This document shows positions 1 through 64,000 of a stretch of DNA of 64,000 bases, one piece after another. The stretch is from Afifellaceae bacterium (lineage in GTDB: Bacteria; Pseudomonadota; Alphaproteobacteria; Rhizobiales; Afifellaceae). Within the stretch, counting starts at the first letter, position 1; each line of letters begins with the position of its first letter. Made by a program: the position numbers and the translations under genes. The notes beneath the pieces were generated by a model. That model ran no database searches. It saw only the letters and a list, made by a program, of their open reading frames with translations, and had not been told where the DNA came from. Location of the stretch: positions 62,001-126,000 of the forward strand of contig JANQRH010000029.1 in assembly GCA_028284625.1 (NCBI GenBank). Direction: 5' to 3'.

Positions 1-757
1 CTTCCTTGAGGCGGTCGAACAGAGCGATTGTCAGCGGTGCGTCGGAACCGACCAGCATCAGCGTGGTGTTGAAGTTTTCGAAGCTCATCAGGAAGGCGAC
101 GATGCCCGCACCCAGCATGGCAGGCGCCAGGTAGGGCAGCGTTACCGTCCGGACCGCCACCCATCGCGTTGCACCAAGATTGAGGGCAGCTTCCTCCAGA
201 CTGACATCGAACTTTCGCAGGCGAGCGGAGATGACCAGCGTCGCGATCGTCGCGATGAAGGAGAACTGCCCCAGAATGACAAGCACCAGGCCGGGGCGGA
301 GGGCCTCGATCTCGATCCCGATCGCATCGTCGACTCCGTTGGCGATTCCCGACGACATGACCAGGATGGAGATACCCAGGATGATGCCTGGCACGACCAG
401 CGGCGTCAGCATGAGCACATAGGCGAGGTTCTTGAAGCGGAAATTCTCACGCTCGAAGAGGAATGCGTTGGAGGTGCCCACGGCCACGGAGAGAATTGTC
501 ACAGAGATCGCGACAAGCAACGAAACCACCGAAGCATTGAGAAGTGATCGATCGTAGAACAGGCCCTGCCGCGGTTCGGTTTGGCCAAAGAACCAGTCCA
601 GCGTGAAGCCCTCCCAAGGAGGCGAGGGAAACAGCGAATCGTTGAAGGCAAAGACTGAAACGACGACAAGTGGTGCCGCGAGATAGATGAAGAACAGCGC
701 GACGTAGGTGCGGTAAACGTTCCGCAGGAACGGGTTCTGGGGGATTGAGGGGATCAT
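1..757 (-). CDS. ABC transporter permease, PotC-like (partial)
   Basis: Inner-membrane permease of a spermidine/putrescine-type (PotABCD-like) importer; the C-terminus lies beyond the window edge. The ATG at 757 gives a protein starting MIPSIPQNPFLRNVYR, followed by hydrophobic segments. The permease coupling loop (EEAALNLGATRW, then LPYLAPAMLGA) is clear and would contact the ATPase. The start is 1 nt after the stop of the preceding permease, so the two are probably translationally coupled. It completes the cassette binding protein (2805-3878), ATPase (1620-2729), permease (759-1616), permease. The substrate cannot be read from the permease; polyamine is only the family default. Confidence 0.88.
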   Translation of the reverse strand, partial: MIPSIPQNPFLRNVYRTYVALFFIYLAAPLVVVSVFAFNDSLFPSPPWEGFTLDWFFGQTEPRQGLFYDRSLLNASVVSLLVAISVTILSVAVGTSNAFLFERENFRFKNLAYVLMLTPLVVPGIILGISILVMSSGIANGVDDAIGIEIEALRPGLVLVILGQFSFIATIATLVISARLRKFDVSLEEAALNLGATRWVAVRTVTLPYLAPAMLGAGIVAFLMSFENFNTTLMLVGSDAPLTIALFDRLKE

Positions 758-758
758 C

Positions 759-1616
759 TTATCCCTGTCCCACGGTTTTGCTCAGCGTCTGGCCTGTCAG
801 CTTCAAGCCGGCCCATACGATCAATGACGACAGAATGAGCAGGAGAAAGCCGAACGCGGAGCCCTGCTCCCAATTGAAGCGTGTGATGAACTGCGCATAG
901 ATTTGCTGGGTGAACCAGAGGCTGTCCTTGCCGCCGAGCAGGATGGGCGTCAGATAGTTCCCCAGCGACAGCATGAAGACGATGATGCAGCCGGAGACGA
1001 TGCCCGGCTTGGCATGGGGGATGACGATTTCCCGCAGCACGGCAAAGCTGCTGCCGCCGAGGTCGTAGCCCGCTTCGATATAGGAATTGTCGAGGCTGTC
1101 GAGGGTCGTGACCAGCGGCACGACCATGAACAGCATGGACGTGTAGACGAGCCCGACCATGATCGCCGCGTCGTTATAAAGGAACTCGATCGGGCCGCTG
1201 GTCAGCCCCAGCCATTGCAGGGCGCTGCTCACAACACCGGTCTCGCGCAGGAGGATCATCCAGCCGAAGGTGCGCACCAGCTCCGACACCCAGAACGGCA
1301 GGAGACACAGCACAAAGAGCGTTGCGCGAAGGCGGCCCTGCGCCAGCTTGGCGATGTAGTAGGCGATAGGGAAGCCGATGATGAGGGTGAGCGCGGTGGC
1401 CGATACCGACATCAGCGCCGTCCGTGCGAAGGTGTTCCAATAGAGCGGCTCCCCGAAGAAGGCCGTATAATTGTCGAGGCCGATCTCATAGACGCGCGGC
1501 CTGACCTTCACGCTAAGCGAAGTCAGGAAAAGGTCGATATGCGGAATGATGATGAGTGCGCCGAGCCACACGACCAGAGGCGCCAATAAGAGATAGAAGC
1601 CGAATCGATGGTTCAT
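759..1616 (-). CDS. ABC transporter permease, PotB-like
   Basis: A 285-residue integral membrane permease. The N-terminal membrane segment starts near residue 6 (FYLLLAPLVVWLGALI), and further hydrophobic stretches run to the C-terminus, as in PotB. The coupling motif is EAGYDLGGSSFAVLREIVIPHAKPGI. The N-terminus has the first helix plus a large periplasmic loop, typical of the first permease of PotBC pairs. It starts 3 nt after the ATPase stop and ends 1 nt before the next permease. The family handles polyamines, opines and similar cationic or small solutes; this sequence does not decide which. Confidence 0.9.
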   Translation of the reverse strand: MNHRFGFYLLLAPLVVWLGALIIIPHIDLFLTSLSVKVRPRVYEIGLDNYTAFFGEPLYWNTFARTALMSVSATALTLIIGFPIAYYIAKLAQGRLRATLFVLCLLPFWVSELVRTFGWMILLRETGVVSSALQWLGLTSGPIEFLYNDAAIMVGLVYTSMLFMVVPLVTTLDSLDNSYIEAGYDLGGSSFAVLREIVIPHAKPGIVSGCIIVFMLSLGNYLTPILLGGKDSLWFTQQIYAQFITRFNWEQGSAFGFLLLILSSLIVWAGLKLTGQTLSKTVGQG

Positions 1617-1619
1617 CGC

Positions 1620-2729
1620 TCAGCCGATGACAAAGCACTTGGTCTGTGCATCGCTCCAGCCGAAGCTGACGGATTGGCCGGCCTGGAGGTCGTTGAACTC
1701 GCCGGTCTGGGGAAGCGCGACGTCGATCTCGTCGCCGGTCTCGCGGGCGCGAACCAGAAGGCGACTGGCGGCGCCGTTGAAGAGAACGCTGACCACTTCG
1801 CCGTCCATGTGGTTCGCCATCGTCTGCAGCGCCGATCCATCGCGCGACAACGCCACCGCCTCGGGGCGAACGAAGACCTCCACATCGTCGCCGATTGAGC
1901 ACGGGCCCGCCGCCACGCCGCTAATGCGCCCGCTTTGCGCCGTTGTCACGGTCACGCGGTTCTGGTCGATCGCAGCAACGCGGCCTCGCCATTTGTTGCT
2001 GTCGCCGACGAACTCGGCGACGAATATCGTCTTGGGTTGGTAATAGAGTTCCTGGGCCGGGCCCACTTGCTCAAACCGCCCGGCATTCATCACAGCGACC
2101 CGGTCCGACATCACCAGCGCTTCCGACTGGTCGTGGGTGATATAGATGAAGGTGGTCTCGAACTCGTGCTGAAGCTTCTTCAACTCCACCTTCATATGCT
2201 CGCGCAGCTTCAGGTCCAGGGCGCCGAGCGGCTCGTCGAGAAGCAGCACGTCGGGATCGAGCACCAGGCAGCGGGCAATCGCCACACGCTGCTTCTGGCC
2301 GCCGGAAATCTGCGAGATCCTTTTTGTCCCGGATCCAGGGAGGCCGACCCTCACAAGCGCGTCTTCGACCTTCTTGGCGATGTCTTCGCGCGGCATGCCG
2401 CGTCGCCGCAGCCCGTAGCCGACATTCTCCGCCACGTTCATCATCGGAAACAGCGCCAGGTGCTGGAAGACCATGTTCACGGCGCGCTTGTTGGGCGGCA
2501 CGTCGAGCACCGAATGGCCCTTGATCAGGATGTCTCCGGAGGTCGGCTGCAGGAAGCCGGCGATCATGCGCAGCAAGGTGGTCTTGCCGCATCCGGAAGG
2601 GCCGAGGATGGAGAAGAACGAGCCGCTGGGAATCGCAAGATCGACATCGTCAACCGCGACGAACTCGGCGAATGTCTTGCGCACCGAGCGGCACTCAAGA
2701 TCGAAGGCGGCACCTTCTCGAAGCGTCAT
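1620..2729 (-). CDS. ABC transporter ATP-binding protein, PotA-like
   Basis: Cytoplasmic ATPase of the importer formed with 2805-3878, 759-1616 and 1-757. In 369 residues it shows Walker A GPSGCGKTT (43-51), the ABC signature ISGGQ (141-145), Walker B LLLDEP (162-167) and an H-loop in ITHDQSEAL. The C-terminal ~130 residues look like a TOBE domain, as in PotA/FbpC/MalK. All catalytic motifs are intact. A strong hairpin separates it from the binding-protein gene upstream. It could in principle also energise the ATPase-less importers in this window, but that is inference. Confidence 0.92.
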   Translation of the reverse strand: MTLREGAAFDLECRSVRKTFAEFVAVDDVDLAIPSGSFFSILGPSGCGKTTLLRMIAGFLQPTSGDILIKGHSVLDVPPNKRAVNMVFQHLALFPMMNVAENVGYGLRRRGMPREDIAKKVEDALVRVGLPGSGTKRISQISGGQKQRVAIARCLVLDPDVLLLDEPLGALDLKLREHMKVELKKLQHEFETTFIYITHDQSEALVMSDRVAVMNAGRFEQVGPAQELYYQPKTIFVAEFVGDSNKWRGRVAAIDQNRVTVTTAQSGRISGVAAGPCSIGDDVEVFVRPEAVALSRDGSALQTMANHMDGEVVSVLFNGAASRLLVRARETGDEIDVALPQTGEFNDLQAGQSVSFGWSDAQTKCFVIG

Positions 2730-2755
2730 CGGGGAAGCCCGGTGCGGGTCACGGA

Positions 2756-2786
2756 AGCGCCCGGCGAGTTCGTCCCGCCGGGCGCT
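2756..2786 (-). terminator. Stem-loop after the binding-protein gene
   Basis: A perfect 11-bp inverted repeat (AGCGCCCGGCG / CGCCGGGCGCT) with a 9-nt loop lies between the binding-protein stop and the ATPase start. There is no U-tract, so it is more likely an mRNA-stabilising or attenuating hairpin than a full terminator. Confidence 0.6.
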
Positions 2787-2804
2787 GCGTCAAATACCAA
2801 TCAA

Positions 2805-3878
2805 TCAGGACGCTTGGACGCGGTCGAGGATGTCGCCCTCGATGTCCTCAAGCCCTGCCGGCACCGGCGGGTACCATTTGATGTTGTCGATTGCCTCGGC
2901 CGGGAAGCTCGCTTGGAAGCGCGCCTTCAATGCGTCCTCGGCAAATTCGTCGGCGCCTTTGGAGGCGGTGAAATTGCCGGCCGCCGCGGTGATCATCGCG
3001 GCGATCTCAGGCTGCATGACGAAGTTGATCCACTTATACGCGGCGTCCTCGTTCTTGGTCTTTGCCGGCAGGGCGAACGTGTCGATCCAGCCGAGTGCGC
3101 CCGATGCCGGCGCTACGAAAGTGATGTCGGGATTGTCCGCATTGAGCTTCCAACCGCCGGTGTCCCACGCCATTGAGGCAACAACCTCGCCCGACCTGAG
3201 GAGGTTGATCAGCGCGTCGCCGCCCGACCAATAGGCCTTCACGTTGGGCTTGCACTCCACGAGCTTGGCCTCGACCTTCTTCATCATGTCTTCGTAGGTA
3301 GCCGGGTCCGCGTAGGCGGCAAAGGGGTCCATGCCCATGGCGAAGGCGAAGCCGATCAATGTCGGCCGCTTCAGGCGGTACGATACCTTGCCGGCCACGT
3401 CGGCGTTGCAGAGGTCCGTATAGTCCTTGACGCTCCCAGCTTTCGCCGTATCCAGCACCAATCCGCTGGTGCCCCATACGTGGGGCAGGCCGTAGACCTC
3501 GCCCTCAAACTCGGTGTTCTTTTTAGTGCCGTCGAGCATCGAGGCGATAAACAGGCTGGAATCGACCTTCGACAGGTCGAGCGGCTTGTAGATGCCGTGC
3601 TCTTCTTGTGCTCCGGAGATACGATCCTGGCTGGGTTGAGCAAGGTCGAACCCGCCGCCACCGGTCGCGCGCAGCTTGGCGATCATCTCTTCGTTGTTGG
3701 AAAGCGTCACGCTGACATCGATGCCGGTCTCCGCCTCAAAAAGCGCCACGACGTCGTCTGGCGCATACCCGCCCCACGTCAACAGCCGCAGTTCCTCTGC
3801 TTGCGCCGCGCCCGCCGTCAGGGCGAAGATCGCGGCAGTGGCGACCATCGCGCGCAGTCCGGTTCCGTTCCGTTTCAT
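2805..3878 (-). CDS. Periplasmic solute-binding protein, PotD-like
   Basis: Extracytoplasmic binding protein, 357 residues from ATG 3878. A good Shine-Dalgarno (GGAGG, 8 nt upstream) supports this start over a TTG two codons earlier. The N-terminus is a classic signal peptide ending AAQA before EELRLLTWGGY. The LRLLTWGGYAPDD opening and the later GGGFDLAQPSQDR and WGTSGL blocks match the PotD/PotF group of spermidine/putrescine binding proteins. It is the first gene of its cassette and is followed by a strong hairpin, which would let it be made in excess over the permeases. The ligand is unproven. Confidence 0.88.
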   Translation of the reverse strand: MKRNGTGLRAMVATAAIFALTAGAAQAEELRLLTWGGYAPDDVVALFEAETGIDVSVTLSNNEEMIAKLRATGGGGFDLAQPSQDRISGAQEEHGIYKPLDLSKVDSSLFIASMLDGTKKNTEFEGEVYGLPHVWGTSGLVLDTAKAGSVKDYTDLCNADVAGKVSYRLKRPTLIGFAFAMGMDPFAAYADPATYEDMMKKVEAKLVECKPNVKAYWSGGDALINLLRSGEVVASMAWDTGGWKLNADNPDITFVAPASGALGWIDTFALPAKTKNEDAAYKWINFVMQPEIAAMITAAAGNFTASKGADEFAEDALKARFQASFPAEAIDNIKWYPPVPAGLEDIEGDILDRVQAS

Positions 3879-3994
3879 GACCAACCTCCATGCTCAAGTT
3901 AACCAGAGTAATCCCATCGCTGTGGCGATTGGAACCTTATCTCACCGTGCCCAGCGGAAACGGCGAGAAACCGCCCAAGCCGCTTGCTTCTCAG

Positions 3995-4816
3995 CTAGTT
4001 GCCCACCTTTGCCAGAACGTCGGCTTTGAGGAAACGCTCAATGAACAGCATGAATCCGACCGACGGGACGAGCAGGAGAAGCGAGGTAATTGAGGCGATC
4101 TGATAGTTGCCCTCCATGCTGGCGTTGAAAAGAAGCAACGGCATGGTCACCACATCGGGCACACCGACAAAGAACGTGCCTGTGAACTCATCCAAAGAAA
4201 TCAGGAACACAAAGATGGCGCTCGCCATGATGCCCGGCAGGGCCAACGGCAGCGTGATCGTCATAAACGTGCGCAGGCCCGACGCCCCAAGGTTGCGGGC
4301 GGCTTCTTCCAGCTCCCGATCCACGGCGGAGAACGCAGCCGTCGCAATCCAGACGGCAAACACCAGGCCTTGAACGGTGTGGACCAGCACCACGCCGACA
4401 TACGTGCCGGCGAGGCCGAAGCCGTAGAAGATGCGCGCCACGTTGATGTAGACGGCCACGCTCGGGAAGGCCTGCGGCAGCAGGAACGCGATCAGGATCA
4501 GGCTACGCCACGGCAGGTTTCGGCGCGCCAGCGCGTAGCCCGCCGGAATGGCGATCGCCAAGCTAACGATGACGGTAAAGATCGCGATGATGATGCTGTT
4601 GTTCAGCGACAACATAGCGTTGCCGCGTGGCTTGAAGACCTGCCGCCAGAAATCGAATCCCCATTCGAGCGGCAGCTTGTGCGGAAAATACCAGACCTCT
4701 GCGACCGACCAGAGCAACAGGTTGGCGAGCGGCCCGAAGATCGCGAACGCAAACAGTCCAAGCAGGATGGCCCGCGGAATCCACGGCACAACGACGCCGC
4801 GCCAGACATTGCTCAT
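3995..4816 (-). CDS. ABC transporter permease, PotC-like
   Basis: A 273-residue permease beginning MSNVWRGVVVPWIPRA. The open frame extends far upstream, but ATG 4816 overlaps the stop of the preceding permease as ATGA (4813-4816), so the long form is wrong. Several hydrophobic segments and the coupling loop EEAARNLGASGLRTFMTITLPLALPG are present. It pairs with 4813-5670, binding protein 5737-6885 and ATPase 6943-8049. This is the last gene of transporter B; 116 bp separate it from transporter A. Confidence 0.9.
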   Translation of the reverse strand: MSNVWRGVVVPWIPRAILLGLFAFAIFGPLANLLLWSVAEVWYFPHKLPLEWGFDFWRQVFKPRGNAMLSLNNSIIIAIFTVIVSLAIAIPAGYALARRNLPWRSLILIAFLLPQAFPSVAVYINVARIFYGFGLAGTYVGVVLVHTVQGLVFAVWIATAAFSAVDRELEEAARNLGASGLRTFMTITLPLALPGIMASAIFVFLISLDEFTGTFFVGVPDVVTMPLLLFNASMEGNYQIASITSLLLLVPSVGFMLFIERFLKADVLAKVGN

Positions 4817-5670
4817 GGCGAGCCACCCTGACGCACGCCATGGCGCAGATAGATCCAGGCCACCACGCCGGTCATCAGATAGGAGATGAAGCCGAGCGCG
4901 TTGGCGACGCCGTAATCGCCATAGGCGTTGATCCGGAACGCCATGTCGACGGTCAGCATGGTCGGCGTCTGTGCGTTGATCATGATGGGGACGGACAGCA
5001 CCGACATCATGACCACGAAGGACAGGATTAGGGCGACGACGATGGTCGGCCGTACCTGCGGCAGGATGATCTCGATGAGTATCCTGAGTCGCCCGGCGCC
5101 GAGATTCCTGGCCGACTCGATCATGGACCGATCGAGCGACGCCATGGCGCCGGCAACCAGAAGAGCAACGAAGGGCGTCTGCTTCCACACGAACGTGATG
5201 ACGATGCCGCGCCAGTCGAGGAAGCTCTGCGTCTGCAACGGCTCCAGCAGGCCGGAGCCGACAATGAGATTGTTCATCAGGCCGTTCTTGGCGAGGAACG
5301 TCCGCATCAACTGAGCGGCAACGATGAACGGAATGAACAATGGCCAGCGATAGAGCCATTTGAGAATGGCAACGGCATAAAGGTTTTCGCCGAGCGTAAG
5401 ATAGCCGCCGATAGCTATCGCAAAGACGCCGATCAGCACCGTCGAGAGCGAAACGATCACAACGGTGAAGAGGATGTCATTGGAGTAGAGATCGAACGCC
5501 TTGATGAAGTTCGCAAACGTCCATCCGCCTTCCTCCTCCGCGGAGAACGCCGACACGGCGGAGAAGCCGAGCGGATAGATAAACAACAGCCCAACGGTGA
5601 GGAGGGCCGGGGCCACCAGGGCGAACGACCACACCCGCTCGTCACGCAGCGATCTATGAAGCGTCATCAT
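4813..5670 (-). CDS. ABC transporter permease, PotB-like
   Basis: A 285-residue inner-membrane permease. Two consecutive ATGs (5670 and 5667) precede TLHRSLRDERVWSF; a TTG just upstream is less likely to be used. Membrane helices start at FALVAPALLTVGLLFIYPLG. The coupling motif is ESARNLGAGRLRILIEIILPQVRP. It forms a heterodimer with 3995-4816, whose start codon overlaps its stop. The preceding gene is a solute-binding protein, separated by a hairpin. Confidence 0.9.
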   Translation of the reverse strand: MMTLHRSLRDERVWSFALVAPALLTVGLLFIYPLGFSAVSAFSAEEEGGWTFANFIKAFDLYSNDILFTVVIVSLSTVLIGVFAIAIGGYLTLGENLYAVAILKWLYRWPLFIPFIVAAQLMRTFLAKNGLMNNLIVGSGLLEPLQTQSFLDWRGIVITFVWKQTPFVALLVAGAMASLDRSMIESARNLGAGRLRILIEIILPQVRPTIVVALILSFVVMMSVLSVPIMINAQTPTMLTVDMAFRINAYGDYGVANALGFISYLMTGVVAWIYLRHGVRQGGSP

Positions 5671-5685
5671 CAATAGCGTATCAAA

Positions 5686-5715
5686 CGAGCCGGAAGCGTT
5701 TCTGCTCCCGGCTCG
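5686..5715 (-). terminator. Stem-loop between binding protein and permeases
   Basis: An inverted repeat CGAGCCGG / CCGGCTCG (8 bp), extended by AGC/GCT across one mismatch, with a 6-nt loop, sits 21 bp past the binding-protein stop. No U-tract is evident, so a partial terminator or RNA stabiliser is the likely role. Confidence 0.55.
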
Positions 5716-5736
5716 CCTATTTGATCTCCGATCCGG

Positions 5737-6885
5737 CTAGTTCTGAACCTGCCGCTCGTAGGATTCCAGGATGTCGTCAAAGAACGGACCGATCGGGAAG
5801 ACCTTCCCTTTCGACGCCAAATCGTCCGGCGTCACGTCGGCGAAGAGCTTCTCAAAGTCCGCCGGCTCCAGGGAGTCTTCGACATGCACTGCGTCGATCC
5901 CCGGATACCAGTTGAACTTCTTGACGATGCCTTCGGCCTGCACCGCCGGACTCGTCGCCAACTCGACGAACTTCTTGCCAAGGTCGGAATTGGCCGCCTT
6001 TGCCGGCACGATGTAGTACATCGGCTGACCGGGCATGCCCGGGCCGATGAGCTTCAGCTTGATGTTGGGCGCGACGCGACCGTCGGCCTGCCAGGTGTAG
6101 AACATGTCCACCCAGACCGGGCCCATGACGATTTCACCGCGGTTGAGCATGTCCAGCGTGCCGGCATTGCCGGGCGTGAAGGTCACGTTCTCATTGAAGC
6201 TCTTCAGCTCGGCGAGAACGTCGCCCCAGCCGTCCTTCAGCGCCGGATCGTAAGGACCAGCGCTCAGCACGTCTTCCTGACCGCTATGGGCATACATCCA
6301 GCCCACGACGAAGCTGACGCCGGACATGCCTTGCTTGATGCCGTTATAGCCGAACTGCCCGGGATTGGCCGCCACCCATTCCTTGAGCTCCTCGTATGAG
6401 GAGGGCGGATCGGGGACCAGATCGGGATTGTAGGCAATCGCGGTCTGGCTGTGGAACATCGGCATGACATATCCGTCCACGTCGACGCCAAGTGCCATCT
6501 TGGCGGTGTCGCGCGTGACGAGTTCACCGGTCGCGATGTCTCCGCGATACGACCCGAGAAGGTCGGCCTCGCGCATCTGGCCGGCCATCTTCTGATGCAC
6601 GACGGCGACATCGACGTCCCACGCATCGGAACCGGCCGACATCTGGGCGTCCAGCTTCTCGAAGATCTTCTGCGAACCCGCGTCGCCCGGGCCTGTGCCG
6701 GCAGCGCGCACCGTGACGCCGGGATTTTGCTCCTCAAACAGCGGGCCGAGATAATCGGTCACGTAGTCGACCATGTTCTGGGAGCCGGCGGTTAGAACGT
6801 TGATGGTCTGTGCCTGAACGGCTCCGGCCATTCCGATCGCCAAGCCGATCGCAATAGAAGCTCTCGTCAATGCCACTCTTCTCAT
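5737..6885 (-). CDS. Extracellular solute-binding protein of transporter B
   Basis: A 382-residue periplasmic binding protein of the family 1/PotD type. The signal peptide (MRRVALTRASIAIGLAIG..) ends AVQA before QTINVLTAGSQ. The start ATG 6885 has an upstream GAGGGAGG. The mature domain has the EEQNPGVTV block typical of family 1 binding proteins and a tryptophan-rich lobe (WVDMFYTWQADG) that could line a ligand pocket. It lies between its ATPase (6943-8049) and permeases (3995-5670). The ligand is not evident. Confidence 0.85.
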   Translation of the reverse strand: MRRVALTRASIAIGLAIGMAGAVQAQTINVLTAGSQNMVDYVTDYLGPLFEEQNPGVTVRAAGTGPGDAGSQKIFEKLDAQMSAGSDAWDVDVAVVHQKMAGQMREADLLGSYRGDIATGELVTRDTAKMALGVDVDGYVMPMFHSQTAIAYNPDLVPDPPSSYEELKEWVAANPGQFGYNGIKQGMSGVSFVVGWMYAHSGQEDVLSAGPYDPALKDGWGDVLAELKSFNENVTFTPGNAGTLDMLNRGEIVMGPVWVDMFYTWQADGRVAPNIKLKLIGPGMPGQPMYYIVPAKAANSDLGKKFVELATSPAVQAEGIVKKFNWYPGIDAVHVEDSLEPADFEKLFADVTPDDLASKGKVFPIGPFFDDILESYERQVQN

Positions 6886-6942
6886 CCATACCTCCCTCGC
6901 TTTGCGGCTCGAATGCGCGAGCCCTCCTGTTCCCGCACCCGG

Positions 6943-8049
6943 TCAGCTCGATGTTGTCGGGTTTGCTGAGTACAAGTGCAGGCTCTTGGCCGGCAGACAG
7001 ATGCCGACCGCATCTCCAACGCCCAGTTTCTTGAGGTCATCGACCAAAAAGTGCCGGTCGCCGACGTCGATCGTGTAGCGGTATATGCCGCCCGGATACG
7101 ACGTCTGCGTGACGGTGCCGAACAATACCAAGCTGCCCTCGGGGCGCTCGTTGATATCGATCAGACGCGCCGCTTCGCTGCGGAAATGGGCGGTCAGCTC
7201 ACCGTCGCCGGAGCCGATTAGATTCGCGCCTTCGTCGCCGTCCGCGATACTCAAAACGGCGTCTGCGTGATCGTCTGAAGCAGACACATGAAGCCCGCCG
7301 TTGTCGCGCTTAGCCGTCAGGGGGATCACGTTGTCGGCGCCCATGAACGCTGCGACAAATGATGAGCGCGGCCGGTTATAGACGTCTTCCGGCGTGCCGA
7401 TCTGGGCGATCTCGCCGCGGTCGAGGATCACTATCCGGTCAGCCATGACCATGGCTTCCTCGCGGTCATGCGTGACGTGAATGGCGGTGATTTGAAGCTG
7501 CTGCTGGAGCGCCTTGATCTCATGCCGGACGGTTTGGCGGATGCGTGCGTCGAGGTTTGACAAGGGTTCATCAAGCAGCAATGTCCGTGGCTCCACGGCC
7601 AGCGCGCGGCCCAGCGCCACACGTTGCCGCTGACCGCCAGAGAGCTGCGTAACCAGCCGATCGCCCAGCCCGTCGAGGCCGAGCAATGACATGGTCTCCT
7701 CGACACGGCGGTTGAGTTCTCCACGAGCGACCTTTCGCAGCCGCAGGCCATAGCCGATGTTCTGCGCGGCGGTCATGTGGGGCCACAGCGCGTAGGACTG
7801 GAAGACCATCGCCATGCCACGCTTGTCGGGCGGCGCGTTCGTCACATCGCGATCGGCTACCAACACCCGCCCGGCATCCACTGGCACAAAGCCCGATATG
7901 GCCCGCAGCAAGGTGGTCTTTCCGCACCCCGACGAGCCGAGAAGGGCGATGAACTCGCCGGGCGCAACGTCGATCGACACGCCGGCAAGAACCTGCACGT
8001 CGCCGTAGCTCACCTTTACACCGTCGACAGTCAGCGACTCGCCCGCCAT
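6943..8049 (-). CDS. ABC transporter ATP-binding protein of transporter B
   Basis: ATPase of the PotA/FbpC/MalK class, 368 residues from ATG 8049 (MAGESLTVDG). The frame stays open upstream to 8244, but that stretch is Arg/Ala-rich and unlike the family. Walker A GSSGCGKTT is at 38-46, the signature LSGGQ at 136-140, Walker B LLLDEP near 158-162, and the H-loop is in VTHDREEA. A TOBE-like C-terminal domain follows. It is immediately upstream of the binding protein 5737-6885, and a 204-bp gap separates it from transporter C. Confidence 0.88.
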   Translation of the reverse strand: MAGESLTVDGVKVSYGDVQVLAGVSIDVAPGEFIALLGSSGCGKTTLLRAISGFVPVDAGRVLVADRDVTNAPPDKRGMAMVFQSYALWPHMTAAQNIGYGLRLRKVARGELNRRVEETMSLLGLDGLGDRLVTQLSGGQRQRVALGRALAVEPRTLLLDEPLSNLDARIRQTVRHEIKALQQQLQITAIHVTHDREEAMVMADRIVILDRGEIAQIGTPEDVYNRPRSSFVAAFMGADNVIPLTAKRDNGGLHVSASDDHADAVLSIADGDEGANLIGSGDGELTAHFRSEAARLIDINERPEGSLVLFGTVTQTSYPGGIYRYTIDVGDRHFLVDDLKKLGVGDAVGICLPAKSLHLYSANPTTSS

Positions 8050-8253
8050 GCGATCCCATCCGTTGCTTCTTCGTGCTGTGGCAGCTGGCCGACGCGGAGC
8101 CTCGCGCGGCGCGGCCGATCGATCGTGCAGGGGAGGCGCGCGCAATCGCCTCTCGCGGCCAACGACCAGCGCAGTTCCCCAATTGGCGTCGTCAAATGAA
8201 GACCTCCGGTGCTCTGCTGAAGTTTGTGCAGCACGACGCGACATGACAATTGG

Positions 8254-9363
8254 TCACCGCGCTGAAGGCTCGGGCGCGCCGTTGGTGTCGCCAGTTTGGT
8301 CACTGATCAAAGTTACTCCTCTGCGTTCAAACTGAACGGCAACCGCATCGCCTGGCGCCGCCGGAGACTCAACATGCGGATCGCTCACGAAGAGCTGCCC
8401 AATCTCGGTTTCAATCGTGTATTCCAGATGGTTGCCGAGATAGGTCGCCTTGCGGACCGTGCCCCGCATGCCGGCGCCATGATCACCTGCTGAAAGGCGA
8501 ATGGCTTCCGGCCGGATGGCGATCTTGGCCGGCCCCGCAGCGGCGGAGCGACAGGGCAATTCCAGCTCCAGGCTGCCGATGCGCACGTTAGCCGTTTCGC
8601 CTCCGCTTCCAAGGACCGTGCCTTCCACGATGTTGGCATCGCCGATGAAGTCGGCGACGAAGCTGTCGGCCGGATTGTCGTAGAGTTCGCGCGGGGTGCC
8701 TTCCTGGGCGATGGCCGCGTTTTTCATCACGACGATGCGGTCGGAAACGGCAAGCGCTTCCTCCTGGTCGTGCGTGACGTAGACCGTCGTCAGGCCAAGG
8801 TTCTGCTGAATCTCGCGAACCTCTTCACGGACCCGACGGCGCAACTTGGCGTCCAGATTTGACAGCGGTTCGTCGAAAAGCAGGACCTGCGGCTCCAAAA
8901 CCAAGGCGCGCGCGACGGCCACGCGTTGCTGCTGTCCGCCCGACAAAGCGGCAGGCATCCGCTCTCCGAGATCGGAAAGCCCGACCAGCCTTAGGGCCTC
9001 TTGGCTGCGCTCCTGTGCCTCGCGTTTTTTCACGCCGCTCACCTTGAGGCCATAGCCGACATTCTCGTTGACGCTCATGTGGGGAAACAACGCGTAGGAC
9101 TGAAAGACCATCGACACGTCGCGGTCGGTGACGGGCAGCTTGGTGACGTCGTTTTCGCCGATATAGATTTTTCCGTCCGTGGCCATCTCCAGTCCGGCGA
9201 TCAACCGAAGCGTCGTGGTCTTTCCGCAGCCGCTTGGCCCCAGCAGCGTCACCAGTTGTCCGGGCTCGATGGTGAACGAGACGCGGTCGACAGCGACCAC
9301 GGCTCCATAGGCTTTGGTCACGTTCTCGAACCGGACAGACGCGGCGTGGCTGGTCATCGTCAT
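8254..9363 (-). CDS. ABC transporter ATP-binding protein, FbpC/AfuC-like
   Basis: A 369-residue ATPase that powers the fused permease 9360-11576. Walker A GPSGCGKTT (42-50), signature LSGGQ (140-144), Walker B LLFDEP (161-166), D-loop SNLDAKLR and H-loop VTHDQEEA are all present, followed by a TOBE-type regulatory region. The ATG overlaps the permease stop as ATGA (9360-9363), indicating translational coupling. The family covers iron(III) and hexose-phosphate importers, and MalK-like promiscuity is possible. Confidence 0.9.
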   Translation of the reverse strand: MTMTSHAASVRFENVTKAYGAVVAVDRVSFTIEPGQLVTLLGPSGCGKTTTLRLIAGLEMATDGKIYIGENDVTKLPVTDRDVSMVFQSYALFPHMSVNENVGYGLKVSGVKKREAQERSQEALRLVGLSDLGERMPAALSGGQQQRVAVARALVLEPQVLLFDEPLSNLDAKLRRRVREEVREIQQNLGLTTVYVTHDQEEALAVSDRIVVMKNAAIAQEGTPRELYDNPADSFVADFIGDANIVEGTVLGSGGETANVRIGSLELELPCRSAAAGPAKIAIRPEAIRLSAGDHGAGMRGTVRKATYLGNHLEYTIETEIGQLFVSDPHVESPAAPGDAVAVQFERRGVTLISDQTGDTNGAPEPSAR

Positions 9364-11576
9364 GCCGGGGCCACCTCCGAACGGTCGACGACCGGTTGGC
9401 GCTCTGAGGCAGCACGCCGTCCGAGTTTCCTTTGGCTGACAAAGAGCTGCACGAGGCTTACCGCAGCAAGCATGACAAGGATAAGAACGGAGGAATAGGC
9501 AATCGCCAGACCGTAATCGCCGTTCTCCACCCGGCCGATGATGTAGGCGGTGGCCATGTGATAGTCGGCGGAAACGAGAAAGATCACGGCGCTGATCGAT
9601 GTGATGGCGCGGACAAAACTAAAGACGAGTGCTGCGGCGATCGCCGGCCGCAGGAGCGGCAGGATCACCTTACGCACGGTGACGAAGCTGTTGGCGCCCA
9701 ACGTCAGCGACGCCTCGTCGAGATTCCTGTCGAGTTGGCTCATGGCCGCGACACCGGCGCGCAGCCCGACCGGCATGTTCCGGAACATGAAGCAGATGAT
9801 CAGGATCATGCCAGTGGCGGTCAGCTCTATCGGCGGAACGTTGAACGCCAGGATGTAGGAAACACCGATGACCGTGCCGGGAATTGCGAAGCTCAGCATG
9901 GTTCCGAACTCGAAAGCCTCGCGGCCGGCGAACCGCTGACGCACGAGCAGATAGGCCGTCAGCAGGCCGAGGCCGGTCGTTAACGGTGCGGCGATCGCGG
10001 AGATTGTGATGGTCGTCCAGAACGAATTCCAGGCCGCGCCGCTCCACACCAGGCCAAACTCGCCGGTGGTGACGGAGAAGGCGTCAGCATAGTGCCGCAA
10101 TGTGAAGGAGTGATCGCGTCCCCAGGTTTCGACGAAGCCGCCGAACATGACCATGCAGTAGATCACCAGCATCATCAGCGTCCACGGAATCACGACGGCC
10201 AGAATCGGCCAGGTCAGACGCCGCGGAAGTGTCGCATGCAAGCCGGCGTCTCCCTTGCCGGTCACCGTGACGTAGGACTTTTTGCCGACCCAACGGCGCT
10301 GCACATAGAAAGCCGTCAGCGTGAAGGTCAGGAGCACGATCGCCAGTACGGCAGCGCGGCCCTGGTCATTTTGCGCACCGACAATGGCAAAGAATATCTC
10401 CGTGGAGAGAACGCCGTAATTGCCGCCGAGCACAAACGGATTGCCGAAATCGGCCATGCTCTCGATGAAGCCAAGCAGGAATGCGTTGGCGAGTCCCGGC
10501 CGCATCAGCGGAAACGAGACGGTGGAGAAGGTCGTCCAGGCGTCGGCACGCAGCGTCTGCGCGGCTTCCTCCATTGACGGGCTGACGCCCTCCACGACGC
10601 CGATCAACACAAGAAAAGCAATCGGCGTGAAGGCCAGCATCTGCGCCAGCCAGATGCCGGTGAAGCCGTAGATCCATCGTGTCGGGGGGATGTCGAACGC
10701 CCAGTCCATGAACTGCGTCACGACGCCGGCGCGGCCGAACAGCAAGATCATGGCGAGCCCGATGACGAAGGGCGGCGTGATAATCGGCAGCACGGTGAGC
10801 ACGCGAAACGCCCTGCCCATTCGCAGCCGCACCCGCGTCGTCACCAAGGCAAATGCAAGGCCCAGGACAGTGGAGCCAAACCCGACAGACACGGCCAGGA
10901 TGAGGGAGTTCCATGCGACGCCGCAGCTGACGTTTTCGGCGAGGCAGCGCAGTCCCCAAATCTTGGCGTCGGTGATCTTCTCAACAAACAGCGTGAACGT
11001 GTAGACGCCGTCATTGTCCTGAAACGCGCTTATCAAAATGCGCGAGACGGGGAAGAAGACGAAGGCGGCGATCAACGCGATGACAAGGCCGATCGATCCG
11101 GCGACAAACACATCGCCGGAGACGGAGCCACGGGCCGCAAAGCTACTCGTCAACAGGAAGAGGAACGACGCGGCCAGAAGAACGGCGCCGTAGCCCATGC
11201 CGAATTGACGTTCGACCGGGCCGAAAAGCGCCTCAAGCGAAGCGAATTCCCAGCCGCCGATGCCGATCGTGAAGCCCTGAAGGAACAGATATCCGAGCCC
11301 GCCGACACCGGCGAAGGTCAACGTCGGTGCGAAGTAGCGCGCTGACGGATCGGTGCGGACCACCAGCAATGCGGCCAGCACAAAGACTAAAAGCGGCGCG
11401 AGCCACACTTTGCCGTGGACAGCAATCTGGATGATTGCGGGGGCGGTGTCGCGGTCCAACGGGTAGCCGTCAAGCAGCCACCCGAAGGACCAGAATGCGT
11501 CCTCCAACGCATACCAAGGCAGGACGAAGAAACCGATGAGGCCGACAGCGAGCCACAGAGAAACGACGCGGTTCAT
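9360..11576 (-). CDS. Fused double-domain ABC permease, FbpB/AfuB-like
   Basis: A 738-residue membrane protein carrying two permease modules in one chain, the layout of FbpB/AfuB. The first coupling loop is MEEAAQTLRADAWTTFSTVSFPLMRPG, in the middle of the protein. The second is DEASLTLGANSFVTVRKVILPLLRPA, near the C-terminus. An extra block of hydrophobic segments precedes the first module. The order binding protein, fused permease, ATPase matches afuABC. Iron(III) transport is the generic annotation; sugar phosphate is the alternative suggested by the binding protein and the neighbouring phosphatase. Confidence 0.9.
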   Translation of the reverse strand: MNRVVSLWLAVGLIGFFVLPWYALEDAFWSFGWLLDGYPLDRDTAPAIIQIAVHGKVWLAPLLVFVLAALLVVRTDPSARYFAPTLTFAGVGGLGYLFLQGFTIGIGGWEFASLEALFGPVERQFGMGYGAVLLAASFLFLLTSSFAARGSVSGDVFVAGSIGLVIALIAAFVFFPVSRILISAFQDNDGVYTFTLFVEKITDAKIWGLRCLAENVSCGVAWNSLILAVSVGFGSTVLGLAFALVTTRVRLRMGRAFRVLTVLPIITPPFVIGLAMILLFGRAGVVTQFMDWAFDIPPTRWIYGFTGIWLAQMLAFTPIAFLVLIGVVEGVSPSMEEAAQTLRADAWTTFSTVSFPLMRPGLANAFLLGFIESMADFGNPFVLGGNYGVLSTEIFFAIVGAQNDQGRAAVLAIVLLTFTLTAFYVQRRWVGKKSYVTVTGKGDAGLHATLPRRLTWPILAVVIPWTLMMLVIYCMVMFGGFVETWGRDHSFTLRHYADAFSVTTGEFGLVWSGAAWNSFWTTITISAIAAPLTTGLGLLTAYLLVRQRFAGREAFEFGTMLSFAIPGTVIGVSYILAFNVPPIELTATGMILIICFMFRNMPVGLRAGVAAMSQLDRNLDEASLTLGANSFVTVRKVILPLLRPAIAAALVFSFVRAITSISAVIFLVSADYHMATAYIIGRVENGDYGLAIAYSSVLILVMLAAVSLVQLFVSQRKLGRRAASERQPVVDRSEVAPA

Positions 11577-11617
11577 TGCAGTTTCGCCGATACTGGCCTC
11601 ATCGGGTCATGGCGTTC

Positions 11618-12646
11618 CTATCGTGGCAACGCTCCAACTTCGTCGTCCCAGCGCTTGAGCAGTCGCTTGCGCTCCGCCGATGAGCCGTATTTGGCGAAGT
11701 CGTAATCGATCAACGTCAGCTTCTCCAGGTCGGGCGCCTCGTCGGGCGGCTGTGCCGAGGCGTTAGACGGCACTTGATAGGCTTTGGCTTCGCGAGCGCG
11801 CGTCTGGATGTCTGCCCGAAGCGCAAAATCGTAAAACGCCTTGGCGCTTTCCATGTTGCGCGCATTCTTGATGATGCTCATGGAGCCGATCTCGTAGCCG
11901 GTGCCCTCGCAAGGCGCGACGATCTCAACGGGAAAACCGCTCACGATCTGGGTGACCATGTCGTGCATGAAGGTAATGCCGATCGTCGTTTCACCACGCG
12001 CGGCTGCCTTGATCGGCGCGGAGCCGGATTTCGTGTACTGATTGACGTTCTTGTGCATGGCCTTCATGAGCTCGAAGGCCTCCTCCTCGCCCATGATCTG
12101 TACAAGCGTGGCGAGCGTCGTGTAGGACGTGCCGGAGGAGTTCGGATTGGCGATCTGAACCTCTCCCTTATATTCCGGCTTCGCCAGATCGGCCCAGCAT
12201 TCCGGCGCCGGCAGGCCCTTTTCCGCCAGGAGCTCGGTGTTGTAGCCAATGCCTAGAGCGCCGGCATAGATGCCGACGGTCTTGTTATTTGCGGACTGGG
12301 CCTGACTTTGCGCCCAAGGATGCAGATCGTCGAACAGCGGCGACGTATATTCCTCCGTCAAACCCTCTTCAGCAGCCTGAAGGTGGGGGTCGCCGGTGCC
12401 GCCCCACCAGACGTCACCCTTGGGATTACGGGCTTCCGCCTTGATCTGCGCAAACGTCTCGCCGGAGCTCTTGCGGGTCATGGCCACGTCGATGCCGGTT
12501 TCTTTCGAGAAGGCCTCGACCATGAGATTGCACCACTCAATCTGCGGACTGCAGTAGAGCGTCAGTTTGTCGGCGGCATTCGCCGGTCCGAAATTCACCG
12601 CCGCGAGCGACAAAGCGCCTAGCAGCAACAGTTTGTTCTTCTTCAT
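11618..12646 (-). CDS. Periplasmic binding protein, AfuA/FbpA-like
   Basis: A 342-residue binding protein with a signal peptide (MKKNKLLLLGALSLAAVNFG) cleaved near ANA. The start has a GGGAGG Shine-Dalgarno. It carries the KSSGETFAQIKAEARNPKGDVWWGGTGDPHLQAA block, which I associate with AfuA-type proteins, a group whose best-studied member binds hexose phosphates rather than iron. The Tyr pair used by FbpA for iron is not obvious. It lies between a sugar-phosphatase-like gene and the fused permease, in line with a phosphorylated ligand. This is inference from family memory. Confidence 0.82.
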   Translation of the reverse strand: MKKNKLLLLGALSLAAVNFGPANAADKLTLYCSPQIEWCNLMVEAFSKETGIDVAMTRKSSGETFAQIKAEARNPKGDVWWGGTGDPHLQAAEEGLTEEYTSPLFDDLHPWAQSQAQSANNKTVGIYAGALGIGYNTELLAEKGLPAPECWADLAKPEYKGEVQIANPNSSGTSYTTLATLVQIMGEEEAFELMKAMHKNVNQYTKSGSAPIKAAARGETTIGITFMHDMVTQIVSGFPVEIVAPCEGTGYEIGSMSIIKNARNMESAKAFYDFALRADIQTRAREAKAYQVPSNASAQPPDEAPDLEKLTLIDYDFAKYGSSAERKRLLKRWDDEVGALPR

Positions 12647-12721
12647 TACGTCCTCCCTTTGCTCGTTCCAGCTGAGTGCTTCGATCGGTGGATTGCCGGC
12701 CGGAGCGCGATGGGCATGCCT

Positions 12722-13594
12722 CTATCCGGCCGCGACCTCCTGGGCGTGGCCGCCACTTTGCGGATGACCGGACGTCGACGGATCGTTGTCGGCGATCCCA
12801 CCGATGAACTTGATATGCTCAATCAGGGCCGGCGCGGCGGCAAGCGCGGCATTGCCTCTGCGCAGCCCGTCCCCGTCGAGGAAGTCGTTGGTCCAGCCGC
12901 CGGCCTCCTCGACAAGCAAAAGGCCAGCCAGACAGTCCCAGGAATTCATGTGCGGCTCGTAGTAGCCAATCAGCCGACCGGCAGCGACCCAGGCCAAGGA
13001 CAGGGCGCCGGACCCGCAGCGATGATACATGCCGCCGAGGCTCAAGAGCCGGCTGAGCGCCGTCAATGTCAGATCTGAATCGGCGCGGAGCGAATGGCCA
13101 ATGGCGACCAGGCCCGCCCCAAAGTCCGTCGCATCGGCAGCTTTGATCGGCGTCTCATTGACGAACGCGCCGTGGCCGCGCGCGGCGGTGAATATCTCAT
13201 CGTGAACTGGGTCGAAGACAACGCCGATCTCCGTCCTGCCGTTTCGCATCCACGCAACTGAGATGCACCAGGACGGGATGCCGAAGACGAAGCAGTCCGT
13301 GCCGTCGATCGGGTCGACCACCCACGTGCCCACGCCGTGCGAATCGACGGCTTCATCCGCGCCGTATTCTTCGCCAAGGAAACCATCCTCGGGAAATCGT
13401 TCCGCAAGGCTTCTGCGGATCGCCAATTCGACATTCCTGTCGGCATTGCTGACGCGGTCTTGGACGCCCTTCTGGTCCACCTCCAACAATTGCGGCCGGC
13501 GAAACATCTCCAGCGCCTGACGCCCTGCATTGCGGGACACGTCCGTCGCGTACTTAAGCCTCTCAAGCAGCAAATCGTTTGGATCTGTCGCCAT
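12722..13594 (-). CDS. Inositol monophosphatase family phosphatase
   Basis: Mg-dependent phosphatase of the IMPase/FBPase superfamily, 290 residues from ATG 13594 (MATDPNDLLL). The metal-site motifs are complete: GEE (74-76), DPIDGTD (94-100) and NSWD (217-220). Possible substrates are inositol phosphates, sugar phosphates, histidinol phosphate or PAP. It precedes an AfuABC-like importer by 75 bp on the same strand. If that system imports sugar phosphates, this enzyme could dephosphorylate them, or an imported inositol phosphate, and feed the inositol pathway further along. An upstream in-frame extension (to 13654) looks unlike the family. Confidence 0.85.
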   Translation of the reverse strand: MATDPNDLLLERLKYATDVSRNAGRQALEMFRRPQLLEVDQKGVQDRVSNADRNVELAIRRSLAERFPEDGFLGEEYGADEAVDSHGVGTWVVDPIDGTDCFVFGIPSWCISVAWMRNGRTEIGVVFDPVHDEIFTAARGHGAFVNETPIKAADATDFGAGLVAIGHSLRADSDLTLTALSRLLSLGGMYHRCGSGALSLAWVAAGRLIGYYEPHMNSWDCLAGLLLVEEAGGWTNDFLDGDGLRRGNAALAAAPALIEHIKFIGGIADNDPSTSGHPQSGGHAQEVAAG

Positions 13595-13767
13595 CACTCG
13601 CACTGAACACGATTGCAGTTTCTTCACTATATGGTGCCCGCAGGCGAGGCACAAGCCAAAGGCTTGCGGGATAAATCGTCTTTATTACAATGAATTAGAT
13701 GGTTAACTGTCAGTGACTTGTGCAAAGCGCAGGCCGATCACGTGTGCGGCCGTTCGCCTTGAGTTGC

Positions 13768-14757
13768 CTAGAGTGTCGTGCCCCGAACGACGAGTTCCGG
13801 CTCGATGACATGCGGCTCTGCCTGCGGTTTGTCGCCGCCGCCGCGGGCCGCAATTCGGTTCATGAGAATCTGGATCGGCTGGTCAACTGCGTTGTGTATC
13901 GTCGTCAGGTTGAAGACCGGCCACGCCGCCATAGGGATGTCGTCGTACCCGATGATGGCGACATCGTTCGGCACGTGCAGTTTCATCACCGCCGCCGCCT
14001 GGATCGCGCCGAGCGCCATCTCGTCGTTGAAGCAGAAGAGGGCGTCGGGCAGCTTTTTCGCGGAGAACAATTCCATCGCCGCCCGGAAGCCGCCGTTGAA
14101 ACCTTGCGGGCCGGTCGCTTCGGCAAAGATCGACTGCCCGCCGTCGCGTAATCCAGCCTGAAAGCCTTCTCGGCGTGCTTTGTTGGAGAAGGTCATCAGC
14201 GGCTTGGTGATGTAGGCGACGCGCTCATGGCCGCAGCGCACCAGGTAACGCGCGGCGAGCCGGCCGCCGCCGAGATTGTTCCCGGTGACGCACTCCAGGC
14301 CCGGGTCTGCCACGTAGCGCTCATAAAGGAATATCGGCACGCCGAACCGGCGCAGTCGGTCGACGACCTTGGGCGAGACAGTGCCGCCCACCACGACGAT
14401 AGCGTCGACCTGGTAATCGGCGGCGTTCAGAATGGATTCGTCGATGCTTGCATCGCTTGATGCAGGGATCACCAGCGCCTGCTTTCCGCGATGCGTGATC
14501 TCCACAATGAGCCGTTCAATCAGCATCGTGTTGTGGATGCTGTCGTGCCCGGCAGTGACAAGCGCAATAAGATCGGTCTTTCCGCCGATCAACGAGCGGG
14601 CGATCGCGTTGGGCCGGTATCCGAGCTCCTCGGCTGCGGCCAGGACGCGGCGGCGAAGCTTGGCGGAAACTTGCCCCTGGCCGAAGGTCCGGGAAACGGC
14701 AGCCCTGGAGACGCCGGCGAGTTCCGCTACATCCTTTGCGCTGATCCGACGTTGCAA
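13768..14757 (-). CDS. LacI-family transcriptional regulator
   Basis: Repressor with an N-terminal LacI helix-turn-helix (ISAKDVAELAGVSRAAVSRTFG) and a periplasmic-binding-protein-like sensor domain, 329 residues from TTG 14757. I chose this TTG because AGGAG lies 7 nt upstream and the product then starts MQRRISAKDV, the usual LacI N-terminus; an earlier TTG at 14787 adds 10 atypical residues. It sits downstream of permeases 14954-16756 and upstream of the phosphatase, so it probably senses the sugar carried by transporter D. A degenerate palindrome at 14849-14864 could be its own operator. Confidence 0.88.
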   Translation of the reverse strand: MQRRISAKDVAELAGVSRAAVSRTFGQGQVSAKLRRRVLAAAEELGYRPNAIARSLIGGKTDLIALVTAGHDSIHNTMLIERLIVEITHRGKQALVIPASSDASIDESILNAADYQVDAIVVVGGTVSPKVVDRLRRFGVPIFLYERYVADPGLECVTGNNLGGGRLAARYLVRCGHERVAYITKPLMTFSNKARREGFQAGLRDGGQSIFAEATGPQGFNGGFRAAMELFSAKKLPDALFCFNDEMALGAIQAAAVMKLHVPNDVAIIGYDDIPMAAWPVFNLTTIHNAVDQPIQILMNRIAARGGGDKPQAEPHVIEPELVVRGTTL

Positions 14758-14848
14758 CGTCGCGCTCCTGTTGGTTCGGAGGTGCAAGGCAGCGCCGGCA
14801 CTTCGATGCGCCCGCGCATGCTCCTCCGTGACGCGTCATTCACTCAGA

Positions 14849-14864
14849 TTGCGCGAGCGTGCAA
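14849..14864. promoter_or_regulatory. Candidate LacI-type operator
   Basis: The 16-mer TTGCGCGAGCGTGCAA is an imperfect palindrome with TTGC/GCAA ends, the general shape of LacI-family operators. It lies 92 bp upstream of the LacI-family gene start. Assignment is by position and shape only. Confidence 0.35.
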
Positions 14865-14953
14865 CTCTTTGTGCCATATCGCGTCGCCTTGGGGCGATAA
14901 TTGCCAGCAGTGTCGATGGTCAAGCCGTCGGCGGTTCGCTTCTGCCGGTCAGC

Positions 14954-15799
14954 TCAGCTTTTGACGGACCCTGCGGTCATTCCGGCAAGGAAGTATCTCT
15001 GTGCGAAGAGATAGAGGACGAGAAGCGGCAGGGACCCCAACACGCTCATCGCCATCATCTCGTTCCACTCGAAGGCGTGTTGTCCCATCAGTAGCTGAAT
15101 GCCGATGGGAACGGTTCTCAGCTCCATCGACTTCGTCAGTGTCAGGGCAAACAGGAATTCGTTCCAAGCCAGCAGGAACGTATAGACCGCCGTTGCGACG
15201 ATCCCGGGAACCGACAGGGGAACGATGACACGCCAAAGCGCTGTCCAGCTGCTGCCGCCGTCGACCAGAACGGCCTCGTCCAGCTCCTTCGGCAGGGTGT
15301 TGATGTAGCCGGTCATCAGGAGAATGGCGTAGGGCAGCGTGAAGACCATGTAGGTCAGGATCAGCGCGAGATAGGTGTCGAAGATGCGGAAGAAGACGAC
15401 CATCCCGAAATAGGGGATGAGCAAGGTGATCGGCGGAATGGTCTGCGTGCTGATGATGATGACATTGAAGAGCTTCTTGTAGCGAAACTGGTAGCGGCTG
15501 AAGCCGTAAGCGGCGAGGATCGCGACGATCAGCGTCAGAAACGCCACCATTCCTGAGACGAAGTAGCTGTTGATGAAGAAGCGTATCTTCGTCGGGTCGC
15601 TGAAGATCGATTCATAGGCGGTGAGCGTGAACACCTTCGGCAATATGCGCGGCGGGAGCGCGAAGATTTCCGTGTTCGATTTGAGCGAGCTGAACAGCAT
15701 CCACACGACCGGGAAGGTGGCGAAGATCAGACCGACCGCCAGGCCGACATAGACGGCCAGCGAGGAGAGGAGTTCTGATTTCAGAGGATTGAAACGCAT
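14954..15799 (-). CDS. Sugar ABC transporter permease, MalG-like
   Basis: A 281-residue inner-membrane permease of the carbohydrate CUT1 class. It has a short cytoplasmic N-terminus, several hydrophobic segments and the coupling motif DEAVLVDGGSSWTALWRVIVPLSVPG. It starts 3 nt after permease 15803-16756. Together with binding protein 16878-18125 it makes an importer with no ATPase gene in the operon; an ATPase such as 8254-9363 or one elsewhere must serve it. The nearby kinase and aldolase suggest a hexose- or ketose-like substrate. Confidence 0.92.
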   Translation of the reverse strand: MRFNPLKSELLSSLAVYVGLAVGLIFATFPVVWMLFSSLKSNTEIFALPPRILPKVFTLTAYESIFSDPTKIRFFINSYFVSGMVAFLTLIVAILAAYGFSRYQFRYKKLFNVIIISTQTIPPITLLIPYFGMVVFFRIFDTYLALILTYMVFTLPYAILLMTGYINTLPKELDEAVLVDGGSSWTALWRVIVPLSVPGIVATAVYTFLLAWNEFLFALTLTKSMELRTVPIGIQLLMGQHAFEWNEMMAMSVLGSLPLLVLYLFAQRYFLAGMTAGSVKS

Positions 15800-15802
15800 G
15801 GC

Positions 15803-16756
15803 TTATGCATTCGCTGTCGATCGTTGGTGCCGGATGTAGAAGTAGGTCAGGCACATGGAGAGGACGAAGATGACGATGGCGCTGGCCGATGCCAGCGAGA
15901 ACTCGTAGCGCGTGAATGCGAGCTTGTAGGTATAGGTGCTCAGCATTTCGGTTGCGTGGATCGGGCCGCCGCCGGTGGTCATCCAGACAAGCGGAAAGAC
16001 CTGCATGGTCCAGATGAAATCGAGCAGCGCGATGCTCGTGATGATCGGCTTGAGCTGCGGCAGCGTGATGTAGAAGAAGTTCTGGACAGTGTTGGCGCCG
16101 TCGACGCGCGCCGCCTCATAATATTCCTTTGGGATGCCTTGCAGCCCGGCGAGCAGGCTGACCATGTAAAGCGGATAGCCCGCCCAGATGTTCACGAATG
16201 TCAGCGCATGGATCGCCGTTGCCGGTGAGGAAAACCACTCGACCTTGAAGTCGATGATGTTCAGGGCGATCAGGTAGCCGTTGATGACGCCGTTGGGATC
16301 CAGGATCAGGCGCCAGATGATGGCGATGATGACGGCCGTGAAGAGCCAGGGCAGGATGTAGAGAACGCGCAAGACGTTCCGCACCATTGGATGCACGCGG
16401 GACGAATTGAGCATGAGGGCAAATGTGAGGCCGATCAGGAGGTGAAACACGACACTCATGATCGTGAAGTAGAGCGTCTGCCCGAGCGACTGCCAGAAAA
16501 TCTCGTCGGAGAAGATCTCCCGGAAATTGCGAAATCCGACGAAGCTTGAGTCGGGTCGCAGGATGGCCCCGTCCATCAGCGAATAGCGGAACACCATCGC
16601 CATGGGGAAGAGCATCAGCAGGGAGAAGAGCGCCATGGCGGGCGCAACAAAGAGGTAGGGAAGCGCTGCGCCGCGCCGGCTGTTCTTGTGAGATCGCCGA
16701 CCGTTTTTCGTGACGGCCGTTGCGAAGAGCGCTCCGTCAGCTTCTCGGTGCGCCAA
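15803..16756 (-). CDS. Sugar ABC transporter permease, MalF-like
   Basis: A 317-residue CUT1-type permease partner of 14954-15799. The probable start is TTG 16756, with AGGAG 8 nt upstream. A basic N-terminal tail of about 30 residues (KNGRRSHKNSRRG) precedes the first helix LPYLFVAPAMALFSLLML. The coupling motif is EAARVDGANTVQNFFYITLPQLKP. It is separated from the binding-protein gene by a strong hairpin at 16815-16855. Confidence 0.88.
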   Translation of the reverse strand: MAHREADGALFATAVTKNGRRSHKNSRRGAALPYLFVAPAMALFSLLMLFPMAMVFRYSLMDGAILRPDSSFVGFRNFREIFSDEIFWQSLGQTLYFTIMSVVFHLLIGLTFALMLNSSRVHPMVRNVLRVLYILPWLFTAVIIAIIWRLILDPNGVINGYLIALNIIDFKVEWFSSPATAIHALTFVNIWAGYPLYMVSLLAGLQGIPKEYYEAARVDGANTVQNFFYITLPQLKPIITSIALLDFIWTMQVFPLVWMTTGGGPIHATEMLSTYTYKLAFTRYEFSLASASAIVIFVLSMCLTYFYIRHQRSTANA

Positions 16757-16814
16757 ACCGCTAGCTCCTGAACATCAGCGGCCTAAGGAAAGTGACGGAG
16801 GCTATCATGTCTGC

Positions 16815-16855
16815 GCGGCAGGCGATGCGAGAATCTGTGCCCGCATCGCCTCCGC
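16815..16855 (-). terminator. Stem-loop after sugar-binding-protein gene
   Basis: A 10-bp perfect stem (AGGCGATGCG / CGCATCGCCT) with a 12-nt loop, extended by GCGG/CCGC across a bulge, follows the binding-protein stop by 22 bp. It has no U-tract and probably reduces read-through or protects the upstream mRNA. Confidence 0.6.
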
Positions 16856-16877
16856 TCAGAAGTCGTCCGAAATGAGC

Positions 16878-18125
16878 TCAGAACTCCTCGGCCCATTTGG
16901 CTTGCGCCTTGGCAGCTGCTTCGGCAGCGCTCTGGTTGCCCTCAAGCATCTGCTGCACTTCCACGCCAAGCATCCGCATGAGTTCCTCCGCAACCGGCAG
17001 GCCGACGAACTCGTTCGCCAGATATCCGGTCTGGAAGATCTCAAACGCCGTCCCGAAGAGCTCGTCCGCCGCGACGAAGTCAGGCGTCGCGTTCACATTG
17101 CCGGGGAAGGCGTTGGCGATCGACACCAGCTTGGCGTTGACTTCGGTGCTCATGAGATAGGCGACGAGCTTGAACGCTTCTTCCTTATGCTCGCTGTTCT
17201 CGGCGATGCCGATGCCCCAGGACGCGTAGGGAAGGCCGCGGCGGCCGTCATATCCGTCCATTGCCGGCAAAGCGGTGATACCGAAGTTCAGGTCCGAATT
17301 GCGCTCGCGGATCAAGTTGATGTGCGCCAATGAGTCGACCATCATGGCGACGCGGCCGTTGACGAACTCCTCAACCTTGTCCTGTTCCTTCTTGGCGAAG
17401 GAACCCGGCGATATCAGGCCCTCGTCATACATCGATTGGATGTATTCAAGCGTCCCGACCACGTTGGCATTCGTCAGGTCGGGCATCCCGTCCTTCATCA
17501 TGCTCTTGCCGGAAGCCCAGACCCACGACATGACGTCGTTCTGAATCCCGTTGGGCGCCTGCAGCGACAGGGGCAGAACCCAGCCGTACTGGTTGTTGTC
17601 GGAATCGGTCAGCTTCCGGGCCGCTTCCACGAACTCCGTGCGGCTTGACGGCATCTGGTCGATGCCGGCGTTCTTCAGAAGGTCGAGGTTCACAAAGACC
17701 GGATAGACAAACGACGCGACCGGGAACATGTAGCTGTTCCCGTTCAGGCTGATGATCGCCGCGACTTGGCTCTTGTCGAAATCGGCGCCTGCCATCAGGT
17801 CGTCCATGGCGGCAATGGCGCCTTGCTTGGCGAGGTCGTTGACCCATGCGCCGTCAAGGCCGACCACATCGCTCAGCGTGCCGGAGGCGGCGCCGACGAC
17901 GATCTGATCGCGGGTCGCTGAATACGGGCCGCTTACGAGATTGACCTTGATGCCCGGGTTCTGGGCTTCAAAGTCATCCATGATCTGGCGAAGCGCTCCG
18001 GACGGCAGCTCCGGCTCCCACCACTGAATGAACTCCAGCGTGGTGTCGGCTTGCGCGGACGACAAACCGATCGCGATGGATAAAGCCGCAGATTTTAAGA
18101 GTGTCAGGGATTTGGCAAATCTCAT
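16878..18125 (-). CDS. Sugar ABC transporter solute-binding protein
   Basis: A 415-residue CUT1/MalE-type binding protein. ATG 18125 has GGAGG shortly upstream. The signal peptide (MRFAKSLTLLKSAALSIAIG) ends near AQA before DTTLEFIQWWEPEL. The N-terminal FEAQNPGIKVNLV block is typical of family 1 sugar-binding proteins. It heads the operon with permeases 15803-16756 and 14954-15799. The 308-bp region upstream contains two oppositely oriented TTTGCGGT sites that also occur near the DeoR gene, suggesting control by that repressor. Confidence 0.9.
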   Translation of the reverse strand: MRFAKSLTLLKSAALSIAIGLSSAQADTTLEFIQWWEPELPSGALRQIMDDFEAQNPGIKVNLVSGPYSATRDQIVVGAASGTLSDVVGLDGAWVNDLAKQGAIAAMDDLMAGADFDKSQVAAIISLNGNSYMFPVASFVYPVFVNLDLLKNAGIDQMPSSRTEFVEAARKLTDSDNNQYGWVLPLSLQAPNGIQNDVMSWVWASGKSMMKDGMPDLTNANVVGTLEYIQSMYDEGLISPGSFAKKEQDKVEEFVNGRVAMMVDSLAHINLIRERNSDLNFGITALPAMDGYDGRRGLPYASWGIGIAENSEHKEEAFKLVAYLMSTEVNAKLVSIANAFPGNVNATPDFVAADELFGTAFEIFQTGYLANEFVGLPVAEELMRMLGVEVQQMLEGNQSAAEAAAKAQAKWAEEF

Positions 18126-18433
18126 TCTTTCCTCCCTCTGGTGGATCGCCTCCACAACACGTCGTGGAAACGTAAGACGGTCACCACGAACTTCGACGCC
18201 CCCTGGCGCCCCCTGGTCACAAAGACAGGCTCTGCGGGAGAACCGGATCGCCTCCGACCAGCGTCAGCACCGGCAGACGAGCTCCCGCAGCGTTTTATCG
18301 CGTAGTTTTGCGGTATTATCAGCGAGGCCTAACGAGGTCAATAAGTTAGACCGCAGAAAACCGCAAATATCGGCGAGAGAAGCAAGGCGGAGCGCGGCGC
18401 ATCCGTATCGGGCGTCTGCTTGCTGCCCTTCGA
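18126..18433. promoter_or_regulatory. Promoter region of transporter D with TTTGCGGT inverted sites
   Basis: No gene is visible in this 308-bp gap. It contains TTTTGCGGT at 18306-18314 and, 42 bp further on, AAAACCGCAAAT at 18357-18368, which is the same motif on the other strand (TTTGCGGT core). The motif resembles the direct repeats in front of the DeoR gene (20818-20829 and 20871-20882). It probably holds the promoter and operator of the sugar transporter operon. Confidence 0.45.
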
Positions 18434-19441
18434 TCATTGCGAGTCGTGATACCAATATCGGCTCAACCGCTCAGCGACGTCCCGCTCGGGGATATTCGGC
18501 TTGCAGGGCGTGCCATGCTTCACGGTGATATCGGCGAGCTCGGCCAGTCGTGACGTGGCGCGCGCCACGCCGTCCTTGTCGGATTGCGCGTCGCCCGACG
18601 GCACGGCATCTCTCCAGATAGAGCGTCCCGCCATGAAGCCGGAAGCGCCGGCGGCGCAGGCGATACGAACCTGCGATTTGAAGGCGTCGTAATCGACACC
18701 GGCCGACAAGATCACCCACGGCGCGTCGACCGATTCCGTGATGCGTCTGCACCTCTCCTCTGAGGCCTTTCGGCCTTCATCCGTATCGACGCGTCCGGGA
18801 AATTCCAGCTTGAGCACATCTGAGCCGTGTTCGCTTGCCGTGATGGCGGATTCCACGATGCCCTCAAAGCGCCTTTCCTGCCACGCGGACTGGCTGGGGT
18901 CCTCGCCATCGAGCGGGTTCCAGATGGGCTCAACGACCAACGGCAGGGACACCTTCGCACATTGGTCGGCCAGATCCCGGACGATCCGCTTCTGTGTTTC
19001 TTGAACCGGGCTGTCCGGCCGGAAATACCAGAGAAGCTTGCACATGCTCCCACCCATCCTTTTGATTTTGGATGGGTTCCATGCGGTTCTGAATTGCGTC
19101 TCGCCGCGCGGACCTGTGCCGGCGTAGCCGCCTTCTTCCTCGACGCAGACGATCAGACCGACATCGCGCGGCAGCACGCCGGAAAGAATGGAATGTGCGG
19201 CGGCATATTCGGGATCGAGCAAGAACGAGCTCACCTGACCCGACAGCGCCGATATCAGCGCCAGCTTGCTTGCGACGGTTTGCTCAAAAGACACCTTCGA
19301 CAGATCGGGGTCGATCAGTTCCTTGTAATCATCCCCATGATCCAGAGCGCACGTTATGAAGAAGCCGTCAGACGTCGTAACCTGCTGAATACCACGTGTT
19401 TTTCCTAAATCCGTAATCGGGTTGTCGATGCCGGGGGCCAT
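18434..19441 (-). CDS. LacD-type tagatose-bisphosphate aldolase family protein
   Basis: Class I (Schiff-base) aldolase of the LacD/DeoC superfamily, 335 residues from ATG 19441 with GGAGA upstream. The motif GSDVLKLEFPG places the Schiff-base lysine at K211. CALDHGDDYK near residue 31 and LSAGV in the C-terminal half also fit LacD. The family cleaves tagatose-1,6-bisphosphate or related ketose phosphates to triose phosphates; the sulfofructose-1-phosphate aldolase YihT is a relative. It follows a sugar kinase by 22 bp, so kinase and aldolase likely form consecutive steps. The exact ketose is unknown. Confidence 0.85.
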   Translation of the reverse strand: MAPGIDNPITDLGKTRGIQQVTTSDGFFITCALDHGDDYKELIDPDLSKVSFEQTVASKLALISALSGQVSSFLLDPEYAAAHSILSGVLPRDVGLIVCVEEEGGYAGTGPRGETQFRTAWNPSKIKRMGGSMCKLLWYFRPDSPVQETQKRIVRDLADQCAKVSLPLVVEPIWNPLDGEDPSQSAWQERRFEGIVESAITASEHGSDVLKLEFPGRVDTDEGRKASEERCRRITESVDAPWVILSAGVDYDAFKSQVRIACAAGASGFMAGRSIWRDAVPSGDAQSDKDGVARATSRLAELADITVKHGTPCKPNIPERDVAERLSRYWYHDSQ

Positions 19442-19463
19442 GACGTCTCCTTTGTTCTTGGCG

Positions 19464-20726
19464 CTATCGATTGCTCGCAGCCAGAACGGCCAGGGTTCCG
19501 GCGAGAAACGAGTCGCCAAGGCCGATCGTGGTGGCGGGGTGCATGTGATGGGGCGTCGGACAACCGACGAAATGGCCGTGCGCGCCCGCCGGGCGAATTT
19601 CGGGCCAGGGAAGCGGGTGAAGCGTTGCGCCGGGGGGCAATCCAACAGGGGCGACGGGCCGGCCGGCGGCAGCGCGCGCCGATGCGGTGAGGCTTCCGTA
19701 GCGAATCGCCCTCAGCTCTTTGGCCGGATCGTCGCGCGTCAACGACATAACCCATCGATCCGCGTGGACGTTGACTCGGTCAAAGCCATAGCTCTCGGCA
19801 ACGCGATGCACGGCCTCGTCGAGCGAGGCTTCGTCGATGGCATCCTCGCCGTTCAGCGTCGCAAGCTCAGCCGCATTCATCCCCACGGAATTGCAAGTGC
19901 CGCCAAAGGTCTTCAGCACTTTGACGAGCCCGGCGGGCGTGGTGAAGTCGGCAAGTTCAAGGTGCAGGAGCGGTACGCCGGACGATGCCCATTGCGAAGC
20001 CAATCGATGCGCCCAGATCAACGCGTCATCAAAGGCGTCGCCGGACAGCGCGTTGAAGCCGGACACAATCGCTGCGCCGATTTCGCCGTCGAAGTCGGCG
20101 GTGTAGTCCGCGAACGCGTCGTCAAACTCAAACTCGTCCTGGCCGAACCGGAGAATGATCCGGTCTGCGCGCGGCGATGCTTCCGGCCCGCTATTCGCCG
20201 CGAACTCGATGATCGGATGACGGAATGCGCGGCGGCTGCCCGATGCGGCGCAACTGTCGCTCGGCGGCGCAAGGACGACGTTTGCATGGAGGAGCTTTGT
20301 GAGGTCGGGGTCGCGATGCTCAAGCGCGAGTACCGGGCAGGCTCCAATCAAGGCAAGCTGATTGGCCGCCTGTACGGCCGTCCCGCCGGGCAACGTCCTC
20401 TTTGGTTGGATGGCATCGAAGAATCGCAGACCATCCGGCCAACTAAACTCAAGCTCTCCGCCCCGGCCGGAGTTGATATATTCAAGAAGCTGCCGTTTCA
20501 GCTCCTTTTCTGTCTCTCCACCAGATCGATCCAGATACTCAATGATCGTATCGGCGTCGTATATATGATCAATACATGCAGAAAATCCGCAAAAAACTGC
20601 CGGAAGATCGGTCGCTGCCCTTTCTACATCTTCCGCGAGGGATTTGTATTGATGTTCCAGGCGCACGATTCTTGCTCCGTCAGCACCGCAGGGTTCGCTT
20701 CCCGAGGAACCCTGAGAATGCGCCAT
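19464..20726 (-). CDS. ADP-dependent phosphofructokinase/glucokinase family kinase
   Basis: Predicted ribokinase-fold sugar kinase of the ADP-dependent glucokinase/phosphofructokinase family, 420 residues. Visible motifs are CGFSACIDH (46-54) in the sugar-binding lobe, LPGGTAVQAANQLA (112-124), the ADP-kinase block NSVGMNAAEL (279-288) and the catalytic GLGDSF (402-407). Family members of about 450 residues phosphorylate glucose or fructose-6-phosphate with ADP; they are best known from archaea and are uncommon in bacteria. An alternative GTG start at 20666 has GGAG 8 nt upstream and may be the true one. It forms an operon with the LacD aldolase and is divergent from a DeoR regulator. ADP use is inferred. 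Confidence 0.75.
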   Translation of the reverse strand: MAHSQGSSGSEPCGADGARIVRLEHQYKSLAEDVERAATDLPAVFCGFSACIDHIYDADTIIEYLDRSGGETEKELKRQLLEYINSGRGGELEFSWPDGLRFFDAIQPKRTLPGGTAVQAANQLALIGACPVLALEHRDPDLTKLLHANVVLAPPSDSCAASGSRRAFRHPIIEFAANSGPEASPRADRIILRFGQDEFEFDDAFADYTADFDGEIGAAIVSGFNALSGDAFDDALIWAHRLASQWASSGVPLLHLELADFTTPAGLVKVLKTFGGTCNSVGMNAAELATLNGEDAIDEASLDEAVHRVAESYGFDRVNVHADRWVMSLTRDDPAKELRAIRYGSLTASARAAAGRPVAPVGLPPGATLHPLPWPEIRPAGAHGHFVGCPTPHHMHPATTIGLGDSFLAGTLAVLAASNR

Positions 20727-20896
20727 ACGCCCCCATTAGCCGCAATGTTTCCGGTCGTTTGCGGATAATGCCCGTGTTCCGGCGATGAATTGCCGTCAGA
20801 GTGCGTTTTTTTACGTTTTTTTGCGGGTTACCAGCATTGTATGCGGGGGTCAAGGGTGATAACACATCGCTTTTTGCGGGTTCGCCGGAGAAAGAC
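20727..20896. promoter_or_regulatory. Divergent kinase/DeoR promoter with TTTTTGCGGGTT direct repeats
   Basis: The 12-mer TTTTTGCGGGTT occurs twice, at 20818-20829 and 20871-20882. A third related site, TTTGCGGAT, is at 20758-20766. CGTTTTTTT also repeats with a 10-bp period (20804 and 20814). DeoR-family repressors commonly bind such repeated sites, so these are likely operators of the adjacent regulator for both directions. Confidence 0.5.
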
Positions 20897-21700
20897 ATGG
20901 CTCAAAGGGACGCGAGTGCGACCCCCAGGCTGCCGCAGAGAAGGCGCAACGACATCTTGTCCCTCGTTGAGCAGGATGGGCATGTCAATGTCTCCGAACT
21001 GGCGGAAATGTTCCGCGCGTCGGACGATACAATCCGCAGAGATTTGGATGCTTTGGCCGCTCAAGGGAAGCTGAAACGCGCCCATGGCGGTGCGATTTCG
21101 CTTGAGCGAGAAAGCGCCGATCACAAGCCGATCGGCGACCGCCAGTTTGCCAACGTACCGGCCAAGACGCGTATCGCGAAGCAGGTTGGCGATCTCATTT
21201 CCACTGGTGAGCGGCTTTTCATCAATGGCGGGACAACGACGTTGTGCGTTGCCAAAGAGCTCGTTTCGACAACGCGCCTGACAATTCTGACGAACAATCT
21301 TCTTGTCCCGGCCGTCATGGAGGAAAGCACCAGCTGGGACCTTTATGTTCTGGGCGGGCGCTATCACGCCGGCTCGCAGGTCACCACGAAGACCGAGGGG
21401 CTCGATTTCATGACCGCCGTCACGACCGACACGGCGATCATCGGGATCGGCGGCGTTTCCGTGGAGAGCGGCTTCACGGTGAGCCTCTTTGAGGATGCAG
21501 CCGCTATCGAGCAGATGATCACACGGGCGAGGCGGCTGATTGTGGTCGCTGATTCAAGCAAGTTCGGGAAGGATCATCTGGTGCCGGTGGTGACAAGAGG
21601 TCACGAGACGACCCTTGTCACGGACGAGATGCCTGACGCTGGCTTAGCTGAGTGGCTGGCCGCGAATTCCATAGAGCTGCTTGTGGCGGGACCAACGTAG
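20897..21700 (+). CDS. DeoR-family transcriptional regulator
   Basis: Sugar-phosphate-responsive repressor, 267 residues from ATG 20897, which has GGAGA just upstream. The N-terminal winged helix includes VNVSELAEMFRASDDTIRRDLDALAAQGKLKRAHGGA. The C-terminal DeoR sensor domain has INGGTTTLCVAKEL and the late DSSKFG element. The frame is open upstream to 20801, but that stretch is promoter sequence. It is divergent from the kinase and aldolase genes and probably controls them and transporter D through TTTTGCGG-type sites. Confidence 0.9.
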   Translation: MAQRDASATPRLPQRRRNDILSLVEQDGHVNVSELAEMFRASDDTIRRDLDALAAQGKLKRAHGGAISLERESADHKPIGDRQFANVPAKTRIAKQVGDLISTGERLFINGGTTTLCVAKELVSTTRLTILTNNLLVPAVMEESTSWDLYVLGGRYHAGSQVTTKTEGLDFMTAVTTDTAIIGIGGVSVESGFTVSLFEDAAAIEQMITRARRLIVVADSSKFGKDHLVPVVTRGHETTLVTDEMPDAGLAEWLAANSIELLVAGPT

Positions 21701-21724
21701 CGTCTCAACGCACGGCCGCCGGGT

Positions 21725-22501
21725 TCAATCGCCGCCGCGAATGGGCCACTTAGAGAAGTCCTCCAAAAAGCGCGTCAGTTCCTCGACAATGGCTGAGAAG
21801 AAACGCTCGCCTTTTTCGGCGCTTGCAAGCTCCGGGTCACCGAACACGCCGCTCGCCGACAGATCTGCGAAGTCGTTATAGGTTCGGATGGGCGAAGAGC
21901 GTGTCAGGTCGGTGGTCAGATAGGGCGAGCCGGTATCGGGGTAGACGGCCTTGGCTTCATCCATGCCGACGAGCTCGGGCGTCAGATGAAGCAGCAGCGA
22001 GGTTTCCATCTCGCCGGCATGGCCGGTTCCGCCGGGTCTTGAATCGCGCACCGCATCGATCTGCTTGGCGGCCAGCTGAAAATAGGTCAGGCCGGCGATG
22101 GAAGCGCGACCGTAATGCGCCTTGCCCAGCGTCGTGGCCAGAACGTCGAGCGCCGGTCGGTTGCCGCCATGGCCATTGATCATGAGGATGCGACGAAAGC
22201 CGTGCGCGACGGCGCTGCCGACAATGTCACTGACGATCGCCCGCATCGTATCGACGCTTAAGGTCAGGGTGCCGGAGAAGCGCATGTGGTGCTCCGACAC
22301 GCCATACCAGGGCGGCGGCAGAACGAAGGTGTCGCTTCGTTGCTCGGCCGCCGCGTCGCAGACTGCTTTGGCGATCATCGTATCGGTGCCGAGCGGAAGA
22401 TGCGGTCCGTGCTGCTCAACGGCGCCGAGCGGCAGGAGCAGGATTGTTGAGTTCCGATCGAGGGCTGCAACGGTCGGAGAAGTAAGGTGCTCGTAGCGCA
22501 T
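21725..22501 (-). CDS. Creatininase-family amidohydrolase
   Basis: Metal-dependent hydrolase of the creatininase fold, 258 residues. Metal-site motifs are GAVEQHGPHLPLGTD (26-40), NGHGGN and HAGEMETS. The family opens cyclic amides such as creatinine, and includes formamide and sugar-lactam hydrolases. It is the last gene of the leftward operon UbiD, ammonia-lyase, UbiX, creatininase, and so probably hydrolyses an amide or lactam intermediate of that pathway. The start ATG 22501 is 68 bp after the UbiX stop. It converges with the DeoR gene. Confidence 0.87.
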   Translation of the reverse strand: MRYEHLTSPTVAALDRNSTILLLPLGAVEQHGPHLPLGTDTMIAKAVCDAAAEQRSDTFVLPPPWYGVSEHHMRFSGTLTLSVDTMRAIVSDIVGSAVAHGFRRILMINGHGGNRPALDVLATTLGKAHYGRASIAGLTYFQLAAKQIDAVRDSRPGGTGHAGEMETSLLLHLTPELVGMDEAKAVYPDTGSPYLTTDLTRSSPIRTYNDFADLSASGVFGDPELASAEKGERFFSAIVEELTRFLEDFSKWPIRGGD

Positions 22502-22569
22502 GGGCTCAGTTCAACATGAACGTGGCGGCCGCGCCAGATCGTTCGGGCGCTTCGTCGCCGAGCGCGGTA

Positions 22570-23145
22570 TCACGCCTCCTTCCAGCGGCGCACAGGTCCC
22601 GCGTCGATCCCGAACAGGTCGAGCGCCCGAACCGCGGTAAAGGTGACCATATCGTCGATGCTCTCCGGCATGGGATAGAAAGCCGGAACCGGTGGCATGA
22701 CGATCGCGCCGAACTCCGTCACCGTCACCATGTTGCGGCAATGGCCGAGATGAAGCGGTGTTTCGCGAACGAGCAGGACCAGCCGCCGCCGCTCCTTGAG
22801 CGTGACGTCGGCGGCGCGGGCGACGAGCGTTGCGCCGGAGCCCGCCGCGATCTCGCCCAGCGTCTTGGCCGAGCACGGCGCGACGATCATGCCCTCCGTC
22901 CGGAACGATCCGCTGGCGATCGCGGCGGTCACGTCGTCATTGTCATAGGTCTTGTCGGCGAGGGCGGTCACCTCGCGCACCTTCATCGACGATTCGTAGG
23001 CCAGTGCCACCTGCGCCGGCTTGGAGATGATGAGGTGGGTCTCGTAGTCGCTGCTTCGCAGAAGCTGTAGCAGCTTGATGCCATAGACCAGACCGGATGC
23101 GCCGGTCATGGCGATCAAGAGGCGGCGGGGCGTAGCATCCGTCAT
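22570..23145 (-). CDS. UbiX-family flavin prenyltransferase
   Basis: A 191-residue flavoprotein with the UbiX N-terminus LLIAMTGASGLVYGIKLLQLL. The phosphate- and flavin-binding PCSAKTLGEIAAG segment and the C-terminal MVTFTAVRALDLFGID are also typical. UbiX attaches a prenyl group to FMN to make prenylated FMN, the cofactor of UbiD decarboxylases. Its position one gene away from a UbiD-family enzyme (24883-26244) fits a dedicated maturation partner. It starts 55 bp after the ammonia-lyase stop. Confidence 0.9.
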   Translation of the reverse strand: MTDATPRRLLIAMTGASGLVYGIKLLQLLRSSDYETHLIISKPAQVALAYESSMKVREVTALADKTYDNDDVTAAIASGSFRTEGMIVAPCSAKTLGEIAAGSGATLVARAADVTLKERRRLVLLVRETPLHLGHCRNMVTVTEFGAIVMPPVPAFYPMPESIDDMVTFTAVRALDLFGIDAGPVRRWKEA

Positions 23146-23200
23146 GGTGCAGAGGAACTCGTTGGCGCGGCGATTACTGCCTTACGATACAGGACAGGCC

Positions 23201-24832
23201 TTACGCCAGCGATCCCAACTTCTGCTCTACCGCCTCGCGTAGCGCGCCTGCGTCGACCAGCTCGCGCGCCGCAACAAGGTCGGCATGCAGCCAACGGTCG
23301 CCGTCGAGCGCTGCGGGAATGCGTCCCCGGATCGCCTCATAGGCGGCCTGAGTGCCGCCGCCGAGATCGAACGCGCCGAGCGTCTCCTTGGTAACACTCA
23401 GGGCCTGTGCTGCGATCAACAATTCGGTGCCGACGATCTGGCTGACGTTCTCCACAATCGTGCGCGCCTTGCGGGCAGACCAGGTGGAATTGGAGACGTG
23501 GTCCTCCTGGTTGCTTTTCGTGGGAACGGAATCGGTGCCGGCGGGCCAGCACAGCGTCTTATTCTCCGTCACCAGCGCCGCCATGGAGCAATGCGCGATG
23601 GCGTAGCCGTAGTTCACGCCAGTCAGCTTGGCGACGAGGTTGCTGGGCAGGCCATAGGACATTGTCGGGTCGAGCATGCGATAGCTTCGCCGCTCGCTGA
23701 TGCTGCCGACATCCGTCATGACGGCCGCCAAGTGATCCATGACCTGCGCGACGTACTGGCCGTGGAAATTCCCTTGGCTCAGCGCCTCATATCCCCCTTG
23801 GCCGTCTTCAAAGATCAGGGGATTGTCGGTGGCGGCGTTCATCTCCACTTCCAGCACGCGGTCGACGTAGTCGAGTGCGTCGCGCGCCGGTCCGTGGACC
23901 TGCGGTGCGCATCTTAATGAGTAAGCGTCCTGCACGCGCTGCGGGATCGTCTGGTGGGTGACGCTGATATCGTCGGGCAGGCGCACCTGCCTGGCCTCTT
24001 CGGTGCAGCGTTGGCTTCCATCGACGAGGCGGCGCACATTCTCCGCCGTCGCGACCTGCCCGGCATGCGGGCGCGCTTCGTGCACGCGCGGATCAAAGGC
24101 GGCCATCTCGCAGCGCATGGCCTCAAGGCTCAGGGCGAGAGCGATGTCGGCCGACACGAGCACATTGCGCGCCTCTTCGGCGGCAAGAACCGCCACGGCG
24201 AGCGAAACCGTGCTGCCATTGATCAATGCCAAGCCGTCCTTGGCGCGAAGCTCAAACTCAGGCTCCAGCCCAGCGCGCTTCAGCGCGTCCTGCGCCGGCA
24301 GGCGCTCGCCCTTATAAAAGGCCTCCGCGCTGGGATGACCGGTGAGCGTGCCTGTCAGATAGGCGAGGGGGGCAAGGTCGCCGCTCGCGCCGACGGAGCC
24401 GATCTGCGGAATCACCGGATGAACGCCGCGATTGAGCATGGCGAGAAGCCGCTCCACGGTTTCGCGGCGCGGCCCCGAAACGCCGCGAACAAGCGCGTTG
24501 ATGCGAAGCACCAACAGCGCGCGGACGGCGTCCTCCGGAAACGGCTCGCCCACGCCTGCGGAATGCGCGTGCACGAGCATTTTTTGAAAGAGGTCGATAT
24601 GCTCGACGGGGATGTGCGTGTCCTTCAACCGGCCGAGGCCGGTGTTGAATCCGTAGACGGGCTTGGCGCCCTCCTTGAGCCAGTTGGCCTCGATGTAGCT
24701 GCGTGCTGCTTCCAACCTCTCCCAGGCGGACTGCGCCACACTGATCGGCTCGCGACCGTCCTCGTCCAATTGCCGAGCGACGCGCACCAGATCGGCAGCT
24801 TTTAACGAGTGGCCGTCGAGCACGAGGGTCAT
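23201..24832 (-). CDS. Histidine/aromatic amino acid ammonia-lyase (HutH-like)
   Basis: MIO-dependent ammonia-lyase of 543 residues. The MIO-forming tripeptide is ASG at 149-151 (GSVGASGDLAPL), and the catalytic Tyr is Y60 in VYGFNTGLG. At the substrate-selectivity loop it reads LVHAHSAGVG: A89-H90 instead of Ser-His of bacterial histidine lyases, His-Leu of tyrosine lyases or Phe-Leu of phenylalanine lyases. The His makes a histidine-like substrate most plausible. It lies between UbiD and UbiX genes and away from any hut gene, so it is unlikely to be ordinary hutH; ergothionase-type or another histidine-derivative lyase is possible. Confidence 0.85.
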   Translation of the reverse strand: MTLVLDGHSLKAADLVRVARQLDEDGREPISVAQSAWERLEAARSYIEANWLKEGAKPVYGFNTGLGRLKDTHIPVEHIDLFQKMLVHAHSAGVGEPFPEDAVRALLVLRINALVRGVSGPRRETVERLLAMLNRGVHPVIPQIGSVGASGDLAPLAYLTGTLTGHPSAEAFYKGERLPAQDALKRAGLEPEFELRAKDGLALINGSTVSLAVAVLAAEEARNVLVSADIALALSLEAMRCEMAAFDPRVHEARPHAGQVATAENVRRLVDGSQRCTEEARQVRLPDDISVTHQTIPQRVQDAYSLRCAPQVHGPARDALDYVDRVLEVEMNAATDNPLIFEDGQGGYEALSQGNFHGQYVAQVMDHLAAVMTDVGSISERRSYRMLDPTMSYGLPSNLVAKLTGVNYGYAIAHCSMAALVTENKTLCWPAGTDSVPTKSNQEDHVSNSTWSARKARTIVENVSQIVGTELLIAAQALSVTKETLGAFDLGGGTQAAYEAIRGRIPAALDGDRWLHADLVAARELVDAGALREAVEQKLGSLA

Positions 24833-24882
24833 GCTGTTCTCCTTGGTATTGTCATGGGGCCGTTCCGCCCCGAGATGTCGGA

Positions 24883-26244
24883 TCAGTATTTGTCGATGTC
24901 GCGCTTCACGCGTTGCATGAGGTCGTCGGGCGGCTTGGCGAATTCGGAACGGCTGCCGGGCTCGCCGTCACCCGGCCGGGTGGTTGCAACCATGCCCACC
25001 TTGGTGACCGTCCCGTTCTCTTCAAGCGGGTCGCAGCGATCGGCCTTCACGCCCGGCAGGACGATCAGATCCTCATGGCCGCGAAAGCGGGCGGCGAGCG
25101 CCCATTCCACCTGCGTCCAGTCTTCCGGATCGAGGTCGTCGTCGATCACGACGACCAGCTTCAAGAGGTTCACCTGGCCCATGGCCATGAGCACGGCGCG
25201 TTTGCCTTCGCCGCGCTTCGCCTTGTGCATCGTGATGATGGCGTGCAGGCGGCCCATGCCACCGTCGGTGATCACGACCCTGCGGACCGAATGAATGACG
25301 CGGCGGAGCGCCTGGCACACGGTTGCGCCGATAGCGATGCCGCCAAGGAGGCAATGCTCCGACGCGTAGCCGGGCAGGACCGCCTGATAGATCGCGTCTC
25401 GGCGGCGGGTCAGGCATTGCACGTTCACCTCAATGCCGCTGCCATAATAGACGTAGAATCCGGGGAACTCTGAGACGGCGCCCTCATCGATGGAGCGGTC
25501 GGGATGCAGCGTTCCCTCCAGGACGATCTCCGCTTCGGCCGGCACCTCAAGATCGACGGTGGCGCAGCGGGTGAGGCGGAGCGGCTCGCCAAGCAGACTG
25601 CCGGCGATATCGTATTCGTCGTCGCCGAATTCGACATACATCTGCGACGCCAGCAGGACCGCCGGGTGATTGCCGATGGCGATCGCGATCTCCAACGGCC
25701 GGCCGAGTGCCGCAGCCCGATTGGCGAGAATTGTCAGGTGATGGCTGGGTGCAATACCGGCCATCAGCCGGTTGCCGCCTTCAAGCCTGAGGCGAGCGAT
25801 CGATATGTTGCGGCGTCCGGTGTCGGGGTCTTTCGCAACGATCACGCCGGCGGAGATATAGGGGCCGCCCTCCTTCTCAAACCATGTCGGAACCGGCAGA
25901 AGGCAGCCGATATCGAGGTCGTCCTTGATCACCATCTCCGATACCGGCGCCTCGTCGACCAGGACCGGCGGCAAGCGCTTGGCGAGTGCGGCCTGAAGGG
26001 TTTCGTCAAGGTCCTCCGTCGGCACGCCCAGGCCGCGGGCGATCTTCGCCCGCGTGTTCATCACATTGGCGACGACCGGCACATCATGCTCGGCAATTGC
26101 CGCGAAGAGCTGCGCCGGGCCGCGATCGCGCTCGATGAGCACTGCGGCGATCTCATATTCGGCGCTGACAGTGCGGCTTACGACATGGAGGTCGCCGGTC
26201 GCCTTCAGGTCGTCGAGAAAGCCGCGCAGGCTTTGATGGTTCAT
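24883..26244 (-). CDS. UbiD-family prenylated-FMN (de)carboxylase
   Basis: A 453-residue UbiD-fold decarboxylase. The catalytic triad of the family is recognisable: R151 in NISIARLRLEG, and E254/E259 in DEGAVSEFPG, with the usual five-residue spacing. The family reversibly decarboxylates acrylic, aromatic or heteroaromatic acids using prenylated FMN. It is the first gene of an operon with an ammonia-lyase, UbiX and a creatininase-family enzyme. The acrylate formed by a lyase (urocanate-, cinnamate- or coumarate-like) is an obvious candidate substrate. That link is inference. Confidence 0.88.
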   Translation of the reverse strand: MNHQSLRGFLDDLKATGDLHVVSRTVSAEYEIAAVLIERDRGPAQLFAAIAEHDVPVVANVMNTRAKIARGLGVPTEDLDETLQAALAKRLPPVLVDEAPVSEMVIKDDLDIGCLLPVPTWFEKEGGPYISAGVIVAKDPDTGRRNISIARLRLEGGNRLMAGIAPSHHLTILANRAAALGRPLEIAIAIGNHPAVLLASQMYVEFGDDEYDIAGSLLGEPLRLTRCATVDLEVPAEAEIVLEGTLHPDRSIDEGAVSEFPGFYVYYGSGIEVNVQCLTRRRDAIYQAVLPGYASEHCLLGGIAIGATVCQALRRVIHSVRRVVITDGGMGRLHAIITMHKAKRGEGKRAVLMAMGQVNLLKLVVVIDDDLDPEDWTQVEWALAARFRGHEDLIVLPGVKADRCDPLEENGTVTKVGMVATTRPGDGEPGSRSEFAKPPDDLMQRVKRDIDKY

Positions 26245-26314
26245 CGCTGCTTTCCGTGCGGTTGGACGGCAGGGCCGTCCAAGCTCATTGGCCGGCAGAA
26301 TGCAAAGCGATTGT

Positions 26315-27088
26315 TCATGTCCGCAGCGCCGTCTTGGCGTAGCGATCGGCGATGCGGTTCGCGGCGTCCTTGAGACGAGCCAAGATGGTCTCCAACTTGT
26401 CGCCCGGCGAGCGGTGCACTGGGCCTGCGACGTTGAGGCCGGCTACGAACTTTCCGTCCCACAAAAGGATCGGAACGCAGACGGCCCAGGCGTCGGTGTC
26501 AAGCTCGCCGGCGGTTTGCGCGAAGCCTTGCCGCCGGATCTGAGCAAGGTCGCGCCTGATCCGTTCGGGCTCGACAAATTTCGGTTCAGTGAAGACCTTG
26601 AGTTCGCCGCTTAAGACATGCTCCCGCTCATGGCTGCTCATATGGGCCATCACAATCTTGCCGGACGCGCCGGCGTAAAGCGGGAATTGTTCGCCCTTGC
26701 GATACGACAGACGAACGGGCCGCGAGCACTCCACCTGCTCAAAGCAAAGCGCCTGCCAACCTGAGCGGACGGTGACGAAGGTCGTTTCGCCGAGCTCTGC
26801 GACCAGTTCGTGCAACACCGGCAGGCAGGCGTTGGAAAGCTCCACCCGCGTGTCGGCGACCTTGCCGAGCTGAACGAGTTGATAGCCGAGTTCGATATGC
26901 CCCGGCCTTCCGCCGGCGCGCAGGAAGCCACGGTTCCGCAGCACCTTCACCAGGCGGTAGGCCGTGCTGCGTGTCAGGCCGAGCTGATCCATCACACCCG
27001 TCAGCGTAACGCCACCACGTTCAGCGGCGGCGCACATCATGAGGACGTCGAGTCCTCGCTCCAGCGTTTGAAGCGACTTGTCGGCCAT
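26315..27088 (-). CDS. IclR-family transcriptional regulator
   Basis: A 257-residue regulator from ATG 27088 (MADKSLQTLERGLDVLMM). An N-terminal winged helix (VTLTGVMDQLGLTRSTAYRLVKVLRNRGFL) is followed by the IclR effector domain, including YAGASGKIVMAHM and the C-terminal WAVCVPILLWDGKFVAGLNVAGP. Upstream in-frame residues to 27268 overlap the divergent gene and are rejected. It stands between the UbiD operon and the amidohydrolase operon and likely controls both through the palindrome at 27090-27110. Confidence 0.9.
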   Translation of the reverse strand: MADKSLQTLERGLDVLMMCAAAERGGVTLTGVMDQLGLTRSTAYRLVKVLRNRGFLRAGGRPGHIELGYQLVQLGKVADTRVELSNACLPVLHELVAELGETTFVTVRSGWQALCFEQVECSRPVRLSYRKGEQFPLYAGASGKIVMAHMSSHEREHVLSGELKVFTEPKFVEPERIRRDLAQIRRQGFAQTAGELDTDAWAVCVPILLWDGKFVAGLNVAGPVHRSPGDKLETILARLKDAANRIADRYAKTALRT

Positions 27089-27089
27089 A

Positions 27090-27110
27090 ACTATATTTGT
27101 CCTATATAGT
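27090..27110. promoter_or_regulatory. Candidate IclR operator
   Basis: A perfect 7-bp inverted repeat ACTATAT-N7-ATATAGT begins 2 bp from the IclR start codon. It overlaps the divergent promoter zone of the amidohydrolase operon. AT-rich palindromes next to iclR-type genes are typical of autoregulatory operators. Confidence 0.5.
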
Positions 27111-27135
27111 GAGAATATTCGGATTGATCTCCTTA

Positions 27136-27141
27136 TATAAT
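27136..27141 (+). promoter_or_regulatory. Candidate -10 box of the amidohydrolase operon
   Basis: TATAAT occurs here, ending 5 bp before the ATG at 27147. If used, transcription would begin at about the start codon, giving a leaderless mRNA, or translation would begin further in (GTG 27168). No convincing -35 box is visible at the standard spacing, so the promoter may need an activator. Confidence 0.35.
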
Positions 27142-27146
27142 GGGAT

Positions 27147-28562
27147 ATGGTTTGGCACAATCGGTTTGTGCAAGCATCAGGAACGGCCCCGTTGGCGGAG
27201 TTCGAGACGGTTATTCGCGGCGATGTCGTCGTTCCGGAACGGGTCATCCCCGGCGCCAGCATCGGCATCTCCGACGGCCGAATCTCAAAAATCTCAGCAA
27301 GTGAAACGTTGACCGGGCACCGCGTGGTCGACGCGACGGATTGCTATGTGCTGCCTGGCGCCGTTGACGGCCAGGTTCACGCCTACTCTCAAGCGGATCG
27401 TGAAGGGATCATCATTGCAACGCGGGCGGCCGCGGCCGGGGGTGTCACGACGATCGTGGACATGCCCTATGACGAACCCCAGCCCATCAACAACGCCGAA
27501 CTCTTTCGTCGCAAAGTGGAGGTCGTCGGCGAGGAAGCTCACGTTGACGTTGCGCTATACGCCACCATGGCGAAGGAGGGCGGGGTCGCCGATCTGAAGC
27601 CGCTGATCGAGGCGGGCGCCTGCGCCTTCAAGTTCTCAATGTGCGAGAGCCATCCGATCCGGTTTCCGCGCATTGCGATGGGCGACATGCTCGACGCCTT
27701 TACGACCGTAGCGCCCTCCGGCCTTGCCTGCGGCGTGCATAACGAGAACCAGGAAATCGTCGACACCTGCATCGCGCGGCTCTCCAAGGAGATGCCCAAC
27801 GATCCGCGTGTTCATGGTCTCAGCCGGCCGCCGGTTTCGGAGAGCATGGCGATCGGAGAGGTGTACGAGCTTGGGCTTGCGAGCGGGTGCCGCGCCCATA
27901 TCGTTCATTGCTCCATCGGGCACGGCATCGATCTGTGCACCTACTACAAGGGGCGCGGCGCCAAAGCGAGCATCGAGGTCTGCCTGCATTATCTGGTCTT
28001 CAATGAAGACGAGCTTCTCACCCAAGGTGCAAAAGCCAAGATCAACCCGCCGCTTCGCCCGCAGGCTGAGGTGGAGCGGCTGTGGGATTGCCTGCGCGCC
28101 GGCGAGATCGATTTCGTGTCCACTGACCACGTCGCGTGGAGCCTGGACCACAAGAGCAATCCGGAATTCTTGAAGAACAAATCCGGCGTGCCGGGGCTGG
28201 AAGCGCTCGTGCCGGTCTTCTTCACCGAATGCGTCAAGCGCGGATTTGAGATCACCACGATTGCTCGGATGCTGTCGGAGCAGCCAGCCAAGCACTTCCT
28301 GCTTTATCCGCAAAAAGGTGCGATCCACGTGGGCTCCGACGCCGATTTGATCATCCTGGAGAAGTCGGAGGGCACGATCGACAGCGCGCGCTGGCAAAGC
28401 GCGGCGGAGTGGAGCCCCTATGACGGCCGCCAAGTCTTGGGTCGCGTGGCGGCCACTTATGTTCGCGGTGTCGAAGTGTGGGACGGTTCATCGATCAAAG
28501 TGGAGCCGGGCTTCGGCCGTTTCCTTCGTCCCAATCGAGAGGGGGCATCCCATGCCGCCTAA
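27147..28562 (+). CDS. Cyclic amidohydrolase (allantoinase/dihydropyrimidinase-like) with altered metal site
   Basis: A 471-residue TIM-barrel amidohydrolase expected to open a hydantoin, dihydropyrimidine or allantoin-like ring. Metal-site residues are K162 (carbamylated Lys in FKFS), H198, H254 in HIVHCS, and D327 in VSTDH. The first motif, normally HxH, reads DGQVH: Gln76 replaces the first His. Apart from this the fold looks intact, so the metal site may be mononuclear or altered. The first codon is ATG 27147 or possibly GTG 27168. It overlaps the downstream N-carbamoyl amidohydrolase gene by 11 bp, so both ring opening and decarbamoylation are encoded together. Confidence 0.85.
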   Translation: MVWHNRFVQASGTAPLAEFETVIRGDVVVPERVIPGASIGISDGRISKISASETLTGHRVVDATDCYVLPGAVDGQVHAYSQADREGIIIATRAAAAGGVTTIVDMPYDEPQPINNAELFRRKVEVVGEEAHVDVALYATMAKEGGVADLKPLIEAGACAFKFSMCESHPIRFPRIAMGDMLDAFTTVAPSGLACGVHNENQEIVDTCIARLSKEMPNDPRVHGLSRPPVSESMAIGEVYELGLASGCRAHIVHCSIGHGIDLCTYYKGRGAKASIEVCLHYLVFNEDELLTQGAKAKINPPLRPQAEVERLWDCLRAGEIDFVSTDHVAWSLDHKSNPEFLKNKSGVPGLEALVPVFFTECVKRGFEITTIARMLSEQPAKHFLLYPQKGAIHVGSDADLIILEKSEGTIDSARWQSAAEWSPYDGRQVLGRVAATYVRGVEVWDGSSIKVEPGFGRFLRPNREGASHAA

Positions 28563-29841
28563 GCCGCAGGTCAATTCGGAGCGGCTTTGGCGCGGGATCG
28601 AAGACCTCGCGAAACTCACCGATGGCGAAAAGCCTTTCACCCGCCGGGCGTTCTCCGACCTTTATCTCGAAGGCCGCCGTTATTTGGCGGAGCGGTTCGA
28701 CGAAGCCGGATTGTCCGTGACGCGTGACACGGCAGGCAATCTGGTCGGGCGGCGCGCCGGCACCGAACAAGGACTGGGCTCCGTCGCCGTGGGGTCGCAT
28801 TCCGACACCGTGCCGGCCGGCGGTCGGTTCGACGGCATCGTCGGCGTTCTGGCCGGGCTGGAGATCGCCGAGACGTTGAGCGATGCCGGCATGAAGCTGC
28901 GGCATCCTTTCGAAGTCATCGATTTCTTGGCCGAGGAGCCGAGCCCTTACGGACTGTCCTGCATCGGAAGCCGTGCTGTTTCAGGTGGGCTCTCCGCTGA
29001 CCTTCTGGCCCAGCAAGGCCCGGACGGCAGCACGCTAAAGGATGGAATTGCCAGGGTCGGCGGCGATCCTGATCGGCTGGGCGATAGTCTGCGGTCTGCG
29101 CAGGATATCGCCTGCTTCCTTGAAGTTCATATCGAACAAGGCCCGGTGCTGGAATCGACGGGCGTGCCGATTGGCGTGGTGACCGACATTGCCGGCATCA
29201 CGCGTGTGGAGATCGTCGTTCGCGGCCGCGCCGCGCATTCGGGAACGACGCCGATGACGATGCGCAGCGATGCGCTCGTCGCTGCTTCGGAGATCGTGTT
29301 GTGGGTTGCCCGACAGGCAACCGAATGGGCGGAAACCAAACCGGGCTTCGTCGCAACGATCGGCAGGCAGATCGTGGAGCCGAACGGCGCCAATGTCGTT
29401 GCCGGCCGGGTGACCATGACGCTGGAGATCCGCTCCGGTTCCGACAAAGCACGCAGCGATTTTCTGGCGGAGACGGAAGCTTATGCCCGCGGCCTTGCCG
29501 GCAAGGCGGGCCTTGAAATCGACATGTGCCCGATCAGCGAAAGCGGCGCGGCGGCATGCGACAACACAGTGATTGAGACGCTGAGCGAGGCCTGCAGGTC
29601 GGCCGGCGTCAACTTTCGAATGATGTCCAGCGGCGCCGGGCACGATACCGCGCACATGGCGCGTGTTGTGCCGTCTGGGATGATCTTCATCCCGTGCCGC
29701 GACGGGCGAAGCCATTGCCCCGAAGAATGGGCGGACCGGGATCACGTGGCATGCGGAGCGCAGGTTCTGTGCGACGCGGTGATCCTTCACGACGCGACTG
29801 CCGAAACAAACACACGGTCCGCCTCAGCAATGTTGGCGTAG
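28552..29841 (+). CDS. M20 Zn-dependent N-carbamoyl amino acid amidohydrolase
   Basis: A 429-residue peptidase M20-family amidase, of the group with N-carbamoyl-L-amino acid hydrolase, allantoate amidohydrolase and beta-ureidopropionase. Metal motifs are GSHSDTVPAGGRFDG, EEPSPYG, HIEQGPVLE and the late GRSHCPEEWAD; the dimerisation/substrate motif is GRAAHSGTTPM. ATG 28552 follows AGAGGGGG and overlaps the upstream gene by 11 bp. It would remove the carbamoyl group (CO2 + NH3) after hydantoin ring opening. The EEPSPYG block differs from the usual EEGSRF, which may affect substrate choice. Confidence 0.88.
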   Translation: MPPKPQVNSERLWRGIEDLAKLTDGEKPFTRRAFSDLYLEGRRYLAERFDEAGLSVTRDTAGNLVGRRAGTEQGLGSVAVGSHSDTVPAGGRFDGIVGVLAGLEIAETLSDAGMKLRHPFEVIDFLAEEPSPYGLSCIGSRAVSGGLSADLLAQQGPDGSTLKDGIARVGGDPDRLGDSLRSAQDIACFLEVHIEQGPVLESTGVPIGVVTDIAGITRVEIVVRGRAAHSGTTPMTMRSDALVAASEIVLWVARQATEWAETKPGFVATIGRQIVEPNGANVVAGRVTMTLEIRSGSDKARSDFLAETEAYARGLAGKAGLEIDMCPISESGAAACDNTVIETLSEACRSAGVNFRMMSSGAGHDTAHMARVVPSGMIFIPCRDGRSHCPEEWADRDHVACGAQVLCDAVILHDATAETNTRSASAMLA

Positions 29842-29890
29842 TAGGCGCCGGGTCGTGCCACCGATCCGGCGGGTTATAGGAGGGAGAAAG

Positions 29891-31078
29891 ATGACAGGGT
29901 TGTTCAAAGCTTCGATGCCACGTCGCACGCGCACTGTGGCGCTTGCGGCCGGGTGCATTCTCGCGGCCACAATGGCTTACGCGCAAGACGATTCAGGGCC
30001 GATCTACTTCGCCGTTGCCTCGCCGCTCACCGGCGGTTCGGCGGCCTACGGAATCAACGCCCAACGCGGCGGGGATCTGGCGGTAGAAGCCATCAACGCA
30101 GCCGGCGGGATCGGCGGCCGCGAGGTTGTCTTGGAATATTTCGACGACATGGGCACGCCGCGTGAATCGGCCGCCGTTGCAAACCGCATCGTACGCGATG
30201 ACAAGTTCTGCGCGGTGATCGGGCACGTCAACAGCTCGTCCACACTGGCCGCGATGCCGATCTACAATGAAGCGGGCATCTCGGTGCTCAACGGCTCGTC
30301 AAGTAATCCGTCGATTACCGAGCAAGGGTGGAACAACATCATCCGCATGACGATCCGCGGCGACCGCGGCGCGCAGCAATATTCCGCCTTTGCGATCAAC
30401 AATCTCGGCCATGACGAGTTGGCGATCTTTTACGTGAACAGCGATTTTGGCCGCGCGCTGCGTGACGATATGGTCAAGGCGGTGGATGCGCTCGGCGCCA
30501 AGGTCGTGGCGGAAGAAACCTTCACGCCCAATGTCGATCGCGACTTCTCCGCGCAGATATCGTCGCTGCGCAGGGGCAATCCCGACGTGATCATGCTGAA
30601 CACCGACTACAATGAGGGCGGCCTGTTCCTCGGTCAGGCGCAGGATCGGGATTTCGCCGGGATCGATGTCGTCGGTCCGGACTCCAACCTCTACGACCAG
30701 TTCATCGAGCTGTCGCAGGGGGCGGCGGAAGGCGCCTATTTGCTCGCGGCGTTTGATCCCTTCGCCGACCGGGATGCCGTCAAGACCTTCATGTCCGATT
30801 TTGAGGCAGCGTATGATTCGTTGCCGTCGCAAGTGGCGATCTTCACCCACGACCTTCTGTGGCTTGCCAAGAGAGCGATGGAGGACGAGGGCGCGACCTG
30901 TGACACGCTGATCGATACCGCCAAGAGCATGAACTTCAGCGGTGCCGGCGGCGACTATGCCTGGGACGAGAAGGGCGATGTCAGCGGTCGCACTTTCGCA
31001 GTGATCCAGGTCGTCGACGGCCAGTTCGTCTCCACTGGCAAGGGTGTCGACGAGACTGGACTGGAGGCGCTGCGCTGA
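29891..31078 (+). CDS. Branched-chain-type ABC substrate-binding protein (LivJ-like)
   Basis: A 395-residue type I periplasmic binding protein. ATG 29891 follows AGGAGGGAGAAAG. The signal peptide ends AYA before QDDSGPIYFAVASPLTG. It has the LivJ features GGSAAYGINAQRGGDLAVEAIN and VIGHVNSSSTLAAMPIYNEAGI. It serves the permeases and ATPases at 32206-35661. Two unrelated small genes lie between it and livH. Homologues bind amino acids, amides, urea or aromatic acids, so it may capture the substrate of this catabolic cluster. Confidence 0.9.
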   Translation: MTGLFKASMPRRTRTVALAAGCILAATMAYAQDDSGPIYFAVASPLTGGSAAYGINAQRGGDLAVEAINAAGGIGGREVVLEYFDDMGTPRESAAVANRIVRDDKFCAVIGHVNSSSTLAAMPIYNEAGISVLNGSSSNPSITEQGWNNIIRMTIRGDRGAQQYSAFAINNLGHDELAIFYVNSDFGRALRDDMVKAVDALGAKVVAEETFTPNVDRDFSAQISSLRRGNPDVIMLNTDYNEGGLFLGQAQDRDFAGIDVVGPDSNLYDQFIELSQGAAEGAYLLAAFDPFADRDAVKTFMSDFEAAYDSLPSQVAIFTHDLLWLAKRAMEDEGATCDTLIDTAKSMNFSGAGGDYAWDEKGDVSGRTFAVIQVVDGQFVSTGKGVDETGLEALR

Positions 31079-31098
31079 TTGCACGCTGGCGATCGTGG

Positions 31099-31126
31099 CC
31101 GCCGGCGCCGTTTCGGGTGCCGGCGG
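31099..31126 (+). terminator. Stem-loop after LivJ-like gene
   Basis: An 11-bp stem CCGCCGGCGCC / GGTGCCGGCGG (one G-T pair) with a 6-nt loop lies 21 bp past the stop. There is no U-tract. It probably limits read-through or stabilises the binding-protein mRNA. Confidence 0.6.
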
Positions 31127-31170
31127 TCGATTGCTGCAACCGCTTGGTTTGAGGGAAAGGACAATTGGGA

Positions 31171-31614
31171 ATGGCAGCGAAGACATTTAACTGGCGGCTT
31201 GTGCATTTTGACACGACGCTGCGCCTCGGCCCGGCGCCCCATAATCAGGAGCTATTCGACTGGTTCGTTGAGAACCTCCCCATCCAGACGTTCACCGGCC
31301 AGACGGTTGTCGGCGGGTACAGCTTCTTTCATCTGAGCGTGCCGTTGAAAATTCCGGCGCCGTGGAAGAGCGACAAGGATCTGGTCCAAGAGGACATCTC
31401 GGAGATGCCGGTCGGCCGTCTCAACTTCTTCCTTACCGCCGGCCTGACCGCGGGCATGGCGTTGAAATGGGGCTTCTTCAATGAGCCCATGTCCTATCCG
31501 ACCTGGGCTCAGGTCGTTGAGGAGGACATTCCGGCTCTGGAAGAGGTCGGCAAGAAGGCATGGGACAACATGATGACCCGCAAGGACGTCATGCTGGTCG
31601 AGATGACGGCCTAA
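31171..31614 (+). CDS. Small protein of unknown function in liv-type operon
   Basis: A 147-residue protein with no signal peptide or membrane helix; ATG 31171 has GGGAAAGG upstream. I do not recognise it securely. The C-terminal half (PVGRLNFFLTAGLTAGM, then FFNEPM and VVEEDIPALEEVGKKAW) vaguely recalls the cyclophilin-like domain of cucumopine-synthase-type proteins, an impression from memory only. It lies between a LivJ-like gene and livH, next to a second small protein, and both are co-transcribed with ring-opening enzymes. A cytoplasmic enzyme or enzyme subunit acting on the imported compound is my best guess. Confidence 0.7.
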   Translation: MAAKTFNWRLVHFDTTLRLGPAPHNQELFDWFVENLPIQTFTGQTVVGGYSFFHLSVPLKIPAPWKSDKDLVQEDISEMPVGRLNFFLTAGLTAGMALKWGFFNEPMSYPTWAQVVEEDIPALEEVGKKAWDNMMTRKDVMLVEMTA

Positions 31615-31643
31615 GCGCGAATTCCAGAAGAGGACAAATAGCA

Positions 31644-32156
31644 ATGACCTGGCGTGACGTATTGACGACCATCCAGACCGCCGCGGCTGACATCCAAAAG
31701 GCGCCGCCCGACGACATGCTGCGCCTGTTCCATCACCAGGTCGTGCCGAGCGGGGCTGGCAACAACGCCCAATGCTTCACGACATGGTATTTCGGCGGCG
31801 CGGATATTCGCTATCTCGGCGCTTACACCTATCAGATCGTGAAGCTCGCCGGCGATTCCTCCTTCACGGTGGATCAGCTGAAGACGATGTTTAAGGAGTT
31901 CGTCCCCCAGCCATCGGAGTTCGTGGCCTATTGCGGCGTGCGGACGCAGTGGGAGTACGTTCAGGACATCGTCCGGGTTCTCCCGGAGATCGACGATCGC
32001 GACGACCTTCTGGCGCTGCTCAATGCTTTTCTGAGCTACGCTGCCAGCCTCAATGGCTGGGTCTACCATTACATGAAGTGGGAGATCAGTGGGCTCTATC
32101 AGCATAAGATGCCGGAAGACATCGAGGAGATGTCGCGGCTTTCAAAAGCCTCCTGA
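31644..32156 (+). CDS. Small helical protein of unknown function in liv-type operon
   Basis: A 170-residue protein, predicted soluble and largely helical, with no signal peptide; AGAAGAGGA precedes ATG 31644. Notable segments are FTVDQLKTMFKEF, PSEFVAYCGV and the aromatic NGWVYHYMKW near residue 145. These faintly recall the helical-bundle domain of cucumopine-synthase-related proteins, which act on histidine-derived opines; this is not verified. It sits 29 bp after the other small protein and 49 bp before livH. The pair may be two subunits of one enzyme. Confidence 0.7.
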   Translation: MTWRDVLTTIQTAAADIQKAPPDDMLRLFHHQVVPSGAGNNAQCFTTWYFGGADIRYLGAYTYQIVKLAGDSSFTVDQLKTMFKEFVPQPSEFVAYCGVRTQWEYVQDIVRVLPEIDDRDDLLALLNAFLSYAASLNGWVYHYMKWEISGLYQHKMPEDIEEMSRLSKAS

Positions 32157-32205
32157 CGGGCGGGCGTCTCGCCAGGCTAGCCATGTGTGGGAACTGGAGG
32201 CCTGA

Positions 32206-33081
32206 ATGGCTTATGTGATCGAGCAGCTGATCAACGGTCTGGCGGTCGGCAGCGTCTACGCTTTGATCGCTGTCGGCTATTCCATGGTCTACAGCATTCT
32301 CTATCTGATCAACTTCGCCCATGGCGATGTGATCACCTTCGGCGCCTTCACCGCGCTCACCATGTTGGTGATCGGCGTGCCGATACCGGTGGCGTTGTTC
32401 CTGGCATGCGTGCTTGGCGCAGCACTTGGCATGACGGTGGAGAGGATCGCCTATAGACCGGTGCGATATGCCAACCGTATCGTCCCAATGATCAGCGCGT
32501 TGGGCGCCGGGCTTGTCATCGCCTCCACCGCGCAGGCGATCTGGGGGCCGGAGGTCCACGCCTTCCCGCAGGTTATTCCGCGCTGGTCGTTTGAGCTCTT
32601 CGGGCAGCTCATTCCGTTCCAGCCGCTGATCATTATCGCGATCGCGGTGGTGCTGGTGACGATCGCTACCATCCTGCTTGACTATACGCGGCTTGGACGC
32701 GCGACGAAGTGCGTCTGTCAGGACATCCACGCCGCTCAGCTGATGGGTATTCCCATCAACACCATCGTGCCGCTCGTCTATGCGATCGGCGGCTTTCTCG
32801 GCGTGGCGGGTGCTGTTCTCTACGTCACCTACTTCAACGCCGTCTACATCCAGATGGGCCTTCTGGCGACCTTCAAGGCGTGGTCGGCGGCCATGCTGGG
32901 TGGCGTGGGCAATTTTCACGGTGCCTTTGTGGGTGGCCTCCTGCTCGGCATTGCCGAGGCGTTCTCAGTTGTCGTGGTGGGGTCGGCGTTCAAGGATGGC
33001 GTCAGCTTGGTGTTCATCGTCCTGATCCTGCTTCTGAAGCCGGACGGGCTGTTCGGCGAGCGAACGACAGCCAGATCATGA
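32206..33081 (+). CDS. livH: Branched-chain-type ABC permease LivH
   Basis: A 291-residue permease of the LivH type: N-terminal INGLAVGSVYALIAVGYSMVYSILYLINFAHGD and C-terminal LLKPDGLFGE are family hallmarks. TGGAGG lies upstream of ATG 32206. Its stop overlaps the livM start as ATGA (33078-33081). With LivM it forms the membrane channel of the importer whose binding protein is 29891-31078. Symbol given for the family; the substrate is unlikely to be plain leucine in this setting. Confidence 0.92.
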   Translation: MAYVIEQLINGLAVGSVYALIAVGYSMVYSILYLINFAHGDVITFGAFTALTMLVIGVPIPVALFLACVLGAALGMTVERIAYRPVRYANRIVPMISALGAGLVIASTAQAIWGPEVHAFPQVIPRWSFELFGQLIPFQPLIIIAIAVVLVTIATILLDYTRLGRATKCVCQDIHAAQLMGIPINTIVPLVYAIGGFLGVAGAVLYVTYFNAVYIQMGLLATFKAWSAAMLGGVGNFHGAFVGGLLLGIAEAFSVVVVGSAFKDGVSLVFIVLILLLKPDGLFGERTTARS

Positions 33082-34118
33082 GTGCCTCGCAGCAGACGAC
33101 CCACGCCGAACCGGCGCGTGGGCTCATGGAAAGATGGCTGCCGGCCGTCGCCGCGATCGCGTTCCTCATCGCTTTTCCTTTTGTTGCCGATGGCTATCTG
33201 CTCCATGTCGCCAACATCTCGCTGATCTTCATCTTGCTGGCCATCGGCCAGAACATCATCACCGGCTATACCGGCATGCTGTCTCTCGGGCATGCGGCCT
33301 TCTACGGCGTCGGCGCGTATACGTCGGCGCTGTTGACGCTGCGCCTCGGCGTCAGCTGGCCGGTCGCGTTTCTCGCCTCCGGCGTCGTGGCTTCAATCGT
33401 CGGGATGCTCATTGCGTTGCCGTGCCTGCGTGTGCGCACCGACTTTCTCAGCCTGATCACCATCGCCTTTGCTCAGATGTTCTTCGTCGTAGCCAATGGC
33501 TGGATGGGTTTGACGCGTGGGCCGATGGGATTGACGGGCATCCCGCGCATCTCGATCGGCTCCTGGGTCGCGCACAATGACATCTCCTATTATGCGGTGT
33601 TCGCCTGTATCGTCGTGGTGATCTATGTCGCCGTTCAGCGAATCCTCAACAGCTCGATCGGCCGCGCGTGGGAAATGGTCCGAGACGATGAGGTCGGGGC
33701 GCTGTCGCTCGGGGTCGATGTGACATATTACAAAGTCCTGTCGTTCGGCGTGGGCACGTTCCTCGCCGGATTGGCCGGCAGCATGTTCGCCCATTACATC
33801 CGGTTTCTGTCGCCCGACGCTTTTCTTCTTCTTGAGTCGCTCATCATCATGCAGATGGCGATCCTCGGTGGATTGGCGAGCCTGCCGGGCTCCGTCCTGG
33901 GCGCGGTCCTCCTCATCTCCATTCCCGAGGCGTTGCGCTCTTCAGAACCGCTCCTGATCACCTATCGCCCCGGCTTGGCGGGTGCGCTTCTGGTGGCGAT
34001 GATGATCTGGCGGCCGCAAGGCATTCTGGGCCGCACACGCGCGACACCGCCGATTGTCCGGCAGATCAGCGATACCCTGCGTCGGCTGGTGGGCGCTCGG
34101 CCCGTGGCAAATCCGTAG
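33078..34118 (+). CDS. livM: Branched-chain-type ABC permease LivM
   Basis: A 346-residue permease with the LivM signature GYTGMLSLGHAAFYGVGAYTSALL and the coupling region GRAWEMVRDDEVGALSLGVDV. ATG 33078 overlaps the livH stop; the much longer upstream open frame is antiphase to livH and is rejected. The first ~20 residues are a polar cytoplasmic tail. It ends 8 bp before livG. Confidence 0.92.
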   Translation: MSASQQTTHAEPARGLMERWLPAVAAIAFLIAFPFVADGYLLHVANISLIFILLAIGQNIITGYTGMLSLGHAAFYGVGAYTSALLTLRLGVSWPVAFLASGVVASIVGMLIALPCLRVRTDFLSLITIAFAQMFFVVANGWMGLTRGPMGLTGIPRISIGSWVAHNDISYYAVFACIVVVIYVAVQRILNSSIGRAWEMVRDDEVGALSLGVDVTYYKVLSFGVGTFLAGLAGSMFAHYIRFLSPDAFLLLESLIIMQMAILGGLASLPGSVLGAVLLISIPEALRSSEPLLITYRPGLAGALLVAMMIWRPQGILGRTRATPPIVRQISDTLRRLVGARPVANP

Positions 34119-34126
34119 GCTTCGTC

Positions 34127-34900
34127 GTGGCGCTCTTCCAAGCCACAGACATCACGCGGCGCTTTGCCGGCGTCGTTGCGGTGGACGGCGTGTCGCTCCA
34201 GGTCGACGAGGGTGAGATCCTCGGCCTGATGGGCCCCAATGGCAGCGGCAAGACGACCTTCATCAATTGCGTCAGCGGCGTTGACCAGGCGAACTCAGGC
34301 CGGGTCATGTTCGATGGCAGCGACATTACGAAGATGAAGCCGTTCCGCGTGGCTGAACGCGGCATTGGCCGAACGTTTCAGAACCTCCGGCTCTTTGAAA
34401 ACATGACGACCACCGAGAACGTCATGTGCGGCGGCCATTTGCGGCAGAACACCGGGCTGGTCGGTGCGCTGCTTCCCTCTCGCTCACGGCAGCAGCGCAA
34501 TGCTGAGGAACGTGAGCGCGCCGTCTCGCTTCTGCGTGAGGTGGGGCTGGAGGATCGCATCGATCAATATGCGACGGATCTCTCCTACGGCCAGACCAAG
34601 AGGCTGGAGCTCGCCCGCGCGCTCAACATCGAGCCGCGGCTCTTGCTGCTGGACGAACCGACCGCCGGCATGAACGATCGCCAGGCGGCAGAGATTTTGG
34701 GATTGGTGCGGCGCATTCAGCGTGACCGCGGCATCGCCATGATCGTGATTGAGCACAACGTGCCGGCGCTGGTTTGGCTGGCCGATCGCATTGCCGTTTT
34801 GGAGGCGGGGCGGGTCCTGGTTGAGGATGAGCCAGAGATTGTGGCGCGCCATCCTGACGTCATTCGCGCGTATCTCGGCGAGGAGGCGCTTGACGAATGA
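34127..34900 (+). CDS. livG: Branched-chain-type ABC ATP-binding protein LivG
   Basis: A 257-residue ATPase starting at GTG 34127. Walker A GPNGSGKTT (near 39-47), signature LSYGQ, Walker B LLLLDEPTAGM and the H-loop in VIEHNV identify LivG. It overlaps livF by 4 bp (ATGA). It energises the LivHM channel together with LivF. Confidence 0.93.
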   Translation: MALFQATDITRRFAGVVAVDGVSLQVDEGEILGLMGPNGSGKTTFINCVSGVDQANSGRVMFDGSDITKMKPFRVAERGIGRTFQNLRLFENMTTTENVMCGGHLRQNTGLVGALLPSRSRQQRNAEERERAVSLLREVGLEDRIDQYATDLSYGQTKRLELARALNIEPRLLLLDEPTAGMNDRQAAEILGLVRRIQRDRGIAMIVIEHNVPALVWLADRIAVLEAGRVLVEDEPEIVARHPDVIRAYLGEEALDE

Positions 34901-35661
34901 GCCTGCTGGAGATCCGGGACGTCACGTGCGGCTACGGGCACCGCATGGTGATCGATTCCATGAGCGTGACGGTGGACGAAGGCGAAGGCGTCTCGCTGCT
35001 CGGGCACAACGGCACCGGTAAGAGCACGCTGATCCGCGCCATCTCCGGCGTGATTCCGGTCAAATCGGGCGCTATCCTCTTTGAGGGGAAGCCGGTCGCC
35101 AATCTCACGCCCGACGCCCTGGTCAAGCGGGGCATCGTTCATGTGCCTGCGGGTCGCCGCGTCTTTCCCAATATGAGCGTTGAGCACAATCTGGAGGCCG
35201 GCGCGTTCACGCGCACCGACCGCCAAGAGGTCTGGCACGACGTGGAAGCCATGATGGAGCGCTTCCCGATATTGGGAGAGCGTCGCAAGAGTGCGGCCGG
35301 CCTGCTCAGCGGCGGCGAGCAGCAGGTGCTGGCCGTCGCGCGCGGCTTGATGGCGCGTCCCAAACTGCTGATGGTCGACGAGCCGTCGCTTGGATTGTCG
35401 CCGACCATGGTGCAGTTCGTCTTCGGCATCCTGGCGGAGCTGCGCAAGGATGGGACGAGTGTCATGCTCGCCGAGCAGAACGTCCGCAAGGCGCTTGCCG
35501 TCACCGACCGGGCCTATGTGCTGGCGCAGGGCCGCGTCATCATGGACGGGCCAAGCGAGTCATTGCTCAGCAGCGAAGCGTTCCGCGAGGACTATCTCGG
35601 CGCAAAACGCGGCGGCAGCTTCGGCGAGCTGGTCGAGGAAGCGCTGGGCACACAATCATGA
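34897..35661 (+). CDS. livF: Branched-chain-type ABC ATP-binding protein LivF
   Basis: A 254-residue ATPase. Walker A GHNGTGKST, signature LSGGEQQ, Walker B LLMVDEPSLGLSP and the H-loop position reading LAEQN match LivF. Its start overlaps the livG stop and its stop overlaps the following SDR start (ATGA at 35658-35661), so transport and metabolic genes are translationally coupled. Confidence 0.93.
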   Translation: MSLLEIRDVTCGYGHRMVIDSMSVTVDEGEGVSLLGHNGTGKSTLIRAISGVIPVKSGAILFEGKPVANLTPDALVKRGIVHVPAGRRVFPNMSVEHNLEAGAFTRTDRQEVWHDVEAMMERFPILGERRKSAAGLLSGGEQQVLAVARGLMARPKLLMVDEPSLGLSPTMVQFVFGILAELRKDGTSVMLAEQNVRKALAVTDRAYVLAQGRVIMDGPSESLLSSEAFREDYLGAKRGGSFGELVEEALGTQS

Positions 35662-36428
35662 GCCGGTCGGCGTCGACGATCCCTGGCGCCGTGCTCGTCG
35701 CTGGCGCGACCGGGCGGATCGGCGCAGATATCTGCCGCGCTGTGGCGTCCGCTGGTGCGTCGGTCTTCGTGCATTGTCGCAGCCGGAAGACCGAAGCACA
35801 GAAGCTCGTCGACGAAATCCGTGCATCAGGCGGAGAGGCGGCTGCCTTTGGCGCAGACCTTACGCGCCGCGACGAAGCGGAGGCTTTGATCAACGCCGCA
35901 TGCAGCCGCTTTGGCCAGATATACGGCATCGTCAATTGCGTTCATCCGCAATTCGCTCCCAAGCCGTTGATCGATGGCGACTGGGACACGGACTGGGCGA
36001 CGCATTTTCAGGACGGGCTGCGCGCCGCGGTCAACCTGACGCTCGCAGGGGCGGAGCAGGGCGGGCTGCGCCGCGTGGTCCATATTTCCGGCGGCCTCAG
36101 TACGCGTCCGGCCGTGGGATGCGCCCCCTACAGCGCCGCCAAGGCCGCCCTGAATATGCTGGCCAAGACAAGCGCGCTGGAGCTTGGCGCCGCTAACGTC
36201 GCAGTCAACATCGTGGCGCCCGGAGAGGTCGCGGGGGAGGATGGCGACGCCACCGACCATCCCGCCGCCTTCGCCGAACTGAACAAGGCGGCGAAGGCCG
36301 CCGCGCCGCTTGCGGGCGTGGCGCGGCCCGCCGACGTCAGCGAGGCGGTGCTTTACTTCCTTGGAACGGGCGCAGATTTCGTGACCGGTCAGACGCTTTA
36401 TGTCTCCGGCGGTCAAGTCATCCCGTAG
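35658..36428 (+). CDS. SDR-family oxidoreductase (canonical)
   Basis: A 256-residue NAD(P)-dependent short-chain dehydrogenase. The cofactor motif is GATGRIG (near 17-23) and the active site PYSAAKAA holds the YxxxK pair; the C-terminus FVTGQTLYVSGG is typical. It starts in an ATGA overlap with livF. A second SDR follows 9 bp downstream. In this operon it may oxidise or reduce a ring or side-chain hydroxyl of the imported compound. Confidence 0.88.
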   Translation: MSRSASTIPGAVLVAGATGRIGADICRAVASAGASVFVHCRSRKTEAQKLVDEIRASGGEAAAFGADLTRRDEAEALINAACSRFGQIYGIVNCVHPQFAPKPLIDGDWDTDWATHFQDGLRAAVNLTLAGAEQGGLRRVVHISGGLSTRPAVGCAPYSAAKAALNMLAKTSALELGAANVAVNIVAPGEVAGEDGDATDHPAAFAELNKAAKAAAPLAGVARPADVSEAVLYFLGTGADFVTGQTLYVSGGQVIP

Positions 36429-36437
36429 GAGTGCTTA

Positions 36438-37178
36438 GTGGACGATCCTCCCGAAAATCCGCTCGCCGGCAGGATTGCTTTGGTCACCGGTTCGGCGGAG
36501 CGTGTCGGTAAAGTCGTCGCTCTGGCGCTGGCGCAAGCGGGCGCCGACATCATCGTCAATCACCTTGATCGCAAGGACGCGGCCGAGGCCACAGTCGCGG
36601 AGATCGAGGCTCTGGGACGCCGCGCCATCGCCGTGGAAGCCGATGTCAGCAATCCGAGCCATGTGGAACGGATGATGGCGGCGGCGGAGTCGTTCGGCGG
36701 ATTGCACATCCTGGTCAACAGCGCGTCGAACTTCGTGACCGCCCCGTTCGACGAGCTCAGTCATGATGACTGGCGGGCGTCCTTGTCGGTGATCCTGACC
36801 GGTGCGTTCTTGTGCACGCAGCGGTCCGCGCGGCTTATGCGCGACGGCGGCAAGATCATCAATGTCATCGGCATCTCGGCCACCGAGAACTGGCCCGACT
36901 ATGTTTCCCACAGCGTCGCCAAAGCGGGGCTTGTGAAGCTCACTGAAGTGACAGCGGTTGCTTTGGGGCCGGGCATCCAGGTCAATGGAATTTCCCCCGG
37001 AACGCTGCTGATCAACGAGGGCGACGCCCACGGCTCAGTCGAACTGCCCGATCTCGGCGGGCTGATGCCGCGCGGAACGGCGGAGGACCTCGCCGCACTC
37101 GTCGTCGCGCTCTGCAGCTCAGGCGACTATCTCACCGGCGCGATCATTCCCCTCGATGGCGGGCGCCGCCTCGTCTGA
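36438..37178 (+). CDS. SDR-family protein lacking the catalytic tyrosine
   Basis: A 246-residue Rossmann protein of the SDR type from GTG 36438. It has a dinucleotide motif (TGSAERVG, 17-24), an NNAG-equivalent reading NSASN and a C-terminal YLTGAIIPLDGG. The active-site motif reads HSVAK (158-162), so His replaces the usual Tyr of YxxxK; a Tyr lies three residues earlier (Y155). It may be a partner subunit of the preceding SDR, a pteridine-reductase-like variant, or use different chemistry. It is the last gene of the rightward operon. Confidence 0.85.
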   Translation: MDDPPENPLAGRIALVTGSAERVGKVVALALAQAGADIIVNHLDRKDAAEATVAEIEALGRRAIAVEADVSNPSHVERMMAAAESFGGLHILVNSASNFVTAPFDELSHDDWRASLSVILTGAFLCTQRSARLMRDGGKIINVIGISATENWPDYVSHSVAKAGLVKLTEVTAVALGPGIQVNGISPGTLLINEGDAHGSVELPDLGGLMPRGTAEDLAALVVALCSSGDYLTGAIIPLDGGRRLV

Positions 37179-37189
37179 ACCGAGCGTTT

Positions 37190-38191
37190 CTATCGGAAGG
37201 CAGGGATGATCGTCTCGCCATATTCGGCGATGATCTGTTCCTCCTTGCCGCTGTCGAGATAGATGTTGAACTGCGTGATCCCGACCTCCTTGAGCTTGCG
37301 CAGCTTTTCGATGTGCTCCTCCGCTTCGCCCAGTACGGAAAAGGCATCGATGATCTCGTCGGTGATGAAGTCGAGATAGGGGTTATCGCTCTGGCCATGC
37401 TTGGAATAGTCGTAGCCTTTGCGGTCCTTGATGTAGGCGGTCAGCGACGGCGGGATGTCCTCGCGGTCGGTGCCGTAGCGCTCAACGATATCGGCGACAT
37501 GATTGCCCACCATGGCGGGGAACCAGCGCGTCGCCTCGCGCGCCGCCGCACGGTCGCCCAGAAATGCGGGCGCGGCCGCCATGATCTTGTAATTGGACAT
37601 GTCGCGACCGGCCGCTTTGCCTGCCGCGATGGCCTGGTCGCCCAGCCATTTGCAGATCGCGGGCTCGGCGATCTGAAGGATCAAACCGTCCCCGACCTTT
37701 CCAGCGGATGTCAGCGCTTTGGGCCCATAGGCCGCCACCCAGACCGGTAGCTCGTAACCCACCGCCCACGGGAACTGCACCGGATTCGGACAATCGCCGT
37801 ATTGCGCTTCATCGCCGCGCACGAGCGCCTTCACGACGTGGGTGAATTCTTCCAGCCGTGCAAGTGGTGCCGGCTTTTTGCCCATGACGCGCACAGCGCT
37901 GTCGCCGCGCCCTAGCCCGATGTCGAAGCGGCCGCCGGATTGCTTGGCGAGCGAGCCGAAGAGCGAGGCCGCCGCCGACCAGTCCCGCGTGTTGGGGTTG
38001 GTCACGCAGGGGCCGAAGCGCATCGTCTTGGTGTGCTCCATACACATCGCCATGGCCGGGAACGATTCCCGCCACAGGATGTGACTGTCGTAGAACCAGC
38101 AATAGGCAAAGCCTGCATGCTCTGCCAGCCGCACAAGGGCACGCGCGCGATCGGGTTCGACGAAACCCTTAAAGCAGATAGCGAATTCCAT
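37190..38191 (-). CDS. LLM-class flavin/F420-dependent oxidoreductase
   Basis: A 333-residue luciferase-like monooxygenase-fold protein. The sequence FGPCVTNPNTRDWSAAASLFGSLAKQSGGRFDIGLGRGDSAVR is characteristic of the F420-dependent reductase side of the family (Mer-like; I recall a subgroup annotated after Colwellia CPS_4354). It is encoded on the same strand as, and downstream of, an F420:NADP-type reductase (38367-39035), and convergent with the catabolic operon, ending 11 bp from it. It probably reduces or oxidises an intermediate using F420H2 or FMN. F420 use is inferred, not shown. Confidence 0.82.
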   Translation of the reverse strand: MEFAICFKGFVEPDRARALVRLAEHAGFAYCWFYDSHILWRESFPAMAMCMEHTKTMRFGPCVTNPNTRDWSAAASLFGSLAKQSGGRFDIGLGRGDSAVRVMGKKPAPLARLEEFTHVVKALVRGDEAQYGDCPNPVQFPWAVGYELPVWVAAYGPKALTSAGKVGDGLILQIAEPAICKWLGDQAIAAGKAAGRDMSNYKIMAAAPAFLGDRAAAREATRWFPAMVGNHVADIVERYGTDREDIPPSLTAYIKDRKGYDYSKHGQSDNPYLDFITDEIIDAFSVLGEAEEHIEKLRKLKEVGITQFNIYLDSGKEEQIIAEYGETIIPAFR

Positions 38192-38276
38192 AATGTCCTC
38201 CTGTTACGGCGTGCTCCGGCTAAACGATAGAGCGTTAAGGCGATTCAGTGAAACGCGAAAACGCTCAGAGCCCTAT

Positions 38277-38367
38277 CCATTCTGACCCGATCAGAATGGA
38301 GGCTCTATCTCTTTTGCGGAGCATGACCTTATCCGAAAAACCGGTCTCCACTTTCGGGATCATGCTC
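38277..38367. repeat. Rhizobial-type intergenic palindromic element, copy 1
   Basis: Two nested palindromes: CCATTCTGA-N5-TCAGAATGG (38277-38299) and GAGCATGA ... TCATGCTC (38319-38367) with a CGAAAAACCGGT...ACTTTCGGG core. This arrangement matches a dispersed intergenic element common in Hyphomicrobiales. It touches the last base of the F420:NADP reductase stop and may also act as a transcriptional terminator. A second copy, inverted, is at 42222-42331. Confidence 0.75.
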
Positions 38368-39035
38368 TAATGGTCGGGTGCCCAGATGCGAATGCCCGCA
38401 TGCGAGAAGGGCACGGCCTTTGAGATGTTGATGCGAATGAGGATGGGCGTGATCGCTTCAATACAGCGCGCCGATTGGGCGTCGCCGGCATTATAGGCTT
38501 CGACCCCGAGTTTGCGCACCAGATCGATCACCTTCTTGCGGGCATCGAGACTATTGCCGCATACGAGCACGTCGCAATTGATGTCCCAGTCAAGCGTGTT
38601 CAGCGTGTGCGCGGAGACGTTGTGGAGCGCTCCAATCACAGGGACGTCGGGCCCGACGATCGCCTGCGCTGCCTCCGTGGCGGAACCTTCAGGCGGCATG
38701 TCGACCTTCTTGGGGTCGTTCTCAGACAGCGGCACTACGATGTCGACCAGGATCTTGCCGGCGAGCCGGTCCTTGATAGCCTGCAGCGTCTTGTTGTGAC
38801 CGGACCAGGGCACGGCGAGGATGACCAGCTCATCGGCCGCATCGACGGCATCATCATTGCCGAGGCCGGTGATGTCGGCGGCGCCATCGGGGAGCTTCGC
38901 TTTGAGCTCGTCGACAATCTGGGCGGCACGTGCGGCGTCGCGCGAGCCGAGCGCCACCGGTACGCCCGCACGGGCAAACCGAAGGGCCAAGCCCTGGCCT
39001 TGCGGTCCGGTGCCGCCGAGAATTGCGATGGTCAT
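38367..39035 (-). CDS. NADPH:F420 reductase-like (Fno/NpdG family)
   Basis: A 222-residue Rossmann protein from ATG 39035 (AGGAGG upstream). The N-terminus [23 protein letters not shown] and the later [18 protein letters not shown] and [14 protein letters not shown] are close to F420-dependent NADP reductases, which pass hydride between NADPH and coenzyme F420. It is paired with the LLM enzyme 37190-38191, as expected if it regenerates F420H2. F420 biosynthesis genes are not in the window; without them the protein could be an NADP-only relative. Confidence 0.82.
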
Positions 39036-39346
39036 GTGAGCACGTCCTCCTGATCCCGCGCCCGGCAAGGCGCGCGTGTATTTCCGTTTGGCCTCGCCAG
39101 CACATCAAGGTGGCGGCTTAGACGGCCTTTCGGGACAACGAGGCCCGAGGCCGGCACCTCAGGTCAAGACCTATCGTCCCATAACCGGCCCGCCGTTTAC
39201 CAAGAATGCAAAGCATTGGACGATTCCGTTGCGGGATGCCGGGGATCGGTGCAGCGTTCCAACTGGAGGTCGATTGGTGTGACCGCTGGTGGCGGTCCGT
39301 TGCTGTCACGCCGCTTTTTGAGATTGGCGACAGAACGGGTCGTTGG
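39036..39346. other. 311-bp intergenic region, no gene recognised
   Basis: This gap separates divergent genes (38367-39035 minus, acyltransferase plus) and must hold both promoters. The acyltransferase frame is open back to 39206, but that extension has no membrane-protein character. I see no convincing palindrome, repeat or RNA gene here. Confidence 0.4.
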
Positions 39347-40453
39347 ATGAAGCACGTGGTTTATGCCCGCGATGGGCGTGACAACAACTTTCACATCATT
39401 CGCCATCTCGCCGCGTTGGCGGTGGTGCTGACGCACAGCCATTCGATCCTCACCGGTCTGTATGAATCGGAACCGCTGGTCGGCCTGCTCGGTCGGTCGA
39501 TCGGTCACTACGCGGTGGATGTCTTCTTCATCCTGAGCGGCTTCGTCGTCACTCAGAGCCTCCTGCGCGACAAGGATCTCCTCCGGTTCACCGTGGCGCG
39601 GGTGCTGCGCATCTTTCCCGCCTTGATCTTTGCGGTTCTTGCGACCGTCTTCGTGCTTGGGCCGATCGTCTCGACTTATTCTGCGAAGGCTTACTTCGCC
39701 GATCCGGCGACGTGGAGCTATCTCGTGGGTGCGGCGTCGACACTTGCGGTCGATGGCACGCTTCCCGGCGTCTTTGCTGATTCACCTGAGCGCGGCGTCA
39801 TCAACATTCCGCTGTGGACACTGAAATACGAGCTTGCCGCCAACGCCATGCTGGCCGGCCTCGCGGTCATCTCGTTCTATGGCAGCCGCGTGATGCTCGC
39901 CATGGCTTTGGTCGGCCTGGCGGCCGTCTATGTGATCGGGCGAATCTACCTCCCGTGGGAGACGGAATCGTTCGTCAGCAACGCGCTGCATCTCAGCTTG
40001 AGCTTCATGATTGGTGCGGCGGCCTATGTGTTTCGGAGGCGCATCCCGCTCACGCCGATCGCCATCATCGTGCTCTTCGCCATCACCTACGTGCTCGCCG
40101 GGACGATGTTCTACGAGCTCAGCGAGAAGCTCCTCATCGCCTACGCCTTGATGTGGCTGGCGTTCCTCACACCGAAAGAGCACACCGATCTTAGCCGCTA
40201 CGGTGACATGTCCTACGGCATCTATATTTTCGCCTTTCCGCTGCAGCAGACCCTGTTTCTGCTCCTGCCCGACATCCAGCCGCTGCCCTTGTTCGTTCTC
40301 TCGGTCGTGGTGACGGTGCCTGTTGCTCTGTTCTCGTGGCACGTCATCGAAAAGCCCTCCATGGCGCTGAGGGGCAGTGTGGTGGCACTGATCCAGACTA
40401 TGATGGCCCCATGGCGTCGGCCTGCGCCTGTTCGAATAAGGACGCCGCTTTAG
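39347..40453 (+). CDS. Acyltransferase 3 family membrane protein (OafA-like)
   Basis: An integral-membrane O-acyltransferase of about 368 residues with many hydrophobic segments. The N-terminal RHLAALAVVLTHSHSI carries the R...H motif of the family, followed by VDVFFILSGFVVTQSLL. Such proteins acylate exopolysaccharide, O-antigen or other surface glycans. The start is uncertain: ATG 39347 begins MKHVVYARDG, and the frame is open to 39206. No polysaccharide genes are nearby, so the acceptor is unknown. Confidence 0.87.
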   Translation: MKHVVYARDGRDNNFHIIRHLAALAVVLTHSHSILTGLYESEPLVGLLGRSIGHYAVDVFFILSGFVVTQSLLRDKDLLRFTVARVLRIFPALIFAVLATVFVLGPIVSTYSAKAYFADPATWSYLVGAASTLAVDGTLPGVFADSPERGVINIPLWTLKYELAANAMLAGLAVISFYGSRVMLAMALVGLAAVYVIGRIYLPWETESFVSNALHLSLSFMIGAAAYVFRRRIPLTPIAIIVLFAITYVLAGTMFYELSEKLLIAYALMWLAFLTPKEHTDLSRYGDMSYGIYIFAFPLQQTLFLLLPDIQPLPLFVLSVVVTVPVALFSWHVIEKPSMALRGSVVALIQTMMAPWRRPAPVRIRTPL

Positions 40454-40482
40454 CTTAAGCGGCCGGCAGCGGGGCGCCGGTC

Positions 40483-40827
40483 TCACTCAAACGGGGCGAG
40501 CGCGGCCTGCGCCTTCTTCGTCAGGCTGCCGCGGACGATCCGGTAGGAGGCGGCCAGCCTGTGGCGGAGTTCGTCCTCAGGCGTGTCCCACGGCAGGTTG
40601 ACCCAGGAGCGGTGGAAGTAGGGCGCCTTCACGCCGACTCCCACATCGATCAGCATCTCGGCGGTTTCGACGCTGTCGGTCTTGACGGAGACGCCGGGCG
40701 TCACCGCGCCGATGCAGGCGAACATCTTGCCGCCGACCTTCCATGCATCATGCCCGCCGCCCCAGGGATCGGACGCCTCGGCGCCGGGAAATGTCCGGCA
40801 GATCGCGTTCACAACCTTACGGCTCAT
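40483..40827 (-). CDS. MmcQ/YjbR-family protein
   Basis: A 114-residue YjbR-fold protein starting MSRKVVNAICRTFPGAEASDPWGG. The motif AWKVGGKMFACIG and the C-terminal SYRIVRGSLTKKAQAAL are typical. The fold resembles a DNA-binding domain but most members have no proven role. The open frame continues to 41397, but that part is not conserved-looking and the family start is 40827. It converges with the acyltransferase gene. Confidence 0.85.
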   Translation of the reverse strand: MSRKVVNAICRTFPGAEASDPWGGGHDAWKVGGKMFACIGAVTPGVSVKTDSVETAEMLIDVGVGVKAPYFHRSWVNLPWDTPEDELRHRLAASYRIVRGSLTKKAQAALAPFE

Positions 40828-41082
40828 CGCATTGGCCTCGCACGCAAAGATGCTGTGACCGCCGACGATATCGCGAACCGGGCCTTGGAGGCCAGCGCAG
40901 CGTTGAAAGCATCTCAGAGTGTCGACCGACTGGAATCGGGGAGGGAGGAACGGTATGACGCTTCGGGCGTTGAGTGCCCCGGGCGGCCAGTCTTTCGGAC
41001 TGTCGGGCCTGCCAATGCGCGCTGAAGCCATCGCACGATGACGAGGGCCGCGCGCCAACATCCGAAGGGGGCGTTCCAGGGC

Positions 41083-42222
41083 ATGCGTTTCGATCTCGTT
41101 CTCACAAACGGCCGGGTTATCGATCCATCGCAGAACATCGATGCGGTGTGCGACGTCGCCTTCGCCGACAAGAAGGTTGCCAAGATCGGCGAGGGGTTGG
41201 CGCAGGCGGCCGACGATGTGCGTGACGTCAGCGGCAAGATCGTCACGCCCGGACTGATCGACCTCCACACGCATGTCTATTGGGGTGGCACGTCGCTCGG
41301 CATCGATGCGGAGCATTTCGCCCGCATCAGCGGTGTCACGACGTCCGTTGATACCGGCAGCGCGGGGCCCGGCAATTTTCACGGCTTCCGCCAGCATGTC
41401 ATCGATCCGTCGGCAGTGCGCGTGCTGGCCTATTTGAACATCTCGTTTGCCGGCATCTATGCGTTCTCGTCACGCATCATGGTGGGCGAGAGCGAGGATC
41501 ACCGACTGATGGCACCGCGCGAAGTCGCGGCGGTGATTGAGGCAAACCGTGACGTCATTGTCGGGGTCAAGGTGCGGATCGGCCGCCACACGAGCGGGCC
41601 GCGGGGAATTACGCCGCTCGACTCAACGCTTGCCGCCGCCGAGGAGGTCGGGCTTCCCGTCATGTGCCATATCGACGAGCCGCCGCCCACTTATGAAGCG
41701 GTGGTGGATCGGCTGAGGCCCGGCGACGTGCTCACGCATTGTTTCCGCCCGTTTCCCAATACTCCCTATATGCGCGATGGCCGCGTAAAGGAGGCCGTGC
41801 TGGCGGCGCGCGAGCGTGGCGTCATCTTCGACATCGGTCACGGCAAGGGCTCGTTCGCCTTCAAAACGGCTCGCGCCATGCTGGCCGCCGGCTTCCCGCC
41901 CGATACGATCTCGTCGGATATCCATACGCTGTGCATCGACGGTCCGGTCTATGACCAGGTGACGACGATGACAAAGTTCCTCGGCCTCGGCATGCCGCTC
42001 ACCGAGGTGATCGCCCGCTCTACCATCGAGGCGGCCAAGGCGCTGAACAGACCTGAGCTTGGAACGCTGGCGCCGGGCGCCGTCGGCGATGCGTCGATCC
42101 TCTCGCTGAAGGCCGGACGCGTCGAGCTTGAGGACGTGGAAGGTGAAATCCTTGAGGTCGACGAGCGGCTGGTTGCCGATGGCGTGGTCGTCGCCGGCAA
42201 GTGGTGGCATCCGAGTGACTAG
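41083..42222 (+). CDS. Amidohydrolase/deacetylase-family metallohydrolase
   Basis: A 379-residue TIM-barrel amidohydrolase. It has HTH in LIDLHTHVYWGG (metal-binding), a candidate bridging Lys in GVKVRIGRH, His in MCHIDEPP and SSDIHT with the catalytic Asp. This is the dihydroorotase-like deacetylase group (Atu3266-type), known to hydrolyse N-acyl or ester bonds of amino- or hydroxy-acid derivatives. ATG 41083 (MRFDLVLTNGRVIDP) is the family start; 15 residues can be added from 41038. It stands alone, upstream of a rhizobial intergenic repeat. Confidence 0.85.
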   Translation: MRFDLVLTNGRVIDPSQNIDAVCDVAFADKKVAKIGEGLAQAADDVRDVSGKIVTPGLIDLHTHVYWGGTSLGIDAEHFARISGVTTSVDTGSAGPGNFHGFRQHVIDPSAVRVLAYLNISFAGIYAFSSRIMVGESEDHRLMAPREVAAVIEANRDVIVGVKVRIGRHTSGPRGITPLDSTLAAAEEVGLPVMCHIDEPPPTYEAVVDRLRPGDVLTHCFRPFPNTPYMRDGRVKEAVLAARERGVIFDIGHGKGSFAFKTARAMLAAGFPPDTISSDIHTLCIDGPVYDQVTTMTKFLGLGMPLTEVIARSTIEAAKALNRPELGTLAPGAVGDASILSLKAGRVELEDVEGEILEVDERLVADGVVVAGKWWHPSD

Positions 42223-42331
42223 AGCATGATCCCGAAAGCATGCCCCCGACGCGGCCGGGGGTGGATACCAATTTTCCGATAAGATCAGGCAAACAAAAAG
42301 TAGAGCTTCCATTCTGATTCAATCAGAGCGG
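42222..42331. repeat. Rhizobial-type intergenic palindromic element, copy 2
   Basis: Begins with GAGCATGATCCCGAAAG and contains CCAATTTTCCGATAAGATCA and then CCATTCTGATTCAATCAGAGCGG. It has the same two blocks as copy 1 at 38277-38367 but in the opposite order and orientation, and it is less perfect. It touches the stop codon of the deacetylase gene. Confidence 0.7.
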
Positions 42332-42472
42332 AAAGGCTCCAAATCAACGAGCGAAGGGGCCGCGAGCTCGCGGAGACGCGCGCGTCAAAAGGTCAGATGG
42401 TGGCGCTGCGGTCGGTGCCGCCATATGGCTTCAGCCGCATAAAAACGTTGGTCGAACAAAGAAGTGAATCCT

Positions 42473-42946
42473 ATGCCGATTGGTGAACAAGAACTGTCAG
42501 CCGCCCGTACCGCTTGGGGGGAAGGCCTCATATCCGTCTCAAGGGCCTACGAGGCTGGTGGGATTGATGAGGCAAGACGGGTCGCGGGCGACATCTTAGA
42601 TGCCGCCTATGGCTATGATCTGGGACCGGTCTTGTTCAAACCGACGTTGAGCGGGGGAGAACAGACATTTCGCACAACAAAGAAGGGTGCCTTGTCCTAT
42701 TTCGTCGGCCACGATCCCGACTACCCTCTCGACGGCGGATTTGGAATTAAGGGATGGCGCGCTGTGACATCAGAGACGGCCGCAAGTTTCATCGAGGGCG
42801 ATGTCGCCATGTGGATGGGCTGGTTTTCGATGACAAACCAGGACGGTCAAGTGACCAAAGTCGACAAGAGCTTTGGATATAGGAAGGGCCCTGACGGGCG
42901 CCTGAAAATTGTCCTTCACCATTCATCGCTGCCGTTCGAACCCTAA
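42473..42946 (+). CDS. NTF2-like (SnoaL/DUF4440-type) protein
   Basis: A 157-residue small protein from ATG 42473 (MPIGEQELSAARTAWGEGLI); a GTG 9 nt upstream is possible. The C-terminal half has the strand pattern of the NTF2-like fold: VAMWMGWFSMTNQDG, VTKVDKSFGYRKGPDGRLKIVLHHSSLPF, where the final HHSSLP is frequent in that family. The N-terminus is helical. There is no signal peptide. The function is unknown; members are ligand-binding or scavenging proteins. The 250-bp gap upstream holds the intergenic repeat. Confidence 0.75.
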   Translation: MPIGEQELSAARTAWGEGLISVSRAYEAGGIDEARRVAGDILDAAYGYDLGPVLFKPTLSGGEQTFRTTKKGALSYFVGHDPDYPLDGGFGIKGWRAVTSETAASFIEGDVAMWMGWFSMTNQDGQVTKVDKSFGYRKGPDGRLKIVLHHSSLPFEP

Positions 42947-42984
42947 GACGGACGTGCCGATGGGGTAGGCCATGGCCTATCCGC

Positions 42985-44214
42985 TCACTCGATCAGCTTG
43001 GTTCGGACCACCGCTTGGCTCTCCAGCGTCCGGTGGACGGGACATTTGCCGGCGATTTCAACGAGCCGCGTGCGCGTCGGCTCATCAATGTCGCCCTCAA
43101 TCTTGATCTCCCGGTCGAACGTATCGACCTTGCCCTCAAGGCCACGCTCGATGCACTCCTCGCAATCGGCGGCATGCTCCTTGTCGTGGCTGACGCGCAC
43201 GCTGAAGCGCACATTGTCGATCCCCTTGCGGTCGGCGTACATGCGCATGGTCATCGTCGTGCAGGCGCCAAGCCCGATCTTCACGAAGTCATAGGGCGTC
43301 GGGCCGCTGTTGAGCCCGCCGACGGAAGTCGGCTCGTCGGCTAGGAGCGAGAAGGGGCCGATCTGAACCTGGTTCTGGAACTTGCCCTGACCGGTCTCCG
43401 TGACAACGGCCACCGCACCCGTCGCCTCCTCGGCCTGGTCCGCGGTCGATTGATCCGGGATGTAGCGCGCTGAGGCTGCGGCGAGCACGTCGGCGACATA
43501 GATTGCGTCCTCGCGGCGCGAGAGAAGGTGGTCGGCGTCGTCCAGCGAGATGAAGGATTTTGGGTGCTTGGCAGCTTGGAAGATCATCGCGGCGTTCTCA
43601 ATGCCGACAATGTCGTCGCGCGGCGCATGCAAGACGAACAGTGCCGGCTTGAGCGTCATGATGCGCGGCTCAAGCTGCGTCTGATCGACGTCCTCCAGAA
43701 ACTGCCGTTTGATCTTGAAGGCGCGGCCGGCGAGCGTCACCTCCGCCTCGCCCTTCTGGCGGATCTGATCGAGCTTGGCGTGGAAGTTGTGCGTGACATG
43801 GGCGGCGTCGGCCGGCGCGCCGATTGTGGCGACGGCCCGCACTTCTGGTATGTCGCCTGCGGCGGCAAGCACGGCGGCTCCGCCGAGGCTGTGGCCGATC
43901 AGCAGATCCGGGGCGCGGTGGTGCGCGCGCATGTAGTGGGCCGCCGCCAGAAGGTCGTCGACATTGGAGGAGAAGTTCGTGTTGGCGAACTCACCGTCGC
44001 TGGCGCCGAGCCCGGTGAAGTCGAAGCGCAGCACCGCAAAGCCGCGTTCGGCGAGAGCGGCTGCGATGCGCGAGGCCGCAAAGATGTCCTTGGAACAGGT
44101 GAAGCAATGGGCGAACAGCGCGTAGGCGCGGATCGGTCCGGTCGGCAGATCAAGGCGCGCGGCGAGTGTGCTGCCGTCGGCGCCGGGAAAGGTGATCTTG
44201 TTGGGGCTGGACAT
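42985..44214 (-). CDS. Alpha/beta hydrolase-OsmC fusion protein
   Basis: A 409-residue fusion. Residues ~1-255 are an alpha/beta hydrolase with the nucleophile elbow GHSLGGAA near residue 107 and a late His in DDADHLLSR. Residues ~270-409 are an OsmC/Ohr-type domain with ACTTMTMRMYADRKG and EECIERGLEGKVDTFDREI, including the pair of Cys positions (ACTT and DCEEC). The OsmC domain suggests a thiol-based peroxide or electrophile defence. This two-domain layout is known in proteobacteria. It is monocistronic and divergent from the VOC gene. Confidence 0.9.
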   Translation of the reverse strand: MSSPNKITFPGADGSTLAARLDLPTGPIRAYALFAHCFTCSKDIFAASRIAAALAERGFAVLRFDFTGLGASDGEFANTNFSSNVDDLLAAAHYMRAHHRAPDLLIGHSLGGAAVLAAAGDIPEVRAVATIGAPADAAHVTHNFHAKLDQIRQKGEAEVTLAGRAFKIKRQFLEDVDQTQLEPRIMTLKPALFVLHAPRDDIVGIENAAMIFQAAKHPKSFISLDDADHLLSRREDAIYVADVLAAASARYIPDQSTADQAEEATGAVAVVTETGQGKFQNQVQIGPFSLLADEPTSVGGLNSGPTPYDFVKIGLGACTTMTMRMYADRKGIDNVRFSVRVSHDKEHAADCEECIERGLEGKVDTFDREIKIEGDIDEPTRTRLVEIAGKCPVHRTLESQAVVRTKLIE

Positions 44215-44357
44215 GAATAGGTCCCTCCTAATTGGACGCGGCTAGGCGGCGGCCACCGTCGCTTCCCGCACCTTAGCTGAGCCTTCCGCGCTTGCTTCCC
44301 CTTTGGCAAGGCCGCATCCTCCAGCGTCGGCTATCACAATTTCGCGGGGAGGAAGCG

Positions 44358-44843
44358 ATGGACATGAAAGAAGGCGGCGTCATCCAGGTTGCATATGTCG
44401 TGCGCGACCTGGAAGCCGCCATGAAGCGGCATTGGGAGGTGTGCGGCGTCGGACCGTGGCACATCTACAAGTTCGAGCCCGGCAAGGTTGAGAACTATAT
44501 CTATCGCGGCCAGCCGGCGAACCACACATGCTGGATTGCTGTCACGCCTTTAGGCGAGGGCCTCGGTGCGCAGGTGGAGCTGATGCAGCCGATCAGCGGC
44601 CGCTCCATCTACGATGAGCATTTGGAGACGAAGGGCGAGGGGCTGCATCACGTGAAGCTCTTCCACCGCGATTGCGACCAGGCGCTCAAAGATTATGCGC
44701 AGCGCGGCTATCCGGTCATCCAGCAAGGCAAGTTCGACGAGGACGTGCATTACTATCTCGATACGGAGAAGGACTTTGGCTACATCGTCGAGATCGGCAA
44801 CGGCGGCCGCATCCGCCCGCCCGAGCGGGTCTTTCCCGAATAA
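44358..44843 (+). CDS. VOC (glyoxalase/bleomycin-resistance) family protein
   Basis: A 161-residue vicinal-oxygen-chelate protein from ATG 44358, with GGGAGGAAG upstream. It starts IQVAYVVRDLEAAMKRHWEV; the second module has GLHHVKLFHRDCDQAL, with metal-binding His and Glu (VEIGNGG) positions. The family includes isomerases, dioxygenases and lyases. It abuts the Gfo/Idh gene tail to tail. The substrate is unknown; a sugar-related ketone is plausible next to iol genes. Confidence 0.82.
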   Translation: MDMKEGGVIQVAYVVRDLEAAMKRHWEVCGVGPWHIYKFEPGKVENYIYRGQPANHTCWIAVTPLGEGLGAQVELMQPISGRSIYDEHLETKGEGLHHVKLFHRDCDQALKDYAQRGYPVIQQGKFDEDVHYYLDTEKDFGYIVEIGNGGRIRPPERVFPE

Positions 44844-46001
44844 TCAGCGGAACATCGGCGGGCGGGCGTCGACCCATTTGCCGCCGGCCTTGCCTGACTC
44901 AGCAACAGCGAAGACGGCCGCCATGGAGCGCAGGCCGTCCTCGGCGCGCGGATAGAGATCGGCCGCCGGATCGACGGCGCGGCCCTCTCGCCGCGCGTGG
45001 ATGGCTTCGGCGAGGTCTTTATAGATATTGGCGAAGGCCAGAGGCATGCCCTCCGGGTGCCCGATGGTCACGCGCGACGCGCGCTCCGCTTCGGGCGACA
45101 ATCCGGCTTCACTACGCTCGATCACCTGAAGCCGGCCGCCCAGCGGCATGTAGTGAAGCTGGTTCGGCTGTTCCTGCGACCAGCGAAGCCCGCCGGTCTC
45201 GCCGAAAACCTGAAGCGTCAAGCCGTGCTGGCGGCCAATGGCGATCGACGACGTCCACAGCCGACCGACCGCGCCGCCGGACATGCGCAGATTGACCATG
45301 GCATCGTCTTCCAACGCGCGGCTTTCGATGCATGACACGGTATCGGCCGACAGGCGCTCGACCTCTTGACCCGTGACGAAGCCCGCCATGTGGAGCGCAT
45401 GGATGCCGCAATCTGCGAATTGCGCCGACACGCCGGCGGTCGCCGGATCGTAACGCCAGCGCACGCGCGGATTATCGGCGTTGCCGGCGTCGGCGTGGTG
45501 GCCATGGGCGAACTCGGCGACGACCACACGGACGCGGCCGATTTCGCCGTTCGCGACCATCGCGCGCATGTGGCGGACGAGCGGATAGCCTGAGTAGCCG
45601 TAATTGACCGCGCAGATGAGGCCCGTCTCCTCGGCGAGCCGCACGATCGCCTCGCCTTCCTCGACCGTTATGGTCATCGGCTTCTCGCACAGAACGTGGA
45701 AGCCGGCCTCGAGGAAGGCTTTTGTGATCTCAAAGTGCGTGGCGTTCGGTGTAGCGACGGTCACAAGATCAATGCGGTCGTCGCGGTTCTGCTCCGCGGC
45801 GAGCATCTCACGCCAGTCGCCGTATGCGCGGTCGGCGGCGAGGCCGAGGCGCTTGGCATAGTCGCGGCCGGCATCGGGGCGATGATCGAGCGCGCCGGCA
45901 ACGAAGTCGAAGCACGCGTCGAGGCCTGCGCCCAGGCGATGAGCCGGCCCGATCTGGCTGCCTTCGCCGCCGCCGATCATGCCCCATTTCAGCTTTGCCA
46001 C
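44844..46001 (-). CDS. Gfo/Idh/MocA-family oxidoreductase
   Basis: A 385-residue NAD(P)-dependent dehydrogenase, likely starting at GTG 46001 with AGGAG upstream. Rossmann motif MIGGGEGSQIGPAHR at the N-terminus, catalytic-lysine motif VLCEKPMT and the downstream ADCGIHALHMAGFVTGQ match inositol 2-dehydrogenase-like proteins of the longer subgroup. It is divergent from iolD, sharing a palindrome-bearing promoter region, so it may supply an inosose to the Iol enzymes from myo-, scyllo- or another inositol. The precise isomer is unknown. Confidence 0.87.
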   Translation of the reverse strand: MAKLKWGMIGGGEGSQIGPAHRLGAGLDACFDFVAGALDHRPDAGRDYAKRLGLAADRAYGDWREMLAAEQNRDDRIDLVTVATPNATHFEITKAFLEAGFHVLCEKPMTITVEEGEAIVRLAEETGLICAVNYGYSGYPLVRHMRAMVANGEIGRVRVVVAEFAHGHHADAGNADNPRVRWRYDPATAGVSAQFADCGIHALHMAGFVTGQEVERLSADTVSCIESRALEDDAMVNLRMSGGAVGRLWTSSIAIGRQHGLTLQVFGETGGLRWSQEQPNQLHYMPLGGRLQVIERSEAGLSPEAERASRVTIGHPEGMPLAFANIYKDLAEAIHARREGRAVDPAADLYPRAEDGLRSMAAVFAVAESGKAGGKWVDARPPMFR

Positions 46002-46085
46002 GGCCTACGCGCTCCTGAGATGTTCTGTAGCGACCGGAATATCGAGACTTGCCGTCCTCCGACAGCCCGGCATCGGCCAGTTCTG

Positions 46086-46101
46086 TTGCAACCGGTTGCA
46101 A
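46086..46101. promoter_or_regulatory. Perfect palindromic operator between dehydrogenase and iolD
   Basis: TTGCAACCGGTTGCAA is a perfect 16-bp palindrome in the 179-bp divergent region. The CG centre and length are those of LacI/GntR-type repressor sites. It probably controls both the dehydrogenase gene and the iolDCB operon. Confidence 0.55.
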
Positions 46102-46180
46102 AATCCCGTATCAGCAGGACTATCGGCGCGCAACACCCTTCGCCCTGTCGGGCAGCGTTTGCCGCCTTGAGGGTGACCCC

Positions 46181-48052
46181 ATGAGCGGACAGCAACCAAC
46201 CATTCGCCTGACCACGGCGCAGGCGATCGTGCGTTTTCTGACGGCGCAGTTCATCGACATCGACGGGCAAGAGACGCGCCTGTGTGGCGGTGGCTTCGCC
46301 ATTTTCGGGCATGGCAACGTGCCATGTCTTGGCGAAGCGCTTTACGGGCTCAACGACGTGCTGCCGCTCTATCGCGGGCAGAACGAGCAGAGCATGGGCT
46401 TCGCCGCGGCGGCCTACGCCAAATATCATCTCAGGCAACGCTTCATGTTCTGCACGGCGAGCGCCGGGCCGGGCACGGCGAACCTTTTGACGGCGGCCGC
46501 ACTTGCTCATGCCAACCGCCTGCCGATGCTGATGCTCTGCGGCGACACGTACATCACGCGCCTGCCGGATCCGGTGCTGCAGCAGTTGGAGCATTTCGGC
46601 AATCCGAGCCTCGGACTGAACGACGCCTTCAAGGCCGTGTCGCGTTACTGGGACCGCATCGTCCATCCCGCGCAGGTGATCCAGTCGCTGCCGGCGGCGA
46701 TTGCTACGATGCTCGACCCGGCCGATTGCGGCCCCGCCTTTATCGGACTGCCACAGGATGTTCAGGGATGGGCTCACGACTTTCCCGCGCGGCTGTTTGA
46801 GAAGCGCGTCCATCGCATTCGCCGGGTTCAGCCCGACGCGGCGGAGATCGCAGATGCTGCCGCGCTCTTGAAGACTGCCGAGCGCCCGATGATCATCGCT
46901 GGCGGCGGCGTGCAATATTCACGTGCCGTGGCGGAGCTCACGGCGTTTGCGGAACGGCATGCCATCCCCGTCGTGGAGACGATCGCCGGACGCGCCAACA
47001 TGGTCGCCACGCATCCGCTCAATATCGGACCCGTCGGCGTGACCGGATCGGACAGCGCGAACACAATCGCCGCGGAAGCGGATGTGATTCTGGCGGTCGG
47101 CACGCGCCTTCAGGATTTTACGACGGGCTCGTGGACCGCGTTTGCGCATGACGCGCAGATCATCGGTCTAAATGCGGCGCGACACGATGCCGGCAAGCAC
47201 ATGTCGCTAACCATCGTCGGCGACGCGAAGCTCGGCCTGACGGCGTTGGACGAGACGCTTGCCGCTTTCAGCGCGCCCGAAGCGTGGACCGCCAAGGCGC
47301 AGCAGGAGCGCAAGCGTTGGGACGAGGCTGTCGCCAAGAACGTGGCGCCGAGCAATCGGCCTAACAGCTACGCGCAGGCTATTGGCGTGGTGAACGCGCT
47401 TTGCGATCCGCGCGACCGTGTCGTCACAGCGGCCGGAGGCCTGCCTGCGGAAGTGACGGCCAATTGGCGCACGCTCGACATCGGCACGGTCGACGTGGAG
47501 TTCGGCTTCTCCTGCATGGGCTACGAGATTGCCGGCGGGTGGGGTGCGCGCATTGCGCAATCGGAAAAGGAACCCGAGCAGGACACGATCGTGTTCGTCG
47601 GCGACGGCTCCTACCTCTTGATGAATTCCGACATCTACTCCGCCGCGCTCACGAAGAAGAAGCTCATCATCCTCGTGCTCGACAATGGCGGGTTCGCGGT
47701 GATCAACAAATTGCAGACCAACACCGGCAATGAAAGCTTCAACAATCTGTTCAGCGACTGCCCGACGATCGCGGAGCCGTTTGCCATGGACTTTGAGGCG
47801 CATGCCGCCGCCATGGGTGCGGTGGCGGAGACCGTCGCCAGTCCGGCGGAGTTGGGCGAAGCGTTCAAGCGCGCCAAGGCCGATCCGCGCACGCATGTGA
47901 TTGTGATGAAAGTCGACGCCTATGACGGCTGGACGGAAGGCGGCCACGCTTGGTGGGAAGTCGGCACGCCGCAAGTGTCGGAGAGCGAAAAGGTGCGCGA
48001 AGCACACAAGAATTGGGAAGCGGAGCGCCATAAGCAGCGGCAGGGTGTGTGA
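46181..48052 (+). CDS. iolD: 3D-(3,5/4)-trihydroxycyclohexane-1,2-dione hydrolase IolD
   Basis: Thiamin-diphosphate enzyme that opens the inositol-derived ring (diketo intermediate) to 5-deoxy-glucuronate. 623 residues from ATG 46181. Family features are LTTAQAIVRFLTAQFID at the start, GHGNVPCLGEAL, the TPP half-site RGQNEQSMGFAAAAYAK with its catalytic Glu, and the TPP/Mg site GDGSYLLMNSDIYSA..LDNGGFAVINKLQ. It overlaps iolC by one base (TGATG). The open frame continues upstream to 46049, but the iolD family start is at MSGQQPTIRLT. Confidence 0.95.
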   Translation: MSGQQPTIRLTTAQAIVRFLTAQFIDIDGQETRLCGGGFAIFGHGNVPCLGEALYGLNDVLPLYRGQNEQSMGFAAAAYAKYHLRQRFMFCTASAGPGTANLLTAAALAHANRLPMLMLCGDTYITRLPDPVLQQLEHFGNPSLGLNDAFKAVSRYWDRIVHPAQVIQSLPAAIATMLDPADCGPAFIGLPQDVQGWAHDFPARLFEKRVHRIRRVQPDAAEIADAAALLKTAERPMIIAGGGVQYSRAVAELTAFAERHAIPVVETIAGRANMVATHPLNIGPVGVTGSDSANTIAAEADVILAVGTRLQDFTTGSWTAFAHDAQIIGLNAARHDAGKHMSLTIVGDAKLGLTALDETLAAFSAPEAWTAKAQQERKRWDEAVAKNVAPSNRPNSYAQAIGVVNALCDPRDRVVTAAGGLPAEVTANWRTLDIGTVDVEFGFSCMGYEIAGGWGARIAQSEKEPEQDTIVFVGDGSYLLMNSDIYSAALTKKKLIILVLDNGGFAVINKLQTNTGNESFNNLFSDCPTIAEPFAMDFEAHAAAMGAVAETVASPAELGEAFKRAKADPRTHVIVMKVDAYDGWTEGGHAWWEVGTPQVSESEKVREAHKNWEAERHKQRQGV

Positions 48053-49032
48053 TGGCCGACCTGTCGCGGCTGGCACGGAACAGCTTCGTCATCATCGGCC
48101 GCGCCGGCATGGATTTTTATGCTGACCCGCCAGGCACCCATCTTGAGAAAGCCGAGCGCTTCGTGGCGCATCTTGGCGGGTCGTCGGCCAACATCGCCGC
48201 GGCTATCGCCAAGCAGGGCGGCAAGGCGGCGTTGGTCACGCGCGTCTCCGATGACGCCGTTGGGCGCTTTGCGCTCAACCAGCTCGACCGCTACGGGATC
48301 GACCGCACGCATGTGACTCCGGTCGGCGGGGAGGCGCGGAACTCTCTGGCTGTCGTGGAGACGCGTCTGGAGGACTGCCAGTCGGTCATCTATCGCAACG
48401 GCGCGGCCGACTTCGAGATGAACACAGCGGATGTGGAGGCGGTGGATTACTCCGCCTATGGCGCGCTCATCACGACGGGAACGGTGCTGGCCGCCGAGCC
48501 GTCGCGAAGCGCCACGTTCCGCGCCTTCGATCTGGCGCGCGCGGCCGGCCTGCCGCTGATCTTCGATATCGATTATCGGCCCTACAGCTGGCCATCGGCC
48601 GACATTGCCGCGGAGGTCTATTCGCGCGCGGGCGCACTCAGCGACATCATTGTCGGCAATGACGTGGAGTTCGGATTCATGGTCGGCGATTACGACAAGG
48701 GCCTCGACGCGGCGCGCCGGTTGGTCGCCGATGGCGCGAAGATCGCCGTCTACAAGATGGGTGAGCGCGGGGCGGTGACGATCACGCCGGAGGGCGAGTT
48801 CCAGACAGGGGTTTTCCCAACGCGCGCGCTGAAGCCCACCGGCGCGGGCGACAGCTTCATGGGTGCCTTCGTCGTTGCGCTGGCGGGCGGCCATGGCGCG
48901 CGAAGCGCCGTAGAGCGCGGCTCGGCGGCGGCGGCGATCGTCGTGTCGCGCGTCGGCTGCGCGCCGGCATGCCCGACGACGCAAGAGCTTGAAGACTTTC
49001 TGCTCCGCCAACCGGCACCTGAATTTGCCTGA
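48052..49032 (+). CDS. iolC: 5-dehydro-2-deoxygluconokinase IolC
   Basis: PfkB-family kinase, 326 residues from ATG 48052, overlapping the iolD stop. It has GRAGMDFYADPPGTHLEKAERF at the N-terminus, LGGSSANIAAAIAKQGG and the catalytic PTGAGDSFMGAF. It phosphorylates 2-deoxy-5-keto-gluconate before aldol cleavage by the IolJ-like enzyme two genes downstream. Some relatives carry a fused aldolase domain; this one does not. Confidence 0.93.
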   Translation: MADLSRLARNSFVIIGRAGMDFYADPPGTHLEKAERFVAHLGGSSANIAAAIAKQGGKAALVTRVSDDAVGRFALNQLDRYGIDRTHVTPVGGEARNSLAVVETRLEDCQSVIYRNGAADFEMNTADVEAVDYSAYGALITTGTVLAAEPSRSATFRAFDLARAAGLPLIFDIDYRPYSWPSADIAAEVYSRAGALSDIIVGNDVEFGFMVGDYDKGLDAARRLVADGAKIAVYKMGERGAVTITPEGEFQTGVFPTRALKPTGAGDSFMGAFVVALAGGHGARSAVERGSAAAAIVVSRVGCAPACPTTQELEDFLLRQPAPEFA

Positions 49033-49041
49033 GAGGATTCC

Positions 49042-49884
49042 ATGCACATTGCGCCCTATGACAATCACAACATGCCGATCGTCGATATCGATCACGCTCT
49101 TGTTCCGCTCAACTATTTCAACATCGTCAAGCTCAGCCGCGGCGAGACGTTCGGCTATCGCGTGCCGGGCTACGAGACCTGCGTGGTCCCGGCGACCGGT
49201 ACGGTCAATGTAGAGACGGGCGGCGAGATGTTTGCGGAGATCGGCAAACGCAAGATCGATGTGTGGGACGGCGAGCCGGAAGGCGTCTATGTGCCGACCG
49301 ACGTGGCGGCTGAGATCACCTGCCTCAGCGACAAGGCGGAAGTCTTCATCGCGGGCGCCAAACATCCTGAGACGCTGACGCCCTTTGCCGTTCGCGCCGA
49401 CGAGCTCGATGTCGTTCAATACGGCTCCGACGACACGAAAACGCACCGCAAGATCAAGCACATCCTGGGTGCACAATACCACGACCGCGTGGGGCGGCTT
49501 CTCGTCTCGGAGCTCTACACCGTCGGCGCTGGCGGCTGGTCGGGCTTCCCGAGCCACAAGCATGACACCGATCGGCTGCCGGATGAAAGCCGGCACGACG
49601 AGACCTACAATTTCCGCTTTCGCCCGAATTACGGCTCCGGCCTGCAGATGTTGCAGCGGGTCGATAATGAGCCGGGCGACGCCTATCACATCGTCGACGG
49701 ATCGACTGTGCTGATCGACAAGGGCTATCACCCTTGCGCGGCGCTGCCAGGCTACGAGATGTACTACTTCACCATCCTTGGCGGTCTCAGCCAGCGCAGC
49801 CTGAAGCAGTTCTTCCAGCCCACCCACGCCGAGCAGCTCAAGACCATTCCCGGCATCATGGATATGGTCGCCAAGTTCAAATGA
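49042..49884 (+). CDS. iolB: 5-deoxy-glucuronate isomerase IolB
   Basis: A 280-residue bicupin isomerase converting 5-deoxy-glucuronate to 2-deoxy-5-keto-gluconate. Metal-binding cupin motif WSGFPSHKHDTD, then ESRHDETYNFRF, and a late EMYYFTILGG fit IolB. GAGAGGA lies upstream of the start, and its stop overlaps the next gene as ATGA (49881-49884). Confidence 0.93.
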   Translation: MHIAPYDNHNMPIVDIDHALVPLNYFNIVKLSRGETFGYRVPGYETCVVPATGTVNVETGGEMFAEIGKRKIDVWDGEPEGVYVPTDVAAEITCLSDKAEVFIAGAKHPETLTPFAVRADELDVVQYGSDDTKTHRKIKHILGAQYHDRVGRLLVSELYTVGAGGWSGFPSHKHDTDRLPDESRHDETYNFRFRPNYGSGLQMLQRVDNEPGDAYHIVDGSTVLIDKGYHPCAALPGYEMYYFTILGGLSQRSLKQFFQPTHAEQLKTIPGIMDMVAKFK

Positions 49885-50711
49885 CCTTGGCGACCCTGTC
49901 GGACGTGCTGCAACCGGCGCTCCGGGAGGGTTACGCCGTTGCCGGCTTGGTGTGTCTGGGCTGGGAGGATGCGCGCGCCTACGCATCTGCCGCGGAGGCT
50001 GAGGATGCGCCGGTCATCTTGCAGGCGGGGCCGAGCGCGCGGAGGCACATGCCGGTCTCCGTCTGGGGGGCGATGTTCAAGGAACTCGCGGAGAGCGTGC
50101 GCGTGCCGGTGGTTGCGCATCTCGATCATGCGACCAGCGCCGACGAATGCCACGCGGCGATCGATGCCGGCTTCACCTCGGTGATGTTCGACGGTTCCCG
50201 TTTGCCACTTGCGCAGAACATCGCCGACACCGCCGCCATCGTAGAGATGGCGCATGCGGCGGGCGTGTCCTGCGAAGGCGAAATCGGCTTTGTCGGGTAT
50301 GCGGGCGGTGAGGCATCAGCGGGCACCGACCCGGAGGCGGCGGCGCGCTTCGCAGCCGAGACCGGGGTCGACGCCATGGCGGTCTCCGTCGGCAATGTGC
50401 ACCTGCAGGAGCAGTCGGGCGCCGGGCTGGACGTTTCCCGCGTTCGGACAATCGAAGCGTTGACCGATTGTCCGCTGGTCATCCATGGCGGCTCGGGCGT
50501 ACCGGCGGCGCAGCGCAGCGAGCTGGCGCAATCGTCGCATATCTGCAAGTTCAACATCGGAACCGAGTTGCGGATGGCGTTCGGCGCGGCGCTTCGTGCC
50601 ACTCTCGATGCCGACCCGCAAAGCTATGACCGCATCGCGATCCTTGAGGCGACGCACGGGCCCGTCATGGAGGTGGCACGCGCGGTGATCCGGTCTTTAA
50701 GGCAACGCTAG
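49881..50711 (+). CDS. Class II aldolase, IolJ-like
   Basis: A 276-residue zinc-dependent class II ketose-bisphosphate aldolase. Zn ligands are visible as VAHLDHATS, SCEGEIGFVG, VGNVHL and VIHGGSGVP. ATG 49881 overlaps the iolB stop. Its position after iolDCB indicates cleavage of 2-deoxy-5-keto-gluconate 6-phosphate to DHAP and malonate semialdehyde. The malonate-semialdehyde dehydrogenase (iolA) is not in the window. Its stop overlaps that of the antiporter on the other strand. Confidence 0.88.
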   Translation: MTLATLSDVLQPALREGYAVAGLVCLGWEDARAYASAAEAEDAPVILQAGPSARRHMPVSVWGAMFKELAESVRVPVVAHLDHATSADECHAAIDAGFTSVMFDGSRLPLAQNIADTAAIVEMAHAAGVSCEGEIGFVGYAGGEASAGTDPEAAARFAAETGVDAMAVSVGNVHLQEQSGAGLDVSRVRTIEALTDCPLVIHGGSGVPAAQRSELAQSSHICKFNIGTELRMAFGAALRATLDADPQSYDRIAILEATHGPVMEVARAVIRSLRQR

Positions 50712-52012
50712 CCAGCGTCGGCACCTTCGTCGCCGTCGCCGTGACGCAGCCGGAACGCGGAGACCGGTTCGCGCTCCGCGCATTCGCCGGTTCTGTCGAT
50801 GAATTTGCCGTAGGCAGCGGAAAGCGGCGCCGCGGTTGCGCCATGCAGGACAATGCTCAGCGCCACGGTGATTACGACGCAGGCGAGAATCTCATCGCCG
50901 CCGGGAATGGCTTCACGTTCCACTATCAGCAGCGCGAACAGGATGGAGGCGATCCCGCGCGGGCCGAACCATCCGAGAAACGCCTTGCTTTGATAGGACA
51001 GGCCCGTGCGCGTCAGCGCAATGGCGATCGGCACCATGCGCACGATGGTCAGGAAGAGAAGCGCCAGGAGAAGCGTGCCCCAGGTTGCGTGATGCAGCGC
51101 GTCGGGCAGCATGACCGCACCGAAGACGAGGAACACGATCACCGTCAGAAGCTGGCCTTCGCTTTCCATGAACTCAAAGACGAAAGAACAACGGTGGCTC
51201 ACCGTGGCGCCGAACACCAAGCCGCCTGCAAAGGCGGCGATGAAGCCGTTGCCGCCGATCAGTTCGGCGATCGCAAAAGCGAGGATCGCCACGGCGAGGA
51301 CGGCCAAGCCTTGAAACGGCTCCGCCATCCATCCGCGCTCCGCGCCTTTATCGATTAGACGCGCGCCGATATAGCCGACGAAGAGGCCGGCGAGGGGCCC
51401 AAGCGTCACCTGCAGAAGTGCGAAGACCGCCAAACTTGAGGCGGAGCCGGCCCCTTCCATCGGCGCAAGCAGAAGCGCGGCGATCAACACCAGCGGCAGG
51501 GCCAAGCCATCGTTCAGCCCACTCTCCACATTGAGCGCCTGGCGAATGCGAACGGGGACCTGCTTGGCGGAGACGACCGACTGACCCAGTGCTGCGTCGG
51601 TCGGCGCCAGGATGGCGGCGACCAGCAGCGCCATCGCCAATGTCGCCTCAGGAAAGATGATCATGGCGAAGGCGGTGCCGATGAGGACGGTGAGCGGCAT
51701 GCCGATCGCCAACATGCGCAGCGGCAAAGTGTGATCGACGGCGAGCCGACGCACGTCGATGCGCGCGGCGTCGGAGAAGAGCACCAGGATCAAGGTCAGT
51801 TCGGCGATCAAGTGGATTGCGCCGTGATCGGTCTCAATCGGCGCCAGATGCAGCCCGCCGGAGCCGATCAGCCAGCCAAAGCCGGTGAACACGATCGGCA
51901 GCGTCACCGGCGTGCGCTCCAGCCTGCGGGAGATCAAGGCATAGGCGAGCACCGCCGCGGCGATGATTGCGATACCGGTGAGCTGCAAGCTTGCGACCTC
52001 CGACGAAGCCAT
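50708..52012 (-). CDS. CPA1-family cation:proton antiporter (NhaP-like)
   Basis: A 434-residue membrane protein with about twelve hydrophobic segments. The ion-translocation motif appears as LAPTDAALGQSVV and NVESGLNDGLALPLV (ND pair), and GWFGPRGIASILFALL is typical of NhaP/CPA1 Na+(K+)/H+ exchangers. It ends with a short polar tail. It is not obviously part of inositol metabolism; its tail overlaps the aldolase gene by 4 bp in convergent orientation. Confidence 0.9.
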   Translation of the reverse strand: MASSEVASLQLTGIAIIAAAVLAYALISRRLERTPVTLPIVFTGFGWLIGSGGLHLAPIETDHGAIHLIAELTLILVLFSDAARIDVRRLAVDHTLPLRMLAIGMPLTVLIGTAFAMIIFPEATLAMALLVAAILAPTDAALGQSVVSAKQVPVRIRQALNVESGLNDGLALPLVLIAALLLAPMEGAGSASSLAVFALLQVTLGPLAGLFVGYIGARLIDKGAERGWMAEPFQGLAVLAVAILAFAIAELIGGNGFIAAFAGGLVFGATVSHRCSFVFEFMESEGQLLTVIVFLVFGAVMLPDALHHATWGTLLLALLFLTIVRMVPIAIALTRTGLSYQSKAFLGWFGPRGIASILFALLIVEREAIPGGDEILACVVITVALSIVLHGATAAPLSAAYGKFIDRTGECAEREPVSAFRLRHGDGDEGADAG

Positions 52013-52104
52013 GCTGCGGTAGCATGGTTCGCGGATCGCGGCCCAATCAAGGCTTGTTCAGCGGATGATTTGCTGCGCGGACACCAGGGGCGGCCGATGC
52101 CGCC

Positions 52105-52881
52105 TCACCACAACGTATAGCCGCCGTCGATGACGAAGGTCGCTCCGGTCACATAGCTTGACGCGGGCGCGGCGAGGTAGAGCGCCAGCGCGCCGATCTC
52201 CTCGGGCTCGCCGGGGCGGCCCATCGGGACGGCCTCGACGAACGTGCTGATGACATCCGGGTTGCTTTCCGCCCATTTGCGATTCGGCTCCGTCATGAAC
52301 AGGCCGGGGCAAATGGCGTTCACGTTGACGCCGCGCGGGGCCCAGTCGGCGGCCACGGCACGTGTGAAATGAATGAGCGCTGCCTTGGTCGTTTCGTAAT
52401 GACGGCCGCCAATACCGCGATTGGCGATCATGCCGCTGATCGACGCGATGTTAACGACGCGGCCGGCATTGCGCTTAAGCATCGCGCCGCCGATTATCTT
52501 GGTGCAGATGAAGGCCTGAGTCAGATTATAGTCGACGCCGGTCTGCCAGGTCTCCAGATCGGACTCCTCGATAGGCACATTGACGTTGCGGCCGCCGACA
52601 TTGTTGACAAGGATGTCGATCGGCGCCTCGCTGAGCACGCTTTTGCACATCGCCGTGCAGGCGTCCGTGTCGGCGAGGTCGGCGGCGTGGGTCCAAGCCT
52701 TCCGTCCGCGTTCACGGATTTCCTCTGCGACTGCCTCAAGGGAATCGGCGCCGCGTGCGGAAACCGCTACATCGGCTCCGGCTTCCGCCAATGCCAATGC
52801 GATGATGCGTCCGAACCCGCGGCTGCCGCCGGTAACAAAAGCCCGCTTGCCGTCAAGACGAAACTGATCAAACACGCTCAT
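52105..52881 (-). CDS. SDR-family oxidoreductase (gluconate 5-dehydrogenase-like)
   Basis: A 258-residue short-chain dehydrogenase with TGGSRGFG (17-24), NNVGGRN, an active-site Tyr-Lys in HYETTKAAL, and a C-terminal SYVTGATFVIDGGYTLW. The closest groups I recall are gluconate 5-dehydrogenases and other polyol dehydrogenases. It is divergent from the sugar importer 53207-56624, with two palindromes between them, so it probably oxidises the imported polyol. Confidence 0.88.
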   Translation of the reverse strand: MSVFDQFRLDGKRAFVTGGSRGFGRIIALALAEAGADVAVSARGADSLEAVAEEIRERGRKAWTHAADLADTDACTAMCKSVLSEAPIDILVNNVGGRNVNVPIEESDLETWQTGVDYNLTQAFICTKIIGGAMLKRNAGRVVNIASISGMIANRGIGGRHYETTKAALIHFTRAVAADWAPRGVNVNAICPGLFMTEPNRKWAESNPDVISTFVEAVPMGRPGEPEEIGALALYLAAPASSYVTGATFVIDGGYTLW

Positions 52882-53206
52882 TCTTTGTCCTTTCTTCGGG
52901 CTCGGTCGTGACGCGCGATAGGAGGGAGGGTCAGGTCGCGTCGAAGTCAGGCATGGATAGGAACCACGCCGATGAGACTCAACACATAGATTGACGGCTT
53001 ACGCGTCTGCGAACAACGCCTTGATCCGCTACCCCCACGCGAAGCCAGTTGCACAACCCGGTTGTGGTGCGAATCGCGCAAACCTTTTTCAACGGCCGTC
53101 GCCGGAACTGTTCCGGAAAGTGATTGTCGTGGCGGGACGGCTTGCTAAGATGGCGTATGGGCCACATCCCCGTGAAAGATATTTCACTAATCCTGGGAGG
53201 GTTTAG
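52882..53206. promoter_or_regulatory. Divergent promoter region with two palindromes
   Basis: No gene is seen in these 325 bp. Two perfect 7-1-7 palindromes are present: CACAACC-C-GGTTGTG at 53052-53066 and CCGGAAC-T-GTTCCGG at 53102-53116. Both lie in front of the binding-protein gene. The first resembles the site upstream of iolD in its AACCGGTT-like centre. They are likely repressor operators. Confidence 0.5.
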
Positions 53207-54586
53207 ATGACGGTACGGAAGGAACAAGAACTCATCCTGCAGCAGCTCGGACGCCAGCAGCTGCTTAACGGGACCATCGACAGACGCCAGTTTCTCACGC
53301 GCAGCATGGTCGCCGGGCTTGGGCTGGCGGGCGTCGGTGCGGTGGCGAAGAGCGGCGGTATCGGATCGGCGTTCGCGCAGGATCGGCCGCTGACGCCGAC
53401 CTTCTATCAGTGGATTGAAGACCTGCATCCGGCGATCCCGGCGGTGAACTCAAACTTTGAGGGCATCAACTATCAGATCGCGCCGGTGGAAGGCTTTGGC
53501 ATCGAGCGCTTCGTCGCCGAAGCCAAGGACGGCAAGAGCACGTGGGATGTCTATGTCGGCCAGACCCCGTTCGTCGAAATGTCGGCGATGATCGAGGCCG
53601 ACGTTATCGAGCCGTGGGATCCCTATATCCCGCAGGAAGTGCTCGACGACATGATCCCGGCGATCCGCGACGAGTGCACGATCGACGGCAAGCTCTACGG
53701 CTGGCCGTTCCTGCTCGATGTTATCGGCAATTCGTGGCACTCCGGCATCACCGAGGCGGCCGGCCTTGACGACACGGCTCCGGAGACCTGGGACCAGCAT
53801 CTGGCCAACGCCAAGGCCATTGTCGACGCGGGTGCCGCGCCCTTCGGTGCAACGTTCGATGCGCATGGCTGGCGTTCGCTTGCACCGATGACGCACAGCT
53901 TGAACAGCGACGTCTACACGTCAGAGGGCCTCTTCGACTTCACCAATGACGCGGCGGTCGAAGCGCTCATGCTGATGAAGGAGATCATGGCAGTCTCACA
54001 TCCGGACATCCTGCTTGAGGGTGCGTCGGATGGTGGCGTCAACGGCACGCCGGACGAGGTTGCCTTCGCCGCCCAGCGCGTCGGCTATTACCACAAATAC
54101 TTCAACGCGCCGCTGCGTATGGCGCAGAACTGGGATGATCCGAAGCAGCTCCGCCTCGCGCCGCTGCCCAAGTTCGCCAATGGCGAGGGCTCCACGGTGT
54201 TCTGGACCACAGGCTGTGCGCTCTTCAAGCACGGCCAGAACAAGGAGCAGGCGGCTGAGTACATTCGTGCGCTGACCTACGACAACCAGATCTGGATGGA
54301 CTCCATCGTCGGTACCGAAAGCGGGCATCCCGGCCAGCTTCCCCCATACAGCTCCGTCTACGCGGAGTGGGACGCGAACCCGCCGGATTGGATGCCGGAG
54401 TTCGTCGGGCTGGTGCGCGGTCAGCTCAACCAAGCCAAGGCGATTACCAACCACCTGTTCGGCCTGCAGCAATTCGTCATCGGCAAGCCGCATTGGGAGG
54501 CCTACCTCAAAGGTGAGGAGAGCGACCCGAAGGTGGCCCTGCAGAACGTCGCCGATGCGGTGAAGGCGGAGATGGACCGCGGCTGA
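53207..54586 (+). CDS. Sugar/polyol ABC transporter binding protein (Tat-type signal)
   Basis: A 459-residue binding protein of CUT1 type. Its N-terminus carries a twin-arginine motif RRQFLTR (26-32) followed by a hydrophobic stretch and an AFAQ cleavage site, so it is probably exported folded. GGGAGG precedes ATG 53207. The mature part shows ESGHPGQLPPYSSVYAEW and other family 1 features. It pairs with permeases 54797-56624 but no ATPase is encoded here. The location suggests an inositol- or polyol-type ligand. Confidence 0.88.
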   Translation: MTVRKEQELILQQLGRQQLLNGTIDRRQFLTRSMVAGLGLAGVGAVAKSGGIGSAFAQDRPLTPTFYQWIEDLHPAIPAVNSNFEGINYQIAPVEGFGIERFVAEAKDGKSTWDVYVGQTPFVEMSAMIEADVIEPWDPYIPQEVLDDMIPAIRDECTIDGKLYGWPFLLDVIGNSWHSGITEAAGLDDTAPETWDQHLANAKAIVDAGAAPFGATFDAHGWRSLAPMTHSLNSDVYTSEGLFDFTNDAAVEALMLMKEIMAVSHPDILLEGASDGGVNGTPDEVAFAAQRVGYYHKYFNAPLRMAQNWDDPKQLRLAPLPKFANGEGSTVFWTTGCALFKHGQNKEQAAEYIRALTYDNQIWMDSIVGTESGHPGQLPPYSSVYAEWDANPPDWMPEFVGLVRGQLNQAKAITNHLFGLQQFVIGKPHWEAYLKGEESDPKVALQNVADAVKAEMDRG

Positions 54587-54598
54587 CCAGAACAAGTC

Positions 54599-54633
54599 GG
54601 GCCGAGAGCGAGGCAATGCCTCTCTCTCGGCCC
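54599..54633 (+). terminator. Stem-loop after binding-protein gene
   Basis: GGGCCGAGAG / CTCTCGGCCC (10 bp) followed inward by GAGGC/GCCTC with a 3-nt loop, 12 bp past the stop codon. One C/T mismatch separates the two stems. No run of T follows, so partial termination or mRNA stabilisation is more likely than full termination. Confidence 0.65.
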
Positions 54634-54796
54634 ATCATTCAGAGTTTCAAGTTGAAGCGCACTGCGGCCCGGTCGGCCATGAGTTTTGGTAAGGCGAGTA
54701 GGTCGCGTTGGTGGGGGCGTTTCGCGCGTTAAGGCGCATTTTCCGACAGACTTAAGACGGCTGAAACGTCGCGGGCGAGGTGTATTGGTTTAGCGC

Positions 54797-55720
54797 ATGG
54801 CACAAGCGACGGCAGCCCAGCGGATCTGGATTTTTCGGCAGGGGATCAACACCTGGCTCTTCCTGGTGCCGACGCTTGCGTTCTTCGTCGGCTATCAGGT
54901 CTATCCGATCTTCCGGGTGCTGTGGATCAGCTTCACCGACTTCCAATACCTCTCCAACGAACCGGCGAACTGGATCTGGTTCGACAACTACGTCGAGGCG
55001 TTCAACGACCCATTGATGTGGAAGAGCCTTTGGCGGGCCACCTATTTCACGCTGATGTTCCTGCCCGGCACGATCATCCTGCCGCTGTTGCTCGCCATCC
55101 TCGTCGACCGCGTCAGCAATCAGAAGTTGGCGACGCTCTACCGTGTGATCCTGCTGATCCCGGCAGTGATTCCATCCACGCTGATCTTCGTGCTGTGGAA
55201 GTGGATGTACAACTACCAAGTCGGGCCGATTAACCACTTCCTGGTGGAGACGCTCGGCCTCTTCACGCTTTACAACGCCCCGCAATGGCTCGGCGGAACG
55301 CCGCTCACGCTGCCGGCGGTGGCGATCATGGAAGTGTGGTGGGGGCTCGGATACCACACGATCTTCTTCCTGGCCGGGCTTGCCGCGATCCCCAAAGAGC
55401 TGCCGGAGGCGGCGCGCATCGACGGCGCCACTGAGTGGCAAGTGTTCTGGCATGTCACGCGGCCGCGGCTTGCGCCGATCATGATGATCCTGATTGTGCT
55501 GCGCTTCGGCACCGCGATGGCCGTGATCGACGAATATCTGATCTTCGGCGGCTTCAACCGCGATTCTCCGACCTATACGTGGACGATCTTCATGTATGAC
55601 CAGGCCTTCAAGCTCGGTCTGTGGCGACAGGGCTTCGCCGCCGCGATCGGCATGATCGGCGCCATCGCCATGATGATCGTCATGGTCATTCTGATCCGCA
55701 TCTTCCGGCCGAGGGGCTGA
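54797..55720 (+). CDS. Sugar/polyol ABC transporter permease, MalF-like
   Basis: A 307-residue CUT1 permease: WLFLVPTLAFFVGYQVYPIFRVLWISFTDF at the N-terminus and coupling loop PEAARIDGATEWQVFWHVTRPRLAP. It lies 210 bp after the binding-protein stop, beyond a hairpin, and 4 bp before its partner permease. Confidence 0.92.
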   Translation: MAQATAAQRIWIFRQGINTWLFLVPTLAFFVGYQVYPIFRVLWISFTDFQYLSNEPANWIWFDNYVEAFNDPLMWKSLWRATYFTLMFLPGTIILPLLLAILVDRVSNQKLATLYRVILLIPAVIPSTLIFVLWKWMYNYQVGPINHFLVETLGLFTLYNAPQWLGGTPLTLPAVAIMEVWWGLGYHTIFFLAGLAAIPKELPEAARIDGATEWQVFWHVTRPRLAPIMMILIVLRFGTAMAVIDEYLIFGGFNRDSPTYTWTIFMYDQAFKLGLWRQGFAAAIGMIGAIAMMIVMVILIRIFRPRG

Positions 55721-55724
55721 GCGC

Positions 55725-56624
55725 ATGACCGACGCCGCCATAACGCTCCAGGGCGCCGACACAAGAGAGGCCGTGTCGCAGGATCCGGGTTGGTTCCAGC
55801 GCAATCGAAGCGCGATCATTCGTCATGCGGTGATCAACCTCTTCAATCTGATCATCATCTTGCCGCTCGTGTGGGTGGGGATGATGTCGATCAAGTCGCG
55901 GCCCGATTCCATGCGTGGCGATTTCTGGCCGCGAAAGTTCGACTTCACGCATTACGCCTATGTCTTTGAGAAGATCGACACGTTGCCGATCAATCTCTTC
56001 AACAGCATCTATGTCACCTTCGGGACTGTAGCGATCACGTCCGTCTGCGCGGTGCTTGCGGGCTACGCGCTGGTGCACCTCAGGCCGCGCGGCGGCGCTT
56101 TCATCATCGCCACGTTGCTGGTCTCGCTCTATTTCCCGGTGCGTGTCGTCTCCATCATCAGCATCTACGAGATCCAGGACAATCTTGGCCTGATCAACAG
56201 CACCAGCGGGCTCATCCTGCCCTACGTCACGCTGCAACTGGCGATCAGCGTGCTGATCATGCGGTCGATGTTCCAACTCGTGCCGCACGAGATGTTCGAG
56301 GCCGCCACGATCGACGGCGCCGGTCCGTGGAAATCGCTGTGGATGGTGGGCGTGCCGATGGTGCGCAACGGATTGGTTGTGATCTTCATCGTCAACTTCG
56401 TGACCGCCTGGGGCGAGTTCCTCTTGTGCTCGACGCTCACCAACGACCAGGTGGCGCGCACCATGCCGGTGGTGCTCGCCGGGGCGCAGGGCGGTCTTGG
56501 TCAGTGGTCCTGGCCGGCGCTCGCCGCCGTCTACGTGCTCGTCGTCACGCCCGGCCTCGTCGCCTTCACGTTTGCCCAGAAACTGTTCTTCAAGGGCCTG
56601 GCAGAGGGCGTCACCAAAGGCTGA
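55725..56624 (+). CDS. Sugar/polyol ABC transporter permease, MalG-like
   Basis: A 299-residue CUT1 permease with a ~40-residue polar N-terminal tail, then a first helix (VINLFNLIIILPLVWVGMM) and the coupling loop FEAATIDGAGPWKSLWMVGVPMVRNG. It ends with VTPGLVAFTFAQKLFFKGLAEGVTKG, the usual MalG-type tail. No MalK-type ATPase follows; the next gene encodes a P-loop protein of another family. Confidence 0.92.
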   Translation: MTDAAITLQGADTREAVSQDPGWFQRNRSAIIRHAVINLFNLIIILPLVWVGMMSIKSRPDSMRGDFWPRKFDFTHYAYVFEKIDTLPINLFNSIYVTFGTVAITSVCAVLAGYALVHLRPRGGAFIIATLLVSLYFPVRVVSIISIYEIQDNLGLINSTSGLILPYVTLQLAISVLIMRSMFQLVPHEMFEAATIDGAGPWKSLWMVGVPMVRNGLVVIFIVNFVTAWGEFLLCSTLTNDQVARTMPVVLAGAQGGLGQWSWPALAAVYVLVVTPGLVAFTFAQKLFFKGLAEGVTKG

Positions 56625-56783
56625 TCCGCTAGCGATCACGCTTTTGTTGACGGCGGCTTGCGCCGTCTCGACGACTTTCCGCTTCCTGTGAGGGAATAGA
56701 AGCCCTCCTTCCATCGTTTGCCGCGCAACCCAGGGCGGCATCGGCTTTGCCACGAGATAGGCCGCGAGATGGAAGGACGAAAA

Positions 56784-57839
56784 ATGCAGATTCTCGACAG
56801 GAGCCGGGTCGGTCAGGCGAAACGGGCATTCTCCACACGACGTGTCCCGCTCGAGGCGATCAAGACCCTGATCACCGACGATTGCGCGCCGCGGCCCGGC
56901 GATCTTCTCTTGGCGCGGGTCTTGAAACTGGGCTCGCATCCGAAGCTTGAGTCGCCGGACGGGCGGCGCGTCGGCCTCAATCCGGGCGACGAGATCATCG
57001 TGGCCTACGGCAATCGCTATGCGCCCGACCAGTATGAGGCGATCGTGCCGGACAGCCTGGCCCCTTGCGACCTTGTCGCCGCCGGCGGGGTCGCGTCCAA
57101 GGCGTTGAGCTGGCACGATCGTCTCGCCGGTCCCACGCAGATTGCGCCCGTCGGCCTGATCGCATGTGCTGACGGCAGCCGGCTCAATCTCGCCGACTTC
57201 GCCCTGGCGCAGGCCTCTGGCCCCGTGCCGAACCAGGTCTTCGCCGTGTTCGGCACATCCATGAATGCCGGCAAGACCCTTACGGCGGCGTCTCTTGTCA
57301 GCGGCTTCAGGGCAGCTGGCCATCGTGTCGGAGCCGCAAAGATCACTGGCACGGCCGCCGGCGGCGATCCGTGGCTGATGCGCGATTGCGGCGCGGCGGA
57401 GGTTGTCGATTTCACCGATGCCGGTTTCGCCAGCACGTTCAACGTCGATCCCTCGCACATCATGCACGCCACCGAGAACCTGCTGCGCCGGCTCGGCGAG
57501 GCCGGCTGTACCGTTGCGGTCGTGGAAGTCGCCGACGGTCTCTATCAGTTGGAGACGGCGGCGCTTGCCCGCATGCAAAGCCTCCGCTCGATGCTAACGG
57601 GCACGTTCTTCGCGGCCGGGGATTCCATGGGCGCCGTCTCCGGCGCCGCGCATCTGGCGGGGCTCGGCCATCGCGTGTTGGGAATCTCCGGCGCTTTGAC
57701 GCGCTCTCCGTTGGCAATCCGTGAGACGTGCCGCGCATCCGACGTTCCGGTCTATCGGCCCGGCGATCTGGTCAAGCCGGCGACGGTTCGCGCATGGCTC
57801 ACGCTGGCGGAGCAGGAACGCGCCGTCGCCGCCGGTTAG
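56784..57839 (+). CDS. DUF1611-like P-loop NTPase
   Basis: A 351-residue cytoplasmic protein from ATG 56784 (AAGGA upstream). The N-terminal ~145 residues are an uncharacterised beta-rich domain with GDEIIVAYGNRYAPDQYEA. The C-terminal domain has Walker A GTSMNAGKT (157-165) and then KITGTAAGGD, VVDFTDAGFAST and VVEVADG, the pattern of DUF1611/DgcN-like proteins. Its role is unknown. It is followed after 10 bp by a decayed ABC-exporter-like gene, so the two probably work together. Confidence 0.82.
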   Translation: MQILDRSRVGQAKRAFSTRRVPLEAIKTLITDDCAPRPGDLLLARVLKLGSHPKLESPDGRRVGLNPGDEIIVAYGNRYAPDQYEAIVPDSLAPCDLVAAGGVASKALSWHDRLAGPTQIAPVGLIACADGSRLNLADFALAQASGPVPNQVFAVFGTSMNAGKTLTAASLVSGFRAAGHRVGAAKITGTAAGGDPWLMRDCGAAEVVDFTDAGFASTFNVDPSHIMHATENLLRRLGEAGCTVAVVEVADGLYQLETAALARMQSLRSMLTGTFFAAGDSMGAVSGAAHLAGLGHRVLGISGALTRSPLAIRETCRASDVPVYRPGDLVKPATVRAWLTLAEQERAVAAG

Positions 57840-57849
57840 GTGCATCGTC

Positions 57850-59436
57850 ATGCCGGTCCTGTGGACCCGCCGGCGGCTGGCGCAATTGGCGGGCCTTGCC
57901 GCCTTGGGCGCGCTGCAAGCAGGCTTCGCGCTGGTCGTGGCCATGGCCGGAAGCCGTCTCCTTGCCGGTGGAGGCGCAGAGTTTGGCCAGTCGCGGCTGA
58001 TGCTGGTCTTGGCGGGAGCCACGCTCGGCCTTCTCGGACTGCGCGTCCTGCAGCGCCGCTATGCTGAGGCCTTTGCGCTTGGCTATGTCGCGGAGCTACG
58101 CAGCGCCTTCATCAGCCACGTCATTCGTCTGCCGGCCGATGCGAGGGAGATGCGCATCGGTCTCGTCATGACGCGGGTGGTGAACGATTTATCGGCAATC
58201 AAGCTGTGGTTGGCGAGCGGGCTGGTGGCGATGATCGTGGCTGCGGCTATGCTGACCACGATCGCCGCCGGGCTGGTTTTCCTCGACCCGCAGATGGCGG
58301 TCGCCTTGGTGTTTGCTGTCGGGCTTTGGTGTTTGCCGGTGGTCGCCGGGCTCAAGCCGCTGGTCAGCCGCATTCGTGAAAGCCGCCGGCGGCGTGGTCG
58401 CATCGCCGCGCAGGCGGGTTCTGTCCTTGGCGCCAGCCAAACGCTCTTGCTCCACGGGCGTCACGGCGCTTCGGTGCGTCGGATCGCAAGAACGGCCGTC
58501 AAGATGAACGCCGCCCTTGTCGGCCGGGCGACGTTGTCCGGCTTGTTGCGGTCGAGCGGCGACGTGGTGTTCCCCGCCGTCGCCTTGCTGTTGACAAGCG
58601 GTATCCTCAGCTTCGGCAATGGCGCGTTGGATGCGGAGGCGCTCGGTATTCTTGTGATGATAACGGGCCTCACCGCGGTGCAGCTCAATGCTGTGGCGCT
58701 CGGTCTGGAATATCGGCTGGCGCATAACGTAGCGCTGGCGCGCCTGCAGCAGGTGCTCAAGATCCCGGCAATTGCGCTCGATTCCGGCGACGCCGAGCTG
58801 AGCCGTCAGCGTGGGGGAAGGGCGCTTGGCGTGGAGGGCCTGCCGATCGGTGGCGCGTCGCGTGCCGTGTCGTTCACCGTCGAACAGGGCGAGACCGTCA
58901 GCCTGCAGGGCGTGACGGCGGCGGAGGCAAGCGATCTCTTTTTGCAGATCGCGGGCCTCAAATCCCCTCGCGCCGGATCTGTCCGTATCGATGGGCAAGA
59001 ACATTCAACCGTGTCGCCGCGCGACTGGTGGCGGGTGGTCACGCTTGTCAGCGATCGACTGCCGATGATTCGGGGCACGATCGGCGACAATGCGTGTCTC
59101 GGTGCTCCGACGTCCGTCGGTGCGGGAGAGCGGCTGCGGGTCCTTGAGCGCTTCGGTCTGACGGAAGAAATTGCCAACACGCAGCTCAACGAGCGGAACA
59201 GGTTGCATGCACCCGAGCAAGCCGCTGCGATCCGTGCTGCGCGGGCCGTGCTGCGCCGCGCCTCCATCGTGCTGATCGACGATGCGGCGTTGGCGGAGAC
59301 TGCGCCAATCCTTGAGGCGCTCCTTGATGAGCTTGCCGCGTTGGGAGCCACCGTCGTGCTTTCGCCTGCTTGCGGGCGGCTCTCCGGGACATACCGGCGG
59401 ATCGATCTATCCGCGCGGCTTGAGCGCGTCGCGTAG
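57850..59436 (+). CDS. ABC-exporter-like protein with a degenerate nucleotide-binding domain
   Basis: A 528-residue protein. Residues ~1-310 form a membrane domain of the type I exporter class (CydC/MsbA-like), with LGYVAELRSAFISHVIRLP and a VMTRVVNDL element. Residues ~325-528 align with an ABC ATPase domain, but every catalytic motif is lost: Walker A reads LQGVTAAEAS (352-361) without Lys, the signature reads LHAPEQ (452-457), Walker B ends IDDA instead of DE, and the H-loop His is absent. The frame is long and uninterrupted, so this is a retained non-ATPase protein. It may partner with the P-loop protein encoded just upstream. Confidence 0.82.
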   Translation: MPVLWTRRRLAQLAGLAALGALQAGFALVVAMAGSRLLAGGGAEFGQSRLMLVLAGATLGLLGLRVLQRRYAEAFALGYVAELRSAFISHVIRLPADAREMRIGLVMTRVVNDLSAIKLWLASGLVAMIVAAAMLTTIAAGLVFLDPQMAVALVFAVGLWCLPVVAGLKPLVSRIRESRRRRGRIAAQAGSVLGASQTLLLHGRHGASVRRIARTAVKMNAALVGRATLSGLLRSSGDVVFPAVALLLTSGILSFGNGALDAEALGILVMITGLTAVQLNAVALGLEYRLAHNVALARLQQVLKIPAIALDSGDAELSRQRGGRALGVEGLPIGGASRAVSFTVEQGETVSLQGVTAAEASDLFLQIAGLKSPRAGSVRIDGQEHSTVSPRDWWRVVTLVSDRLPMIRGTIGDNACLGAPTSVGAGERLRVLERFGLTEEIANTQLNERNRLHAPEQAAAIRAARAVLRRASIVLIDDAALAETAPILEALLDELAALGATVVLSPACGRLSGTYRRIDLSARLERVA

Positions 59437-59442
59437 CTTGCC

Positions 59443-60216
59443 CTAGTTCAGCCCGTCTAGCACCGTCTTCTCGTCATCCGGTGACAGCGGCTCGCCAGCG
59501 CCGACCGCGGTCAGATAGGCGTCGAGCGATTCCAGCGACGACGCAGGCGCGTAGCCGTCATTGTTTTGGTCGGCCACGACGGCGAATTGGAGCTCCCACG
59601 CAGCCGCCGGCCGGCAGGCGACAGCGACGACGGTCGAAGTGTCGGCGTGATCGACCTCGAACTCGCGGCAGACGGCGCCGTCCGCGTCGCGATAGGTCGC
59701 GATGGCGCGGAAGCGGTCGCCGGCGCCGATATTGCTCTCATCACCGGCCGGGATTGTGTTCAAAGCAGCGACCAGTCCGGCCTGTTCCAGGTTCGCCACC
59801 CGCAGGCCGGGAGGCGTGTCGGTCCAATAGGTTGCGATGAGGAACCCGGCTGCCGTCCCCATCACAAGGGCAACGGAGGCGGCGATGGGCATGTCCCAGC
59901 GGGCGAAGCCGGCCGACAGGCCGTGGCGGCGGCGTGCCGCCAACGAGACAATTGTCGCGTCGTCGGCCGATGATGCTTGCTCAGCCTTATCCACCATGGC
60001 GGCGATATTGGCGCTGAGCGCTGCCGGCACCGGTTCGTTCAGAAGCGGTGCCAGCGCTGCCTTGGCGCGCACGCGGCTTTCAGCCAAGCGCGCGACGCGG
60101 TCGGCGAGATCGCCATCCGCCTCCATCTGGCGCTCCAAAGCTGCGCGCTGATCGGGTTCCAGCTCGCCGTCGGCATAGGCGATGATGATCTCATCGCTGA
60201 AATGCGTTGTCGTCAT
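59443..60216 (-). CDS. Anti-sigma factor, membrane-bound
   Basis: A 257-residue single-pass membrane protein. The N-terminal ~90 residues (DEIIIAYADGELEPDQRAALERQMEADGDLADRV) resemble the anti-sigma domain seen next to ECF sigma genes. A hydrophobic segment at ~115-135 (MPIAASVALVMGTAAGFLIA) precedes a periplasmic domain. ATG 60216 overlaps the sigma-factor stop (TGATG). It should hold the ECF factor inactive until a periplasmic signal is sensed. Confidence 0.87.
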   Translation of the reverse strand: MTTTHFSDEIIIAYADGELEPDQRAALERQMEADGDLADRVARLAESRVRAKAALAPLLNEPVPAALSANIAAMVDKAEQASSADDATIVSLAARRRHGLSAGFARWDMPIAASVALVMGTAAGFLIATYWTDTPPGLRVANLEQAGLVAALNTIPAGDESNIGAGDRFRAIATYRDADGAVCREFEVDHADTSTVVAVACRPAAAWELQFAVVADQNNDGYAPASSLESLDAYLTAVGAGEPLSPDDEKTVLDGLN

Positions 60217-60746
60217 CACATCAAGCCTTTCTGATCTTCAGAACGCTTGGTCGGCGTATCTATTCCCAGCTGATCGACAAGTTTTCGCCGCGCTCGCGCC
60301 AATCGGCTCATGATCGTTCCGACCGGTACGCTGAGAACATCAGCGGCTTCCCGGTAGGTAAGGTCCTCCACGCAGACCATGATCAGGACCTCGCGCTGGT
60401 CGTCGGGAAGGGTTGCGATCGCTTTCGCGGTGGCATCCAGCGCCAGGCGCGCTTCCGTTGTGCGCTCGCCGTCCTGGCCGACCAGAAAATGCGCATCCGC
60501 TACGTCGATGCGCGGGCCTTCGGTCTTCTGGCGCCGGGTCTGGTCGATCCAGGAATTGCGCAGGATGCGGAAAAGCCACGCGTCCAGGCGTGTGCCGGGC
60601 TGATAGCTGGCACGGGCCTGGAGGGCTTTTTCGCAGGTTGTCTGAACCAGATCGTCGGCGATATCACGGGATCGACACAACGCGATCGCAAAGCGCCTAA
60701 GATTGGGCAGCAACGCCACCAGCTCCTGGCTGAACGCATCCGGCAT
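60216..60746 (-). CDS. ECF RNA polymerase sigma factor
   Basis: A 176-residue sigma70-family ECF factor. Region 2 has RSRDIADDLVQTTCEKALQ and AWLFRILRNSWIDQTRR; region 4 has LPDDQREVLIMVCVEDLTYREAADVLSVPVGTIMSRLARARRKL. It is divergent from a secreted subtilase gene and co-transcribed with its anti-sigma factor. Confidence 0.93.
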   Translation of the reverse strand: MPDAFSQELVALLPNLRRFAIALCRSRDIADDLVQTTCEKALQARASYQPGTRLDAWLFRILRNSWIDQTRRQKTEGPRIDVADAHFLVGQDGERTTEARLALDATAKAIATLPDDQREVLIMVCVEDLTYREAADVLSVPVGTIMSRLARARRKLVDQLGIDTPTKRSEDQKGLM

Positions 60747-60787
60747 TAACCGTCACACTCCCGATCGACACATAGGTATCGCCAGTG

Positions 60788-60812
60788 GGAATAAAATCGA
60801 CACAACACCGTT
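60788..60812 (+). promoter_or_regulatory. Candidate ECF-type promoter of the subtilase gene
   Basis: GGAAT at 60788-60792 and CGTT at 60809-60812 are separated by 16 bp, the layout of ECF-dependent promoters (GGAA...CGTT). It points toward the subtilase gene, starting 56 bp downstream. TGTCGAT-type repeats on the opposite strand may mark the sigma gene's own promoter. Confidence 0.45.
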
Positions 60813-60867
60813 ATCCTTCCCAGCAATTCAACGGCCGGCCGGCCAGGTGAGCGAAAGGGCGCAAGCC

Positions 60868-62343
60868 ATGCCTCAACACAAAACGGACGGGCAGGGACAT
60901 TATTCCCTCGCTTCGCTCTTGGCGACGTTGCTGCTGGCGGCCTTGTTTCTTACCGTTGGGGCGGTCGTGCAAGCAGAGTTCGTCGGAACCAGTGTCGCGC
61001 TCGCCGACGATGATGACGATGACGACGGCGGCAGTGGCGGCGGCGGTGGCGGCGGTGGTGGTTTCGGCGGCGGCGGCTCGGGCAGCTCCGGCGTGGGCGG
61101 TGGTGGGAGCGAAACGCGCCCGTTTCAGCGGCCGCGCGGCACGATCATCGACCTCTTCGGCACCGGCGAGCGCGCGGCGCCCCCCCGTCGGCAGCAGCCG
61201 CGCCGTGTTGCGCCTCTCCCGACATTCGCGCCGAGCGAAATCATTGCGGTGGGGCTCTCCGACGAGGATGTCGCCGCGCTCGTGGCGCGCGGCTACACGG
61301 TCATCGAACGCGGGCCGCTGGCGCAATTGTCGGAATCGATCACGCGCTTTGAAGTCCCGAGCGGCACGTCGCTCGATGATGCGCGCGCGGAGATCGGCGC
61401 CCTTAACGTCGATGCCGTCACCGAGCTCAACCATTTCTATCGCACCAGCACGGCCGATGATGAGGCGGGCGAGCCGATCGGCACTTGCGAAGGACTTGGT
61501 TGCGCGGAGAAGCAACTCATCGCCTGGCCATTCGGAAAGGCGGCAACGTGCGGCGCGGAGGCGCGCATCGGGTTGATCGATACGGGCATCAATCCCGATC
61601 ATGAGACGTTCAAGGGCAGCCGGCTTGAGGTGCTGCCCATGCTGCCGGAGGAAGCACGGCAATCGGGGCGTCAGCACGGGACTGCCGTTGCAGCGATCCT
61701 GTTGGGGTCGACAGACGGCCGCGCGCCCGGCCTCCTGCCCGATGCGACGCTCATCGCCGTCGACGCGTTCTACCGCGCTGGAGGCAAGGATGTCCGCAGC
61801 GACGCCTATACGGTGGTGAAGGCGCTGGACATGCTGGTCGATCGCGATGTGTCGATCATCAATCTGAGTTTCGCCGGCCCCGACAATGATGTGCTGGAGG
61901 CCATGGTCGCACGCGTGGCGGAGCGCGGCACTGTCATGGTAGCTGCGGCGGGAAACCGTGGTCCCAAGGCGGCACCGGCCTATCCGGCCGCTTATCCCGA
62001 CGTGGTCGCGGTCACGGCGGTCAACCGGAACAAGAAGGTCTATAGGCGCGCCGGACGTGGCGACCATATCGATGTCGCGGCGCCGGGTGTCGAAGTCTGG
62101 ACTGCCGCATCAGTGCGCGGCGTGCGAACCAAGACAGGCACGTCCTACGCCGTGCCGTTCGTCACAGCGACCGTTGCTTTGATGGAGCACGGCCTCGGCC
62201 TCAAGGGCCATGACGCGATCGTTGCTGAGCTGGCAGAGCGCGCGCTCGATCTCGGCGAGCCCGGCAAGGACGAGGTTTACGGGCATGGCCTGGTGCAGGC
62301 GCAGGATTTGTGCGGCACGCCGGCTGCGCGCGAATCCGGCTAG
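60868..62343 (+). CDS. Secreted S8-family serine peptidase (subtilase)
   Basis: A 491-residue protein from ATG 60868. The N-terminal hydrophobic segment (residues 13-46) ends ALA and is followed by a poly-Asp run and a Gly/Ser-rich linker (47-80). Catalytic residues are D237 (LIDTGIN), H269 (QHGTAV) and S425 (GTSYAVPF). A pro-domain-like region (120-200) precedes the catalytic domain. With the ECF sigma and anti-sigma genes divergent from it, it may be a sigma target or a protease that takes part in the signal. Such sigma/anti-sigma/subtilase sets recur in alphaproteobacteria. Confidence 0.88.
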   Translation: MPQHKTDGQGHYSLASLLATLLLAALFLTVGAVVQAEFVGTSVALADDDDDDDGGSGGGGGGGGGFGGGGSGSSGVGGGGSETRPFQRPRGTIIDLFGTGERAAPPRRQQPRRVAPLPTFAPSEIIAVGLSDEDVAALVARGYTVIERGPLAQLSESITRFEVPSGTSLDDARAEIGALNVDAVTELNHFYRTSTADDEAGEPIGTCEGLGCAEKQLIAWPFGKAATCGAEARIGLIDTGINPDHETFKGSRLEVLPMLPEEARQSGRQHGTAVAAILLGSTDGRAPGLLPDATLIAVDAFYRAGGKDVRSDAYTVVKALDMLVDRDVSIINLSFAGPDNDVLEAMVARVAERGTVMVAAAGNRGPKAAPAYPAAYPDVVAVTAVNRNKKVYRRAGRGDHIDVAAPGVEVWTAASVRGVRTKTGTSYAVPFVTATVALMEHGLGLKGHDAIVAELAERALDLGEPGKDEVYGHGLVQAQDLCGTPAARESG

Positions 62344-62355
62344 TGGAGCGAATGG

Positions 62356-63594
62356 TCACAGATCCTTCTCCGCAAGCTCACGGAAATCGTCGGGGACGGA
62401 GCCGGAGGCGTTGAACACGACGGACCCGTAACCGACGGCCTCGCGGCCAAACCGGTTGCGTATCGCATCAACGGCACGATCGGCCATCCAGCGTGCCGCA
62501 CCTCGCCCCGCGCCGGGCCGGCGTTTTTCATCCGCCAGGCCGAGCGGCAGCTCAAGCTGGAGGTCGGCTTGCGTCTCAAGCTGCGAGACGGAAATCGCCA
62601 GAAGCGAGATCGTTTCCTCGGCCGGGTGATCGCGAAGGGCGGTGCACACCAGCTCCTCGGCGACCTCGGCAAGGATCGCCGTGGCGGAGATCGGCGCGGG
62701 AAGCGTTACGGAGCGGGTGACGGCGCGCAAATCGGCGAAGCGGACGCGAACGGTCACGGTGCGGCCGCAGCGGTCCTTGGCGCGGAGCCGCCCGCCAATG
62801 CGGTCGGCCAGGTGGCGCAAGGTGGGGCGGTAGACAAACGACGTCGCCGGCTTGCGGCCGATAGCGGATTGCGCGCCGGCTGATCGCGCGCGGCGTCGCG
62901 TCGTGATCGGACGCGGGTCGCGGTTCCAGGCAAGCGCCGCCAGTTTGCCGCCGACGGCGCGGCCAAGCAGCCGTTCCAGGGACCTGGCGGAGGTTTCCGC
63001 CAATTGCCCTATCGTGGTGACGCCCTTCTCGGCGAGCCGTGCCTTGGTGACCGGGCCGACGCCCCACATCAGCTCAACGGGGAGGCCGTGCAGGAAATCG
63101 AGCTCGCTGTTCGGATCAACCACGACCAGCCCGTCGGGCTTGGCGACCTGTGATGCGATCTTGGCCAGATGCTTGGTGCGCGCCACGCCAAGCGAGATCG
63201 GCAGGCCAAGCTCTTCGCGCACGCGACAGCGGATAGTCCTGGCGATCTCATCCGGCGGGCCGAAAAGATGCGTGCAGCCGGCGACATCAGCGAAGGCTTC
63301 GTCGATCGAAATCCGCTCCACAAGCGGCGTGTAGTCGCCGAGCACGCCGATCGCGGCGTCACCGAGCCGCTGGTATTCATCGAAATGGCCGCTGACAAAA
63401 ACGAGCCCGGGGCAGAGTTCGCGGGCGCGCCGCCCAGGCATCCCGCCATAAACGCCGAACGCCTTGGCCTCATAGGACGCGGCGAGCACGACCCCGCCGC
63501 CGACCGCGATGGGTTTGTCGCGTAGCGACGGATCGAGCAATTGCTCAACGGAGGCGTAGAAGGCGTCCAGGTCCGCATGGAGGATGGTGGCCAT
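62356..63594 (-). CDS. dinB: DNA polymerase IV
   Basis: A 412-residue Y-family translesion polymerase. N-terminal catalytic motif ILHADLDAFYASVEQ, second metal motif ISIDEAFADV, and the thumb region VELMWGVGPVTKARLAEKG (helix-hairpin-helix) are intact. A little-finger domain follows. The C-terminus is longer than the E. coli enzyme, common in alphaproteobacteria. It is convergent with the subtilase gene. Confidence 0.92.
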   Translation of the reverse strand: MATILHADLDAFYASVEQLLDPSLRDKPIAVGGGVVLAASYEAKAFGVYGGMPGRRARELCPGLVFVSGHFDEYQRLGDAAIGVLGDYTPLVERISIDEAFADVAGCTHLFGPPDEIARTIRCRVREELGLPISLGVARTKHLAKIASQVAKPDGLVVVDPNSELDFLHGLPVELMWGVGPVTKARLAEKGVTTIGQLAETSARSLERLLGRAVGGKLAALAWNRDPRPITTRRRARSAGAQSAIGRKPATSFVYRPTLRHLADRIGGRLRAKDRCGRTVTVRVRFADLRAVTRSVTLPAPISATAILAEVAEELVCTALRDHPAEETISLLAISVSQLETQADLQLELPLGLADEKRRPGAGRGAARWMADRAVDAIRNRFGREAVGYGSVVFNASGSVPDDFRELAEKDL

Positions 63595-63751
63595 CGCGTC
63601 CCTGGCTGCCCGTCTTTCCTGCCTGAAGATGGTCCCAACGTATGTTTAGCGTGAAGAACATAAAGAGAACAAACCAACGCGATTGTCAAGATGGCTTTGC
63701 AGAGTGGAAGTCGCAATCTTCCAGCCGATGGCTTGCGTGTGTCGGACAATA

Positions 63752-63786
63752 GAAAGCACCGACCGGGCACCGTGGCCGGTGCTTTC
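63752..63786 (-). terminator. Stem-loop downstream of the cytochrome gene
   Basis: A perfect 10-bp stem GAAAGCACCG / CGGTGCTTTC with a 15-nt loop lies 66 bp past the stop of the cytochrome gene. On the minus strand it is followed by TATTGTCC, a weak T-rich tail, consistent with a terminator. Confidence 0.5.
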
Positions 63787-63851
63787 CGCGGTGTCGCAGG
63801 CGATGCGCCGGCGCTACGGACTTGCCGGACGCGCTGCCTGCTGGAGGGCCG

Positions 63852-64000
63852 TTACAGGCGGTCGGTGGTGAAGAGCATGTCTTCACCGGCACCCATGTGG
63901 CAGGGGATGCACCCAGCGTCGGCGCCCTTGCCGACCAGGCCGGCGAGCTTGCGCCCAGCCGGGTTCTGATCGAGAGAGCCGTCGGGGAAATATTTGACCC
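63852..64000 (-). CDS. c-type cytochrome C-terminus, cytochrome P460-like (partial)
   Basis: Only the last 48 codons and the stop are in the window; the gene continues past the right edge. The frame gives KYFPDGSLDQNPAG, then CIPCHMGAGEDMLFTTDRL at the C-terminus. CIPCH is a covalent heme-attachment motif (CxxCH) placed about 20 residues from the end, followed by an acidic, Phe-containing tail, as in cytochrome P460. P460 proteins are periplasmic and oxidise hydroxylamine or detoxify NO. With so little sequence, another monoheme cytochrome is possible. Confidence 0.7.
   Translation of the reverse strand, partial: VKYFPDGSLDQNPAGRKLAGLVGKGADAGCIPCHMGAGEDMLFTTDRL

Follow-up and report, generated by a model that had tools for sequence, protein, structure and literature searches.

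A luciferase-like protein encoded beside NpdG as a probable F420H2-dependent pyrimidine reductase of Alphaproteobacteria

Introduction

What does a luciferase-like (LLM) oxidoreductase do when it is encoded next to an F420:NADP reductase in an alphaproteobacterium? According to a 2021 review, studies of F420-dependent enzymes had not reached any bacteria outside the Actinobacteria, and Oligotropha and Paracoccus seemed to use the cofactor in a minor or niche-specific way; trace amounts of F420 have been reported in Paracoccus denitrificans (PMC8498797). The gene pair in question lies in a 64,000-nucleotide stretch of genomic DNA (hereafter the window), for which a first-pass annotation had suggested an F420H2-dependent reduction of a heteroaromatic ring. 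Herein, gene identities, neighbourhoods in relatives, the distribution of known pyrimidine reductases and a structure model are brought together, and they point to the pyrimidines uracil and thymine as the likely substrates.

The LLM and npdG genes

The window (C14:62001-126000) belongs to a genome, G000, of 3.92 Mb in 31 contigs, with an estimated completeness of 100%. Its initial placement as a probable member of the Hyphomicrobiales agrees with the labelling of a same-genus MAG (G211) as Afifellaceae, a family of that order. The features at the locus are as follows:

36438-37178, + strand: SDR dehydrogenase, last gene of a convergent catabolic operon; boundary, outside the F420 unit
37190-38191, - strand: LLM (luciferase-like) F420-dependent oxidoreductase, 333 aa, TIGR03842; proposed F420H2-dependent uracil/thymine reductase
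38192-38366, - strand: npdG-LLM intergenic stretch with a palindrome-type repeat (gagcatgatcccgaaa...) and the LLM ribosome-binding site AGGAGGAC
38367-39035, - strand: npdG/fno, NADPH-dependent F420 reductase; ATG start at 39035, reading frame open to 39068

The two genes lie on the same strand, as had been described, with npdG upstream of LLM and a gap of 175 bp between them. The LLM product matches Pfam family PF00296 (Bac_luciferase, 209 bits), and residues 2-332 of its 333 match the NCBIfam family TIGR03842 with 500.9 bits (curated cut-off 295.45), making it a full-length member; the GRGDSAVR motif described earlier occupies residues 94-101. By sequence it is not a member of the PydA/PreA family (NF006183). 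The npdG product scores 192.2 bits against TIGR01915 (cut-off 149.8), which places it in the NpdG/Fno family as first annotated, and the end assigned to it at 39035 proved to be its ATG start. Its nearest solved structures are the F420:NADP oxidoreductases 5n2i and 1jax. Both genes have a coding base composition, with G+C raised at third positions, and a GGAGGAC-type ribosome-binding site precedes each; that of LLM, before its ATG start, is AGGAGGAC. The palindrome-type intergenic repeat gagcatgatcccgaaa occurs in two copies, at 38348-38368(-) and 42221-42241(+), one with 3 mismatches, where none would be expected by chance. Further along, 42464-42946(+) resembles a metal-independent (iota-type) carbonic anhydrase (187 bits, below the cut-off of 350), and 46049-48052(+) is the myo-inositol catabolism gene iolD (795 vs 715 bits), with further iol genes likely downstream.

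Genes for F420 synthesis and pyrimidine degradation in the window genome

A search of the genome for the F420 biosynthesis genes had been proposed at the outset. The CofD and CofH searches led to a single locus, L002 on contig C5, in which every gene lies above its curated cut-off:

L002 8697-9461: cofE, 251.8 bits
L002 9458-10426: cofD, 303.8 bits
L002 10423-11046: cofC, 156.3 bits
L002 11043-13475: cofGH (fused), 1127 bits

These genes form an overlapping four-gene operon, cofE-cofD-cofC-cofGH (8697-13475). All the genes sought were therefore found, complete and on a contig other than that of the window, and since all four score above their cut-offs the bacterium is expected to make F420. 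The earlier suggestion that it uses this cofactor is supported accordingly. A pyrimidine-degradation (pyd) cluster was found on contig C9 (L064):

C9, 2908-4362: dihydropyrimidinase, 601 bits (genome search)
C9, 4424-5674: carbamoyl hydrolase
C9, 6197-7693: semialdehyde dehydrogenase, 736.7 bits
C9, 7712-9037: omega-aminotransferase, 752.8 bits
C9, same cluster: ABC genes

There is no PreTA in this cluster, no PreA match in the genome at E <= 1e-90 and no RutA in a genome search at E <= 1e-60. Because both PreTA and RutA are missing, the genome without LLM would hold a pyrimidine degradation pathway lacking any known first enzyme. In the window genus, the npdG-LLM pair is linked to neither the cof operon nor the pyd cluster.

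Gene neighbourhoods in relatives

Among 249 Hyphomicrobiales genomes drawn for comparison, TIGR03842 was found above cut-off in 19. In three families (coded f44, f22 and f51), LLM is the last gene of a cofG-cofH-cofD-cofC-cofE-npdG-LLM operon, and fragmented assemblies agree as far as the contig reaches. In f44 and f22 this operon is adjoined by a dihydropyrimidinase (612.6 and 580.5 bits, TIGR02033), a Zn carbamoyl hydrolase and an NMT1-type ABC transporter, with a TetR_C_3 regulator (YcdC/RutR-type, PF08362) beside it; f44 also carries methylmalonate-semialdehyde dehydrogenase and, in several genomes, omega-aminotransferase (AptA). These sets match the reductive pyrimidine (Pyd) pathway, as its gene set is defined in PMC7332683, minus the first enzyme PydA/PreTA.

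A wider sample gave the same picture. When the best 80 of 395 relatives found in genome contigs were inspected over +-10 kb, cof genes were present in 69/80 and hydA/pydC in 37/80 (about 0.3 expected by chance), one or both in 76/80, and preA in none of these 80. In six loci (L084, L087, L090, L122, L126 and L127), LLM comes first and is followed by pydC-hydA-ABC. These loci contain no cof gene, and no other gene of the operon is a candidate for the missing reductive step. In Paracoccus denitrificans DSM 413 (L148), pydC-hydA adjoin cof-npdG-LLM. Nearly every other lineage inspected that has close relatives likewise has LLM in the company of F420 genes, reductive pyrimidine catabolism or both. 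One contig labelled Nocardioides marinus (L145) carries an alphaproteobacterial-type cof-npdG-LLM set with an LLM 77% identical, and is probably mislabelled or contaminated.

More diverged TIGR03842 members (G442 and G534, 53-57% identical) adjoin cof or hydantoinase/oxoprolinase-type genes and stand without pyd genes. The wider family may therefore act on other rings, and since its diverged proteins sit elsewhere, the pyrimidine proposal is limited to the close alphaproteobacterial branch (67-97% identical). In a further locus from another order (L161 1442-6421), a diverged TIGR03842 gene lies beside hydantoinase/oxoprolinase A and B-type genes, as judged by sequence, with other ring substrates possible.

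Exclusion and exchange between LLM and PreA

PreA was sought with model NF006183, which was confirmed with E. coli preA and is blind to any unrelated, unknown pyrimidine reductase; all genome searches were run at fixed cut-offs. Across the 249 Hyphomicrobiales genomes, PreA was found in 88 and dihydropyrimidinase in 155. All 19 LLM genomes carry dihydropyrimidinase and none carries PreA. Within the dihydropyrimidinase-positive genomes, PreA thus occurs in 0/19 with LLM vs 85/136 without (Fisher p = 6e-8, kinship ignored), and such p-values overstate the support because the genomes are related. A class-level draw of 327 genomes contained 5 with LLM (4 of them new), with PreA in 0/5, and PreA was found in 51 others. 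The idea that F420 production alone excludes PreA was rejected, as 3 of the 12 genomes with CofH and no LLM (G015, G166 and G198) have kept PreA. Given that F420 producers lacking LLM can keep PreA, the exclusion is tied to LLM and not to F420.

Exchange between the two genes can be followed among close relatives. In one genus, G051 has the order preT-preA-rutR-aptA-mmsdh-pydC-hydA-ABC, and G088 has hydA-pydC-mmsdh beside cof-npdG-LLM with no preA; in another genus, preTA is present in G127 and absent from G242. Within the window's own family, preTA lies beside the pyd genes in G138 and G231, and the pyd cluster stands without preTA in G000 and G211. On HydA and PydC trees of 20 such clusters, the LLM/PreA label needs 5 changes, and well-supported branches force at least 4 of them on the HydA tree and at least 5 on the PydC tree. 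These sister-species swaps and repeated label changes make the exchange recurrent rather than one inherited event. As a putative functional analogue of dihydropyrimidine dehydrogenase, LLM stands with or replaces PydA in the pyd clusters of close relatives; for the window genus this is by replacement only. One LLM genome (G005) has RutA as well, which counts against the proposed role; four RutA-like genes stand in tandem in that genome (G005:C34:29794-34320).

CofE linkage and a predicted salvage variant

CofE was found in 19/19 LLM genomes vs 0/8 of the LLM-free relatives tested. Five genomes of another family (f6) have LLM and CofE, with neither CofH nor NpdG above cut-off. At their loci (L041 4666-16318; also L039 and L042), LLM lies beside F420-0 importer genes, CofE and an F420-dependent G6P dehydrogenase (Fgd, 502 bits), and it adjoins a nucleoside hydrolase and a BMP-type transporter. 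The importer permease (436.7 vs 437.35) and ATPase (330.5 vs 372.4) score below cut-off. On the simplest reading of these genes, F420-0 would be imported, its tail added by CofE and the cofactor reduced by Fgd, the loss of synthesis being judged by CofH. The three loci are predicted to represent F420 salvage serving pyrimidine use. Since CofE, the F420-0 importer and Fgd accompany LLM, F420 is supported as its cofactor even in f6.

Structure and putative active site

An AlphaFold2 model of LLM (mean pLDDT 85.5) has a fold nearest to that of F420-bound Mer (TM 0.80, 28% identity), followed by other F420 enzymes and then by FMN monooxygenases. In Mer, Asp96 and a strand-6 carboxamide touch the pterin at its pyrimidine end, and activation of the C1 unit falls to the essential Glu6 (PMC11094777). 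In a profile alignment, Asp96 is kept (LLM Asp97), as is the carboxamide that closes strand 6 (LLM Gln173), and Glu6 aligns with Cys or Thr. Retention of the putative pyrimidine contacts together with loss of the C1 acid would fit a pyrimidine substrate.

Alternative explanations

The genomic setting raises the question of whether LLM serves the adjoining cluster of the window, reducing an imidazole-derived ring with F420H2. This catabolic region (21725-37178), the right half of which is retained in the sister species, encodes a creatininase-family protein, UbiX, a histidine-lyase-like protein (540.9 vs 539.15 bits), UbiD, an ErtD-like protein (588 vs 600) and ErtE (580 vs 520), along with a binding protein, a 149-aa protein without a family, a Cucumopine_C protein, a liv transporter and two SDRs. 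The region looks like one that breaks down a compound resembling histidine or ergothioneine, with the UbiD step unexplained. Retention of the adjacency in G211, with ErtE above and ErtD slightly below cut-off, speaks for such a function; however, the SDR-side synteny is kept in G211 only, the adjacency is confined to the window genus, transcription is convergent, and elsewhere a 67-85% identical LLM accompanies cof/pyd genes. The ergothioneine route is not known to require such a reductase. A link with the ergothioneine/histidine-like cluster was accordingly rejected as the main reading on account of its genus-specific adjacency and convergent orientation, and we regard it as unlikely. The first-pass idea of F420H2-dependent heteroaromatic ring reduction is favoured in its general form, whereas its extension to the ring handled by the window's catabolic cluster is not supported.

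The remaining alternatives concern the enzyme itself. RutA is an LLM protein that acts on uracil, and the shared fold and the nearby RutR-type regulator (PF08362) would suit oxidative opening of the pyrimidine ring by a RutA-like monooxygenase that depends on FMN, with F420 being unrelated. Yet LLM has no match to the RutA model TIGR03612 at E <= 0.001, it is accompanied in 19/19 genomes both by CofE and by dihydropyrimidinase, which needs a reduced ring, and in the CofH-lacking f6 it sits with the F420-0 importer, CofE and the F420-dependent G6P dehydrogenase; this function is highly improbable. Equally improbable is an Fgd/Adf-like dehydrogenase whose sole task would be to reduce F420 for some other enzyme. 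The superfamily is common to both, and alphaproteobacterial F420 producers encode Fgd and Fno (PMC8498797), but LLM reaches just 31 bits with the broader Fgd-family model TIGR03557 (cut-off 210), it usually adjoins NpdG or, in one family, a true Fgd (502 bits), so that an F420-reducing enzyme is at hand in either case, and the L084-like pyd operons contain no other candidate reductase. A bacterial Mer, that is, an F420-dependent methylene-tetrahydropterin reductase, would agree with Mer being the closest family of known structure in both sequence (26-28% identity) and fold, but both Mer models score far below their cut-offs (127.7 vs 348.7 and 133.6 vs 276 bits), the essential Glu6 (PMC11094777) is Cys/Thr in LLM, and no linkage to C1 genes was seen, making this assignment very doubtful as well.

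Proposed pathway and significance

Altogether, and as judged from gene content and context, LLM is likely to stand in for PydA as an F420H2-dependent reductase of uracil and thymine, with NpdG recharging it from NADPH. The cofE-D-C-GH operon on contig C5 would provide for F420 synthesis, NpdG would transfer hydride from NADPH to F420, and LLM would pass the hydride of F420H2 to C6 of uracil or thymine, with protonation at C5. LLM would thereby take the place of the flavin/iron-sulphur enzyme PydA/PreTA at the start of reductive pyrimidine catabolism, converting uracil into dihydrouracil and thymine into dihydrothymine. Dihydropyrimidinase would then open the reduced ring, and the carbamoyl hydrolase, omega-aminotransferase and (methyl)malonate-semialdehyde dehydrogenase encoded on C9 would complete the degradation.

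In broader terms, we lean slightly towards the proposition that F420 in many Alphaproteobacteria mainly serves one enzyme, a pyrimidine reductase that uses F420H2 and has taken the place of PydA several times, and that a related family keeps the enzyme after loss of F420 synthesis through F420-0 import, glutamate addition by CofE and reduction by Fgd. Such a role is precise and testable, and may explain the patchiness of the cofactor in the class. With it, pyrimidine catabolism would gain a further, unrelated kind of first enzyme, an orphan protein family known from common marine Alphaproteobacteria (Pseudovibrio, Ruegeria, Leisingera and SAR116) would gain a substrate, and Paracoccus denitrificans, which is grown in laboratories, would gain an F420 enzyme. 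A literature search, with most subscription journals and preprints outside its scope, linked neither F420 nor TIGR03842 to pyrimidine catabolism, and earlier publication is possible.

Comparison with known systems

NpdG of the window is by score an ordinary member of the Fno/NpdG F420:NADP oxidoreductases, with known structures as its nearest relatives. LLM is likewise a member by score of TIGR03842 (F420_CPS_4043, an NCBIfam hypothetical equivalog), a family that carries no assigned substrate and for the alphaproteobacterial branch of which one is proposed here. Mer, the F420-dependent methylene-H4MPT reductase (1z69, 8qpl), is nearest to LLM in both fold and sequence, and its pyrimidine-contacting Asp and carboxamide appear to be kept; it differs in its Glu6, in an identity of only 26-28% and in genomic context. 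A parallel replacement in N-heterocycle metabolism is offered by Chloroflexota uric acid clusters, in which a PF00296 F420 candidate occurs where the YgfK/UacX reductase is expected (PMC12507026); that putative yanthine reductase belongs to another phylum, concerns another substrate, was proposed from gene neighbourhood and has no pyrimidine link (PMC12507026, 2025). A further counterpart is the Pyd pathway, in which the known PydA/PreTA dihydropyrimidine dehydrogenases comprise NAD(P)H types and the ferredoxin-dependent PydAc (PMC7332683). The downstream enzymes, NMT1-type transporter and RutR-type regulator are shared with PreTA-bearing relatives, and the reaction proposed is identical. In contrast to PydA, LLM is an unrelated single-domain barrel without FMN or Fe-S domains, and its carrier would be F420.
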